Below are positions 1-64,000 of a DNA stretch of 64,000 nt, one piece after another. The translations under genes were made by a program, and so were the position numbers. This DNA is from Sabellastarte sp. h YS-2021 (taxonomy: Eukaryota > Annelida > Polychaeta > Sabellida > Sabellidae). Under the pieces are notes generated by a model that saw only the letters and a list, made by a program, of their open reading frames with translations, made no database searches and was not told the origin of the DNA. Numbering within the stretch: the first letter of the stretch is position 1; each line of letters opens with the position of its first letter. Location: contig OZ024928.1 of assembly GCA_964017235.1 (NCBI GenBank), forward strand, positions 81,401,566 to 81,465,565. The letters run 5' to 3'.

Positions 1-1486
1 ATGTGACTGATAGAGCTCAAATCCTATCTGGGAAGATATTAGTATGTTATTTATATATGTGCCAAAAATTAAGGCTTTAAGAAGACATTTAACCTGTGTA
101 TGAGGACCATAAATCCCCACCCGAGTGACCATTTTTAGACATTTTTCACATATTTTGCCCTGTAACTTGGAAATGGTAAGTCTAAGAAGTTTCAAACTGT
201 ATTAGATGCATATTCTATGTGTAATCTTAGTATGTGACAAATTTTAAGTCTGAAGCTTTAATTTGAAGGCCACATTTAGGTCTCTAGAAGGCCCCATAAA
301 GACCCAGTATTTGGACTTTTTGCCAATTTTAAGGCCTGTGACTGTTAAACTATGTGACTGATAGAGCTGAAATCTCATCTGGGAATACATTATTATGTTC
401 TTTTTACATGTGCCAAAAATCAAGGCTTCAAGTAGACATTTAACCTGTGTATGAGGACCTTAAACACCCACCTGAGTGACCCTTTTAAGACATTTTTCAC
501 ATATTTTGCTCTGTAACTTGGAAATGGTAAGTCTGAGAAGTTTCAAACTTTATTAGATACATATTCTATGTGTAATCTTAGTATGTAACAAATTTTAAGT
601 CTGAAGCTTTAATTTGAAAGCCACATCGAGATCTCTAAAAGGCCCACAGAGACCCAATATTTGGACTTTTTGCCACCTTTAAGCCCTGTGACTGTTAAAC
701 TATGTGATTGATGGAGCTGAAATCCCATCTGGGAATGCATTATTATGTCCTTTTTACATATGGCGAAAATCAAGGTTTTTAGTAGACATTTAACCTGTGT
801 ATGAGGGCCATAGACACTCGCCCAAGTGCCTTTTTTGACATTTTTTCCGTATTTTGCCCTGTTATTTGGAAATGCTTAGTGTGACAAGTCTTAAACTGTA
901 TTATATATAATTTTTGTTTGTTATGTATGTCCCCCAAAAAGTTTCAGATCTGTAGTTTAATTGCTAAGGTCTCTTTAACAATTGTAAAATGCCCACAGAA
1001 ACCCAATTTATGGACATTATGCCACTTTAAAGCCCAGTAACTGTCAAACTATGTGGGTTATAGAGCTGAAATCTTTGAATTTTTAAAAGGAAATGCCTGT
1101 CTATTTAAATTTTGAATATTAATAATGTTATGGCTATCTTAGTCTTTTAAGAACTTATTTTTGTGTGTTATACCTCTGCTTGCTGAGTTTTTAACTTTTT
1201 AAAATGAAACTGGTTAAACGCCGGTTAAACATATTCAAGTAGACAAAATGGACACTTTAAGTGAGCTTTAAGTCCCAATATTAATGAAATTATATCCGTA
1301 TGTAGTAAAACTAGGGGATTTTTAACCCTCAACTAGCCCAGTTTTATTCAACTTGCCTCAGTTAATTTTGACACAGCTCCTACAGTTATGAACTCATTTC
1401 AGTTGATAATCACATACTTAAAATTCTCAATTCTTTTTGTATTTGAGTACCCCTTTTATATAGATTGTTTGTTTACCATTTATGCT

Positions 1487-1922
1487 GTAGCACTCCATCT
1501 CTTTGATGTAAACTGTGTAAAAAAGATGTAGAAGATGAGATACATTTTGTTTGTGTTTGTCCAGCTTTAGAGCTGATTCGTATGAAATATTTCAAAATTT
1601 TAAATATAGATAAATCTGAATTATTAATAGATCAATTATCAAGGGTATTAACTCATATGAATGTCAATATGGTTATTAATTTTATTTTTGATTTGTGGCA
1701 AGAAAGAAAAAGTAAATTATATTGTTAATTTTTATGTATTGAATTGCTGTCTTTATTTACTGTATCTTACCTCAAAATATGTTTGCTCTGTTTGTTATTA
1801 ACTCTCTATTTAAAGTGACTTATAAGCCCATATAGGGCTGGGTATTACTTCAATAGTTTTTGTATAATCCTTGTCAACATAATACATGTCACTATAATAA
1901 ACTAATAAACTAAACTAAGTCC
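1487..1922 (+). mobile_element. LINE 3' end inside Helitron A copy 1 (first)
   Basis: A 436-bp block absent at the equivalent point of Helitron segments at 4091 and 57240. It encodes a zinc-knuckle-like C-terminus (CKLCKKDVEDEIHFVCVCP), typical of the tail after reverse transcriptase in jockey/CR1-type LINEs, and ends in an AATAAACTAATAAACTAAAC tail. This copy lacks a few bases present in the second copy, which breaks the frame. No target duplication is evident. Confidence 0.7.
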
Positions 1923-3320
1923 CAACCCACATCCCCCACCCGGATTCCCCCCACCCACCTCTGGGACCTCCAGCTATATTGAGTGACACTAAATAAACAA
2001 AGGTATTTAATGATATCAGATGAGAAACAAAGACCTCAATGGGGTTGCAGATCTTGTGTAATAGTGAGAGAGGTGTGGAGAAGGGGAGAGGGGTGGGGGT
2101 GGGAGGTGGTGGGCTTCATTACATATAACACAAAGGGGAGTCAGAACTGAGATTGTGTCACATATTTAGGTTGCATATATATGGACCACATATACAGGTA
2201 TAGAGGAAATGAATAACTGAAAACAATTTGCAAATTCTAAAAATAATATAATAAAATAATAATATAAATAATTCTTTTTTAAATAATATTTTATTTGTGA
2301 ACAAATATAGAAACAGATATGCACTTTTGGGATTATGAATTTTAGAATGGACATTGAATCATCAATCATTTAAATACTTTGAAGGAAGATTGAAAAGTAT
2401 GATGAGTTGAGTTAAAAATAATATTTTATTTGTCAACAAATATAGAAACAGATATGCTCTTTTGGGATTATTATTTTAGAATGGACATTCAATCATCAAT
2501 CATTTAAATACTTTGAAAATAGGTTTAGAGTTATCATTGCAGGAAGATTGAAAATATAATTTGAGTTATGTATTCGGCGTCTGGGGATACACCATCTTCC
2601 TTGGAAGATATAAACAGAGTAGATTGATGTGCTGAAGTTCATATAATAATGGGTAATTATGTTTTTAAAAATTCCAGATCAAAACCTGTGGCGTGAGTGA
2701 TGACCTGTCTGGGGATATGTTGGCGCCGAGTTGGCCCAATCTAGTTTTTGTTTGTTATGTATGTCCCCCAAAAAGTTTCAGATCTGTAGTTTAATTGCTA
2801 AGGTCTCTTTAACAATTGTAAAATGCCCACAGAAACCCAATTTATGGACATTATGCCACTTTAAAGCCCAGTAACTGTCAAACTATGTGGGTTATAGAGC
2901 TGAAATCTTTGAATTTTTAAAAGGAAATGCCTGTCTATTTAAATTTTGAATATTAATAATGTTATGGCTATCTTAGTCTTTTAAGAACTTATTTTTGTGT
3001 GTTATACCTCTGCTTGCTGAGTTTTTAACTTTTTAAAATGAAACTGGTTAAACGCCGGTTAAACATATTCAAGTAGACAAAATGGACACTTTAAGTGAGC
3101 TTTAAGTCCCAATATTAATGAAATTATATCCGTATGTAGTAAAACTAGGGGATTTTTAACCCTCAACTAGCCCAGTTTTATTCAACTTGCCTCAGTTAAT
3201 TTTGACACAGCTCCTACAGTTATGAACTCATTTCAGTTGATAATCACATACTTAAAATTCTCAATTCTTTTTGTATTTGAGTACCCCTTTTATATAGATT
3301 GTTTGTTTACCATTTTTGCT

Positions 3321-3766
3321 GTAGCACTCCATCTCTTTGAGAGAACATGTAAACTGTGTAAAAAAGATGTAGAAGATGAGATACATTTTGTTTGTGTTTG
3401 TCCAGCTTTAGAGCTGATTCGTATGAAATATTTCAAAATTTTAAATATAGATAAATCTGAATTATTAATAGATCAATTATCAAGGGTATTAACTCATATG
3501 AATGTCAATATGGTTATTAATTTTATTTTTGATTTGTGGCAAGAAAGAAAAAGTAAATTATATTGTTAATTTTTATGTATTGAATTGCTGTCTTTATTTA
3601 CTGTATCTTACCTCAAAATATGTTTGCTCTGTTTGTTATTAACTCTCTATTTAAAGTGACTTATAAGCCCATATAGGGCTGGGTATTACTTCAATAGTTT
3701 TTGCATAATCCTTGTCAACATAATACATGTCACTATAATAAACTAATAAACTAAACTATTTAGTCC
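3321..3766 (+). mobile_element. LINE 3' end inside Helitron A copy 1 (second)
   Basis: The same LINE tail as at 1487-1922, carried along by the tandem repetition of the Helitron segment. Here the frame around RTCKLCKKDVEDEIHFVC is open to a stop at 3567-3569. It represents only about 80 residues of the LINE C-terminus, so it is a fragment, not a functional gene. Confidence 0.7.
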
Positions 3767-4922
3767 CAACCCACATCCCCCACCCGGATTCCCCCCACCC
3801 ACCTCTGCTTGCTGAGTTTTTCACTTTTTAAAATGAAACTGGTGAAACATATTGAAGTAGACAAAATGGACACTTTAAGTGAGCTTTAAGTCCCAATATT
3901 AATGAAATTATATCCTGATGTAGTAAAACTAGGGGATTTTTAACCCTCAACTAGCCCAGTTTTATTCAACTTGCCTCAGTTAATTTTGGCACAGCTTCTA
4001 CAGTTATGAACTCATTTCAGTTGATAATCACATACTTAAAATTCTCAATTCTTTTTGTATTTGAGTACCCCTTTTATATAGATTGTTTGTTTACCATTTA
4101 TGCTCAACCCACATCCCCCACCCGGATTCCCCCCACCCACCTCTGGGACCTCCAGCTATATTGAGTGACACTAAATAAACAAAGGTATTTAATGATATCA
4201 GATGAGAAACAAAGAACTCAATGGGGTTGCAGATCTTGTGTAATAGTGAGAGAGGTGTGGAGAAGGGGAGAGGGGTGGGGGTGGGAGGTGGTGGGCTTCA
4301 TTACATATAACACAAAGGGGAGTCAGAACTGAGATTGTGTCACATATTTAGGTTGCATATATATGGACCACATATATAGGTATAGAGGAAATGAATAACT
4401 GAAAACAATTTGCAAATTCTAAAAATAATATAATAAAATAATAATATAAATAATTTTTTTTTAAATAATATTTTATTTGTGAACAAATATAGAAACAGAT
4501 ATGCGCTTTTGGGATTATGAATTTTAGAATGGACATTGAATCATCAATCATTTAAATACTTTGAAGGAAGATTGAAAAGTATGATGAGTTGAGTTAAAAA
4601 TAATATTTTATTTGTCAACAAATATAGAAACAGATATGCTCTTTTGGGATTATTATTTTAGAATGGACATTCAATCATCAATCATTTAAATACTTTGAAA
4701 ATAGGTTTAGAGTTATCATTGCAGGAAGATTGAAAATATAATTTGAGTTATGTATTCGGCGTCTGGGGATACACCATCTTCCTTGGAAGATATAAACAGA
4801 GTAGATTGATGTGCTGAAGTTCATATAATAATGGGTAATTATGTTTTTAAAAATTCCCGATCAAAACCTGTGGCGTGAGTGATGACCTGTCTGGGGATAT
4901 GTTGGCGCCGAGTTGGCCCAAT

Positions 4923-5186
4923 CTAGTTTTTTTTGCACCAAAATTTGAAATAAGATCCAAATTGACACTTCTTTCCTTTTCCTGTTGCTAGCACTTCCTT
5001 GATTTGATCATAACTTTCCTGGGTCACACAAAATTTATCTTGAAATTTCCCGCTAACACTATTAATATGCTGTTCAAGCAACTGATAGAAAACTGTTTTC
5101 TGATCCATTGTGATACTTTGCTTACAATGAAGGCAATAAAGCCAGCTCAAGGTTTTATACTTGTGAAGGGGTATACTGGATTGCAA
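4923..5186 (-). pseudogene. Integrase-like (KRBA2/Gypsy type) N-terminal fragment, cut by Helitron
   Basis: An 87-codon minus-strand frame containing MDQKTVFYQLLEQHINSVSG, YDQIKEVLATGKGKK and YFKFWCKKN. The spacing Y-x-x-I ... FKFWxKK resembles the segment before the zinc-binding domain in retroelement-derived integrases common in molluscs; this is recollection, not a search. The stop codon is supplied by the CTAG terminus of the Helitron, so the frame was interrupted by that insertion. The continuation should lie beyond the Helitron, outside the window. Confidence 0.4.
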
Positions 5187-5215
5187 TTAACTCCAACTGG
5201 TTTTGTGGCTTAGTA

Positions 5216-5520
5216 CTTCAGAGAGAGCCAGAGTAGGTAATTAAGCTTTGTGGTTTAGTTCTTCAGAGAGAGCCAGAGTAGGTAATTAAGCTTTGTGGTT
5301 TAGTTCTTCAGAGAGAGCCAGAGTAGGTAATTAAGCTTTGTGGTTTAGTTCTTCAGAGAGGGCCAGAGTAGGTAATTAAGCTTTGTGGTTTAGTTCTTCA
5401 GAGAGAGCCAGAGTAGGTAATTAAGCTTTGTGGTTTAGTACTTCAGAGAGAGCCAGAGTAGGTAATTAAGCTTTGTGGTTTAGTACTTCAGAGAGAGCCA
5501 GAGCAGGTGATTAACCTTTG
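5216..5520. repeat. 45-bp tandem repeat, about 7 units
   Basis: Units start at 5216, 5261, 5306, 5351, 5396, 5441 and 5486, exactly 45 bp apart, each containing CTTCAGAGAGAGCCAGAGTA followed by GGTAATTAAGC. The last unit is diverged. No coding capacity is apparent. Confidence 0.95.
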
Positions 5521-6260
5521 TTACATAGTACCTATAAAAGCCACTGAGTCATTGTATACAATTCTTCTAAAATAAATTTGAATGTTAAACTCCAACAATA
5601 ATATGTAGTTAAAAAAACAAATGAAAAGCAATAACTGAACTGAAATGATGAGGAATGGGATATTGCTCTGAGGGACGAAATTGGATTTGAAGTTCTGTCA
5701 ACTGAACTTCCAATTGGAAGTTCTGACCAAAAATACTGACAGAATTTCAAATTCTGCCAACAGAATTTGAAATTCTGTCGACAGAACTTCAAATTGGAAG
5801 TTCTGTTGACAGAATTTGAAATTCTGTCGAATTGGAAGTTCTGTCACGACATATATATAACAGTGAAGATAAGCTTTATATTTTAAAATTAAATGGTTTC
5901 AAGCGATTTCCTGGCAAGTCATTTACATCTGCCATTGTTATGCGAGATTTTATGCCAGATGAGAGTTAGAAGTGATGAGATCCTTTTGAAACAGCCAGTA
6001 GGTGCTGGTATCGTACACTAGCAAATCTATCTACTCAAAACGTTGTATATCAAATTCATGAAAGAAAGCATGATCTCTGCACAGAAACCATCAAAACAAC
6101 AAGCCAGAAAGGTGATTTTCGGAGGATTTTCGTGGAAGATGCATTATACTATATCTCGGAAATTCTTGAATTTTAACCCCAGAAAGTCCCCCAAAAACAT
6201 AAGCTATGACATTCGAAAATATTTCACAAAAGCAATATATGTCTGGAACTACTCTTTTTA
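5521..6260. other. No gene seen; short inverted repeats
   Basis: AT-rich sequence. Between about 5690 and 5850 the motifs GAAGTTCTG and CAGAACTTC, and the related GAAATTCTG and CAGAATTTC, alternate in both orientations around TCGACAGAA, giving several possible small hairpins. A TATAAAAG at 5532 followed by AATAAA at 5573 could be a decayed LTR or promoter, but nothing else supports this. Confidence 0.4.
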
Positions 6261-6659
6261 TGTCAGCTGACTTGTCAGTCAGCTGACATTATGTCATCAC
6301 TCTGCGGCGTGGGCGTACGCGTCCGCGTGAACAACTTCTTCTCCAAAACTACAAGGCCTAGAGACATGCTGTTTTTTTTAAAAGATACCTTATCTATCGA
6401 GGATGAAAAATTGTTCAAGGCATGCAAATCTGTCTGTTCGTCTGTTTGCTAGAGACATTACAAGGGGGGTACCCCCACCAAAAGTGTGAAAATTTCAACT
6501 TTTTATCACAATTTTCTCAGTGACTATTGCAGGGATTTCTCTCATATCTTGCATATATGTACTAGGCCAGAGGTAGATTCTCTTGTGTGAGTATGAGACC
6601 TGGATCTGTCTTACTTTTTTTTTAATAAATTTTTTTAATAATTTTTAATGCATTAAAAT

Positions 6660-7940
6660 TCATGAAATCATGCACTAAATCACTTATAACTTCAAAAGTG
6701 TTGCATTTACAGCATTTTGTGAAAATATGTTGTTCAGCTACTTTTTTCATAGCTACAATATGGTGAGTAAGTTGGGTGTCTGTCTCAATAGCTAAGTGAG
6801 TAATAGCTACTTTTGGGCTTTTCAGTAACTTCCATTATGAGTAAAATCACTTGTAACTTAAAAACTATTGCATTTAGAGAATTTCGTATAAATATGTTAT
6901 TCAGCTACTTTTGGGCCAGCTATAACATAGTGAAATTTCAGACCTGTAGCTCATGGCATAGCTGAGTAATAGCTACTTTTAGGTTATCACTGTTGAGTAA
7001 ATCGCTTATAACTTGAAAACTATTGCATTTAGAGAATTTCGTATAAATATGTTATTCAGCTACTTTTGGGTCAGCTATAACATAGTAAAATTTCAGACCT
7101 GTAGCTCATGGCATAGCTGAGTAATAGCTACTTTTAGGTTATCACTGTTGAGTAAATCACTTATAACTTGAAAAGTGTTGCATTTAGAGCATTTTGTTAA
7201 AATATGTTATTCAGCTCCTTTTTTCATAGCTACAATATGGTGAGTAAGTTGGGTGTGTGTCTCAATAGCTAAGTGAGTAATAGCTACTTTTGGGCTTTTC
7301 AGTAACTTCCATCATGAGTAAAATCACTTGTAACTTAAAAACTATTGCATTTAGAGAATTTCGTATAAATATGTTATTCAGCTACTTTTGGGCCAGCTAT
7401 AACATAGTAAAATTTCAGACCTGTAGCTCATGGCATAGCTGAGTAATAGCTACTTTTAGGTTATCACTGTTGAGTAAATCACTTATAACTTGAAAACTAT
7501 TGCATTTAGAGTATTTTGTTTCAATATGTTATTCACCTATTTTGGGGTCAGCTATAACATAGTGAAATTACAGACCTATAGCTCATGGCATAGCGGAGCA
7601 ATAGCTATTTTCAGGTTCTCACTATTGAGTAAATCAGTTGTAGCTTGAAAACTATTGCATTTACAGTAGTTTGCTTAAATATGTTGTTCACCTACTTTTG
7701 GGTTAGCTATAACATAGTAAAATTTCAGACATGTAGCTCATTGCATAGCTGAGTAATAGTTCCTTTGAGGTTCTCACTGTTGAGTAAATCAGTTGTAACT
7801 TGAACACTATTACATTTAGAGTAATTTGTTAAATATGTTATTCACAGAATTTTTGGTCAGCTATAACATAGTGAAATTACAGACCTCTATGTCATGGCAT
7901 AGCTGAGCAATAGCTACTTTCAGGTTCTCACTGTTGAGTA
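6660..7940. repeat. 155-bp tandem array within family B copy 1
   Basis: Units share GTTATTCAGCTACTTTTGGG, TCAGCTATAACATAGT, CAGACCTGTAGCTCATGGCA and GTTGAGTAAATC. Spacing of the last motif is 154-155 bp (6995, 7150, 7472, 7626, 7781), with one longer step of about 167 bp at 7317. Confidence 0.9.
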
Positions 7941-8129
7941 AATCATTGTATCCACTGGATAGCCGCAGTGTGTAGAGAGATTTCACCATTACTGCTCTGA
8001 TGAAAAAAAAAATTATAGCTAGCTTTCTTAAGTTTGCAGTATATATTAATAACCATAAAATGTTGTCTGGGAATATTTTTGGCCTCATTTTGAGAAACAA
8101 GATGGCCGCCACAGGTGTTTTTTGTCAGT

Positions 8130-8700
8130 CATGAAAAGTGCTTATATCTCCCTTATTATTGATCCTAGAGGTTTGGGATGATAAACCAACCTGTAGGAAA
8201 TCATGGGGTGGGAATCTTTTGGTGTGGTCAGATTTGACCTTCAATGACCCCTCCTTCAAGGTCAAACAAGGATAGCCAAACTTAAAAGTGCTTATAACTC
8301 GCTTATTATTGGTCCCAGAGGTTTGGGATGGTAAACAGACAGGAAATCATGGGCTGTGAATCTGTTGATATGGTCCGATTTGACCTTGGAACCCTCCTTC
8401 AAGGTCAAATGAGGATAGCGAAAATTGAAAGTGCCTACAACTCGCTTATTATTGGTGACAGAGATTTGGGATGGTAAACCATCCCATAGGAAATCATTGG
8501 CTCGGAATCTTTTGGTATGGTCAGATTTGACCTTTGGACCCCTCCTTCAAGGTCAAATGAGGACAGCCAAGCTTAAAAGTGCTTATAACTCATTTATAAT
8601 TGGTCCTAGAGGTTTGGAATGGTAAACCATAGAAAATCATGGGCTGGGAATGTATTTGTGTGGTTAGATTTGACCTTGGACCCCTTCTTGAAGGTCGAAC
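8130..8700. repeat. 148-bp tandem array with nuclear-receptor-like half sites, family B copy 1
   Basis: About four units containing CTTATTATTGGTCCTAGAGG, AAATCATGGGCTGGGAATC, and a pair TTTGACCTT ... TTCAAGGTCAAA. The same unit occurs at 10735-11480 and 36420-37090. Confidence 0.85.
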
Positions 8701-9035
8701 GAGGATATTGCATTTGTAGTATTTCTTTAAATATGTTTTAACCTATTTTTTACAGTTAAACAATTACCTTGTTATTTTCCTTCATAATACCATTTACAGG
8801 GCACAACTTTTTTATCCTTTTCTTCTGTCAGCTTCGGAATTTCTTTCGAACTTGCTGTTCAGTTACCATTTACTGTATTTCTGTACAGCCCTTTTCCTGA
8901 TAATTATTCTGTCCTCTAATCACCTTCACAAATCAAAAACACTCAGTCAGCTGACACAGTGCCCGTAAACGGGCACTCTCCTCTTGTTTGTCAAATAAAA
9001 GCAACAGTAACTACAAATATTTGTTTTTCAAACAG

Positions 9036-10580
9036 TAGGGATGGGTCGCTAAGCCCAGTATCTCGGTGTCGAGAGCATTTTACTGAAATATCTTGATGAG
9101 ATATTCAGTGTATGAACTACCTTACGAAACCAGATGGCCAGCAGGGCCATTAACTTTTCATTTTTGATGGCCCGTATGAAATGTAAATAGCCCAATAAAA
9201 TTAAATTTAAATCTCTTTATTTTCTGTAATAATTACCATTTTTTAAACAATCATCAAGTGGTTTAGAAATCAGATAGGAAATAAAATAAAAATAGAAAAA
9301 TAGTTTTGCCAAATTTTTTAAAAAAAAAGGTCAAAGCAATTATCACTGCTCTGGACTAAAGGACCATGCAATGTATTTATCAAATTTATGCCCTGAAAAT
9401 TTTGAGCTAGCTTTGTGCCTTATTTTTAAAGCAAGTGGGCCACAGACAGAACGACAAGGTCTGCAATAATTTTTTTTTCAACATTCAGGGGGTTCAGGGG
9501 GTTCGAACTCCCCCCCCCTTGAAAAATAATGTTAAGGGGTTCAACCCAAAGTACAAAATTATTTCTTGAGAGTGGTGTTAAATTTACTGGAAATGCACTG
9601 TATTTTTACCAAAAATTAATTTTTTCCCAGGAAGGCATGCCCCCAACCCCCTTAGTTATGGTATGTCTGATGTGAACCCCCACCTTACTCTGATATGACC
9701 TCTCCCCCCCCCCCCCCCCCCCCCACCTTACTTAAAAGCTGGATCCGCCCGTCAGAAAATATATATTTTTCAACATTACTGCAGAGTACATGTACTCAGT
9801 ACATAAAGTCAGTACCACTACTGATCAAAAATTAAACATTGTTATATTGCCCAACTCCTACAAAAAACGAAGAAATCTTTAAAACAAAATCACACATCTC
9901 TTGACTTTGCTTTCAAAGGCTACATATTTATAAAAATCTTATTTCCAAATCTTTAAAAACGAAGATATCCCACGTACCAGTGTGTTTTCATTCAAAACGT
10001 TACCATCAGAAAGCGGAAATCCAGTGAAGTTCTCTCGATTATAAAACGTTTCGAGTATTTTGACTGGTTTTCGTACAATATTTTTCTTCACGTTTAATCA
10101 GGAACCAGAGCAAATTTGCATTCAGAACGTTGTCATCAGGAAGCAGAAATTCTGCGAAGTTCTTTCGATTTTAAAACGTTTTGAGTATTTCGACTGGTTG
10201 TCGTACAGTATTTTTCTTCGCATTTAATCAGGAACCAAAGCATTAAATGGCCAGCCGGGCTACGCATTTGCGAAAAGAGATGGCCCGGAGCAGAACTTGG
10301 TAGTTCCTGGCCACCGGGCCCGCGCAGTTTCGAACACTGGAGATATTACAACCGCCACTTCGCTTTCCAACACATATAATGGAGGGAAGAGTTCAAATAT
10401 TTGAAAAATACTCAAAATCTGAAGAAATTAAAAGTTTTTCCATGTTTTCCTGCATTTGCAGACTTCTATGTTGGTTGGGGTGTACTAAAGAGTCCCAAAA
10501 TTGGTATGCTTTTTGCATTGGCTCCCTTCTCATGTACACATTTTTGGTACCGTTGGTATCTAGGTATCACCCTGAATAGT
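9036..10580. mobile_element. Old hAT-type MITE (family C), interrupted
   Basis: Left end TAGGGATGGGTCGCTAAG matches the TIR of the intact copy at 31105. The body after the nested insert (ACCGCCACTTCGCTTTCC onward, to about 10580) follows the intact copy, including GGTTGGGGTGTACTAAA. The right TIR has decayed and cannot be placed exactly. Small open frames at 10379-10586 are by-products. Confidence 0.75.
9106..10339. mobile_element. hAT-type element nested in the family C MITE
   Basis: Ends are CAGTGTATGAAC on the left and the complement CAGTGTTCGAAA on the right, flanked by the 8-bp direct repeat GAGATATT (9098-9105 and 10340-10347). An 8-bp duplication with CAGTG-type ends is the hAT signature. 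The intact MITE at about 31165 shows the related uninterrupted sequence GATGAGATTTTAAAACCGCC. Subterminal GGCCAGC/GGCCAT motifs recur at both ends. A poly-C tract lies at 9703-9724. No transposase frame survives. Confidence 0.85.
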
Positions 10581-10734
10581 TTTTAGTTATTCTATTTTTG
10601 TATATTTAAGCCAAGATCATGGTTAGATGCTCAGTGATGTAACAATCAGTTTTTAATGAGACTGATTTCATGTGTTTATGGTTTTTGTGCCTTCAATTTT
10701 ATAGATAATTTTATCCACCGGAGGATAGCCAAAC

Positions 10735-11480
10735 GATCCAACGAGGATAGCCAAACTTAAAACTGCTTATAACTCGCTTATTATTGGTCTTAGAGGGATG
10801 GGATGGTTAACCAACCTATAGAAAATTATGGGCTGGGAATCTTTTTGTGTGGTCAGATTTGACCTTGGGCCCCTCGTTCAAGGTCAAACGAGGATAGCCA
10901 AACTTAGAATTGCTTATAACTCACTTATTATTGGTCCTAGCGGTTTGGGATGGTAAACCGACCTATAGGAAATCATGGGCTGGGAATCATTTGGTGTGGT
11001 CGGATTTGACCTTGGGCTCCTCCTTCAAGGTCAAACGAGGATAGCCAAGGTTAAAAGTGTTTATAACTTGCTTATTATTGGTCCTAGAGGTTTGGGATTG
11101 TAAACCAACCTATAGGAAATCATTGGCTGGGAATCTTTTGGTGTGTTCAGATTTGACCTCGGACCCCTCCTTCAAGGTTAAACGAGGATGGCCAAACTTA
11201 AAAGTGCTTATAACTCGCTTATTATTGGTCCTAGAGGTTTCGGATGGTACACCATCATATAGGAAATCATAGGCTGGAAATCTTTTGGTGTGGTCGGATT
11301 TGACCTTGGGCCCCTCCTTCAAGGTCAAATGAGGATAGCCAAACTTAAAGTGCTTATAACTCGCTTATTATTGATCCTAGAGGTTTACAATGTGAAACCA
11401 ACTCATACGAAATCTTGGGCTAGGAATCTTCTGATGTTAGATTTGACCTTTGGCCCCTCCTTCAAGGTCAAACGATGGTT
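10735..11480. repeat. Orphan 148-bp tandem array (family B type)
   Basis: Five units of about 148 bp with AACGAGGATAGCCAAACTTA and GTTTGGGATGGTAAACC, without the rest of family B around them. Open frames on either strand are products of the repeat. The array ends about 130 bp before the CH2 exon of beta-spectrin. Confidence 0.9.
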
Positions 11481-11613
11481 CACTGGCTTTGGTGAGTTGT
11501 CGTTCCGGTGGATACAAATTTGCATCGGTTCTCCGATGCGTAGGTTTAGTTTTAAAACTGCAGGTAGAACTGAAGATTGAATTTTTATAAGCACCATTGT
11601 TGTATATCTATAG

Positions 11614-11786
11614 ATTCAAGATATTACTATTGAGGAAGCAGATAGCAGTGAGACTAAGTCTGCCAAGGATGCACTGTTGCTGTGGTGTCAGATGAAAACT
11701 GCAGGTTACTCAAATGTCAATGTGAGAAACTTCACCACAAGCTGGAGAGATGGGTTGGCATTCAACGCCCTGATACATAAACACAG
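11614..11786 (+). CDS. beta-spectrin exon: first part of CH2 actin-binding domain
   Basis: Opens in phase 0 after an acceptor at 11612-11613 and ends with two bases of an Arg codon. It encodes the CH2 core, including [18 protein letters not shown] and [20 protein letters not shown], hallmark stretches of beta-spectrin and alpha-actinin CH2 domains. The upstream CH1 exons were not found in the window. Confidence 0.95.
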
Positions 11787-14700
11787 GTATAATTGATTGA
11801 TTTAGAGTATAGCATTAAAATCAAATTGAAATTTGAATTTTAAGATGATACTTTAAAGAAGAAAGATTAAATCATAAAGTAATAGCCAATGAACTTGACA
11901 ACTTGTCTTAAATAGCCTTCGGATTCAGAAAATACGGTTTTAGCACAAAAATGGTCACAGTTGCAATATTTTCACGTGAAAAATGCAGACATCACTCGTT
12001 CTGGATAGTCTTCATCAGAATACTTATCTGCTGATATGCAGCATGAATATATTAACTCTTCCAATTTTTTAACTTGGAATAATCAATTACTCTTTTTAAT
12101 TCAGGTAACTTAAAATTCCATTTTTCCCAGTGTATTAGTGTTACATTTCAGGATTAAATAAAGATAATACACTGAAATTTTACTTATCTTTGGTATTCTA
12201 TCACAAAATCTGCTTCCTATTGATTGACTAAGATGTATAAAGATTAAAAAATAGTAAATCAGTAAATCTGAAGCAAAAACTATGCAGAAAGACAATAATA
12301 AATTATAATATTATAATAGCAATGCCATTTTCTTCAATTGGCCCCAGTTATTAGGGTACAAGAGAAACTTGAAAAAGGGCTCAGCAGTAAGGCACGTCAG
12401 TAAAAGTTTTACTTTTGTTTATGATTTTCCTTGTGAGAATGGCTGTGGTAAATATTGATTAATGTTGCATTTTTAGACCTGACTTGATTGAGTACAACAA
12501 ACTGACGAAGTCCAATCCCAACTACAATCTCAATAATGCATTCAATGTGGCAGAAGAAAAGTTGGGCCTTACACGGCTATTGGACCCAGAAGGTTTGATC
12601 TTCATTAATTATTTAAGTCTTATTATATAGTCGAAATAGGATTTTTTGGGTATTTGTTTGTATCAAAAACATTTTCTGGTGATGAAATGGTATCTGGTAT
12701 CTTGGGTCAAAAAAAAAGAAGTGTTTTTTCACTGCATTATTATGATAGAGTTACACAATTTATGTCACAGTCCCAATTAAAATCCTAAACACTATAAAAG
12801 ATTGAAAAATTCTATTTCTTTAGTACTTAAATAATGATGTAAGTTATATGTTTTGGCAACTTTTAGCGGCATATAGAGATCTTAGTGAACTCAATGTTGC
12901 TCTTTTTGATTGCTCAACATTAAAAACTAATTAAACAGCTATTAAATGGTGATAAGTGTATAATTTTATGCTTTTCAATTGCAAGAAAAGAAATCTATAT
13001 TCAGGGGCAGGGCAAAAATTTCCTTTTAAATTTATATTATTTATGTTATTTCTTGATCTTGTACTGTAAGTTCCAACCTCGTTTAGAAGTAGTCAAGCTA
13101 AGGACTGAAGATTTATTATTAGTTAGTCATTGCATTGTGTTGAAATATGAAGCTGGAGAGAAATAAGTGTTTGTGATTAGTTCATTCCAATATCTGCTGG
13201 TTAACATTATGGTGAACACATTAGGCTTTCAGTAGTGGTGCTATCGTTTGCGTAGATGAAAACTGGTTTCCTGGTTGTGAAAACGAAATAAGATCCGGTA
13301 TATTTCATTTGTTAGGCGGGTTGCGTGTAACAGGAGATAGATCACCATCACAGCTAGGTTCCTTTCGAAATTGGTGTAATTCCGTCTGTCCGTTTTTTGT
13401 CCATTTGTCTATCCGTCAAAATTTCCGTTTCCGGACTCTAACTCGAAAACAGTTTGTCCAATCGAATTCAAACTTGACAGGGAGATAGATCACTATCATA
13501 GCTAGGTTCCTTTCGAAATTGGTGTAATTCCATCCGTTCGTTTGTCCGCCAACATTTCTGTTTCTGGACTCTAACTCGAAAACGCTTTGTCCAATCGAAT
13601 TCAAACTTGACAGGGAGATACATCACCAGCATAGCTAAGTTGCTTTCGAAATTGGTGTAATTCCGTCCTTTCGTTTGTCCTTTTATAGCATACATACAAT
13701 TATGTAACCTAGATTACAAGTTTTATATTTCTTAGCACGTCTAACACATTCACCTTAACTGGGTGACCTAACATTTCTTTCCTTGTTTCTAAATGTAATT
13801 ACAGCAGTCGCTAACCTTATTGCTACCTGCGCAACCCGCCTTTTGGGGCATCTTTGACCCTCTTGTTTTAGTATTCGTCTTATTAAAAAATGTAGACATC
13901 CGTACATGAGATATAACTGTAAAGCAGAAGAGAACATCTAAAAATATACATCATATTTAACCATTTGGAAGGTATTTTATGAAATATTTAATAATATTTC
14001 AAATATTTATTTTATTGTCTAGCAATGTTAACTGTGCATTGTGGATAAATAAATACATTTATAAATACCTGTTTCCATCACTTTGTAGTGGTTGATGCTG
14101 TATTAGTCCCAAGGGAAACGAAATGCGGAATACTGGTATTACATTAACAACCCTAGTTTTCAGCAGGGCTGGATGTTAACTTTTTTAGCACATGCCAGTA
14201 GGGCAAGTCACATTCAGATTTTGTTTGCCCTGAATTAACATTTCACTTTAATAGGGTTTTTTTTTGCATGACATATTGTTAGTTATTTATGCCATGTTAG
14301 TTATACCAAGGTTGTCTCCTAGCTGTCTTGCAGGGAACCTTAAAAGTAGTAGTCATTTATCAGACTTATAATACATTTAGATAAGACTTATGAAAAAAAA
14401 AAAAGCTGGCAAATGTTTTTTTAAATTTTTTTTGTTAATATCCAACACTGGGCTTTGTAATAGTGGCAGTGTCATGTTCAGAAATCTTCATTAACTGCCC
14501 AACCAGCTTATGTCAATACTAAACAAGGGACTTGGTATATTGGAAGCTATGTTAAAACATTTCTAGGATTTTGTTAACTCTTTAGATGTCAGTGTTGAGT
14601 ACCCTGATGAGAAGTCTATTATTACTTATGTGGTGACCTACTACCACTACTTCTCCAAGATGAAGGCTGACTCAGTGCAGGGAAGACGTGTAGGGAAGGT

Positions 14701-17700
14701 ATAACAGTCCTCTTTTTCCTTATCAACATGAAATTGCTCTATTTATAGCCAATTCTTAAAAAATATATTGATGATTTCCTGTTTATTGATGTGTTGTCAG
14801 AATATAGGATTGACAGAAACACTTATTTTGTTAGGCTATCTTTTGAAGGATCTATGGGGATTTTCTGCATTAAACTGGTTTAAATCACAAGAATGTTGAA
14901 ATAAGTTAACTTAAAGTGTATGAATAATTTATTTTGTTAAGTTACCAACACAGACCACCAACATACCAATGGGTTTTTAAAATGGTGTATCTTGAAAAAG
15001 GAACTTCTGACTATGAATATTAATGAGCTTCTTGAAATGTCAAATGTTGATATCAGTTTCAGCCTGCAGGTTAAAAGTCGTGATTATATTGTGAGAGTTT
15101 TATGATGGAAACTCTGAACATATCTTTCAAATTCCATGACAAGGAGGTTTTTATGCCCAATTAACAATTTTAAACACAGTTGTTTTACTCTTATATTTGT
15201 TGATCTGTGGCAACTTTTTTTGCAAACTGAATCATTTATCTTTGAAATATTTTACAGGGTTAGGTTTTTAATGCCAGAAACCTGCGTTTTTGATGTGACA
15301 GTTTAAACCATAGGTTTTGACCATGTCTGTCAAGAAAATTGCCAACCCTGGTATCTTATAGTTGCATAAATTCACAATCTTTGCTTGTTTGGTGATCTTG
15401 TCTTTGAAAAACAAGGCAGATTTAAATTCTATTTGTTCAGGCTTAAAACCTTGCAGTTTCTTAACTTAGGTCTGTGGTCTTATGCTCAAAACCTGTTCCT
15501 TCTTAGTTATTTCTAAAAATTGCCAACACGTGGAAGGTGTTAAGCTCGCCACAGATTTGTAACTTCAACCATTGTGAGAGACACGACACTTGAATTAAAA
15601 TACAATCCATGTCTGTCCACAGGTGGTGAACCAGTGCTTAGACAATGAAGCCAGTATCAATCAGTATGAGACCCTGACTTCTGACCTTTTGGACTGGATT
15701 GAGAAGACAATTGGATATCTGAATGACAGAGAGTTTGCCAATTCTCTGACAGGAGTGCAGCAGCAACTTGGTTCATTCAATACATACAGAACAGTTGAAA
15801 AGCCTCCTAAGTGAGTGTCATAAAAAGAGGAGGCCATGTTACACCATGTCCTTAAAATATTTTTTTCCAAATGCAATGCTTAAGGTAATGATATGTAAAG
15901 TGCAAAAATTGACTTTGTCTATCTGAAGTTTTGAAACATTCCCCTGCCCTAAAATAACAAAAGTAATTTGAAAGTTCACAAGTCAACAGAAATAGAATAA
16001 GAAACAGTATGTAAATGTAACTGAAGAAAACTTACTGCGCATATGAAAGTGATTTGACATGTCATAAGTAAACTTCATACAGTAACAATAAATATCATTT
16101 TCTTGTTCCACTAGAGAAGTCAGCAATGATTTCAGTAATGCATATGTAACCTGAGTATTTGTCATTTAGGTTTGTTGAAAAGGGAAACCTTGAAGTACAG
16201 TTATTCACTCTTCAAAGTAAGATGCGAGCAAATAACCAAAAACCATACTTTCCAAAAGAGGGGAAAATGCTGTCTGACATTAACCGTGCTTGGGACCGGT
16301 TGGAAAAGGCTGAGCATGAAAGGGAGCTTGCTTTGAGAGAAGAACTTATCAGGTATTCAGAATATGCCTTATTTTTGTATGTTACTTGATTTACTACAGT
16401 CATGGTGGTTTTGTACTATGTTAGAAATTTGGTTTTAATCTATCAGGAAATGTGATTTGTAAGTGTTGACAGTGTTCCAATCTTATTGGAGAAATCACTC
16501 CAATGCCGTTATATCTGATATTAATAGTTAACTTGCCTTCACTCGTTACTCCTTATCATTTCAAAACTTTGTCACATTTTGTGAAAAAAATACTTTATTT
16601 TGTCTCAAGGCAAGAGAAACTGGAACAGTTGGCTGCAAGATTTGATCGTAAAGCTGGTATGCGTGAAACATGGCTAAGTGAAAATCAACGCCTGGTGTCC
16701 CAAGACAACTTTGGATATGATCTGGCTGCAGTTGAGGCAGCAACAAAGAAACATGAAGCTATAGAGACTGATATCAACGCTTATGAAGAAAGAGTACAGG
16801 CTGTGGTGTCTGTGGCAGCAGAACTGGAGGCAGAAAACTACCATGATATTGATAGAATCAATGCAAGGTAAGGTTAAATTGACCCTGTTGATCTCACATG
16901 ACAGTAAAGTTACATATCTTTATAATTTTTTTTCCTTTCAACCACCGAATTTCAATATGTAATAATGACAAAACTTTTATCTGGGGTAGATGTCACTTAG
17001 TTACTTTTGCATATTTTACTTTTATTAAAACCATTTAATATTGCACATCATAATCAGCATTTCTGCTGCAGTTTTTCAGTGAGAAAGTCTTTGAATTTAT
17101 CAGAACTAAATGATGTTCCATTCAGGCATTGTTCTTCATATTTCATTGCCTCTTCAATCAGCAATGCTTCCTTGAAATCTAGTGTCCAAAAAATAAAGTG
17201 TTTGGGTACATGGTATTATATACACAAGTTTCTTATAGTTTGATAATAACCAAAGTCCCGCCTTAACTAATTATTGCAAATTTCACCAAACTACAACATG
17301 CGAAATGGTTAGTTCTTTTTCGCTAACACAATTATACTTGTGTATTTAAAATTTGGAACGAGTAACCTCCAGCACATAGTGTTGTATATTTTGTGTAGAC
17401 TTAAACTCACAATATTATTGTATCCCCGGACGAAAGTCGAGGATACTTAGGATTCAGTACGGTCACGCCGCCGCCACAGAGATTTCCTTTTGGACGCGAT
17501 AACTTAAAAAATATTTTAGTTAGAACTTTCAAATTTGGTATGTGGGTATATATGGGCAATGCCACGAACGCTATTGTTTTGTGACCTTGACCTTCAATCT
17601 CAAGGTCACTGGTGGCCACTTAAAGGTCAGATTTTGGCCATTTTTGCACATTTTGGCCCAGTTCTCCAAGACAGAAAGTTAGATCATCCTATGGCTGGTA

Positions 17701-20700
17701 TATATAATACATATATATGTCCTCTATAAGCATGCAGAAATTTGACCTTGAAGCTCTTCATTGAAGGTCATCCACTGACCGCCAAAGTACTTGACCGAGG
17801 GGCATTTTTGGCCTTTTTGGAGATATTTTCACACTTAACGCTGACTATATTGCATGGAAACTATTGAAAATGGCTTTGGAGGTTGAGTACATGATGGACT
17901 TCTGCCATCCAGGTTTACTGGTTACAGATCTTCATTTAAGGTCATCCACTGACCGCCAAAGTACCTGACCAAGGGTCATTTTTGGCATATTTGGAGATAT
18001 TTTCACACTTAATGCTGACCACATTGCTTGGAAACTATTGAAAATGGCTTTTGAGGTTGAGTACATGATGGAGTACCAGCATCCAGGCTGACCGGTTACA
18101 GATCTTCATTGAAGGTCATCCACTGACCGCCAAAGTACCTGACCGAGGGTCATTTTGGGCCCTCTATTTGTTTGTTTGTTTGTAAACAAGATAACTCAAA
18201 AACTGACAGACGGATTTTGATAAAATTTTCAGGACATGTCCAAATTGGTAAAAGGAAGATGTGATTAAATTTTGGGAGTGATCCGGATCACTGTCTGGAT
18301 CTTCTGGATCCATGAAATTTAATTTTTAAACACAGATAGCTCAAAAAGTTATGGGTGCATTTTGATGAAATTTTCAGAAGATGTCCTTATTTGGACGAGG
18401 AACAAGTGATTAGATTTTGGGAGTGATCCGGATCACTGTCTGGATCATCTGGATCCAGACTGCCAGATGTGTTTGTGTACAATATAGCTCAAAAACGGAT
18501 TTTGATGAAATTTTCAGGATATGTCTGAAAAGGTAAAAAGATGAAATGGTTGAATTTTAGAAGTGATCCGGATCACTATATGGATCTTCTGGATCCATGA
18601 AATGTAATTTTTAAAGACAGATACCTCAAAAAGTTATGGATGGATTGTGATGACATTTTCAGCAAATGACCTAAATGGTACAAGGAACAAGTGATTATAC
18701 TTTTGGAATGATCTGGATCACCGTCTGGATCATCTGGATTGAGCCTGCAACATGATTTTACGATGAATTTTGATGATATTTTTAGGCTATGTTACAAATA
18801 GTAAAAGGAAGAAGTGGTAAAAGGATGAAATGATTGAATTTTGGAAGTGATCCGGATCACTATATGGATCTTCTGGATCCATGAATGTAATTTTTTAAGA
18901 CAGATACCTCAAAAAGTTATGGATGGATTGTTTCAGCAAATGGCCTAAATGGTACAAGGAACAAGTGATTACATTTTTGGAGTGATCTGGATCATCTGGA
19001 TCCAGGCTTTCACATAATCTTGGAATGGATTTTACTATTTTCAGGATATGTTACAAATGGTAAAAGGAAGAAGTGGTAAAAGGAAGAAATGGTTCAATTT
19101 TGCGAGTGATCTGGACCACTATCTGGATCTTCTGGATCCGTGAATGTAATTTTTAAAGACAAATAGCTCAGAAAGTCATGAATGGATTTTTATGAAATTT
19201 TCAGGAAATGTCTTAAATGGGACAAAGAACAAGTGATTAGATTTTAGGAGTAATCTGGATCACTGTCTGGATCATGTGGATCCAGGCTGCCAGATGTGTC
19301 TGTGTACAAGATAACTCAAAAACTTATGGATTTCGATGAAATTTTTAGAATATGTCTGAAAAGGTAAAAGGATGAAATGATTGAGTTTTGGAAGCGATCC
19401 GGATCACTATATGGATCTTCTGGATCCATGAAATGTAATTTTTAAAGACAGATATAAGTGAAACAACTAGTGATTAGCTTTTGGAAGTAATCTGGTACTA
19501 TGGAGAATCCTGACCTGGTGCTCCAGGAAACAGGCTCAAGCCCGACACATTCACGCCTTAACTATGTCCCGTCCGGGGATACACTGCGTCGAGACGCAAT
19601 CTCTAGTTTCAAACAATTCCTCATTTCTCTCACTGATACAATTTGTAGGAGAGACAATGTCTTGAGACTGTGGCAATATCTGCTGGAGTTGCTCAGAGCT
19701 AGAAGGATGAGACTGGAATTGTCATTGCAGCTACAGAAAATATTCCAGGAAATGCTTTACATCCTTGACTGGATGGATGAAATTAAGGTGTGTTAGTTTT
19801 GTTCGATAATTGTTGTCATAGTGAATATTTTCACACAATAAAACATCTTATTGTTTTATAAATAAAACAAAAATGCTTTCATACAAAAAATCATGATGAA
19901 AATAAAATTTTTACTTAATTGTTAAAAATTATTAGAGAAAGATAAGGTGCACTACAGGCATCAGAAAGTGCAATAAGAGTGCCATAATCTATTGCATATT
20001 TGTGTTCACTGTCAAACATGTATGTTGGGAAGTCTAAGACGTATATAAGAAACATTGTGCATGTTTAGCAAAAAAACTTCCTTTCTAACATACTGTAAAA
20101 CACGAATTCTACACTAATTTCATTATAAAATTATAATGATTTAGCATTGATAAACAATATATTTTGTAATTTATCAATGAAAATCCTGATTGTTTTCAAG
20201 ATTTCTTGTTTGTAGGCTAATTATTACAAGAATGGCCATGTTTATTTGTGTGAGTTCATTAAACAAATATATGTGACATAAAGAACTTTAAGTTAACCTG
20301 TGTGTAGTTAACTCAGTCCACTGCCTAGTAATGAACTTTACCATCGATTGCAATTATATTGGGGGATTGTTTCCCCCCTGAGTGTAGAGTTTTGGAACAA
20401 AGGCCAGTTATGTACCAGCTGTCACTTGGCAGTGTAAGGAGATTATTGTCTAGTCTAAGTTAATGCCTGTATAGTAAACAGAATAAACACTTATTACACT
20501 CCCTTACACCTTTAAGTAGGATACTGGTCAATAGTCAGTATTTGATTATTTTATTGATTTTTAAAATCCTGATAATCACCAATGAAATCAAACATTTATT
20601 TTATTGATTTTTTTTCCCTGATCCTCCAAAAAAGAGGCTCACTGGCAGCTGAGAGGCTCAAAAAAGCGGCTCAGAGAGGATAAGCTTTTTGCACCTTAGG

Positions 20701-23700
20701 GCAAAAGTGGGATGTGTTTTCAGCCTCTGATGAGAAAATAAAATATATTTTCGAAATATTACCAAGCATAATTGGATAATATAAGGCAGTTTAGACAGTG
20801 GTGTGGTAAATATTCTGTTAAAAATTATTAGCTTTGTGTATCTAATTATGAAATGTGAGGGGGCTGAGATGTAAGTTTTTCTCTAGTTTGTTGTGTTGTG
20901 ACACACTTTTCCACTTAACCTTTTTGTCACATTTGACCTTAGCTCTTTAGCTATTGTTGTGCACAAAAATGAGTGACTAAAATAGTTGCCATGACAGGCT
21001 CTTGTATACAGTAAAAAAAAGATATGTAAAATAGTACATTTAATAATATTATCAAAAATAATTATATTTATGTTTGTTTACCAGACCAGCCTAACAGTTA
21101 AAAGTCCAGTTGGATGTATACTTGTTAATTAAGTCCATCTTTGTACTACAGGCCCGCCTCCAATCAGAAGATTATGGCAAGCATCTGATGGGAGTAGAGG
21201 ACTTGTTGCAGAAACACAGCCTACTGGAGGCTGACATCAAGGTCATCGGGGACAGGGTCAAGAGCTGCAACTCTCAAGCTGACAAGTTTGTCGAGGGAGA
21301 CTTCCCTGAGACAGAAGGTAAGGGAAATTGCCTTGTAGAGAATATTTCCTGGGTTTTTTGGGGTTTTTTTTCAGTAAATACAACTATTTCATTGAGTTTC
21401 TAAATCACAATATTTCAGTTGCCAATGCAGGTATTGGCAGTTAAATGCATTGGAAATCTTGGTGAATATTTCTGTTCTGTCTTTCTTCCAATTGTTCAAA
21501 AGAATCATGCTGTTTATAATGTAGCTTTGTACATTGACAAGTTAACATACTGACAGGGTACAAACCGTGTGATCCTGAGGTTGTGCAGGACCGCATGAAG
21601 CACCTAGAGGCAGCGTATGATGAGCTGTTACAGTTGGCTTCAGAACGCAAACTTAGATTAGAAGAATCTCGCAAAGTCTGGCAGTTCTACTGGGATATGG
21701 CAGATGAGGAGGGTTGGATTAAGGAGAAAGAACAGCTGATGTCATCGCCAGATCTTGGACATGACCTCACCTCTGTGCACCTGTTATTGAATAAACAAAA
21801 GGTAAGCGTTGTATAGAGATAATTGCATATTATCATTACCAGTATGCCAAATCATCTGTCATGAATAAATCTGTATAACAGTTATTTTATATTAGCTGTA
21901 CTTGCTTCATTTTTCAGTGTCTTCAGTTTTCTGTAGTTTTGTTCAGGGGTGTTAAGATGGAAAGAACCAAATTATAATATAGAGTTATTTGTGAGAAAAA
22001 AGTGACCTATATCTGTTTTGTAGTAGTGGCTAATTTGTAGATTAGTTCCAGTAGTCCTCTTCAGTTTTACACAGATATAGTGTTGCACACTTTGACATCA
22101 AGATGGTTAACTAAGCAGTTACTCTCATACAGTGTGGTTATTTTGAATCTGGAATATGCACAAATTATTTGCAAATATTCTCCCTTGTATTTTCTTACAG
22201 TTAACAGAGCTTTTCATTTGAAATTAAATATTGATAATTGCCATAATTGAATCGGTTAATTGTAAGTTTGAAATGCACAGTACTGTAATGAAAGAAAAAG
22301 AATATATAATACAATAATATAATGAGGAAGTGGAAGCATCAGATATTGTGAGAAGGCTTCCCCTCCATTTATAAAATGTAAATTACATATAAACAGCTTG
22401 TAAAGTGAAGGGAGAGAATAAAGTGTGAAACTGCACTTTTGAAAACAGTCTCACATGATATTTATCAAACAGTGAGTGGGACCAACAAGACAAGTATTGG
22501 CTGGAATGTGTGTTTGGCTACTGACAGGTTTTTTTATGTAAAATTGATGAGAATGAGTCACAATGTTCTTTTTTTGTTTGTGTGCGTGAGGCATGTGCCA
22601 CCAGTATTGAAAAAAGGAAACTTGTGAGTGTTTATGCCTTCATGTGCTGGAGTCTGATTTTCTAGGCTCTTGAAGAAGACCTGAATAAAGTCAGAGAAGA
22701 AAGCTTAGGAAGAATTAAGTCTGTTTCTTGCTTTACCAAGTTTGAAAAGGCTAGTAGTATGCTAGGAATTATGATCTTAAAAATCAATGAAACAAGCTAC
22801 AACAATTATCGTTAAATGTTTTATGGCCATAATAATTAAAAGTTCATACAACTTGCAGATATAATTTCTCTCCTGATCAAGCTGTACAGAGTTGATTTTT
22901 ACGTTCACTGTAAAATACAGTAAAAGGATTTTTATGTATCCAGTACACAAGTAATGATAGGAATGTGTTATAACATGATTTCCTGCTTTCTGCCATATAT
23001 ATTCACTGTAAGCTGACAGCAACATTGAAAACAAGGGGAAATGACAAAACATGAAACGAATCCACTAGCTGTCCCTTTCCAGCAGTAGCTTATTGATTGG
23101 GGAGCTGTGTTATAGCAGTAATGTTCACCAATATAGTAATTGCACTGCATGGGATATCTAGCATTTATTTGATTACAAAATTATGTCTCGGGAAGTGATA
23201 TCCATGTATCTGTGTTAGTAGTTTGGTCACATTATGTTTCATCTGATTTGTGCGATCCTACTTAGGATATATATTTTGCAACTTTTTCTTCCATTGTCTA
23301 CTCATTTGTGACATTTCTAACTTACTGCCAGTTTTTACCCCACAGCCCTTAAGGGCTGTCGGGGTATTGTTTTCACCCATGGTGTCCTGATGGGTGGGCG
23401 GCGGGAAAAATTTTGTCTGGGCTGTATCTCAGAAACCATAAGGTGTAGGAAGTTGATACTTGGTAGGGACATTGGTTAGGAGGTGTAGGTGTGCAACGTC
23501 ATGGTGTGACCTTGATTTGACCTTGCCGTAGTGACCTTGACCTATAAAATCTTGACCGGGCTATATCTCGCAAACCGTAAGGTCTAGGAAGTTGATACTT
23601 GGTAGGGACATGGGTTAGGGGTTGTAGGTGTGCAGCGTCATGGTGTGACCTTAATTTGACCTTTGACCTTGCCGTAGTGACCTTGACCTATAAAATCTTG

Positions 23701-26700
23701 TCCGGGCTATATCTCGGAAACCGTAAGGTGTAGGAAGTTAATACGTGGTAGGGACATTGGTTAGGGGGTGTAGGTGTGCAACATCATGGTCTGACCTTGA
23801 TTTGACCTTTGACCTTGCCATAGTGACCTTGACCTATAAAATCTTGTCCGGGCTATATCTCGGAAACCGCAAGGTGTAGGAAGTTGATACTTGGTAGGGA
23901 CATTGGTTAGGGGGTGTAGGTGTGCAACATCGTGGTCTGACCTTGATTTGACCTTTGACCTTGTTGTAGTAACCTTGACCTATAAAATCTTGTTGCACCT
24001 TTGGGTCTGTCTTTTGATGCAGATTAAGCACTGTTAAAGTCATGTTAGAATTCATTAAGAATTTTACTTTTACAAATTCCCATTGTAACAGATGGAATTT
24101 CATCAAGTGAGCCACAGATTTTGCTCCGACACCACACATAAGCATTCATTGAATGTATTACCACTTCTGTATGCATGGTAATATTCAAAACATCTAAACC
24201 ATAATTCGGCCATGCCAGATGTAGATAAAGAGTGTCTTATTGTTTAGTTTACTGAGTAATGCTGTCATCTTGTTATTGAATTTTCTTGTTTTAATACTTC
24301 ATCTTTACATGCATTATCTTTTTCTTAGACATTATTGTATCTATTTAAACATTGTTTGTACCTTTATATAACTGACAGTGCTCTGAAAGTATCCTGAACT
24401 TTGTACTGATACAGTACTTCTATATCTCATGGTGTTAAAAATATTTCCCTAGGCTGTGGGGTACGGGCATCTCTGATGCTATTTTTATGATTTTGTATTT
24501 AATATTGAGAATTATCAGCAATACAAATAATCTAATGTTGATTTATAGATATAAAAAAATAAATGACAAAACTTGATAATAATAATAATAGCAATAATAA
24601 TAATGACTTTGTAAATTTTTTATGATTACAGTTCCCATGTAAAAAGTTATTTAGAAAAATTGTATGTTTGAATGGTGAAGTCTAGAATTTTGATAATTTA
24701 TGACAAAAATGTCCATACCCATACTCAAGATGTGCCTTAAGAATTCAACATTTATGATAGTTTATATCTGGCAAAAAATGTCGTGTGTGAAAAAAAATTT
24801 AATCAATCATCAAGTCCTATACTTTTTCCTGAAATGTTGATGTAAGCAATATTTATTTCCCACTTTGGTTTGCTCTTGAAAACACACCACTTTGTGTAAC
24901 AAATTCCTGTTTGAAGTAGAAATTAGTTAAAAGTAAAACTTTTCTGTGTATTTTATATATTGTCTAGGTTTTGTTTGGTTCCAGTATTCAAGCACTCTGT
25001 TCCTAGTAATAAAACCACACATTTTTCAAGAAAAAGATTTCAAAACTGTTTTAATTATTTGAGTTGTGATGAGTACTTTCATTATTCATAATTAATATGA
25101 AACAGTAAAACACGATTCTTTTATCACATACTTTGAACGACAAACATTAATTTCAATTGTCATGGTTGTGTACATAATAACATAATAAGTTCAAATGACT
25201 TGGCAGTGTTAAACAACTATATGTTCCAGTTTTGTAAGCTGTTTTGTACTGTTGTTTTACATCCGGATAAAGACACATTGAAATGGAAATTATTTTTAGT
25301 TTTCCAAAAACAACCGACATGAAGCTCTGAACTGTTTCTAAATGTAGTAACAAAGACAGGATGTTCTACAATCTGATTATATGGTTGAAATTCTTTTAAA
25401 ATACTTTTGAGTATTCGCACAGAATCTAAAGAAGACAATTTACAAGTTTTACTTTAAAAAATTCTAGGGTTTTACTCCCAAAGCCTTTAAGACTCTATGG
25501 TTGTTTCCAGCTATGGTGTCCAGATGGGCGGGTGTTGGGAAAAAGTTTGTCCTGGCTGCATCTCAGAAATCATTAGGTGTAGGAAGTTGATACTTGTTAT
25601 GGACATTGGTCAGGGCATGTAGGTGTGCAACATCATAGTGTGTCCTTGATTGACCTTTGACCTTGCTGTAGTGACCTTGACCTTTAAAAATCTTGTCTGG
25701 ACTATATCTCTGAAACTGTGTTGTGTAGGAAGTTGATACGTTGTAGTGAAATTGGTTTACGGGTGTGGACATGCAATGTCATGGTGTGACCTTGATTTGA
25801 CCATTCACCTTGCTGTGGTGACCTTGAGCTGTAAAATCTTGTCAAGGCTATATCTCAGAAACGTAAAGTGTATGAAGTTGAGAGGTGTAGGTTTACAACG
25901 TCATGGTGTGGCCTTGATTTGAACTTTGACCTTTATAATCTTGTCTGGGCTTTATCTCACAAACCGTAAGGTGTCGAAAGTTGAAATTTGGTAGGGACAT
26001 TGGTTAGGGAGTGTGGGTGTGCAATGTAATGGTGTGACCTTGATTTGATCTTTGACCTTACTGTAGTGACCTGGATCTTTAAAATCTTGTGTGGACTATA
26101 TCGTGGAATCTGTAAGGTGTACAATGTTTATACTTTGTAGGGACATTTGTTAGGGGGTGTTGGTGTGCATCATCATGGTATGTCCTTGATTTGACGTTTG
26201 ACCTTGCTGTAGTGACCTTGACCCTTTAAAGTCTTGTTGGCCATATCTTAGAAACTGTAGGTGTAGAAAGTTGATTCTTGGATGGATTGTTGGTTGGAGA
26301 GTGTAGGTATGCTAAATCATGGTATGACCTTTAATCTCGCCTCTGCCAAAGTGTGTTCACCTTCCATATTTGAGACTTATTTTTCTTATCACAAGATATA
26401 TGGATTGCCATAACTAATTATTATATGTACTTTTACTTAATTGTGCTCTTTCTGTTGACAGCTGTACTTCAGTTAATAAATATTACAGCTACATAGCTTT
26501 TAGTTTACTGATTAATGCTGTCATCTTGCTGCTAAATTGTCTTGTTTTAATACTTTATCGTTACATACATTTTCTCTCTTAATTGTTATTTTCTCTACTT
26601 GTTGGGACTTTTATATAACTGACACATTTTTCTCTGAAAGTCTCCTACTTTGGTCAATCAGAAATAATATTCAAAATTTAAATTTTGCGCTGGCTTCACA

Positions 26701-29700
26701 ACTTTACACCTTAGAAATGTACTGGAGATAGGAAAACAAATAGAGTACATACAACAATACTTATTAAGCGGCCCGTCAGGGACGCTTATTTGTTTTCACT
26801 GAAGTTCGACTGATCGCCGCCGCCGCTGCAGGATTATGGTCTCCCTTGAATAACTTCTTAGCCTTTCATATTTTTCTTTCTTTGTTACCTTTCTTTAAAA
26901 CTATAGGGGCGGGAAAAATTTGTGGGATACTTTGCGCAGACCTTAAGCTTTACTTAAGGTAACCTTAAGCATAACTCCAAAACACCCCGTCATCGCGTTT
27001 CGGAAAAAAGCACACACACCTGTGCTATAAAATTTATCACGTACATTGTAGACCAAATTTCCAAGGTCGGAAAGGATTTTCTCATCAATCGGACCATAGA
27101 TGCCTGAATGGGAGGCGTTTTATTTTCGTAAATTTTTTTTAAATGGGTACTTGGTCTGTATCTCAAAAACGGTGAAGATTTCAGTGTTTTGTTGGAATAA
27201 CTTATTCAGCTACTTTTTGATAATCTTTCACATGTCGAAGTTTTAGCCCTGTATCTGCAATCTTAAGGTCGCCTAGGTCACCTTAATGTCAAAAAAGGGG
27301 GTTTCAGCCCTCCAGTTCATTTAGTTTTTCACTTTTTTCAGCCAAACTTGCCACATATATTAAGATTTGCCAAAGGAATATCCTGACTTTATGGTGACCT
27401 TAAACTCAAAATGTTTATGGCCTGCTTAAAGTCATCAAATTGGAATAAAATCCTCTGGCTCCCTTTTTTTTTCCATTTTTTTATATCAAAATTATCACTG
27501 GTATTAAACTAGATAAAAATAATACTTATGGTCACCTTAAACTCTCAGTATGAATGGAGTTGTAGCCACCTTAAACTGAAATAAGGAGGTTTTCAGCCAA
27601 GTATCTTATTGTTCGACTGACCTCAGTTAAACTTTGCACACCTGTAAAGGATGGCAAACCAAAGGGTTGTCCTGACTTTATGGTGACCTTAAACTGTTAA
27701 TATAATTTTGACCCCCCTAAAGTCTGGCTCCTTTCTTTTTCCATATCTAACATATATTGATATTGAAGGGACGTTCTCATATTATGGTCACCTTAAAGTT
27801 GCAATATGAATGAAGTTATGGTCACCTTACAGTGAAAAAGGAAGTTTCAGCCTCCAGCTATCTTATTGTTCAACTGACCTGAGCTAAACTTTATGCTCGG
27901 TTAAATTTTCTACACTTTTAAAGATGACAATAGGGACATTCTTATTTGCTTTCCACCTTGGAGTTCCAATACAAGTACAGTCATGGCCATCTTGACGTGA
28001 AATGAGGGTTTTCTGCCCCTAACTGATTAACTGTTCAGTAACATCAGTTTAACTTGACATTGATTATACTTAAGTAACACATTTCACTTAAAATTCCGGT
28101 ACTTAAGAGGCTTTGGCCGTCTTAACACGATAAATATATACTTCTTGCTCCCTCATTTATTTTAGCACTTTTTAAAACCACACCTGGCATATGTATACTT
28201 CAAAAATATTTATGCTCACTTTAATTTGACATTGATTGTACTTAAGTAAGATTTTGTGTAACGTTTCACTTAAAATTCCTGTACTTAAGAGCCTTTGGCC
28301 ATCTTTACACGATAAATATATACTTCTTCCTCCCTCCTCATTTATTTTAACACTTTTTAAAACCTCACCTGGCATATGTATACTTAAAAAATATTTATGC
28401 TATCTGGCAAACCTAATCTCTTAGTGTTTATGATGTTATGACATCTTCAAAGACAAAAATGAGGTATTTTTGATGCACTGATGTGGTTATTAACATATTG
28501 CAACTGATCAGTGTTGGAATTGTGGGGATATAACTTTTTCTTTTTGGCAAAAAGCTTTAATTTATTCAACTTTTTTTTTGCAGAAGAAGTTGAGGATGTA
28601 GGTACTTGTTCGAAATTCACTTGTTCACATAGACTATGTAAATTGGTCAAATTTATAGACTTGACTTCTTTCAGAATATAAGATGACTGTAAAAAAAGCA
28701 CTCTCTCATAAACAGTTTTTCTTGTACAGTATTTTATGTAGCTCCAACTAAGTGGAAATGAATGAGTTGTCTCTTTCTGCTTCCTCCTCAAACTCTGTAT
28801 TTGCTTTGATGTGATATCTATCTAGAGTTACATTCATGGAAAGTCTTTCTAACCAGAAAGAACCCCCCCAACTCTCCTTTAGTGCACTAATATATGCAGG
28901 TGAAAAAAGATTTGCCTCTATATGTGGGGGGTGGGGGTGGATGGAGGGAGAGTGGGTATTAGTGTGGTTTAGATGATAGATATATAAATATATGTGTGTG
29001 TGCACTTCATGGAAACAAAAAAGTCAAGCTGTTTATGCTGTTCTTTAGAATGTGTATTGTTTTCTTTTACTTTCTTCCATTTTGTTTGACACTTGTACAT
29101 TTAATAAAATTAAGCTCAAGTTGGAAATGAAATTCTCCTTTAGTGCACTAACATGCAGGTGAAAAAAATATTTGCCTCTATATGTGGGGGGTGGGGGGTG
29201 GATGGAGGGAGAGTGGGTATTAGTGTGGTTTAGATGATAGATAGAGATATAAATATATGTGTGTGTGCACTTCATGGAAACAAAAAAGTCAAGCTGTTTA
29301 TGCTGTTCTTTAGAATATGGCTGTAAGGTTTCTTGCTGAAATAGTTGTGGCCTTTATGGCTTACAATATGGATTCTTATCAAATTACAACATAGGTTAAC
29401 CCCTCTGTAAGGAGGTGATTGCAGTTAGATGCACTAGGAGGGGCAGAAATGTAATTACAAGAAAAACACAACACCTGTCATAATGGAAACCAGGGATGAA
29501 CAGCCAGGCAAAAGAGTGAGAAGCACCAGCAAAACGTTACAAGAGAAACTTACGTACCTTTGTACAGCTAAGCAAAATGGGTAAAAGACTGAATTTTTGA
29601 CAGGCATTGGCGACTATAAGACTCAAGTGGAAAAATGAAGATGCCTCTGAAGTTGTAATGTGAACCTGTAGTGTTATGATACTTGAAAGAACTTTTTTTT

Positions 29701-32700
29701 CTTAGGAGGTATTTTTCCTGGTCACAAATTATTCAGGAGGCATTCATTCTAGGAGGTATATTTCCTAGGAGACATATTTTCTAGGAGGCATTTTTTGCGC
29801 GCATCGGACATATATTCTTTTGAGAAGTAAATTTCACACCTACAATTTCTCTTCTGCCAAGCTGTGGTCGTTCTTTCATTTGTTAAATATAGTAACATAC
29901 ACAATGCAATAAACTTTACATTTCCTATTCCTTATCATGCATATCTTGACATCTTTTACAGATTACTTCACACTTTTTCATCAGGGCCGCTTCGTTTTTG
30001 TCAGCAAAAACCTTTTTCTAGTTTAACCTGGAGGGATCTTATCTCCAGCATATTATTGAGTTCTATCAATGCAATGAAATGGTTCTGGCTATTTCCGTAA
30101 AATATTGGCTAACTGTGTTCTGGCGACACCTGTTCCTGCTTTAGCACTGATATATGTTATCATTTGTCCAAAATGTATAATGTAAATAGATGTTATTAAT
30201 TCTTCCTATCAGTTATAAAATTAATTACAAAAGGCTGAACAAGATGTCTTCATAAACTCACTCAGTAAATAGGTTTTACTGATTTACCGTAAATGACCTA
30301 TTTAGTGCACAGTGCCATAAAGAAAGATTAGTTTTGGTCCATATTTAGGCAGAAAAAAGTTCCCATTTTAGCGCACCCCATAATGCTGATGTTTTTCACA
30401 GAAGTTGTCAAGGCCATTTTTACAGGACCATCTATTTATTATTCTGTGTGTGTGTGGTGTGGAAGTCTTGTGTGAACAAAACTTAATACTTATACAATGG
30501 GACCATATCATTTATTATTTTGGGGGGTAGGGAGTTTTCTTGTACTCTCACAGGTAGGAACATAAGTAAAGAAAATCGTTGCATTGTTTATTGCCAATTA
30601 TGTGACAATATTATGAATATTACAGCTCTGTGTTATCCAGGAAAAGAGATAGGGTGTGGTTACAAGGGCGGGTGCGCTAAATAGGTCATTTACGATTGTT
30701 GAAAATAGCACTTATTTTCCTCTGAAGAATTACTAGACCAATTTAGCAAAAAGTTTCACTAAATGAGAAGTATTTTGTGGAATCAGTATTATTGTTTTAA
30801 AATTGAAAAATGCAATTAATGTATATTGTTTAATAAAAAAAATTCTCAAAATCTAAAAGTATAGGTCATGCAGTCTGTCAAGATCTAATCGCACATTTTA
30901 TAAATTTCATCACTGTTATAATACTTAAAGATGTAGAGAACAGATTAGACTGTTTTGGGGGTTACTATCAATTTTAGAATGTATAGTTAACCATTTTAAT
31001 ACTTTGAGAAAGTTAAATATCAGTTAAAGACATTCATTTACATGAAACATGTGAGTGTGGAAACATTGAAAATGGAATAATGGGAAATGTTCTGTACTTA
31101 AGAGTAGGGATGGGTCGGTAGGCCTGGTATCTCGGTATCGAGAGCATTTTACTGAAATACTGTGATGAGATTTTAAAACCGCCACTTCGCTTGCAAATAC
31201 ATATAATGGAAGGAAGAGTTAAAATATTAGAAACATACCCAAATCTGAAGAAATTACAAGCTTTTATCCCATATTTTTCGTCCATTTGCAGACTTTTATA
31301 GCGATACGTTGAGCAGAACTGCCATGTTTTGGTTACGACGCTTTATAACCTCAGTTTCGCTTGTCAACTAATATAAATGAAGGAAAACTTACAATATTGG
31401 ACAGAAACCAGAAATATGAAGATATTACACATTTTTATCACATATTTCATGCATTTGGGAGCTTTTATTGTGACATTGTTATCCTAAACGTCCATGTTTG
31501 TTTGGGGTGTACTAAAACGCGAAGTCCCGAATTCGGTACGGTTTTGCATTGGCGACCTACCGATGTAAATATTTCTCATACCGACCCATCCCTACTTAAG
31601 AGTGCAAATTATTCTCAGACACATTCTACTTTTTCAAATGCACACCCAGATTTGGGCTAGCTATTGCAAACCAAGTCGTACCACTAAAAGAAAACCAACT
31701 AACAGTGGGATAGACCCAGTTTTAAGGTACAACCTATTATCATTCCCAAATGTAGTATTTTGGTTAGATTAAGATTTATGTTGAGTGAAATATCAAGTTA
31801 ATAAAGAATGCTAATCTTTCTTTAATTGCCTCACAATGGCAATACAATGATGAAGTCTAATGTCCAAAAGTTACAAAATTGCTCTTCGATTTTAGCTAAA
31901 TACTGGTGATTATACCAGGATATGAATAGAGCCCAGAGTTGTATGTGACTGCTACTTGACAGATTTTCCCTTTTTTGCAACAGGCAAATGAAGATGAGCT
32001 GCAAGCTCGCCATGGCCACTTGCAGGAGGTACTGAAGGACGGAGATGACCTTATCACTGCAGGCAACTTTGGGGCAGATAAGATCCAGAGTCGTGTGGAT
32101 GAGATCAACCAACAGTGGTCCAGTCTGAAGGAACTTTCTGAATACAGGAGAAAGAGGCTCAATGAGGCTGTCGACTTCTACCAGGTACATTGCAAGGGAA
32201 AGCCAATATTCTAACCAATATTTTGTTTTTTAGGTTATTCATATATATAAACTGGTAAACCTGAGATAAAATACTTTTCTGAATATGGAGTCTCTTGGCT
32301 CATAGTAGATTCAGTAAGATGCTGATTATTGTGTCTGTTTGTTCAGTTCTTTGCAGATGCTGAAGATGTTAATGCCTGGATGGTTGATTTGCTAAGACTG
32401 TTACAGAGTGAGGATGTGGGTAAAGATGAGGCTAGCGTGCAGTCACTGCTCAAGAAGCACAAGGTTTGTACATGTCTTTGTAATTACCAGAACCACTTCT
32501 AACATATGCATACTGTTGTATTGTTTAAGCACTATTCTATTCTCTAATGAGTATTCATATCAATGACAACATAAGAAAACTGTCTATAAATTATAAGATG
32601 ACAAAATTTGAGAAAATGTCCCATTTTGGTCTGTGTTATGAGTATTGGCAAAAGTTTACGGATGGCAGACAAAGAGTACTCCTAATTTTATTCCCTGAAT

Positions 32701-35700
32701 ACTAACAGAGGACAAAGGTACTCATTAGTAAAATTGCAGACCTGTACCTCATTGTGTAGCTGAGCAATATCTACTTTTCAGATATGTCCTTTTCTACTCT
32801 CACTTAAACCAGCTCAAAACACAAACTCAACTGACAGAGCCTGTTCAGGGGCACAGATTGCTTGTTATTATTTTGTCTCTTGTTCAATTTAGTTGTGGTT
32901 AACTAACTTTTTGAAATATTTCATCAGTACTACTACACCCTGATAAGAAAGAAGAGGTGGTTTAATCCTGAAGCATATGACATGGTCATTCATGGTGATC
33001 TGTTTATCTATGGGGATCTTCTCATCTGGGTGCTCCTTTTAGCTATGTTTATTAAGCTACCTAGTTAATAAGAAATATTAAATTTTGAGACTGTGTAACC
33101 TATACTTAAGATCGTTTGAACAATTTAAGGATGTGACAAACTTTGGAACATTTTGTAATTGTAGTTATATAAGTGTAATACTAAGTGAGTGGTTTATTGT
33201 GTTTTTATTACTTCAAAGTTTCAAAGTAAGCATACTTGTTCACATTTCCTCTACACCTTTCCAAAAGTTGGTAATTCATGAAACATGGATGCTGTGCAAT
33301 ATTTGCCACAATTGCAAGGTCTAGGTTTGTCTTGGGGCAGTCTTTAAACTTGAACCTAAAACTTTCAGGAAAATACCTCAAGTATTGGTTTCTCAAAAAG
33401 GTTATTGTGAAATGGAGTTAAGTTATATATCCAAAAGACTAAGCATGATAATATAATGGAAAAGGATAGTTCTAAGATAAGAGATTGACAACTTCTTTGT
33501 GTATGGGTCTGAGAAACTGACTTCTGTTGTCTTTGTTTTGAATAGCTAGAACTTGTGAAACATTTTAATAAAACCTGTGCCACTGTATCAGGTGGCCATT
33601 TTGTCTAGTTTACTCGAATAAAACTTTGAAATTAGGGAGAAATTCAATTATAGAATCATATATACATTTTTTTTTTTCAACTGACTAATTCTTAATTTTT
33701 ATGTCGTCACTCTGCGGCGTGGGCGTACGCGCACGCGTCCGCGTCCGCTTGAACAACTTCTCCTCCAAAACTACAAGGCCTAGAGACGTGCTGTTTTTTT
33801 TTAAAGATACCTTATCTATCGAGGATGAAAAATTGTTCAAGGCATGCAAATCTGTCTGTTCGTCTGTTTGCTAGAGACATTACAAGGGGGGTACCCCCAC
33901 CAAAAGTGTGAAAATTTCAACACTTAATCACAATTTTCTCAGTGACTATTGCAGGGATTTCTCTCATATCTTGCATATATGTTCTAGGAGACCTGGATCT
34001 GTCTTACTTTTTTTTTAATAAATTTTTTTAACAATTTTTAATGCATTAAAATTCATGAAATCATGCATAAAATCATTTATAACTGAAAAGTGTTGCATTT
34101 AGAGCATTTTGTTAAAATATGTTATTCAGCTACTTTTTTCATAGCTACAATATGGTGAGTAAGTTGGGTGCCTGTCTCAATAGCTAAGTGAGTAATAGCT
34201 ACTTTTGGGCTTTTCAGTAACTTCCATCATGAGTAGAATCACTTGTAACTTAAAAACTATTGCATTTAGAGAATTTCGTATAAATATGTTATTCAGCTAC
34301 TTTTGGGTCAGCTATAACATAGTAAAATTTTAGACCTGTAGCTCATGGCATAGCTGAGTAATAGCTACTTTTAGGTTATCACTGTTGAGTAAATCGCTTA
34401 TAACTTCAAAACTATTGCATTTAGAGAATTTCGTATAAATATGTTATTCAGCTACTTTTGGGTCAGCTATAACATAGTAAAATTTTAGACCTGTAGCTCA
34501 TGGCATAGCTGAGTAATAGCTACTTTTAGGTTATCACTGTTGAGTAAATCCCTTATAACTTCAAAACTATTGCATTTAGAGAATTTCGTATAAATATGTT
34601 ATTCACCTATTTTGGGATCAGCTATAACATAGTGAAGTTTCAGATCTGTGGCTCATTGCATAGCTGAGTAATAGCTACTTTGAAGTTCTCACTATTGAGT
34701 AAATCAGTTGTAATTGGAAAACTATTGCATTTAGAGAATTTCGTATAAATATGTTATTCAGCTACTTTTGGGTCAGCTATAACATAGTAAAATTTCAGAC
34801 CTGTAGCTCATGGCATAGCTGAGTAATAGCTATTTTTAGGTCATCACTATTGAGTAAATCAGTTGTAACTCGAAAACTATTGCATTTACAGTATTTTGCT
34901 TAAATATGTTGTTCACCTACTTTTGGGTCAGCTATAACATAGTAAAATTTCAGACCTGTAGCTCATTGCATAGCTGAGTAATAACTACTTTGAGGTTCTC
35001 ACTATTGAGTAAATCAGTTGTAATTGCAAAACTATTGCATTTAGAGAATTTAGTATAAATATGTTATTCAGCTACTTTTGGGTCAGCTATAACATAGTAA
35101 AATTTCAGACCTGTAGCTCATGGCATAGCTGAGTAATAGCTACTTTTAGGTCATCACTATTGAGTAAATCAGTTGTAACTTGAAAACTATTGCATTTACA
35201 GTATTTTGCTTAAATATGTTGTTCACCTACTTTTGGGTCAGCTATAACATAGTAAAATTTCAGACCTGTAGCTCATGGCATAGCCGAGTAATAGCTACTT
35301 TTAGGTTATCACTGTTGAGTAAATCGCATGTAACTTGGAAATTATTGCATTTAGAGTATTTTGTTGCAATATGTTATTCACCTATTTTGGGGTCAGCTAT
35401 AACATAGTGAAGTTCCAGACCTGTGACTCATTGCATAGCTGAGTAATAGCTACTTTGAAGTTCTCAATGTTGAGTAAATCACTTGTAATTTGAAAACTAT
35501 TGCATTTAGAGAATTTAGTATAAATATGTTATTCAGCTACTTTTGGGTCAGCTATAACATAGTAAAATTTCAGACCTGTAGCTCATGGCATAGTTGAGTA
35601 ATAGCTACTTTTAGGTTATCACTGTTGAGTAAATCACTTATAACTTGAAAACTATTGCATTTAGAGTATTTTGTTGCAATATGTTATTCACCTATTTTGG

Positions 35701-37147
35701 GGTCAGCTATAATATAGTGAAGTTCCAGACCTGTGGCTCATTGCATAGCTGAGTAATAGCTACTTTGAAGTTCTCACTGTTGAGTAAATCAGTTGTAATT
35801 GGAAAACTATTGCCTTTACAGAAATTTGTGCAAATATGTTATTCAGCTACTTTTGGGTCAGCTATAACATAGTGAAATTACAGACCTGTAGCTCATGGCA
35901 CAACTGAGCAATAGCTATTCTCAGGCACTGACTGTTGAGTAAATCAGCTATAACTTGAAAAATATTGCATTTGGAGTATTTTGTTAAAATATATTGTTCA
36001 CCTACTTTTGGGTTAGCTATAACATAGTGAAATTACAGACCTATAGCTCATGGTATAGCGGAGCAATAGCTATTTTCAGGTTCTCACTATTGAGTAAATC
36101 AGTTGTAACTTGAAAACTATTGCATTTACAGTATTTTGCTTAAATATGTTGTTCACCTACTTTTAGGTCAGCTATAACAGAGCAAAAATTCAGACATGTA
36201 GCTCATGGCATAGCTGAGTAATAGTTACTTTGAGGTTCTCACTCTTGAGTAAATCAGTTGTAACTTGAAAACTATTAAATTTAGAGTATTTTGTTAAATA
36301 TGTTATTCACAGACGTTTTGGTCAGCTATAACATATTGAAATTGCAGACCTCTATGTCATGGCATAGCTGAGCAATAGCTTCTTTCAGGTTCTCACTGTT
36401 GAGTAAATCATTGTATCCAACCTGTAGGAAATCATGGGCTGGGAATCTGTTAATATGGTCCGATTTGACCTTGGAACCCTCCTTCAAGGTCAAATGAGGA
36501 TAGCCAAACATAAAAGTGCTTATAACTCGCTTATTATTGGTCCTAGAGGTTGGAATGAAAACCAACCTATAGAAAATCATGAGCTGGGAATTTTTTGGTG
36601 TGGTCGGATTTCACCTTGGACCCCTCCTTCAAGGTCAAATGAGGATAGCCAAACTTAAAATGCTTATAACTCGCCTATTATTGGTCCTAGAGGTTTGGAA
36701 TGGAAAACCAACCTATAGAAAATCATGGGCTGGGAATCTTTTGGTGTGGTCGGATTTGACCTGGGACCCCTCCTTCAAGGTCAATTGAGGATAGCCAAAC
36801 TTACAATTGCTTAGAACTCGCTTATTATTGGTCCTACAAGTTTGGGATGGTAAACAAGCTACAGGAAATCATGGGCTGGGAATTTTTTTGTGTGGTTGGA
36901 TTTGACCTTGGACCCCCTCCTTCAAGGTCAAACAAGGATAGCCAAACTTAAAAAGTGCCTATGACTCGCTTATTATTGGTCCGAGAGGTTTGGGATGGTA
37001 AACCATCCTAAATTCTTTGGCTGGGAATCTTTTGGTATGGTCAGATTTGACCTTTGGACCCCTTCTTCATGGTCAAACGAGGATATTGCATTTATAGTAT
37101 TTATATCCCCAGACGAAAGTCGGGGATATATTGGATTCAGGTCCGTC

Positions 37148-37199
<52 letters not shown>

Positions 37200-40100
37200 A
37201 GAAATTTCCTTGTGGACGCGATAACTCAAAAACAAATTAATATTTTTTTTTCAAACTTGGTACACATGTTAAGGGTGCCCAAAGGAAGATCCCTATTTTA
37301 AGGTGACCTTAAACTCCCAGTAAAAAAGAACTTATGGCCACCTTAAGGTCAGAAATTGCACTTTTGGCCACTTAGAGCCCTGTAGGTCACAAACTATGAT
37401 GCTCAGCTGGCTGAAATTTTACCTGACAACACATTAATATGTTCTTAGTACATGTGCCGAAAATCACGACTTTAAGTTGAGGAGAAAATTGTGTTTGAGG
37501 CCCATAAATACCCCCACTTGGGGATTTTTTGCTATACTTTTCACATATTTTGCCCTATAATTTGGAAGTGGTAATTCTGATGAGTCTCAAACTGCGCTAG
37601 GTATAACTTTGATATGTAATCCTTGTCTGTAGAAAATTTTAGGGCTGTAGGTTTACCCAAAGGGGTCGACTTAAGGTCTCAAAAGTGCCCACAGAGACCC
37701 AATTTATGCACTTTTTGCCACTTTCAAGCACTGTAGCTTTCAAACTATGTCTCTCATCTAAGTTAAATATCATCTGGGAATATATCTATGTGTTTTCTTA
37801 TATGTGCCCCAACATTTAGGCCTTTAATAGACAGTTAACCTGTGTATCAGGACCATAAACACCCACCCGAGTGACCCTTATAAGACATTTTTCACATCTT
37901 TTTCCCTGTAACTTGGAAATGGTAAGTCTGAGAAGTTTCAAACTGTATTAGATATATATTCTGTGTGTAATCTTAGTATGTAACAGATTTTAAGTCTGAA
38001 GCTTTAATTTTGAAGGTCAAATTGAGGTCTCTAAAAGGCTCCCAAAGACCCAATATTTGGACTTTTTGCTACTTTTAAGCCCTGTGACTGTCAAACTATG
38101 TGACTGATAGAGCTCAAATCCTATCTGGGAAGATATTAGTATGTTATTTATATATGTGCCAAAAATTAAGGCTTTAAGAAGACATTTAACCTGTGTATGA
38201 GGACCATAAATCCCCACCCGAGTGACCATTTTTAGACATTTTTCACATATTTTGCCCTGTAACTTGGAAATGGTAAGTCTAAGAAGTTTCAAACTCTATT
38301 AGATGCATATTCTATGTGTAATCTTAGTATGTGACAAATTTTAAGTCTGAGGCTTTAATTTGAAGGCCACATTTAGGTCTCTAGAAGGCCCCATAAAGAC
38401 CCAGTATTTGGACTTTTTGCCAATTTTAAGGCCTGTGACTGTTAAACTATGTGACTGATAGAGCTGAAATCTCATCTGGGAATACATTATTATGTTCTTT
38501 TTACATGTGCCAAAAATCAAGGCTTCAAGTAGACATTTAACCTGTGTATGAGGACCTTAAACACCCACCTGAGTGACCCTTTTAAGACATTTTTCACATA
38601 TTTTGCTCTGTAACTTGGAAATGGTAAGTCTGAGAAGTTTCAAACTTTATTAGATACATATTCTATGTGTAATCTTAGTATGTAACAAATTTTAAGTCTG
38701 AAGCTTTAATTTGAAAGCCACATCGAGATCTCTAAAAGGCCCACAGAGACCCAATATTTGGACTTTTTAACCACCTTTAAGCCCTGTGACTGTTAAACTA
38801 TGTGATTGATGGAGCTGAAATCCCATCTGGGAATGCATTATTATGTCCTTTTTACATATGCCGAAAATCAAGGTTTTTAGTAGACATTTAACCTGTGTAT
38901 GAGGGCCATAGACACTCGCCCAAGTGCCTTTTTGGACATTTTTTCCGTATTTTGCCCTGTTATTTGGAAATGCTTAGTGTGACAAGTCTTAAACTGTATT
39001 ATATATAATTTTTGTTTGTTATGTATGTCCCCCAAAAAGTTTCAGATCTGTTGTTTAATTGCTAAGGTCTCTTTAACAATTGTAAAATGCCCACAGAAAC
39101 CCAATTTATGGACATTATGCCACTTTAAAGCCCAGTAACTGTCAAACTATGTGGGTTATAGAGCTGAAATCTTTGAATTTTTAAAAGGAAATGCCTGTCT
39201 ATTTAAATTTTGAATATTAATAATGTTATGGCTATCTTAGTCTTTTAAGAACTTATTTTTGTGTGTTATACCTCTGCTTGCTGAGTTTTTAACTTTTTAA
39301 AATGAAACTGGTTAAACATATTCAAGTAGACAAAATGGACACTTTAAGTGAGCTTTAAGTCCCAATATTAATGAAATTATATCCTTATGTAGTAAAAGTA
39401 GGGGATTTTTAACCCTCAACTAGCCCAGTTTTATTCAACTTGCCTCAGTTAATTTTGACACAGCTCCTACAGTTATGAACTCATTTCAGTTGATAATCAC
39501 ATACTTAAAATTCTCAATTCTTTTTGTATTTGAGTACCCCTTTTATATAGATTGTTTGTTTACCATTTATGCATCCCCCACCCGGATTCCCCCCACCCAC
39601 CTCTGGGACCTCCAGCTATATTGAGTGACACTAAATAAACAAAGGTATTTAATGATATCAGATGAGAAACAAAGAACTCAATGGGGTTGCAGATCTTGTG
39701 TAATAGTGAGAGAGGTGTGGAGAAGGGGAGAGGGGTGGGGGTGGGAGGTGGTGGGCTTCATTACATATAACACAAAGGGGAGTCAGAACTGAGATTGTGT
39801 CACATATTTAGGTTGCATATATATGGACCACATATATAGGTATAGAGGAAATGAATAACTGAAAACAATTTGCAAATTCTAAAAATAATATAATAAAATA
39901 ATAATATAAATAATTTTTTTTTAAATAATATTTTATTTGTGAACAAATATAGAAACAGATATGCGCTTTTGGGATTATGAATTTTAGAATGGACATTGAA
40001 TCATCAATCATTTAAATACTTTGAAGGAAGATTGAAAAGTATGATGAGTTGAGTTAAAAATAATATTTTATTTGTCAACAAATATAGAAACAGATATGCT

Positions 40101-43100
40101 CTTTTGGGATTATTATTTTAGAATGGACATTCAATCATCAATCATTTAAATACTTTGAAAATAGGTTTAGAGTTATCATTGCAGGAAGATTGAAAATATA
40201 ATTTGAGTTATGTATTTGGCGTCTGGGGATACACCATCTTCCTTGGAAGATATAAACAGAGTAGATTGATGTGCTGAAGTTCATATAATAATGGGTAATT
40301 ATGTTTTAAAAAATTCCCGATCAAAACCTGTGGCGTGAGTGATGACCTGTCTGGGGATATGTTGGCGCCGAGTTGGCCCAATCTAGTTTTTTTAATATTT
40401 TTAACCTACTTTTTACACTTAAACAATTACTTTGTTACTTTATTTCATAATACCATTTGCAGGGCACAACTTTTTTGTCCTTTTCTTCTGTCAGCTTCGG
40501 AATATCTTTCGAACATGCTGTTCAGTTACCATTTACTGTATTTCTGTACAGCCCTTTCCCTGATAATTATGCTTTCCTCTCATTATCACCATCACAAATC
40601 AAAAACATTCAGTGAGCTGACACAGTGCCCGTTCACGGGCACTCTCCTCTTGTTTGAACAAGTTGTTATATTTTACTGAATAGGCAACATTTATGAGTTT
40701 GTTATGGTAATTGGAAAACTTTTCACATGCAGATTCTTTAACAGCTGTGTACAGGTCACACACCCCAGTAAATTTTGAAATGATTGTTGGCTTTGAACAT
40801 ATATTACTAGTTTGTGTTCCCATTTTATCTAATCCACATTATTTTTCCCAGTTCAGTAAATAAATTATAAAAATAACATGATTTAGCTGTAAATTGTAAG
40901 CTGTATTTGCTGAAGTGTCCACTGATTTTATTTTCCTGATTGATCAAGGCAGGTAACAAATAGATTCTTAGGTGAACAAAAGTTCATTGTTTGATGTTTT
41001 TCATTAGGATGTGACAGATGAGCTGCAAAACTACCAAAGTGTCATCCACGCCCTGCATCAACAGGCCACAGCTCTGGGTGAACAGGTAAGATCACTTATT
41101 TCTGTTGGATTCTTTTAGACACACACTATCACTTTGCTGTGGTAAAATCATTTGGTTGTGTCATATCATACATAGTTCTTATTTGTAATACACCAAAAAG
41201 TCTAGGCAAAATGGTAAAATTATATTTTAAATGGAAAAAAGTGTTAAAGATTTATAAATAATTTATGATTTGTATGTATTTTCTTCAGTGTAATTTAAAT
41301 AAATTCTGTTATAATTACTGTCACAGATTAGGTAATTTCGGATGAGATCTTCAAAAATAGGAAACTAGTTGAAGATCTTGTCATTGTTTTCCTCACACAC
41401 AATTTATCATTTTGTCATAATAGAGTAAGAAAAGCCAGTGGTATGCATGACAACACAGGCTTCCTCTATTTTACCTGCCATACTAATAAACAGGAGATGC
41501 TAAGTGATACTGAGATCTGCACTAAATGCAAATTTAGGTAAATGAAAGTCAAGGTTGTAGAGATGCTGTGTGTTTGGCATGTGAAACATTGGGACTAGTA
41601 GTTTGAATGGCTCAGTTTCAAGTATCAGTAATTTTCTGCAATCTCTTTCAATCTCAGTGTGAAGTAAGTTGTCCAACACTACTTGAAGCCTAAAAGTCCT
41701 GAAGTAGAGCTAACTTTTCAATGATTTTGGTCTAGGACCGTGAAAACCCTGAGGTGTTAAACCAGCTTGGATTGATAGACAGAAGGTACCAAGAGCTGCT
41801 TGAGTTGGCTGCCATTCGCAAGCAGAGGCTGCTTGATGCCCTGGCTCTCTACCAACTCTACAATGAGGCAGATGGTGTGGAGCAATGGATAGCAGAGAAG
41901 GTAAGACTGAGTTAATTTAGGCGGGGAACAATATAAAAGTTAACAACAGGGTGATCTGCTTTACTTGTTGACAGAAGGAGTAAATTTCATTTTAAACATG
42001 TTACTATCTGTAACAAAAACTATGAATATTTCAGTATGACTTAAATGTGCATGAAATTCTATTCTTAGTTTGTTATGAGAGTGCCTGATTTTTGCAGAAC
42101 AAGCTGCTGAACACAATGACACCCAGTGATGATGTGGAGGAGATGGAGATACTGAAGGCTAGGTTTGACACTTTTGACCAGGAGATGAATGCCAATGCAG
42201 ACAAAGTCTCCAATGTTAATAATCTTGCCAGACAGCTTATCCAGAATTCCCATCCCAATTCAGATGATGCAATGGCAAGAGAGAACCAGGTAAAATAATT
42301 TATGTGGGGAAAAATAGTAGGTTTATGACCACAGGAACCAGGCACACTTTTTCTCCATGAATAGACTTTAGAAAACAAAGTAGAATTAACAAAATGTTCT
42401 GAATACTCTATTATCTTGCCAGGAAGTGAGTAGTATAGATCTTTAATTTGTTCATATCCTCATCAGAATATCATAAGGTAGAATTCATACCTCAAAACAA
42501 AATCTCTACTGCGTAATCTGCCCAAATATTCTCCGAGTTTCATGTGATTTCTTTCACAGTTTGAATGTTGGATGTCTCAATTGAGTCAGTACCCATATGC
42601 TAAAACAGAATGATAATATTAGTGGGTAGTCATTTGAAACAATACAGAAAGTAAGAGATGTTACAGTGAGTTGTATTTTATTGCACCTAACTACCTTGAT
42701 TTATTCTCACTGATGTTACTGATTTGCCTCAATATACAGGTGACCCAGAAGTGGGAGGAGTTGAGGCAGCTTGCAGATGACAAGCGTGGTGCATTGAACC
42801 TGTCCCATGAGGTGAATACTTGGCACATGGAATGCCAGGAAACCATGACGTGGATTAGGGAGAAGGCCAAGCTCATCGAATCCACAGATGAACTCGGCAA
42901 TGACTTGTCAGGTTGGTAAAAATAATGGTTTTGTGTGGAAATTGAGATGTTGCATAATTTCTGTTGATAACTTGTCAGTTGTAAATCACATGACAAAGAT
43001 TCTATGTAGCATGGATGTAGTGATAAGTTTTATCCAGCTTCATCATATTTGTAGCTTCAAAAACCATCTATTTGCAGTCAGTGTTGAAATCTTGAGGTAA

Positions 43101-46100
43101 CAGATTGCTGGTTTATATTTCTCCTTCATTAAAGAAAAATTATTTTCATCTACTTAATGGCCTTTTTGAAATCCAGTGTCAGTGCCGTAACTTTTTAGCA
43201 AGCTGATTGTGTACTTTGATCCTGTGTGTTATAAGCAAGAACTGATCAGTCTTGTCATATATTTTGTGCTTTTTGTAGGAGTGATCACCTTACAGAGGCG
43301 TCTGAGTGGCCTGGAGCGTGATCTTGCCGCCATTGAAGCCAAGTTGGACTCTATGAACAAAGAGGCAGACAGACTAGAGAGTGAGAAACCAGAAGAGGCA
43401 GAGGCGATTAGAGAAAAGGTCACCCAGATCACTGAGCTCTGGGAGGAGCTCAAGCAAATGGTAAAGAAATTTGAAAGTATGATTTGAATATATTGGTTAT
43501 AATTTATACAAAAATAAAAAATACTGACTGTGCTAAACTTCCATGTATCTATTGATGCTAAAGTTATGTGATTAATATGTAGTATCCTACTTGGAAACGT
43601 CACTTCCAGTCACAATGTGAACTCTATTTGATGCCCTCATTAGAATTCTGTACTATTGCAGTTGAATATAAAGAAGCACTTGCTTTGTGTCATGACCTTT
43701 CAGCTGAAGGTGAGAGATGAGCGTCTGGGCGAGGTTTCTGACCTGCAGAAGTTCCTGCAGAACTTGGACCACTTCCAGCAGTGGCTGACACGCACCCAAA
43801 CCACCATAGCCTCAGAGGACATCCCAGAGAGCTTAGCCGATGCTGAAACAATGTTGAATCAGCACAGGCAGCTGAAGGAGGAGATTGATGGCTATGCACC
43901 GGAGTATGCCAGCATGAAGGAGTATGGAGAGAAGGTAGTGGAGGGACAGGAGGATGTGCAGTACATGTTCCTCAGAGAGGTATACAGCCGTAAAGATTTG
44001 CGTGACAAAAGATTGTAAAAGTAACATGTTCCTCAAGAATTAAATTGATACTTAGTTGTGGCCATTTTTTTTTTTCTTTGCAGATTTTTGTTGACTTACA
44101 TATGTCTGTTCAATTTCAGAAAACTGGCAACCAGGAATTCTGGTGATAGAAATAGTGGTACCAGCATTTTAGTAATATGTTATATTTAAAAGATGACAAA
44201 GGAGCATTTGTCTCTGTTGGCAAAGTATGGCAAATGAGATGTGTAAACATTAGTGCACACAGTGGAGTATTGGGATTGCTATTTGGTAAATGAAAATTCT
44301 GATTTTACAGAGACTGAAGGCTCTTGATGATGGGTGGCAAGATTTACAAAAGATGTGGAGCAACAAAGAAAACAGGCTGTCGCAAGCTTTGAACTTGCAG
44401 GTCAGTCTTTATTGAACTTGCAGGTCAGTCTTTATGTTAATGTAACTTCCTGCCTTCAAACTAAGTTGGTGTGGTATGAGCATTGAGAGAGCAATTTTGA
44501 TGAAAAAGAAAATTATATTGGCAGATAGTGCGAGAGTTTGAACCTTACCTCATCTGTCATCTGGAAAGTAAGAGTATATGAGATGAAAATTTGTACCATG
44601 AATTAAAGCTTTGAAGTTTATGTATGGTTTTATCAGGTATTCCTGCGTGATGCCAAGCAAGCCGAGGTGTTACTTAGCCAACAAGATAATTTCTTGTCAA
44701 AGGAAGATGTTCCAGTAAGTATGGTTTTCTGATTTTATAAATTATCTTAGTTGTTGTTGAATAAATTTTCCAGTAAGTAAAGATAGAGTTATGTTTAATT
44801 TTAGTTAGTGTGCTGATACTGCAGCATGCTTTGAGGATTATTATGTTTTATTACACATTTTAAAATACCCCTTAATAAATTGCGGTTTCTGTCTGCCTGC
44901 AAATGCTCCCATTTGCAGTGTGGTAAAATCAGTTGAGTTTTTTTTGTGTGTGTGTGATAGTACAGTACGCAATGTGCTGAAGTCAATCTACTTATTGAAG
45001 TTATATATTTTCTCAATATAACATTGTTCTTTGTTTATGAAAATGTGAACAGAGTACCCCAGGAATAGATCGCCAGGTAAACCATTGAATTTAAATCCTT
45101 AGTATGGGACAGCATGTTTGTGCTGCAGTTACCAAATGGGTCAATAGAATCAAATCCTATTGAAGATGTCTTGAGTAAAATTTTTGTGTTGGTAACATGC
45201 AGCATTGTCATATTGTCTGAGTGTAGCGAACTATGTGCATGTCCTGGTCAGTTGTAGCAATTCTGTTTTGTTTTGGCCTGTCATTCATCCTCAGTTACCA
45301 AAATGTTTGGATGTTCATGTTGATTTCTTGGGAAATGATAGTTTTTGAGAACTTGATGTATTGAAACAACACCTGTCACATAAGGCAAATCCAACCAAGC
45401 AGCCTATTTTTTTGATAAGTGTATATTAAACTGTTATAGATGCACATTTTAATAATGCATGATCAGATTTTTGCCAATGTTTTCACACTCCAAAACACCA
45501 TGCAGGAGGCTGTCAAAATAAATACTTCATTTTAATAAGTATAAATATAAATGGAAAAAAAAGAGAAAATAAAATGCAGTGATGAATTAATTTTGAAAAT
45601 GTGAATGTTCGTGTTGAACTAGGTAGAATCAGCCAGTTTGAAGTATGTGTTTCGTGTCCAGCTGTGTTTCACTGCTGCAATTATTGTCATGTGTTGCTTT
45701 TTGTGTTACATTTTACCTGAGATTCAAAAGTGGTGACTTAACTCAGACTATTTTGGATTTTTAGTTGCCCTGTCGGACTTCATTTAAAAAAATGGTATTA
45801 AAGTCTGATTCAACTTTGATGTTATGATCAAATTTTTAACTTATTGAAAGTAGGAGTAACTAGAAAATTCTGTGTGTGTGTATTTCATAATCATTTTGTT
45901 GTTCACAATTTTTAAGCAACATTTTCACGTGCATGTTGTCTGTCATATGATGAAAATATGTTAAATTTTTAGTGAAGCTATGTTTTAGTGTCTAAATTTA
46001 TATGTTAAATTTTGGCTGTCGTGTGGACAAAGTATTCCGATTCTGAAGTTTAAATATGAAAAATTAAATAAATTTGAACTTATTCTTTTTTTTTTTTTGG

Positions 46101-49100
46101 CCGTTTCAACTTAACATAAATTGTTAAATTTGTCGTCTGCTGGGTTTCTAAACACAATTTGCATGGTGTGTGATGAATTCAGAACAAAGTAGATAAAATT
46201 AATTTTCTTCAAAGCAGACAAATTCTTAATATGCTTTAATAACTCTTGCACAATATAAATTAACAATCAATGTCAAAGGCTTTTATAAAACATGGTAGAC
46301 ATGTAGAAATGTCATATTTAATAAAAAAAACATTTAGAAAATATGATGATCATGTTTAGGACTAAATTTACCTCAATAAATAGGGACAGATTGCAGTATA
46401 TTGATATGATTTCTACTTTCAGCATTCCCTCGAGCAGGCTGAGAATCTGATCAAGCAGCACGAAGCATTTATTACCACCATGGACACCAATGATGAAAAG
46501 ATAAACACTGTCCTCAACTTTTCTGACCGCTTGGTAGAAGAAAATCACTTTGCCTCAGAGAAGATCAAGGAAAAGGCTGATGGCCTCCGGGAAAGGTGTG
46601 ACTAGACAATGTTGTTTTATTCAGTTTTTAGTACTACATAAACTGTCTAGTTCTGATTAGTATCGTACACAGCCCAGTGGTTGTTCAACTCAATGTACAC
46701 ATAATTGTAATGACAGCACAAAAATCTACCCCACAAACCAATAATAAAAAGTGTGAAACAGATAAATAAGGTGAAGATAATGTTTTATGAAAATAAGATA
46801 ACAGTTGATTTAATTGAGTGTCATCTACTGTATTTTAGGAGGGATTCTAACCGAGTGCGTGGTAATGAACAGCTTGACAGACTGAAGGACTCCTTGAAAC
46901 TACAGCAGTTCTTGCAAGAGTGTGATGAGGTGAAGTCTTAACAAGTTTGAGATATTTTAACATATATCAAAAGGTTGTAACTTTAACAAACTTCACAAAA
47001 TATGGTTATGCAAGTATTGGAGTTCTCTATACTTTGTATACTCTCATGCAGTACCTTAATGGGTGTAATTTTGTAAAAGTTTTAATGAACTAACTTTTTA
47101 AATGATGTGATTATTATTGTAGCAGGCAAACAATTTTCAAATGATAAGAGTGGCTCATGTGGGAAATACTGATGGCCACTCCCGGTATTACCCTTTTAAA
47201 AGTTCCCTATCAATCCAACTTTGTCAAGTTTCGTTTGTTCTAAGGTTTGAGATTTGTTTTGTCATATGTGGGATGGCTTGTCTTTCACCGTTTCAGCTGA
47301 ATGACTGGCTTGGAGAGAAAATGATCACTGCACAAGATGAAACATACAGAGATGCAAAGAACATTCATAGCAAGTACATGAGACACCAAGCATTTGAGTC
47401 TGAAATCTCTGCTAATAAGGAGAGGCTGGACAAACTAGAGGATGTGAGTGCTCTCCTACATTATAATGATTTGCTTTTGCAAGAAATGTCACAGGAGGAA
47501 TTGGTGACATTGTGGCAGAACATTTTGGCATTCCCCCCCGAGTTCCATCCAGCTTCTATGGCTACATGTTGGAAGCATGAATGATTTAATCCAATGAACC
47601 CCTTGCTGTTAATACAAAGGTTATAAAAGTGCAACCAAATTTGACATTAAAGTGTTGTAAGTCATACTTATGCTGATGTAACTTTTGTAATATTGTTATG
47701 ACTGAAATGATTGCCGGTCCGATTAAAGGGTTATTGTGGGGAATATGCAATTATATTTTTTTTTTCTTAAAATGTTTGGTTAATGCGTAACAAGACATTG
47801 CTGGTTGTTCAGGGCTTGTTGATTTGGAAGAGCTTGAAAATAATTAATTTAAGGGATTAAAAGCAACTCAAGTTTATATTTGCTTTGTCATGTATATCTG
47901 TTGTGGACTTTTTTTCCCACAGGAGGGGCAGAAGTTGAAGGATGAAAAGCCAGACTTTGATGAAACTGTTGACCCTAAACTGGAAGAACTGAAAGCTCAG
48001 TGGGCAGAACTTGAAAACACCACCCAGAATAAAGGGGAACGACTTTTCGATGCCAATAAACATGTATTGTATGAACAGAGCTGCGATGATATTGATGGTT
48101 GGATTAATGAGATTGAGTCTCAGATTGTCACTGAAGATGTGGGCCATGATCTAACCACTGTCAACCTTCTTGTACAAAAACAAAATGTAAGACTTTATGA
48201 CACACAGAAATTTCTATTATATGTAACACAAGTTGAGTTAAAATGAGAAAGAATGAAGAAAGTCTTCTTTTGAGAGAGCAATTTTAGTGAGCAGTATCGC
48301 CAAGCTCCACTGGTTTTATGTTTCAAACGTGACATCAAATTGGAGTACCCAACTAAATTAAAAGTATTTTCAATAACATCAATTAACTTTTGTAGTTTTT
48401 AAATTTATTCTAAGTAGTATTTATATCCCCAGACGAAAGTCGGGGATATATTGGATTCAGGTCCGTCCCGCCGCCGCCGCCGCCGCCGCAGAAATTTCCT
48501 TGTGGACGCGATAACTCAAAAACAAATTAATATTTTTTTTTCAAACTTGGTACACATGTTAAGGGTGCCCAAAGGAAGATCCCTATTTTAAGGTGACCTT
48601 AAACTCCCAGTAAAAAAGAACTTATGGCCACCTTAAGGTCAGAAATTGCACTTTTGGCCACTTAGAGCCCTGTAGGTCACAAACTATGATGCTCAGCTGG
48701 CTGAAATTTTACCTGACAACACATTAATATGTTCTTAGTACATGTGCCAAAAATCATGACTTTAAGTTGAGGAGAAAATTGTGTTTGAGGCCCATAAATA
48801 CCCCCACTTAGGGATTTTTTGCTATACTTTTCACATATTTTGCCCTATAATTTGGAAGTGATAATTCTGATGAGTCTCAAACTGCGCTAGGTATAACTTT
48901 GATATGTAATCCTTGTCTGTAGAAAATTTTAGGGCTGTAGGTTTACCCAAAGAGGTCGACTTAAGGTCTCAAAAGTGCCCACAGAGACCCAATTTATGCA
49001 CTTTTTGCCACTTTCAAGCACTGTAGCTTTCAAACTATGTCTCTCATCTAAGTTAAATATCATCTGGGAATATATCTATGTGTTTTCTTATATGTGCCCC

Positions 49101-52100
49101 AACATTTTGGCCTTTAATAGACAGTTAACCTGTGTATCAGGACCATAAACACCCACCCGAGTGACCCTTATAAGACATTTTTCACATCTTTTTCCCTGTA
49201 ACTTGGAAATGGTAAGTCTGAGAAGTTTCAAACTGTATTAGATATATATTCTGTGTGTAATCTTAGTATGTAACAGATTTTAAGTCTGAAGCTTTAATTT
49301 TGAAGGTCAAATTGAGGTCTCTAAAAGGCTCCCAAAGACCCAATATTTGGACTTTTTGCTACTTTTAAGCCCTGTGACTGTCAAACTATGTGACTGATAG
49401 AGCTCAAATCTTATCTGAGAAGATATTAGTATGTTATTTTTATATGTGCCAAAAATTAAGGCTTTAAGAAGACATTTAACCTGTGTATGAGGACCATAAA
49501 TCCCCACCCGAGTGACCATTTTTAGACATTTTTCACATATTTTTCCCTGTAACTTGGAAATGGTAAGTCTAAGAAGTTTCAAACTGTATTAGATGCATAT
49601 TCTATGTGTAATCTTAGTATGTGACAAATTTTAAGTCTGAAGCTTTAATTTGAAGGCCACATTTAGGTCTCTAGAAGGCCCCATAAAGACCCAGTATTTG
49701 GACTTTTTGCCAATTTTAAGGCCTGTGACTGTTAAACTATGTGACTGATAGAGCTGAAATCTCATCTGGGAATACATTATTATGTTCTTTTTACATGTGC
49801 CAAAAATCAAGGCTTCAAGTAGACATTTAACCTGTGTATGAGGACCTTAAACACCCACCTGAGTGACCCTTTTAAGACATTTTTCACATATTTTGCTCTG
49901 TAACTTGGAAATGGTAAGTCTGAGAAGTTTCAAACTTTATTAGATACATATTCTATGTGTAATCTTAGTATGTAACAAATTTTAAGTCTGAAGCTTTAAT
50001 TTGAAAGCCACATCGAGATCTCTAAAAGGCCCACAATGACCCAATATTTGGACTTTTTACCACCTTTAAGCCCTGTAACTGTTAAACTATGTGATTGATG
50101 GAGCTGAAATCCCATCTGGGAATGCATTATTATGTCCTTTTTACATATGCCGAAAATCAAGGTTTTTAGTAGACATTTAACCTGTGTATGAGGGCCATAG
50201 ACACTCGCCCAAGTGCCTTTTTTGACATTTTTTCCGTATTTTGCCCTGTTATTTGGAAATGCTTAGTGTGACAAGTCTTAAACTGTATTATATATAATTT
50301 TTGTTTGTTATGTATGTCCCCCAAAAAGTTTCAGATCTGTAGTTTAATTGCTAAGGTCTCTTTAACAATTGTAAAATGCCCACAGAAACCCAATTTATGG
50401 ATATTATGCCACTTTAAAGCCCAGTAACTGTCAAACTATGTGGGTTATAGAGCTGAAATCTTTGAATTTTTAAAAGGAAATGCCTGTCTATTTAAATTTT
50501 GAATATTAATTTTTATTGCGTTAATACATCCTATCCAATGGACAATAGCTTATCCGGTCGGCGCAGACCGGCCCGCCAAACGTCAGAAAAAGACGTCCTG
50601 TGTCTCCACCGGCCAGGCCGGTCCAGTGCTGTGCACTCGCCAGGTGGCGTGTAGTACTTCCTTCCTGTCTAGACAGCGTGACGTCATAGCATCTTTTTCG
50701 TTTGGCGCATGCTTGTGTGCACGGAATAATTTTATCAGAAGTTTATCTTCAGTTTTCATTGTTATTGGTGAGAATTGTGCTTTATATTTGTGCTTACTTT
50801 ATCTTGGGAGTATATAGACCTGTTAGAACTCTGTTTTTTACTGCCATCAGATCGTTATGTCTTCCCCGGGCCAGAAACATGGTAACTGTGGACACATCAT
50901 GGCTAGTTTTGACAGCCATTGTTTCTGCGCGCGCTGCAGGGAGAAGGGGAAAGGTTCAGACCCTTGCGTTTCTAACAACGATTGCCAGGCTTGTAACTCT
51001 TTGACTGAGGAACAACGCGTTCAGTTGTCTACCCCCAGTTATAGATTGAAGAAAGAAAAGCGCGAATTAAAGAAAGCGTCAGATACTCCCACTAAGGACT
51101 CAAACAGTTCCACCCTCATTGACCCGTCCTCTGTGACGGTAGTGGGGGCTGTGGACGGCCAAGGGATGGTACAGTCCCCAGGCTCGAGTTCCTCTACCAA
51201 GAAGAAGAAATCTTCATCTTCTGACAAGAAACCCACTATCAAACATTCTAAGTCTTCAGAGAAGCCGGCCAAGTCGCCTACCACTCTCAGATCCTCAGCT
51301 GACGCAAGGATTGATGAGCTCGACCAGAAATGGTCGGATAGGTTTAACAGACTGGAGGCTCTCTTACTTGCAAAGACTATGGACAAAGAACCCACCTTTT
51401 CAACAGTTAAAGTGGCTCCTACTTCTTCCGCTCCTCCTGGCATTGCTAAGTCTTCTGAGCCGTTTATCAGACCTTCAGATGCCATTCCACATTCAGATTT
51501 GGCCGGTAACCGTTCCTCTCCACAGAGTCAGGCTACCGACAAGTCGCACTCTTCATCCGCTGATGACAAGCTACCTTCTTCAGATTTGCATGGTGTATCT
51601 CAGACTGCTCACAGAGCTCAGTCGACCAGCAAGTCGCTTAGGGAGAAATCGACCACATCAGATCTGACTGGTACCGACCCACCCTCTCATCAGGTTCCCA
51701 GCAGGTCGTCTGTCACACCGGCCGGCCTTCACAGCCCACCGGCTATGGACACGGACTCGGACTCAGATTTCTCCGACCAGCCCCCAGTGGACATTTTCGT
51801 CGAAGAAGGGGAATTGTCCGACCAGGACCCAGATGCTGCTTCTGCTGACCCCGACCAGGTCCTCTCAGAGGACCAGAATTACAGGGAGACCATGAGAGGC
51901 ATTAGGTCATACATGGGCTGGTCCCATATCCCTGATTTGGATACAGCGACCACAGCATCTGATGATAACCCGTTCGCTGGGCCTCAGTCTCAACCTACAG
52001 GGAAAATCTCAGTCAATATGCCAACCGACGAGTGGTTGTGCAAAAAGATGGGTAGGCTGAACCTAACACTGGTGGAGGGGTATCCCTCACGCAGCTCGGA

Positions 52101-55100
52101 GGCAGGGGGGCTTCTAAAGGACCAATTTGTCAAGCCGGTCCGTTCACAGGCCAAATGGTACGGTTTTGTATCTGACCAACAGAAGGGAGACGCCACTAGT
52201 GAGAAAACTGTTAGTTCCTGGAGTACCGATGCTTCAAAGATTAACAACACATACAGTCGCATTGCTAAAGCGGCAGGTATCTCCTCAACGCCTCCAGCCT
52301 CCCGTCAGATTTCTCAAGACAATCTTAGACGTTGGGAGAAATCGGCTAGGGAAGCCTCAACTATCTGTAATCAGGCGGCTGGATTTAACAGATGTTTGTA
52401 TAGAGTTCAAGAAAATATGAAGGGACAAGTTAAAACACTCAAAACAGAAATGGCCAAAGGAAAGTCTTCCGCTAAGGCAACCGGCTCACTCGACGAGTTG
52501 CAATTTTTGATGAACTTTAATGCCAGCATCACGCAGGCCATGGCTAAGACACTAGAACATTTAAGTGATTTTGTTTTCGTGTCAGTGGCAAATACTACCT
52601 TGGCTCGCAGAGATTCATATCTTTCACATCTCAAAGCAGGTATTAAACCAGATACCTTGGCCTCTCTCAGGACTGCACCTCTCCACATTCCAATGCTCTT
52701 CCCTGATGAAGCCCTCAGGCAAGCCGAACAGGACATAGCCGCTTTTGAAAGCAAGGGCCAACTTCACACTGGAAAGAAAGGTCGGTTCCACCCCTATGAT
52801 CGCCCCGACAAGCGTGGAGATAACAGGAAGCAGGAACGACCGGCATGGAAGAACATTGGGCAGCGCGGACAGGGCAGGAAACAGAAGGGCAAGGCCGCTT
52901 ACTATTCCTCGCGACCAGCCAAGGGCCAGCAGTCCTATAAATGACAGTTATTGTGTAAACAGAGTGATATCAGGACTGCTGGCCGGGAGCACTTTGCAGA
53001 GACAAACAGACACTTTTGTAGACTTAAATGTTGTACCTTGTGTTCCTACTGCGCCCGGGCATTCGCAAAAGAAAGAAATAAGTCCCGGGGCAGTAGTTTG
53101 TCATTCTCAAAGAAATTACAAAATAAAATCTGTGAAGCTTGCTTCTTGTGTCACTCTGTTATCTTGTGTCAAACCTGTAGTAAATGCCAGAGATGTTGCC
53201 TCAAATCCTCCTGTAGGCGCCAGACTTCAGAGTTTCTGGCAGATTTGGTCGAAGCTAGGGGCCAGTTACAAGGTCGTCCAGATCTTAAGGTCGGGTTACA
53301 CCCTCCCCTTTCAGAACAGGCCCCTCCTATCAAGACATCCAACGGTCATAAGCCGTTATGTAAACCACCACAGGAACAGCTACCTGTTGGAGGCTTTACA
53401 TCAGCTTATTTCCAAAAATGCAGTGGAGCCAGTACGAAATCCAAACTCTCTAGGTTTCTTCAACCGACTTTTCCTGGTCCCCAAACCCAACGACAAATGG
53501 AGACCCATTCTGGACTTGAGCAATCTAAATCCCTTTCTAAAAGTGGAGAAGTTCAAGATGGAAACACCGGAAACCATCAGAACTTCTCTTCAAAGGGGAG
53601 AATGGGTAACCTCTGTAGATTTCAGGGACGCTTACTTCCACATACCTATACAGGAACAATCAAGGAAATACCTGAGATTTCATGTCCAGGGTCAGACATA
53701 TCAATTCAAGGCTCTTCCATTTGGTCTGTCCACAGCACCATTGGAGTTCACGGTAATAGCCAAGGAAGTAAAGTTGATGGCCATACACAAGGGTATAAGG
53801 ATCCACCAGTACCTAGACGACTGGTTGGTGAGGGCCATGTCCTACCAAGTCTGTATCCAGCACACAAGAGTTCTGCTGGAAATGTGCCAGGAGCTAGGCT
53901 GGGTAGTCAACAGAGAGAAATCAGAACTGGATCCAAAACAAGTCTTCGACTTTGTAGGATACCAGTTCGACCTCAGATCCGGTCGGGTCAGACCCACACC
54001 GGACCGGTGGCAGAATCTCAAAGCAAAGATTCAGGCTATCTTGGCCCGACCGACCTGTCCGGTCCGGCAGTTTATGTCTTTGATAGGTCTCCTAACAGCC
54101 ACAGAAAAACAAGTTCACCTCGGCCGACTCCACATGAGACCCATTCAGTGGCACCTCAAAAACAACTGGAGGGTACCGGAATCTTTGGACAAGATCATCC
54201 CTATACCCAGGTCCCTGCACCCTCATCTGCAATGGTGGTTAGACGAAAGCAATGTGCTACAAGGCCAACCATTACACCCAGTAGAGCATGCTCTACAGAT
54301 CTTTACAGACGCATCAAAAGAAGGGTGGGGCGCTCACTTAAACGAGCTCACTGCAAGAGGCCCTTGGTCGGTTCCGGAAAGCAAACTGCACATAAACTAT
54401 CTAGAGTTGAAAGCAGTCTTTCTAGCTCTCAAAGAGTTCCAAGAACTATGTACAGGCAAGATAGTTCTAGTGGCATCCGACAACACTACAGTAGTGGCTT
54501 ATATAAACAAAGAAGGAGGTATGAGGTCGGGCCCTCTATGTGCCCTACTGTGGAGGATCCTGACCTGGTGCTCCCAGAAACAAGTGACGTTAAAAGCCCG
54601 TCACATCCCGGGCCATCTGAACGTGATAGCAGACAAGCTATCCAGACTAGGTCAGACCATACAGACAGAGTGGTCCCTCCTCCGGGAGGTATTTCTAAGC
54701 ATATGCAAGAAGTGGCACCAACCTCAAGTAGATCTGTTTGCCACAAGATTCAACCACAAACTTCCTCAGTTTGTCTCTCCAGTCCCGGACCCTCTGGCTG
54801 TAGCAGTGGATGCTCTCACTCTGCCATGGGAGGACCTGGACGCATATGCCTTTCCACCGACCTCCATCTTGGGCAAAGTAGTGGAGAAACTACTGGACTC
54901 CCGGTACCAGAGAGTTATTCTGATTGCCCCCGGGTGGCCCAACATGCCCTGGTTCTGGGACTTGGTGGCCATGTCCAGTCAAATTCCCCTCAGCCTACCA
55001 AACCTGCCCAATCTCTTGACACAGCCGTTCAACCAGATCCCTCACAGGAATCTGACAAACCTGAATCTCCATGCATGGCTCCTAGAGCCACAGCAATCAA

Positions 55101-56211
55101 AGAACAGGGTTTCTCTAAGGCAGTGGCAGCAAGAATTGAGGCTCCTCAAAGGAAATCAACCAGATCAGTCTATGAGGCAAAGTGGACCATTTTTACAAAG
55201 TGGTGCATCACTAATCAGGTGGACTTCGGGTCACCACCTATAAAGTCAGTGGCTGACTTCCTTCTATACCTCTTTGAGGTCAGGAAACTTCAGCCCAGCA
55301 CCATTGATGGATACAGGTCTGCCATTGCTGATAAACTGGGTAACACCACAGGCAATATCAGCAAGGATGATAATCTCACCCGTCTCTTAGATAGTTTTCA
55401 CAGAGACAGACCCAGAGGGCGGAGGGGTATACCCTCCTGGAACCTTTCTCTGGTTTTACACCAGTTAACAAAGGCTCCCTTTGAACCTCTTAAGGAAGCT
55501 TCAATGAAACATCTGACTTTCAAAACTGTCTTCCTTTTGGCCCTGGGTTCTGGCAAGAGAAGAAGTGAGATACACGCATGGCAGCATAAGAACATCAGAC
55601 ACCAGTCGGACTGGTCTAAGGTGTCCCTGTTTCCGTCCCCCAGCTTTCTTTCCAAGAACCAGCTGGCCAAAGAGGGCCCGGAGAGTGTAGCCCCAGTGGT
55701 CATACCAGCCCTGGCTCCCACTCTGGATAGGTCCCTCAAGTCTGACAGAACTCTCTGTCCAGTCAGAGCCTTGCGCTACTATTTGGACAGGACATCAGAC
55801 CTTAGGCAGGGCAAAGAATTGGTTTTTGTCTCCTTTAAGAAAGGCTTCGACAAAGACATATCACCTGCCACTATCTCCTCATGGATCAAACAAACAGTGA
55901 TCCTATGCTATGAGCTCTCGGATCATCAGGCCCACACCTTGCATCAGGTCAAAGCCCATGATGTCAGGGCCTTTGCTGCCTCTAAGGCCTTCCAGTCGGG
56001 AGTCTCCTTAGAGCAGATCCTGTCAGCCTGCCACTGGAAATCTCATAATACCTTCACTCAATTCTATCTGAAGGATGTGGCTTGGGCTGACTCAGAGCTC
56101 TACCATCTTGGACCGGTTGTGGCTGCCCAGCAGATCCATCAACAGGCCAGTACCTAGAGGAGATGTGTACATATGTAAATAGTTGTACATAGTTGTATAT
56201 ATTGCACATAT

Positions 56212-56249
<38 letters not shown>

Positions 56250-59200
56250 TCTGGACGTGCTTCCTTCGGGAGGATTACTTTATGGGACTGAACTCATCCC
56301 TCTCTTCCCCTACCTCAGAGCAGGTCTGTTAAAAAAAGGGGGGGGGAGCAAGGTCGACTGACGGTTCAATTCTTTGTAACCGGATGATGATATTCGACCA
56401 TAGCCTTAAGGGTCATCGACATCAGGTCTGACCAGGCTTTAAAGGAAATAGTTCGTTATTCCAATAGGAGTTCAAGGCTAGTCCCTAGTAACTTACCCGC
56501 CGACCAAGCGGTAGTTATTCAGCTATTGTCCATTGGATAGGATGTATTAACGCAATAAAATTGCAAATTTAATAAGTAAATTAAATTTTTATAAGTTAAT
56601 ACCCTATCCAATGGACACACAAGGCCCTCCCACCGGCCCCGCTTTCAGCTTACTAGGGGTCTAATTGGTTTAGACAACGAAAAAGATGCTATGACGTCAC
56701 GCTGTCTAGACAGGAAGGAAGTACTACACGCCACCTGGCGAGTGCACAGCACTGGACCGGCCTGGCCGGTGGAGACACAGGACGTCTTTTTCTGACGTTT
56801 GGCGGGCCGGTCTGCGCCGACCGGATAAGCTATTGTCCATTGGATAGGGTATTAACTTATAAAAATTTAATTTACTTATTAAATTTGCAAAATGTTATGG
56901 CTATCTTAGTCTTTTAAGAACTTATTTTTGTGTGTTATACCTCTGCTTGCTGAGTTTTTCACTTTTTAAAATGAAACTGGTGAAACATATTGAAGTAGAC
57001 AAAATGGACACTTTAAGTGAGCTTTAAGTCCCAATATTAATGAAATTATATCCTTATGTAGTAAAACTAGGGGATTTTTAACCCTCAACTAGCCCAGTTT
57101 TATTCAACTTGCCTCAGTTAATTTTGGCACAGCTCCTACAGTTATGAACTCATTTCAGTTGATAATCACATACTTAAAATTCTCAATTCTTTTTGTATTT
57201 GAGTACCCCTTTTATATAGATTGTTTGTTTACCATTTATGCTCAACCCACATCCCCCACCCGGATTCCCCCCACCCACCTCTGGGACCTCCAGCTATATT
57301 GAGTGACACTAAATAAACAAAGGTATTTAATGATATCAGATGAGAAACAAAGAACTCAATGGGGTTGCAGATCTTGTGTAATAGTGAGAGAGGTGTGGAG
57401 AAGGGGAGAGGGGTGGGGGTGGGAGGTGGTGGGCTTCATTACATATAACACAAAGGGGAGTCAGAACTGAGATTGTGTCACATATTTAGGTTGCATATAT
57501 ATGGACCACATATATAGGTATAGAGGAAATGAATAACTGAAAACAATTTGCAAATTCTAAAAATAATATAATAAAATAATAATATAAATAATTTTTTTTT
57601 AAATAATATTTTATTTGTGAACAAATATAGAAACAGATATGCGCTTTTGGGATTATGAATTTTAGAATGGACATTGAATCATCAATCATTTAAATACTTT
57701 GAAGGAAGATTGAAAAATATGATGAGTTGAGTTAAAAATAATATTTTATTTGTCAACAAATATAGAAACAGATATGGTCTTTTGGGATTATTATTTTAGA
57801 ATGGACATTCAATCATCAATCATTTAAATACTTTGAAAATAGGTTTAGAGTTATCATTGCAGGAAGATTGAAAATATAATTTGAGCTGTGTATTCGGCGT
57901 CTGGGGATACACCATCTTCCTTGGGGAGATATAAACAGAGTAGATTGATGTGCTGAAGTTCATATAATAATGGGTAATTATGTTTTAAAAAATTCCCGAT
58001 CAAAACCTGTGGCGTGAGTGATGACCTGTCTGGGGATATGTTGGCGCCGAGTTGGCCCAATCTAGTTTATAAAATAGTAATATTGTACATATCTAGTCTA
58101 ATCTAATCTACTGCTTTGCAGGCGCAATGCATATCCTTATTGAGTACAATAACGGTGACCTTTATTTTTGTATGATAAGATTCTGGAAAGTCAGTTGAAG
58201 GTCAAGAAGCAACAAGTGCAAGAGTTGGAAAACCAGAATGGTCATCTAGATAGCATTGATGAAGAAAAGAGAGAAGTTATTGTGGCTAAGAAAGTCCGAG
58301 TAGAGGAGAGGTACTGCTTTCTTGTGTTGGTTTTTAACTCAAGTAAGCATAGATTAGATGGAAATCTTCAGAAGATATTTTAACCATAGCTGTTCTGATT
58401 AAATTAATGTTTGTTCAGGCATTTCTAGTATAAAATTGGTGTTAAAAGAATTGTGACTATAATTTGTGAAAAATATTGAAACTTTAGATTTATTGCAATG
58501 CTCTTACAGACTTTCTTATACTGTGTGTTTTTGCACCTGTTTTAGATTCCAGAAAATGCTGGATCCATTGGTCATGAGAAGATCAGCACTAGAAAGGGCT
58601 AAGACGGTACATCAGTTCCTCCGAGATGTGGAGGATGAAAAAATGTGGATTCAAGAGAAAATGCCTCAGGCATCATCCACAGACTATGGCAATAGTTTAT
58701 TAAGTGTTCAGATGTTACAAAAGAAAAACAAGTCATTACGAAATGAAATTGATGGTCATCAACCACGGATACAAGGTGTAATCAATGTTGGTGATAACCT
58801 TATAGAAGAAGGACATCCAAGTTCAGAACTCTTCCAGTCCAAAATTGATGAACTTATCGCAAGTTGGGATGAACTGCAAAATGCTGTTGATAGCAGGAAG
58901 CAGAACCTGGAACTTTCGGAAACTGCACAACAGGTAATGTAAACAGTTAATTGGAAAACCACTGTTCAGAACATGTTCATCCTTTCAAACTTTCACAGTT
59001 TGTCAGGTTATAACATGAATAATCATACAGTAGTTGGCTGTGTGGGTTGCTATTGATCAGGACAAACATTTGCACGTCCTTCAGCAGGAGTTGTACATTC
59101 TTCTTTATCAATTCATCTGTTTTTAGTACTTTTTTGCCATCTTTAAGATGTAGCTTTGGATGTCCCTTGTGATGATCATCAGATTATCTAGGAGTCGAGA

Positions 59201-60200
59201 CTTGTACATGTTTGTCAAAAAATGTGTTTGACCGTTGTTACAACCTCTTTTCTTTCTTTGTCATGTTTTAGGCAGAGCTGTTGATGCTTCTTCAGCTGAT
59301 TGTCAGATTACAGTGTAGCAGCAGGAGGTGTTCGTTTGTTTACTCATGTTTTTGCCTGTATTTTTAGTACTTTTTTGATGCCTCTGAGGCAGAGGCCTGG
59401 ATGTCTGAACAGGAACTATACATGATGAGTGATGACCGTGCCAAGGATGAGCAGGGTGCCAGCAACATGCTGAAGAAACACAGCACACTGGAGAAGACTG
59501 TGGAGGACTACGCAGACACCATCAGACACCTTGGTGAGAGGAGCCGCAAGCTCATAGAGGAAGAGCATCCAGACAGGTGAGGTTTTCAGAGTTTATGTTA
59601 TATCTGTATCAGACAGATTCGGTGAGTAATATTCCTGTCGGATCTTGTTTAGTGAGAGAGCCTTGCATATTGAATTAGATCTTGTTCAGCAAGAGAGCTG
59701 GTATATTTCTCTTAGATTTTATTCAGCAAGAGAGCTTGGAATGTTTATAAAAAAAATAGTATTCTTGCAACAAGAGAGATCATGATTTCATATTAAAATG
59801 AGTGAGTTTAAATTTTAATTGGCAGCTTACTTGTGGAGAAAGGGTATGACCGGTGGGCAAACAACACGTTACTGTTAATATTGAAGTTATTGAGTATTTT
59901 AGTGCTTGTACTACTATTAAAGAGTTACACATTAGTTGTGCTTCATGTGTACAGAAATGTGAATTATTCGTAAATGATTTGATCTTTGTTTGCAGTGATG
60001 CAGTTGCAGTAAAGCAATCACAAGTGGACAAGCTGTATGCCAGTCTGAAAGACCTTGCCGGTGAAAGGCGGGGCAAGCTGGATGAAGTTCTTAAGCTCTA
60101 CATGTTGAACAGGGAGATTGAGGACATTGAACAATGGATTGCAGAGAGGGAGGTGGTGGCTGGCTCTCATGAATTGGGACAGGACTTTGAACATGTCACG
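11614..60200 (+). CDS. SPTBN1-like: Conventional beta-spectrin gene, internal part (27 exons plus optional microexon)
   Basis: Beta-spectrin pairs with alpha-spectrin to form the membrane skeleton; it binds actin through paired CH domains and ankyrin through repeats 14-15. Joined exons: 11614-11786, 12477-12592, 14586-14698, 15623-15810, 16170-16352, 16610-16867, 19649-19787, 21152-21317, 21557-21801, 31984-32184, 32347-32463, 41008-41085, 41736-41900, 42098-42289, 42740-42911, 43279-43460, 43704-43979, 44311-44400, 44637-44714, (45053-45076), 46423-46595, 46839-46929, 47297-47443, 47923-48186, 58180-58310, 58546-58933, 59368-59576, 59996-60200. Every junction is GT-AG and phases match throughout, giving 1588 codons with the microexon and 1580 without. 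CH2 is at residues 1 to about 110, then repeats 1-13 and the start of 14. Collinearity with fly and vertebrate beta-spectrins, recalled rather than aligned, supports the conventional class, not beta-heavy. CH1, the start codon and the C-terminus lie outside. Introns reach 10 kb through transposon insertion; introns not listed separately show nothing beyond AT-rich sequence. Confidence 0.95.
11787..12476 (+). other. Intron after first CH2 exon: nothing distinctive
   Basis: AT-rich intron sequence with no repeat family, RNA gene or coding segment that I can recognise. Confidence 0.6.
12477..12592 (+). CDS. beta-spectrin exon: CH2 middle
   Basis: Completes the split Arg and continues [13 protein letters not shown] to LTRLLDPE; ends one base into an Asp codon. 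The donor GTTTGA is non-consensus after GT, but the frame and the homology across the junction (LLDPED) fix it. Confidence 0.93.
13316..13690. repeat. Tandem repeat of about 130-150 bp, 3 units, in intron
   Basis: GGAGATAGATCAC recurs at 13333, 13481 and (variant) 13613, each followed by TTTCGAAATTGGTGTAATTC. The rest of this intron (12593-13315 and 13691-14585) shows no recognised feature. Confidence 0.85.
14586..14698 (+). CDS. beta-spectrin exon: CH2 end
   Basis: Encodes the highly conserved [20 protein letters not shown] segment closing CH2 and the linker ending RRVGK. Ends in phase 0 before a GTATAA donor. Confidence 0.95.
14699..15622 (+). other. Intron between CH2 and repeat 1: nothing recognised
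   Basis: No repeat family or coding segment that I can support. Confidence 0.6.
15623..15810 (+). CDS. beta-spectrin exon: repeat 1, first part
   Basis: Begins [16 protein letters not shown] and contains [10 protein letters not shown], the helix A tryptophan of repeat 1; ends TVEKPPK with the Lys codon split after two bases before GTGAGT. Confidence 0.94.
16170..16352 (+). CDS. beta-spectrin exon: repeat 1, second part
   Basis: Encodes [20 protein letters not shown] and the [20 protein letters not shown] segment, nearly invariant among beta-spectrins. Ends two bases into Arg of ELIR. Confidence 0.95.
16610..16867 (+). CDS. beta-spectrin exon: repeat 2, main part
   Basis: Encodes [19 protein letters not shown] and [20 protein letters not shown], then helices B and C to DRINAR. 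Acceptor AAG at 16607-16609, donor GTAAGG. Confidence 0.95.
17421..19497. mobile_element. Helitron-like family D with palindromic tandem array
   Basis: Begins with TATCCCCGGACGAAAGTCGA, a variant of the family A left end (TATCCCCAGACGAAAGTCGG), then GATTTCCTTTTGGACGCGAT as in family A. The region to about 18150 has several TGACCTTGA/GAAGGTCA motifs and units around CACTGACCGCCAAAGTAC. From about 18270 an array follows. A clear 3' terminus was not found; the element abuts the DIRS relic at 19498. Confidence 0.6.
18270..19420. repeat. Tandem array of about 140 bp with GTGATCCGGATCAC palindromes
   Basis: About nine units at roughly 18279, 18424, 18564, 18709, 18847, 18982, 19106, 19250 and 19395. 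Each carries the 14-bp perfect palindrome GTGATCCGGATCAC or a variant, followed by CTGGATC and TCTGGATCCA. Two unit types alternate, suggesting a dimeric repeat of about 280 bp. Confidence 0.9.
19498..19600 (+). pseudogene. DIRS RNase H relic next to a spectrin acceptor
   Basis: TGGAGAATCCTGACCTGGTG and following bases translate as [11 protein letters not shown]...ARHI, matching [11 protein letters not shown]...ARHI of the RNase H region of the intact element at 54550. The remainder decays. It ends about 50 bp before the acceptor of the exon at 19649, so this DIRS-derived sequence lies near the branch-point region. Confidence 0.75.
19649..19787 (+). CDS. beta-spectrin exon: repeat 2/3 boundary
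   Basis: Encodes [20 protein letters not shown] and [19 protein letters not shown], ending repeat 2 and starting repeat 3. The intron just upstream contains a DIRS retrotransposon relic. Phase 0 at the GTGTGT donor. Confidence 0.95.
19788..21151 (+). other. Intron: nothing recognised
   Basis: AT-rich intron without an identifiable repeat family, RNA gene or open frame of note. Confidence 0.6.
21152..21317 (+). CDS. beta-spectrin exon: repeat 3
   Basis: Encodes [20 protein letters not shown] and helix B to DFPETE; ends one base into Gly. Confidence 0.95.
21557..21801 (+). CDS. beta-spectrin exon: repeat 3 end and repeat 4 start
   Basis: Encodes [20 protein letters not shown], then [20 protein letters not shown], helix A of repeat 4 with its Trp; ends LLLNKQK in phase 0 before GTAAGC. 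Confidence 0.95.
21802..23334 (+). other. Start of the 10-kb intron: unique-looking, one possible relic exon
   Basis: Mostly AT-rich sequence. At 22666 an acceptor-like TTTCTAG precedes an open stretch beginning [12 protein letters not shown], in the phase expected after the exon ending LLLNKQK, but it runs to a stop without a convincing donor. Confidence 0.4.
23335..24480. mobile_element. Repeat family E, copy 1 (palindromic 5' end, 146-bp array)
   Basis: Starts TACCCCACAGCCCTTAAGGG then CTGTCGGGGTA, a near-perfect palindrome, and ends near GGCTGTGGGGTA (24453), the inverse of the start. Units at about 23447, 23586, 23732 and 23878 share AGGAAGTTGATACTTGGTAG, GGACATTGGTTAGG and TGACCTTGATTTGACC. 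It looks like a non-autonomous element with a tandem core; the class is uncertain. Confidence 0.65.
25450..26660. mobile_element. Repeat family E, copy 2 (degenerate)
   Basis: Same order of segments as copy 1 in the same intron: a decayed start (ACTCCCAAAGCCTTTAAGAC), then about five diverged units with GACCTTGA motifs, then the shared tail TTTTATATAACTGACA. More diverged than copy 1. The 24481-25449 gap holds only AT-rich sequence and a short TAA/TAG microsatellite near 24580. Confidence 0.65.
26761..28440. repeat. Repeat-rich block (family F) with internal duplication
   Basis: Begins with a possible hairpin, AAGCGGCCCGTCAGGGACGCTT at its core, and carries repeated TGGTGACCTTAAACT/GTCACCTTAAA motifs. 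Near the end a unit of about 183 bp is duplicated (about 28060-28225 and 28226-28410), sharing CACTTAAAATTCC, GATAAATATATACTTCTT and CACCTGGCATATGTATACTT. Probably a degenerate Helitron-like element; no transposition gene. Confidence 0.5.
28874..29315. repeat. Local direct duplication with spacing of about 260 bp
   Basis: CTCCTTTAGTGCACTAA, GGAGGGAGAGTGGGTATTAG, GATGATAGAT and ACTTCATGGAAACAAAAAAG occur in the same order at about 28876-29050 and 29133-29314. The copies differ by small indels in G-runs and an added GATAGA. Confidence 0.85.
30286..30692. mobile_element. TIR element / MITE of about 405 bp, unclassified
   Basis: CGTAAATGACCTATTTAGTG at about 30288 is answered by the inverse CGCTAAATAGGTCATTTACG at about 30672-30691, a terminal inverted repeat with one mismatch. 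A related TTTTAGCGCACC lies inside. Target duplication is not clear. No coding sequence. The flanking 29316-30285 and 30693-31096 show nothing recognised. Confidence 0.6.
31105..31594. mobile_element. hAT-type MITE, family C, intact (490 bp)
   Basis: TIRs TAGGGATGGGTCGGTA at the left and its exact complement at the right, flanked by an 8-bp direct repeat CTTAAGAG (31097-31104 and 31595-31602). TAGGG-type ends with 8-bp duplications are diagnostic of the hAT superfamily. The interior has two diverged tandem units of about 155 bp. Non-autonomous; the open frames on both strands are incidental. Confidence 0.92.
31984..32184 (+). CDS. beta-spectrin exon: repeat 4 helices B-C
   Basis: Encodes [39 protein letters not shown] and [14 protein letters not shown]. 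It is separated from the previous exon by 10.2 kb of repeat-rich intron. Phase 0 at both ends. Confidence 0.95.
32347..32463 (+). CDS. beta-spectrin exon: repeat 5 helix A
   Basis: Encodes [20 protein letters not shown] and [16 protein letters not shown], exactly 39 codons in phase 0. Confidence 0.95.
32700..32880. repeat. Family B 3' fragment, degenerate
   Basis: CAGACCTGTACCTCATTGTG, GCTGAGCAATATCTACTTTT and GCCTGTTCAGGGGCAC followed by CTTG parallel the last 155-bp unit and the terminal hairpin of family B. Old and truncated. The rest of 32464-33700 shows nothing recognised. Confidence 0.6.
34060..36420. repeat. 155-bp tandem array within family B copy 2
   Basis: About 15 units sharing GTTATTCAGCTACTTTTGGG, TCAGCTATAACATAGTAAAA, GACCTGTAGCTCATGGCATA and TTGAGTAAATC. 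Subtypes alternate (GTTATTCACCTATTTTGGGG units among GTTATTCAGC units), indicating expansion of multi-unit blocks. Confidence 0.9.
36420..37090. repeat. 148-bp tandem array within family B copy 2
   Basis: Four to five units with CTTATTATTGGTCCTAGAGG, ATCATGGGCTGGGAATC and paired TTTGACCTT / TTCAAGGTCAA motifs. Open frames across it are repeat products. Confidence 0.88.
37106..40386 (+). mobile_element. Helitron family A, copy 2 (complete, 3281 bp)
   Basis: Starts TCCCC within the hairpin-like TATCCCC AGACGAAAGTC GGGGATA and ends with the bulged hairpin then CTAG. The flanking bases are A on the left and T on the right, as expected for Helitron insertion into AT. Near the 5' end is a (CCG)n tract, then internal units of about 352 bp (about 37746, 38098, 38450, 38800). 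No Rep/helicase gene. Minus-strand frames conserved among copies (38017-38292, 39808-40011) only reflect copy similarity. Confidence 0.9.
37150..37199. repeat. (CCG)n microsatellite in Helitron A copy 2
   Basis: About 16 CCG units, against about 7 at the same place in copy 3 (48470-48489). A proline-run open frame across it is an artefact. Confidence 0.95.
41008..41085 (+). CDS. beta-spectrin exon: repeat 5 helix B (short)
   Basis: A 26-codon exon, [20 protein letters not shown] then TALGEQ, flanked by TTAG and GTAAGA. It lies after an 8.5-kb intron enlarged by nested Helitrons. Its sequence is exactly the piece missing between its neighbours. Confidence 0.93.
41736..41900 (+). CDS. beta-spectrin exon: repeat 5 helix C and repeat 6 helix A
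   Basis: Encodes [20 protein letters not shown] and [20 protein letters not shown], then VEQWIAEK with the helix A Trp. Phase 0. Confidence 0.95.
42098..42289 (+). CDS. beta-spectrin exon: repeat 6 helix B
   Basis: Encodes [20 protein letters not shown] through [20 protein letters not shown]; 64 codons in phase 0. Confidence 0.95.
42740..42911 (+). CDS. beta-spectrin exon: repeat 6 helix C and repeat 7 start
   Basis: Encodes [20 protein letters not shown] and [19 protein letters not shown]; ends one base into Gly (LSG) at the donor GTTGGT. Confidence 0.94.
43279..43460 (+). CDS. beta-spectrin exon: repeat 7 helices B-C
   Basis: Encodes [20 protein letters not shown] through [13 protein letters not shown]. 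Confidence 0.95.
43704..43979 (+). CDS. beta-spectrin exon: repeat 8
   Basis: Encodes [40 protein letters not shown] and a long helix B ending VQYMFLRE. This exon is visibly more GC-rich than its introns. Confidence 0.95.
44311..44400 (+). CDS. beta-spectrin exon: repeat 8 helix C
   Basis: Thirty codons, [20 protein letters not shown] then [10 protein letters not shown], in phase 0. The donor (CAG then GTCAGT) is followed 23 nt later by an exact duplicate of itself. Confidence 0.94.
44637..44714 (+). CDS. beta-spectrin exon: repeat 9 helix A
   Basis: Twenty-six codons, [20 protein letters not shown] then SKEDVP, in phase 0, with consensus donor GTAAGT. Confidence 0.94.
45053..45076 (+). CDS. 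Candidate beta-spectrin microexon (8 codons)
   Basis: Twenty-four bases encode STPGIDRQ, flanked by AG (45051-45052) and GTAAAC. The length is a multiple of three and both neighbours are phase 0, so including or skipping it keeps the frame. The insert would enlarge the loop between helices A and B of repeat 9. Remembered fly and vertebrate sequences join the flanking exons without such an insert, so it is probably optional or lineage-specific. Chance AG-24-GT spacing cannot be excluded without transcripts. Confidence 0.55.
45077..46422 (+). other. Intron within repeat 9: nothing recognised
   Basis: AT-rich, with no family match that I can see. Confidence 0.6.
46423..46595 (+). CDS. beta-spectrin exon: repeat 9 helix B
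   Basis: Encodes [20 protein letters not shown] through [11 protein letters not shown]; ends two bases into Arg. Confidence 0.95.
46839..46929 (+). CDS. beta-spectrin exon: repeat 9/10 boundary
   Basis: Encodes [20 protein letters not shown] then [10 protein letters not shown]; it completes the split Arg and ends in phase 0 at GTGAAG. Confidence 0.94.
47297..47443 (+). CDS. beta-spectrin exon: repeat 10
   Basis: Encodes [20 protein letters not shown] and [20 protein letters not shown], ending LED. The donor is the consensus GTGAGT at 47444; the open frame beyond it is intron. Confidence 0.94.
47923..48186 (+). CDS. beta-spectrin exon: repeat 10 end and repeat 11 start
   Basis: Encodes [20 protein letters not shown] and [20 protein letters not shown], then [16 protein letters not shown]. 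The following intron (48187-58179) holds a Helitron that itself holds a complete DIRS element. Confidence 0.95.
50520..50702 (+). repeat. DIRS left inverted terminal repeat
   Basis: From about CTATCCAATGGACAATAGCT (50531) to CATCTTTTTCGTT, identical to the complement of 56676-56850. GC-rich with local palindromes such as CCGGTCGGCGCAGACCGG. The outermost 20 bases differ between the two ends, as is usual for DIRS. Confidence 0.95.
50857..52944 (+). CDS. DIRS ORF1, gag-like protein (695 aa)
   Basis: Presumed structural nucleic-acid-binding protein of the element. The N-terminus has a Cys/His cluster (C11, H21, C22, C24, C27, C37, C43, C46) ending [12 protein letters not shown], a likely zinc-binding motif. 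Residues about 50-350 are Ser/Pro/Lys-rich and low in complexity. Around residues 407-420 is [14 protein letters not shown] followed by a KWYGF segment, a conserved pattern of DIRS ORF1 proteins. The C-terminus (about 640-695) is very basic and Gly/Gln-rich, fitting RNA binding. The TGA stop at 52942 lies in the same frame as the downstream recombinase. The last 200 nt overlap the RT frame. Confidence 0.85.
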   Translation: MSSPGQKHGNCGHIMASFDSHCFCARCREKGKGSDPCVSNNDCQACNSLTEEQRVQLSTPSYRLKKEKRELKKASDTPTKDSNSSTLIDPSSVTVVGAVDGQGMVQSPGSSSSTKKKKSSSSDKKPTIKHSKSSEKPAKSPTTLRSSADARIDELDQKWSDRFNRLEALLLAKTMDKEPTFSTVKVAPTSSAPPGIAKSSEPFIRPSDAIPHSDLAGNRSSPQSQATDKSHSSSADDKLPSSDLHGVSQTAHRAQSTSKSLREKSTTSDLTGTDPPSHQVPSRSSVTPAGLHSPPAMDTDSDSDFSDQPPVDIFVEEGELSDQDPDAASADPDQVLSEDQNYRETMRGIRSYMGWSHIPDLDTATTASDDNPFAGPQSQPTGKISVNMPTDEWLCKKMGRLNLTLVEGYPSRSSEAGGLLKDQFVKPVRSQAKWYGFVSDQQKGDATSEKTVSSWSTDASKINNTYSRIAKAAGISSTPPASRQISQDNLRRWEKSAREASTICNQAAGFNRCLYRVQENMKGQVKTLKTEMAKGKSSAKATGSLDELQFLMNFNASITQAMAKTLEHLSDFVFVSVANTTLARRDSYLSHLKAGIKPDTLASLRTAPLHIPMLFPDEALRQAEQDIAAFESKGQLHTGKKGRFHPYDRPDKRGDNRKQERPAWKNIGQRGQGRKQKGKAAYYSSRPAKGQQSYK
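52745..55243 (+). CDS. DIRS reverse transcriptase / RNase H with Dam-like tail (832 aa)
   Basis: Polymerase that copies the element RNA and removes the template. Motifs: [19 protein letters not shown] near 240-262; motif [14 protein letters not shown] with D292; FGLSTAP at 326; catalytic YLDD at 356-359; RNase H residues D522 (FTDAS), E554 (LELKAV), D579 (ASDNTT) and D630 ([10 protein letters not shown]). Residues about 663-741 ([12 protein letters not shown] ... YAFPPTS ... [11 protein letters not shown]) resemble the Dam-type methyltransferase domain described in DIRS elements, with FPPT where NPPY/DPPW is expected. The first ATG lies inside ORF1 in another frame, so the real start, or a frameshift from ORF1, is unsettled; the first roughly 200 residues show no domain. 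Confidence 0.93.
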   Translation: MKARANFTLERKVGSTPMIAPTSVEITGSRNDRHGRTLGSADRAGNRRARPLTIPRDQPRASSPINDSYCVNRVISGLLAGSTLQRQTDTFVDLNVVPCVPTAPGHSQKKEISPGAVVCHSQRNYKIKSVKLASCVTLLSCVKPVVNARDVASNPPVGARLQSFWQIWSKLGASYKVVQILRSGYTLPFQNRPLLSRHPTVISRYVNHHRNSYLLEALHQLISKNAVEPVRNPNSLGFFNRLFLVPKPNDKWRPILDLSNLNPFLKVEKFKMETPETIRTSLQRGEWVTSVDFRDAYFHIPIQEQSRKYLRFHVQGQTYQFKALPFGLSTAPLEFTVIAKEVKLMAIHKGIRIHQYLDDWLVRAMSYQVCIQHTRVLLEMCQELGWVVNREKSELDPKQVFDFVGYQFDLRSGRVRPTPDRWQNLKAKIQAILARPTCPVRQFMSLIGLLTATEKQVHLGRLHMRPIQWHLKNNWRVPESLDKIIPIPRSLHPHLQWWLDESNVLQGQPLHPVEHALQIFTDASKEGWGAHLNELTARGPWSVPESKLHINYLELKAVFLALKEFQELCTGKIVLVASDNTTVVAYINKEGGMRSGPLCALLWRILTWCSQKQVTLKARHIPGHLNVIADKLSRLGQTIQTEWSLLREVFLSICKKWHQPQVDLFATRFNHKLPQFVSPVPDPLAVAVDALTLPWEDLDAYAFPPTSILGKVVEKLLDSRYQRVILIAPGWPNMPWFWDLVAMSSQIPLSLPNLPNLLTQPFNQIPHRNLTNLNLHAWLLEPQQSKNRVSLRQWQQELRLLKGNQPDQSMRQSGPFLQSGASLIRWTSGHHL
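55075..56157 (+). CDS. DIRS tyrosine recombinase (about 360 aa)
   Basis: Integrates the circular DNA copy through a 3'-phosphotyrosine intermediate. The catalytic set can be read: R162 in [11 protein letters not shown]295 and R298 in [12 protein letters not shown]320 (or W321) in SACHWKSH, and Y331 in TFTQFYL. An N-terminal core-binding segment ([17 protein letters not shown] ... [12 protein letters not shown]) precedes the catalytic domain. The frame is open from 52951, but the upstream part overlaps RT and is a shadow; the ATG at 55075 gives the usual length for the family and overlaps the RT end by 169 nt. Stop TAG at 56155. Confidence 0.92.
   Translation: MAPRATAIKEQGFSKAVAARIEAPQRKSTRSVYEAKWTIFTKWCITNQVDFGSPPIKSVADFLLYLFEVRKLQPSTIDGYRSAIADKLGNTTGNISKDDNLTRLLDSFHRDRPRGRRGIPSWNLSLVLHQLTKAPFEPLKEASMKHLTFKTVFLLALGSGKRRSEIHAWQHKNIRHQSDWSKVSLFPSPSFLSKNQLAKEGPESVAPVVIPALAPTLDRSLKSDRTLCPVRALRYYLDRTSDLRQGKELVFVSFKKGFDKDISPATISSWIKQTVILCYELSDHQAHTLHQVKAHDVRAFAASKAFQSGVSLEQILSACHWKSHNTFTQFYLKDVAWADSELYHLGPVVAAQQIHQQAST
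56218..56245 (+). repeat. A-tract after DIRS ORFs
   Basis: A run of about 28 A, 60 bp after the recombinase stop. It may be slippage-prone filler or relate to transcript ends; no AATAAA lies directly before it. Confidence 0.85.
56521..56616 (+). repeat. DIRS internal complementary region (ICR)
   Basis: 56521-56560 is the exact complement of the first 40 bases of the element (50511-50550), and 56561-56616 is the exact complement of the last 56 (56835-56890). The ICR therefore records the two ends joined head to tail (CGCAATAAAA next to TTGCAAATTT). In the DIRS replication model it templates circle closure and restores the ends. Confidence 0.97.
56676..56856 (-). repeat. DIRS right inverted terminal repeat
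   Basis: Exact complement of the left repeat from AACGAAAAAGATGC to TGGATAGG. The outer 34 bases (TATAAAAATTTAATTTACTT and on to TTTGCAA) are unique to this end and are the portion copied into the ICR. Confidence 0.95.
58180..58310 (+). CDS. beta-spectrin exon: repeat 11 end
   Basis: Encodes [20 protein letters not shown] through KKVRVEE; ends two bases into Arg. The start is set by acceptor ATAAG and by register with QKQN in the preceding exon; an ATG a few bases upstream is intronic. Confidence 0.93.
58546..58933 (+). CDS. beta-spectrin exon: repeat 12
   Basis: The longest exon here. Encodes [40 protein letters not shown] (helix A) and helices B and C ending LELSETAQQ. Confidence 0.95.
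58934..59367 (+). other. Intron with a degenerate copy of the next exon's start
   Basis: At 59127-59165 the sequence following TTTTTAG translates YFFAIFKM-stop-LWMS, residue for residue in register with [13 protein letters not shown] of the exon at 59368. Otherwise nothing recognised. Confidence 0.45.
59368..59576 (+). CDS. beta-spectrin exon: repeat 13
   Basis: Encodes [20 protein letters not shown], then helix B to EEEHPD; ends two bases into Ser. A degenerate look-alike of its first 39 nt with acceptor lies upstream at 59127. Confidence 0.95.
59996..60200 (+). CDS. beta-spectrin exon: repeat 13 end and repeat 14 start
   Basis: Encodes [20 protein letters not shown], then [20 protein letters not shown] and [10 protein letters not shown], among the most conserved beta-spectrin sequence and the entry to the ankyrin-binding region. 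The donor is GTAGTG at 60201. The next exon was not found before the window ends. Confidence 0.93.
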
Positions 60201-60494
60201 GTAGTGTACCAGACTTATAGAGGCCATAAGCACTAAAGACACAAGTTACAGATGAGCTCATAGTGAGCTTGTATTTAACACTCAATGCTAAATAGCTCAG
60301 TTTTTTTGTTTTTTTTTTTTCTTTTCTTTTTTTTGCTCATGCTTGACTGGTCTGGTTTGTGAATATAAACTGTAGTTGAAGTACTTTAAATTAACCTTTA
60401 AGCTATAACATGTACAATATATTATACTAGAGCTTTATAAATATAATACCATTTTAATGACATCACTGGCTATAATTTCTTAGCAGCTCTATTT

Positions 60495-63400
60495 TTTTAT
60501 TGCGTAAAATAGCCTTACCTTATCCTCACAAATGCTTACTTGGTTTTGTGGAGGCAAAACGCGGCGACCAACAAGAATATTTAAAAATTATTCTTGTTCG
60601 AGAGGTGAACCCCGTAGTTAGTGATAGGTGCGCATGCGCACAACACATTGTCGGTTGGACTTGTCGAGAGATCCTCATTCAATTTTTGGTCGTCGAGGAG
60701 GCAACACGTGAAGTTTTTTCAACTCTGCCCGTTTCCAAGATGGCAGATGCATTCTTTAGAATTCATAGAGTTCGTGCTAAGAAGAAAGAAGTTTAAGACT
60801 TCCTATTCTACAGATCTGAAGTACAATATTACATGCTGAGGGTTGAGTAATCCATGACAGCATTCTTAGATCCCCCTTGGCTGTATAACAGTCGTTGGTA
60901 GAGGATCTACTACAGAAGATTCTTCAATTTTTTAGTTCAAGCTTCCTTCCTCTTCATTTATGAGGGATGTCCAACAGAAGTCTTTGAACTGGCCACATTT
61001 TCCTGAAAATGACAGCATTAAGAGGCCTGCTGCGATTGAAAAACAGCTGGCAGTAGAACTACTAGAGCTTGCTTTTCCAACACCAGATGACATTTAGATT
61101 TGATAGCTGGTCAGATTACAATTTGTTTTCTGGGGTCAGTAATTAAACCTCCAGAAGGCTGGTAGCTTCTCCATTTGGTGAAAACAAAGAAGATGACAAT
61201 TCATCTCGATTCCAAAACATTTATCAGTGCTTCTAATGGGAAGCCCCTCATTGAGGTCCTGGTGAAGTTTATGAAGAAGGTTGGCAGTAAAACATTCATT
61301 ATCTGAAGGATCTTCCCCTCTAAGAACGCAAATTGCTTTCAGAGTGTGGAGTTCAATAATACTCTACCATAACAGTATTTAGCAGTTTTTTCTGTAGCCT
61401 GGAAAACAGTCAGTCCTAGAAGATCTATTACTACAGAGGTTTTATCAAGGTTTGCCATCACCAGGCATCAAGACAGTTACATTCCTCCATTGCCTTGTGT
61501 TAAATCTACAACTGGCTTGGGGACCATTTACTAGTTCTTCTATTTATAGTTCATTACAGAGAAGATTACATATAAGTTTTCCCACCATTATCCTCAATGA
61601 AATGGGGATTCTGGTGTAGTAGAAGAAATACGTATAAATAGCTATGTTATATGAAAATATTTTTGCCATCTCAGAGTTGTGCAGTATTTGAATGGGTGCT
61701 TTGTAGCTGTCCAATCAAAACTCCCCTTTCATGTGGCTCTACTGCAGGTGCTACAGACAGGAAACAATCCACCATGCTGCTGAAAATATTGTGTTACATT
61801 TACTATGTTATTTTACACACAATGTCTTCTGTAAATGACTACAAGTCGCTGGATTTTCTCAGTAAAATAGTTTCCTCTATCATATCTGACATAATACTGT
61901 TTATCTTAGATGGAAACATTTGCTTTTTCAAAGACATGGATCGTTGGTGTGTTGTGTGCTTTATAAAATGTAAAGTACGGATAGCCTACACAAGAAGTTT
62001 AGTCTATTCAAGGAAGTTAATCAGCATTGGGCAAGGTTAGTGGGTGGATAGGTGACCATTCCTGTCATTTTCTTTGCATTAATCTTACAATATCATTGGC
62101 CAGTGAGGATCTCTGTGTCCTGTACATGCATACGTCTCTCCAAGCTGTGAATGGAGTCGACAATTTTTATGAAGAAACTCGGTCTTAAATGGTTAATGGC
62201 CAGTTTCCACAGATCTATATACCAGATACAAGAGTTGTGCAAATCTTAGGACGGGATTATCGAATAATACTCCAGTCGAATCCGCCCATGTCTGTACATC
62301 CCATAATTTAAAGCGGTTACAGACAGGGAAAACATGGCTACCTAAGAGTGTCGCAAATGCTTCAAAAAGGCACAATTTACTACCTCAAGGATTGCACAAT
62401 TCCAGGTTTTACAGCAGATTATTTCTTGTACCAGAACCCGGCAATAAATGGCGTTCTGTGATAGATCTCAGTGTCCTGGACAAATGCCTGCTAGTTCCAA
62501 ATTTTCAAATGGGGACAGCAGTGATATTCGGAAACTCGGTCATAAAAGGAGAATGGCTAGTTTCGATAGACCTGAAAGATGCGTTCTTTCACGTGCCCAT
62601 ACACCCAGATTCTCAACATTGGCTATGTTTCCATGTAGACAAGCAAACGTATCAGTTCAAAGCACTGCCATTGGCACCGCTATAGTTCATGCGGATTGTA
62701 AAAGAGGCACGTTCTTCAGTCTCGCGGAATTCGAGTTCACCAATACCTGGACGACTGGTTGTTAAGAGCAAATACCAGACACCAGTGTCAGCTCCACACA
62801 AAAGAACTCATCCATGAGATTCAAGAACTCGGCTTTGTGATTAACTTCGAAAAATCAGAGATCGAACCTACACAAAAAATCGACTTTCTGGTTTAAATTT
62901 TGACTTGATTCAGGGAAAAGTCTTTCCAACCGAAAATAAGTTGAAAATTCTAGAAAAATCTGTTCAGGACATGGAGATCGCATCACAGACAACCCCAAGG
63001 TTGCTTATGTCCCTGATAGGTGTACCAGCATCCCTAGAAAAGACAATACCAATGGGTCGGTTACGTATGCGCCCTTTCCAGTGGTACCTAAAAACAAACT
63101 GGCAGTATCCCCAGTCACTAGACCTGAAGATTCCTGTTTCAAACTTTCTGAAAAGTCATCTTCAGTGGTGGAAAGATCCAAAAAATCTAAAAAATGGGTT
63201 ATCCTTTTCATCCAATGAACACAATACCCTTATTTTCACAAATGCATCAAATTAAGGTTGGGGAGCTCATTTAGAAAACATGACAGTCAGTGGCAATTGG
63301 ACAGATCAAGAAAATTGCTTCATATCAATGTCCTTGAGTTAAAGGCAGTGTTTCTGGCCTTAAAAGAGCTTTCAAAACAAATTTCTAGACAAAAGGGTTC

Positions 63401-64000
63401 TGATAGCAACACACAATGCTACTGTAGTCAGTTATCTGAGCAAACAAGAGGGAACACACTCTTGGGACAGGTGTCTCCTGGTTTGGCGCTTCTTGGCCTA
63501 CTGCAATCCTCGAAACATACTCATTAGAGCCAGACACATTCAGGGTTGCCTCAATGTCATAGCCGACAGTCTCTCCAGGAAAGACAAAATTATTCAGACA
63601 GAATGGTCTCTTCATCCTCAAATATTCAGTCTAATTTGGCAAAATTTGGCACACACCAATGGTCGACATGTTTGCTACCAAATTGGATCACAAACTACCA
63701 ATCTATGTCTCACCAGTCCCAGATGCAAATGCTATGAACATAGATGCATTGGACATCTCCTGGGAGGGTCTGGACGGCTATGCCTTTTGTCCTGGAGCAC
63801 TCATACCAAAAGTGATACAGGAAATGAACACCTACAGGTGCAAGATGATAGTAGTTGCACCAGGGTAGCCCAGAATGCATTGGTTTTGGGATCTAGTGAA
63901 TCTGTCAACCAAACCTCCATTACAACTATCACACTGGCCTCATCAGTTAAAGCAACCATTCAGTCAGAAGTTCCATCAGAATCTCATGTATCTGAATCTG
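60495..64000 (+). pseudogene. Second DIRS-type element, decayed, runs off the window
   Basis: Starts TTTTATTGCGT, identical to the first 11 bases of the intact DIRS element. RT remains are at about 62392-62685 (FLVPEPGNKWRSVIDLSVLD, WLVSIDLKDAFFHVPIH, QFKALPL); the thumb region continues at 62905 in another register. RNase H is near 63234 with IFTNASN, where the first catalytic Asp is Asn, followed by a stop. A Dam-like tail is at 63659 (MFATKLDHKLP, YAFCPGA). Many frameshifts and stops. No ORF1 can be recognised between 60495 and 62390, which appears shortened compared with the intact element. The recombinase would lie beyond 64000. Confidence 0.85.

Follow-up and report, generated by a model that had tools for sequence, protein, structure and literature searches.

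The closest described systems are the DIRS1-like retrotransposons, of which Piednoel et al. (2011; PMC3266345) list 28 elements in a table. Eight of the tabulated elements have unequal end trinucleotides together with a 3-nt junction; in seven the start is the complement of the junction, and in AcasDIRS1, with a left extension only, the end is. Because accepted members of the group have unequal ends, we treat identity between the 3-bp circular junction and the target, a published trait, as common but not defining for DIRS1-like elements. Leaky stop codons have been described as type I (UAG-CARYYA) and type II (UGA-CUA/CGG), and in a reporter CARYYA is also effective behind UGA (PMC3542737, PMC4132726).

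In the 64,000-nucleotide stretch of DNA analysed here (the window), positions 50511-56890 of the forward strand hold what is very probably a recently inserted, apparently intact and autonomous DIRS1-like retrotransposon of 6380 bp from a recently active family. The DIRS superfamily is already known, and this element is added to it as a member. This reading draws on the anatomy of the element (ITR and ICR matches), on constraint across its sister copies and on seamless insertion, as seen at empty paralogous sites. By repeat comparison, the conserved part of the left ITR (173 nt; 50530-50702, forward strand), which follows 19 nt unique to the left end (50511-50529), matches that of the right ITR (56676-56848, reverse strand) at 173 of 173 positions. 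A right extension unique to its end (56849-56890, forward strand) contains the hairpin AAATTTAAT-N6-ATTAAATTT. The two ICR halves, both on the reverse strand, are exact reverse complements of the termini: 40 nt (56521-56560) pair with the left end at 50511-50550 and 57 nt (56561-56617) with the right end at 56834-56890, and the circle junction GCAA|TTTT is encoded where they abut, at 56560/56561. Folded as single-stranded DNA, the ICR reaches a z of -10.5, mostly due to its inverted-repeat make-up.

The gag ORF (50857-52944, forward strand; 695 aa, ending in UGA) is named by position, the gag frame having no Pfam gag match. The pol frame (52739-55243, forward strand; 834 codons from stop to stop), +1 relative to gag, covers RT, RNase H and a Dam-like region; its openness inside gag is uninformative, as 0 stops are expected there. 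The recombinase frame (52945-56157, forward strand; 1070 codons) shares its frame with gag and stays open from the first codon past the gag stop, and its recombinase domain starts at about 55075. RT YLDD, four RNase H acidic residues and the recombinase R, HxxR, W and Y, all of which we take to be catalytic, are present. Pol matches Pfam RVT_1 in its RT (E 3.7e-21), with weaker RNase H-like matches, and its best matches among PDB sequences are retroelement RTs, including Ty3 and retroviral ones. The recombinase scores 26.1 bits with Phage_integrase (E 8.2e-6), below the cut-off of 27.1, and the sole Pfam match of the region after RNase H is a weak one to Dam (E 0.19). No relatives of pol were found in viral or bacterial/archaeal contig collections, and the element has no Rfam match at gathering scores. 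A sequence-only reading of this DNA had already identified a DIRS element with three open ORFs carrying the RT, RNase H and recombinase catalytic residues, and with ITRs of about 170 bp free of mismatches; the ITR/ICR anatomy, RVT_1 and the recombinase residues confirm it. Its ICR halves of 40 and 56 bases are likewise exact complements, the first at the length it gave and the second one nucleotide longer.

Chance is excluded as the source of this arrangement, as the left part of the element recurs in at least 40 scored copies (window copy included), with 97-100% identity over the first 1001 bp, and the ITR/ICR structure in 20 of 20 sister copies fetched whole. The three long frames are kept in 17 of the 21 copies examined whole (the window copy and these 20). 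Over those 17, with L015, L025, L026 and L028 left out as broken, dN/dS is 0.18 for gag, 0.19 for pol and 0.14 for the recombinase past pol. The element most likely lies in an intron, between spectrin-repeat exons. Three empty sites within the window show that insertion was seamless: one paralogous site (39162-39281, forward strand) matches the joined flanks at 120 of 120 positions, and two more lie at 1064-1183 and 2898-3017. Gap-free empty sites of at least 99% identity, available for 6 of the 21 copies, show insertion without target-site duplication. Beyond the sequence-only reading, the present analysis adds these empty sites, a target motif, a junction pattern suggestive of one-strand exchange and a conserved, putatively leaky gag stop.

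Junctions were read in the 21 whole copies, in 14 with both ends sliced, in 12 matched by their right end and in 5 with the left end only (L009 and L084 have a common repeat flank). A single crossover point accounts for all 49 left and 47 right junctions, with the element starting TTTT in 49/49 and ending TTTGCAA in 47/47, although the sets of 14 and 12 were selected by a full right-end match and only the first 21 (21/21 TTTGCAA) are unbiased there. Left ends in the set of 12 were first located by a string containing TTTT; an anchor beyond it again gave TTTT in 9 of the 12, L066 also reading TTTT but omitted at its slice edge, and L061 and L064 having left ends outside the slice. The preferred target is AA-N7-NTT, with A at -9 in 44/49, A at -8 in 42/49, T at +2 in 46/47 and T at +3 in 44/47; all four bases occur together in 30 of 44 copies, and 14 lack the full motif. 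At the window copy the left part of the target (50502-50510, forward strand) has A at -9 and -8 followed by the spacer, all of them target bases, and the right part (+1 to +3; 56891-56893, forward strand) is AAT where most copies have NTT. Wherever +1 is not T and both ends are known, the element's T is found at the left junction and the base of the target at the right one (17 of 17: 9/9 in the first 21, then 2/2 and 6/6 in the later sets). Taken by itself, the junction palindrome does not exceed what shuffled sequences give (P 0.13).

The ends and ICR (194 nt) have no variable site in the 21 copies, against 5.5 expected (P 0.004). At element positions 94 and 103, ITR variants agree between left and right within each copy, which is expected if the ends are copied in every cycle; 16 of the 21 ITR pairs have no mismatch (a count that ignores one indel in L016), and 15 have no difference of any kind. 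Covariation between left end and ICR was considered as further support for templating. Left-end variation is present in two copies outside the 21, both with a G to A change, and they give no such support because their ICR retains the old sequence; we read the change as a post-insertion CpG mutation.

In the known model, the ICR would serve as template for completing the cDNA ends, producing a circle joined as TTTGCAA|TTTT that would then be inserted by the tyrosine recombinase of the element. Because the crossover point is always single, it seems that the exchange of one strand is inherited. We lean towards a reaction in which the recombinase would work on a pair of inverted AA-N/N-TT arms flanking a 6-nt spacer. 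Of the two strands, only the one cleaved at the border of spacer and right arm would be inherited, with resolution by replication as in integron cassette insertion. This strand is presumably the minus (cDNA) strand, given the polarity of the recombinase. The pattern of the eight tabulated elements is of the same polarity as the present junctions. A double-strand reaction at a 3-bp target sequence that the circular junction also has, after which mismatch repair would be biased at both ends, is a conceivable but doubtful alternative. The reaction is the published model (PMC3266345), and 26 of 47 targets share the circle's TTT at +1 to +3. However, the other 21 differ there, the window copy with its AAT among them, and in every informative copy repair would need to be biased towards the element on the left and towards the target on the right.

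How the recombinase is expressed is suggested by the gag stop, UGA followed by CAGUUA (52942-52950, forward strand), a CARYYA readthrough context identical in 21/21 copies. UGA-CARYYA also ends gag in 20/20 further copies, hand-picked from 150 rows for varied long open frames and so non-random (L128-L131 have the window copy's context; L114, L121 and L131 carry an additional stop upstream in the gag frame). Six distinct CARYYA contexts occur, the window copy's included, with changes only at R and at one Y. In a divergent second lineage gag ends in UGA-CUA in 10 copies and UGA-CUG in one, all close relatives and thus non-independent cases; these ends were recognised in 6 of 20 slices (L094, L104-L107 and L113, the other 14 being uncounted) and in 5 of 6 fetched elements (not L093).

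The recombinase frame follows directly on this stop, in the same frame, and is free of stops across the approximately 700 codons that overlap pol. Against synonymous shuffles, the window copy has 0 stops in 765 codons (33.7 expected), L090 0 in 683 (34.4) and L091 0 in 688 (32.0), the latter two having been chosen for shuffling on account of their visibly open frame. Of the other second-lineage elements among the six that were fetched, L088, L089 and L093 have frame breaks, and L092 runs across the overlap without a stop but meets one within the recombinase. New recombinase-frame stops number 0 among 19 copies (the 21 minus L025 and L026) against 3.2 expected, a count that is weak alone. Within the overlap, 40 of 41 pol-synonymous changes alter recombinase-frame amino acids (36 expected), and since these are unconserved the overlap is at most a spacer. 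The stop has a conserved context of the leaky kind, and past it the frame has stayed open; conservation of the protein appears only in the recombinase far downstream rather than directly after the stop.

We consider it probable from this pattern that readthrough of the gag UGA-CARYYA produces a Gag-spacer-recombinase fusion: ribosomes missing the stop would continue in the gag frame across the pol-overlapping, otherwise unconstrained stretch. It is unlikely, in our view, that the recombinase instead has its own message or start, through splicing, an internal ATG (such as that at 55075) or a restart of translation beyond the gag stop. In-frame ATGs do exist, the amino acids of the overlap are free to vary, and in L090 and L091 an ATG lies at residue 17-18 past the gag stop, where reinitiation could occur. 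However, a start at 55075 needs no open frame upstream, and the 183 codons before the first recombinase-frame ATG of the window copy hold 0 stops against 11.4 expected; CARYYA, moreover, is preserved while 36 of 48 positions further downstream vary. A different YR element (L134/L135) was considered as well but provides no test of readthrough: its upstream frame, probably gag, ends in UAA, and its RT and recombinase share one frame. Readthrough would therefore not be a general feature.

Only tentatively, we would join the two proposals. One leaky gag stop, AAA-UGA-CARYYA, could control expression, yielding Gag by termination and Gag-recombinase by readthrough into a frame that would stay open solely for translation; pol would be reached by ribosomes shifting into the +1 frame on that codon or close to it (in one subfamily the upstream ATG is ruled out by a stop in the pol frame 83 nt upstream). 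The recombinase would then join only the minus cDNA strand to the palindromic AA-N7-NTT target and leave replication to finish the process, in a eukaryotic parallel to the single-strand integration of integrons.

A search of the assembly for near-identical copies, suggested by the sequence-only reading, returned at least 39 sister copies. The window copy has 7 substitutions absent from the 20 sister copies (indels uncounted); two of them form a paired ITR position and therefore predate insertion, leaving at most five later ones. The nearest fetched sister copy differs by 0.27%. That reading had seen no decay and called the copy very young, and both claims hold, although it is the sister copies and empty sites that carry the case for youth, as ITR identity only bounds the age. 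It is improbable that the copy is an inactive relic with only an outward appearance of being intact: activity is not demonstrable from one assembly, and one private recombinase change of the window copy is K to R, but its frames are intact with so few substitutions after insertion, and two sister copies, L013 and L014, have none between them. The element may indeed be competent for transposition, which fits the dN/dS of its family. Assignment to a different YR retroelement, of PAT or Ngaro type, or to a Crypton is extremely improbable, as these have the recombinase in common (PMC3266345) but the terminal repeats here are inverted, split direct repeats being absent among the 20 listed of 24 direct repeat families, and the element has an ICR and a pol of RT and RNase H whose end resembles Dam weakly.

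The sister copies thus suggest that a DIRS recombinase is made via a leaky stop and inserts the element by one-strand exchange. Expression of the pol-overlapping recombinase and integration are little-tested steps in a widespread retroelement order, and the dozens of nearly identical copies, the majority of those inspected having open frames, together with precise empty sites make both simply testable.

Like the DIRS1-like elements of PMC3266345, this one has gag, an RT-RH-MT pol (MT being no more than a candidate here) and a tyrosine recombinase, ITRs with divergent outer ends, a right extension, a double ICR, no target duplication and a long overlap of pol and recombinase, as in half of the 28. 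In contrast, it is longer than the maximum of 6283 bp in that table, its ICR halves abut without a shared 3-bp overlap, its right trinucleotide is target sequence, and its gag has an in-frame UGA-CARYYA, of which the portions of that paper used here make no mention. The stop and its 3' context resemble readthrough types I and II (PMC3542737, PMC4132726). Unlike in these, Gag would here be joined to the recombinase across a region coding pol in another frame, and whereas type II mostly has a 3' structure, no RNA structure beyond shuffles was found after the gag stop in three elements tested. Integron cassettes (PMC4792948) are bacterial and use folded attC sites, whereas single-strand use here is read from junctions only; the likeness lies in a tyrosine recombinase, the apparent exchange of one strand, three-base microhomology and replicative resolution.

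The main interest of this family lies in what its copies show about expression and integration. The element at 50511-56890 is a new, young member of the DIRS1-like superfamily and, from its sequence, is probably autonomous. As the sequence-only reading had it, all three frames (gag, pol and recombinase) are uninterrupted, and the RT, RNase H and recombinase motifs are present. The inverted terminal repeats (ITRs), described there as free of mismatches over about 170 bp, are identical at 173/173 positions. The two halves of the ICR, the internal region complementary to both ends, adjoin directly; the left-end half has the claimed 40 nt, and the right-end half has 57 nt rather than 56. As single-stranded DNA, the ICR (56521-56617) can be folded with two tip hairpins, one spanning the circle junction. 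Many length differences between copies may fall near a stretch of 29 A residues in the 3' region (56217-56245). Because same-strand exons with spectrin repeats lie on both sides, the element is most likely intronic; such exons, with several tandem arrays interspersed, span 16470-60233 (+).

The proposed search for near-identical copies, made with the first 1001 bp against the assembly (1.786 Gb, 647 contigs), returned at least 40 including the window copy, at 97-100% identity over that length (40 scored of 3841 candidates), and a separate right-end search found 12 additional right ends elsewhere in the assembly. Twenty copies were taken whole; 18 align end to end, L025 has an insertion and L026 a deletion. 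Together with the window copy, these 21 differ pairwise by 0.64% on average, and comparison of their ITRs over 3633 columns shows 6 differences as well as an indel in L016. Only 7 substitutions are private to the window copy, 2 of them forming one paired ITR position, which bears out the young age claimed for it. The three long frames are intact in 17 of the 21 copies, with dN/dS of 0.18 (gag), 0.19 (pol) and 0.14 (recombinase) among those 17. A 37-nt stretch at 19496-19532 (+), 89% like pol, is perhaps the remnant of an older copy. At 62197-64000 (+) lies a second, broken DIRS-like pol (38-51% amino acid identity), cut by the window end, whose relatives appear to be very numerous (35,687 candidates at first look, of which 150 were scored).

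The recombinase is encoded in the gag frame, open from 52945, the codon after the gag stop, to 56157, including 2.3 kb that also codes for pol. Within this overlap the window copy has no stops in the recombinase frame, against a mean of 33.7 expected from synonymous pol-codon shuffles. The same holds for L090 and L091 (34.4 and 32.0 expected), elements of a second lineage with pol 52-53% identical to that of the window copy, selected for shuffling because they are uninterrupted; in each of the three elements, 62-68 stops fall in the third frame. The remaining four elements of the lineage comprise L092, whose frame stays open across the overlap, and three broken ones, L088, L089 and L093. The window copy also lacks stops in the 183 codons preceding the first ATG of its recombinase frame (11.4 expected). 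Amino acids of this frame are free to vary in the overlap, and therefore it is openness that is retained.

We propose that readthrough of the gag UGA, followed by CARYYA, is the likely source of a Gag-spacer-recombinase fusion; sequence constraint gives this reading of recombinase expression good support. All 21 copies have UGA-CAG-UUA at the gag stop, and UGA precedes CAGUUA, CAAUUA or CAAUCA in 20/20 further slices chosen from 150 recombinase matches. Across six distinct gag-stop contexts, including that of the window copy, variation in the hexamer affects 2 of its 6 positions, both within CARYYA, and farther on 36 of 48 positions vary; changes in the hexamer alter pol residues. The second lineage has UGA-CUA in 10 copies and UGA-CUG in one. 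Readthrough contexts described in PMC4132726 and PMC3542737 include UGA-CUA and CARYYA following either UGA or UAG; the literature searched, in which subscription papers were few, contained no account of DIRS elements using readthrough. The longest open frame listed among the 150 matches is at most 1164 aa, so none of those listed has the gag stop turned sense with the remainder intact. In the subfamily of L114 and L115, a pol-frame TAG lies 83 nt upstream of the gag stop, and pol must therefore be entered downstream of that TAG. L134 and L135, seen in their two outer parts, represent a different YR retroelement, whose RT and recombinase lie in a single open frame of about 1007 codons; the frame upstream of it is probably gag and ends in UAA.

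The flanks of the element belong to a repeated block and, when joined, match 120/120 without gaps at 1064-1183, 2898-3017 and 39162-39281 and at one place beside the sister copy L009; insertion therefore added exactly 6380 bp, with no duplication or loss. The near-identical blocks (mostly 98-99%; 37178-40389 versus 48468-50510 plus 56891-58068, and also 1-4935) contain a 351-bp tandem array, and the element splits one of them. In the target, ATTAAT|AATG, numbered negatively to the left of the insertion point and positively to the right, both border bases are unlike those of the ICR-deduced circle junction TTTGCAA|TTTT (which has A at -1 and T at +1), and thus the breakpoints are unambiguous. 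Gap-free empty sites at 99% or more were found for 5 further copies among the 21, in sequence already in the comparison set. L025 and L026 both match one place at 77-79% and appear to occupy one repeat site in opposite orientations.

Across 49 left and 47 right junctions, targets show a preference for A at both -9 and -8 and for T at both +2 and +3 (P <1e-14 for each versus flank composition); all four letters occur together in 30/44 copies, and position -7 also favours A and position +1 favours T. The motif is symmetric around -4/-3, with a 6-nt spacer from -6 to -1, and the circle junction has the same AA and TT around a palindromic spacer, TTGCAA. Among the 44 copies with both ends, this circle spacer is found at the left end in none and at the right end in every one, although only the first 21 copies were picked irrespective of the right end. 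Two-strand exchange followed by random segregation predicts both arrangements, against 0/44 on the left. We therefore lean towards inheritance of only one strand's exchange at integration, supported by the uniform junction pattern. With the recombinase polarity in which each strand is cut at the spacer's 5' end, the inherited cut would lie on the minus strand, that of the first cDNA. Tyrosine recombinases typically use inverted arms flanking 6-8 bp (PMC4792948). In the table of PMC3266345, one of eight informative elements has a left extension only, and the published end trinucleotides of the other seven show the same polarity as the family described here.
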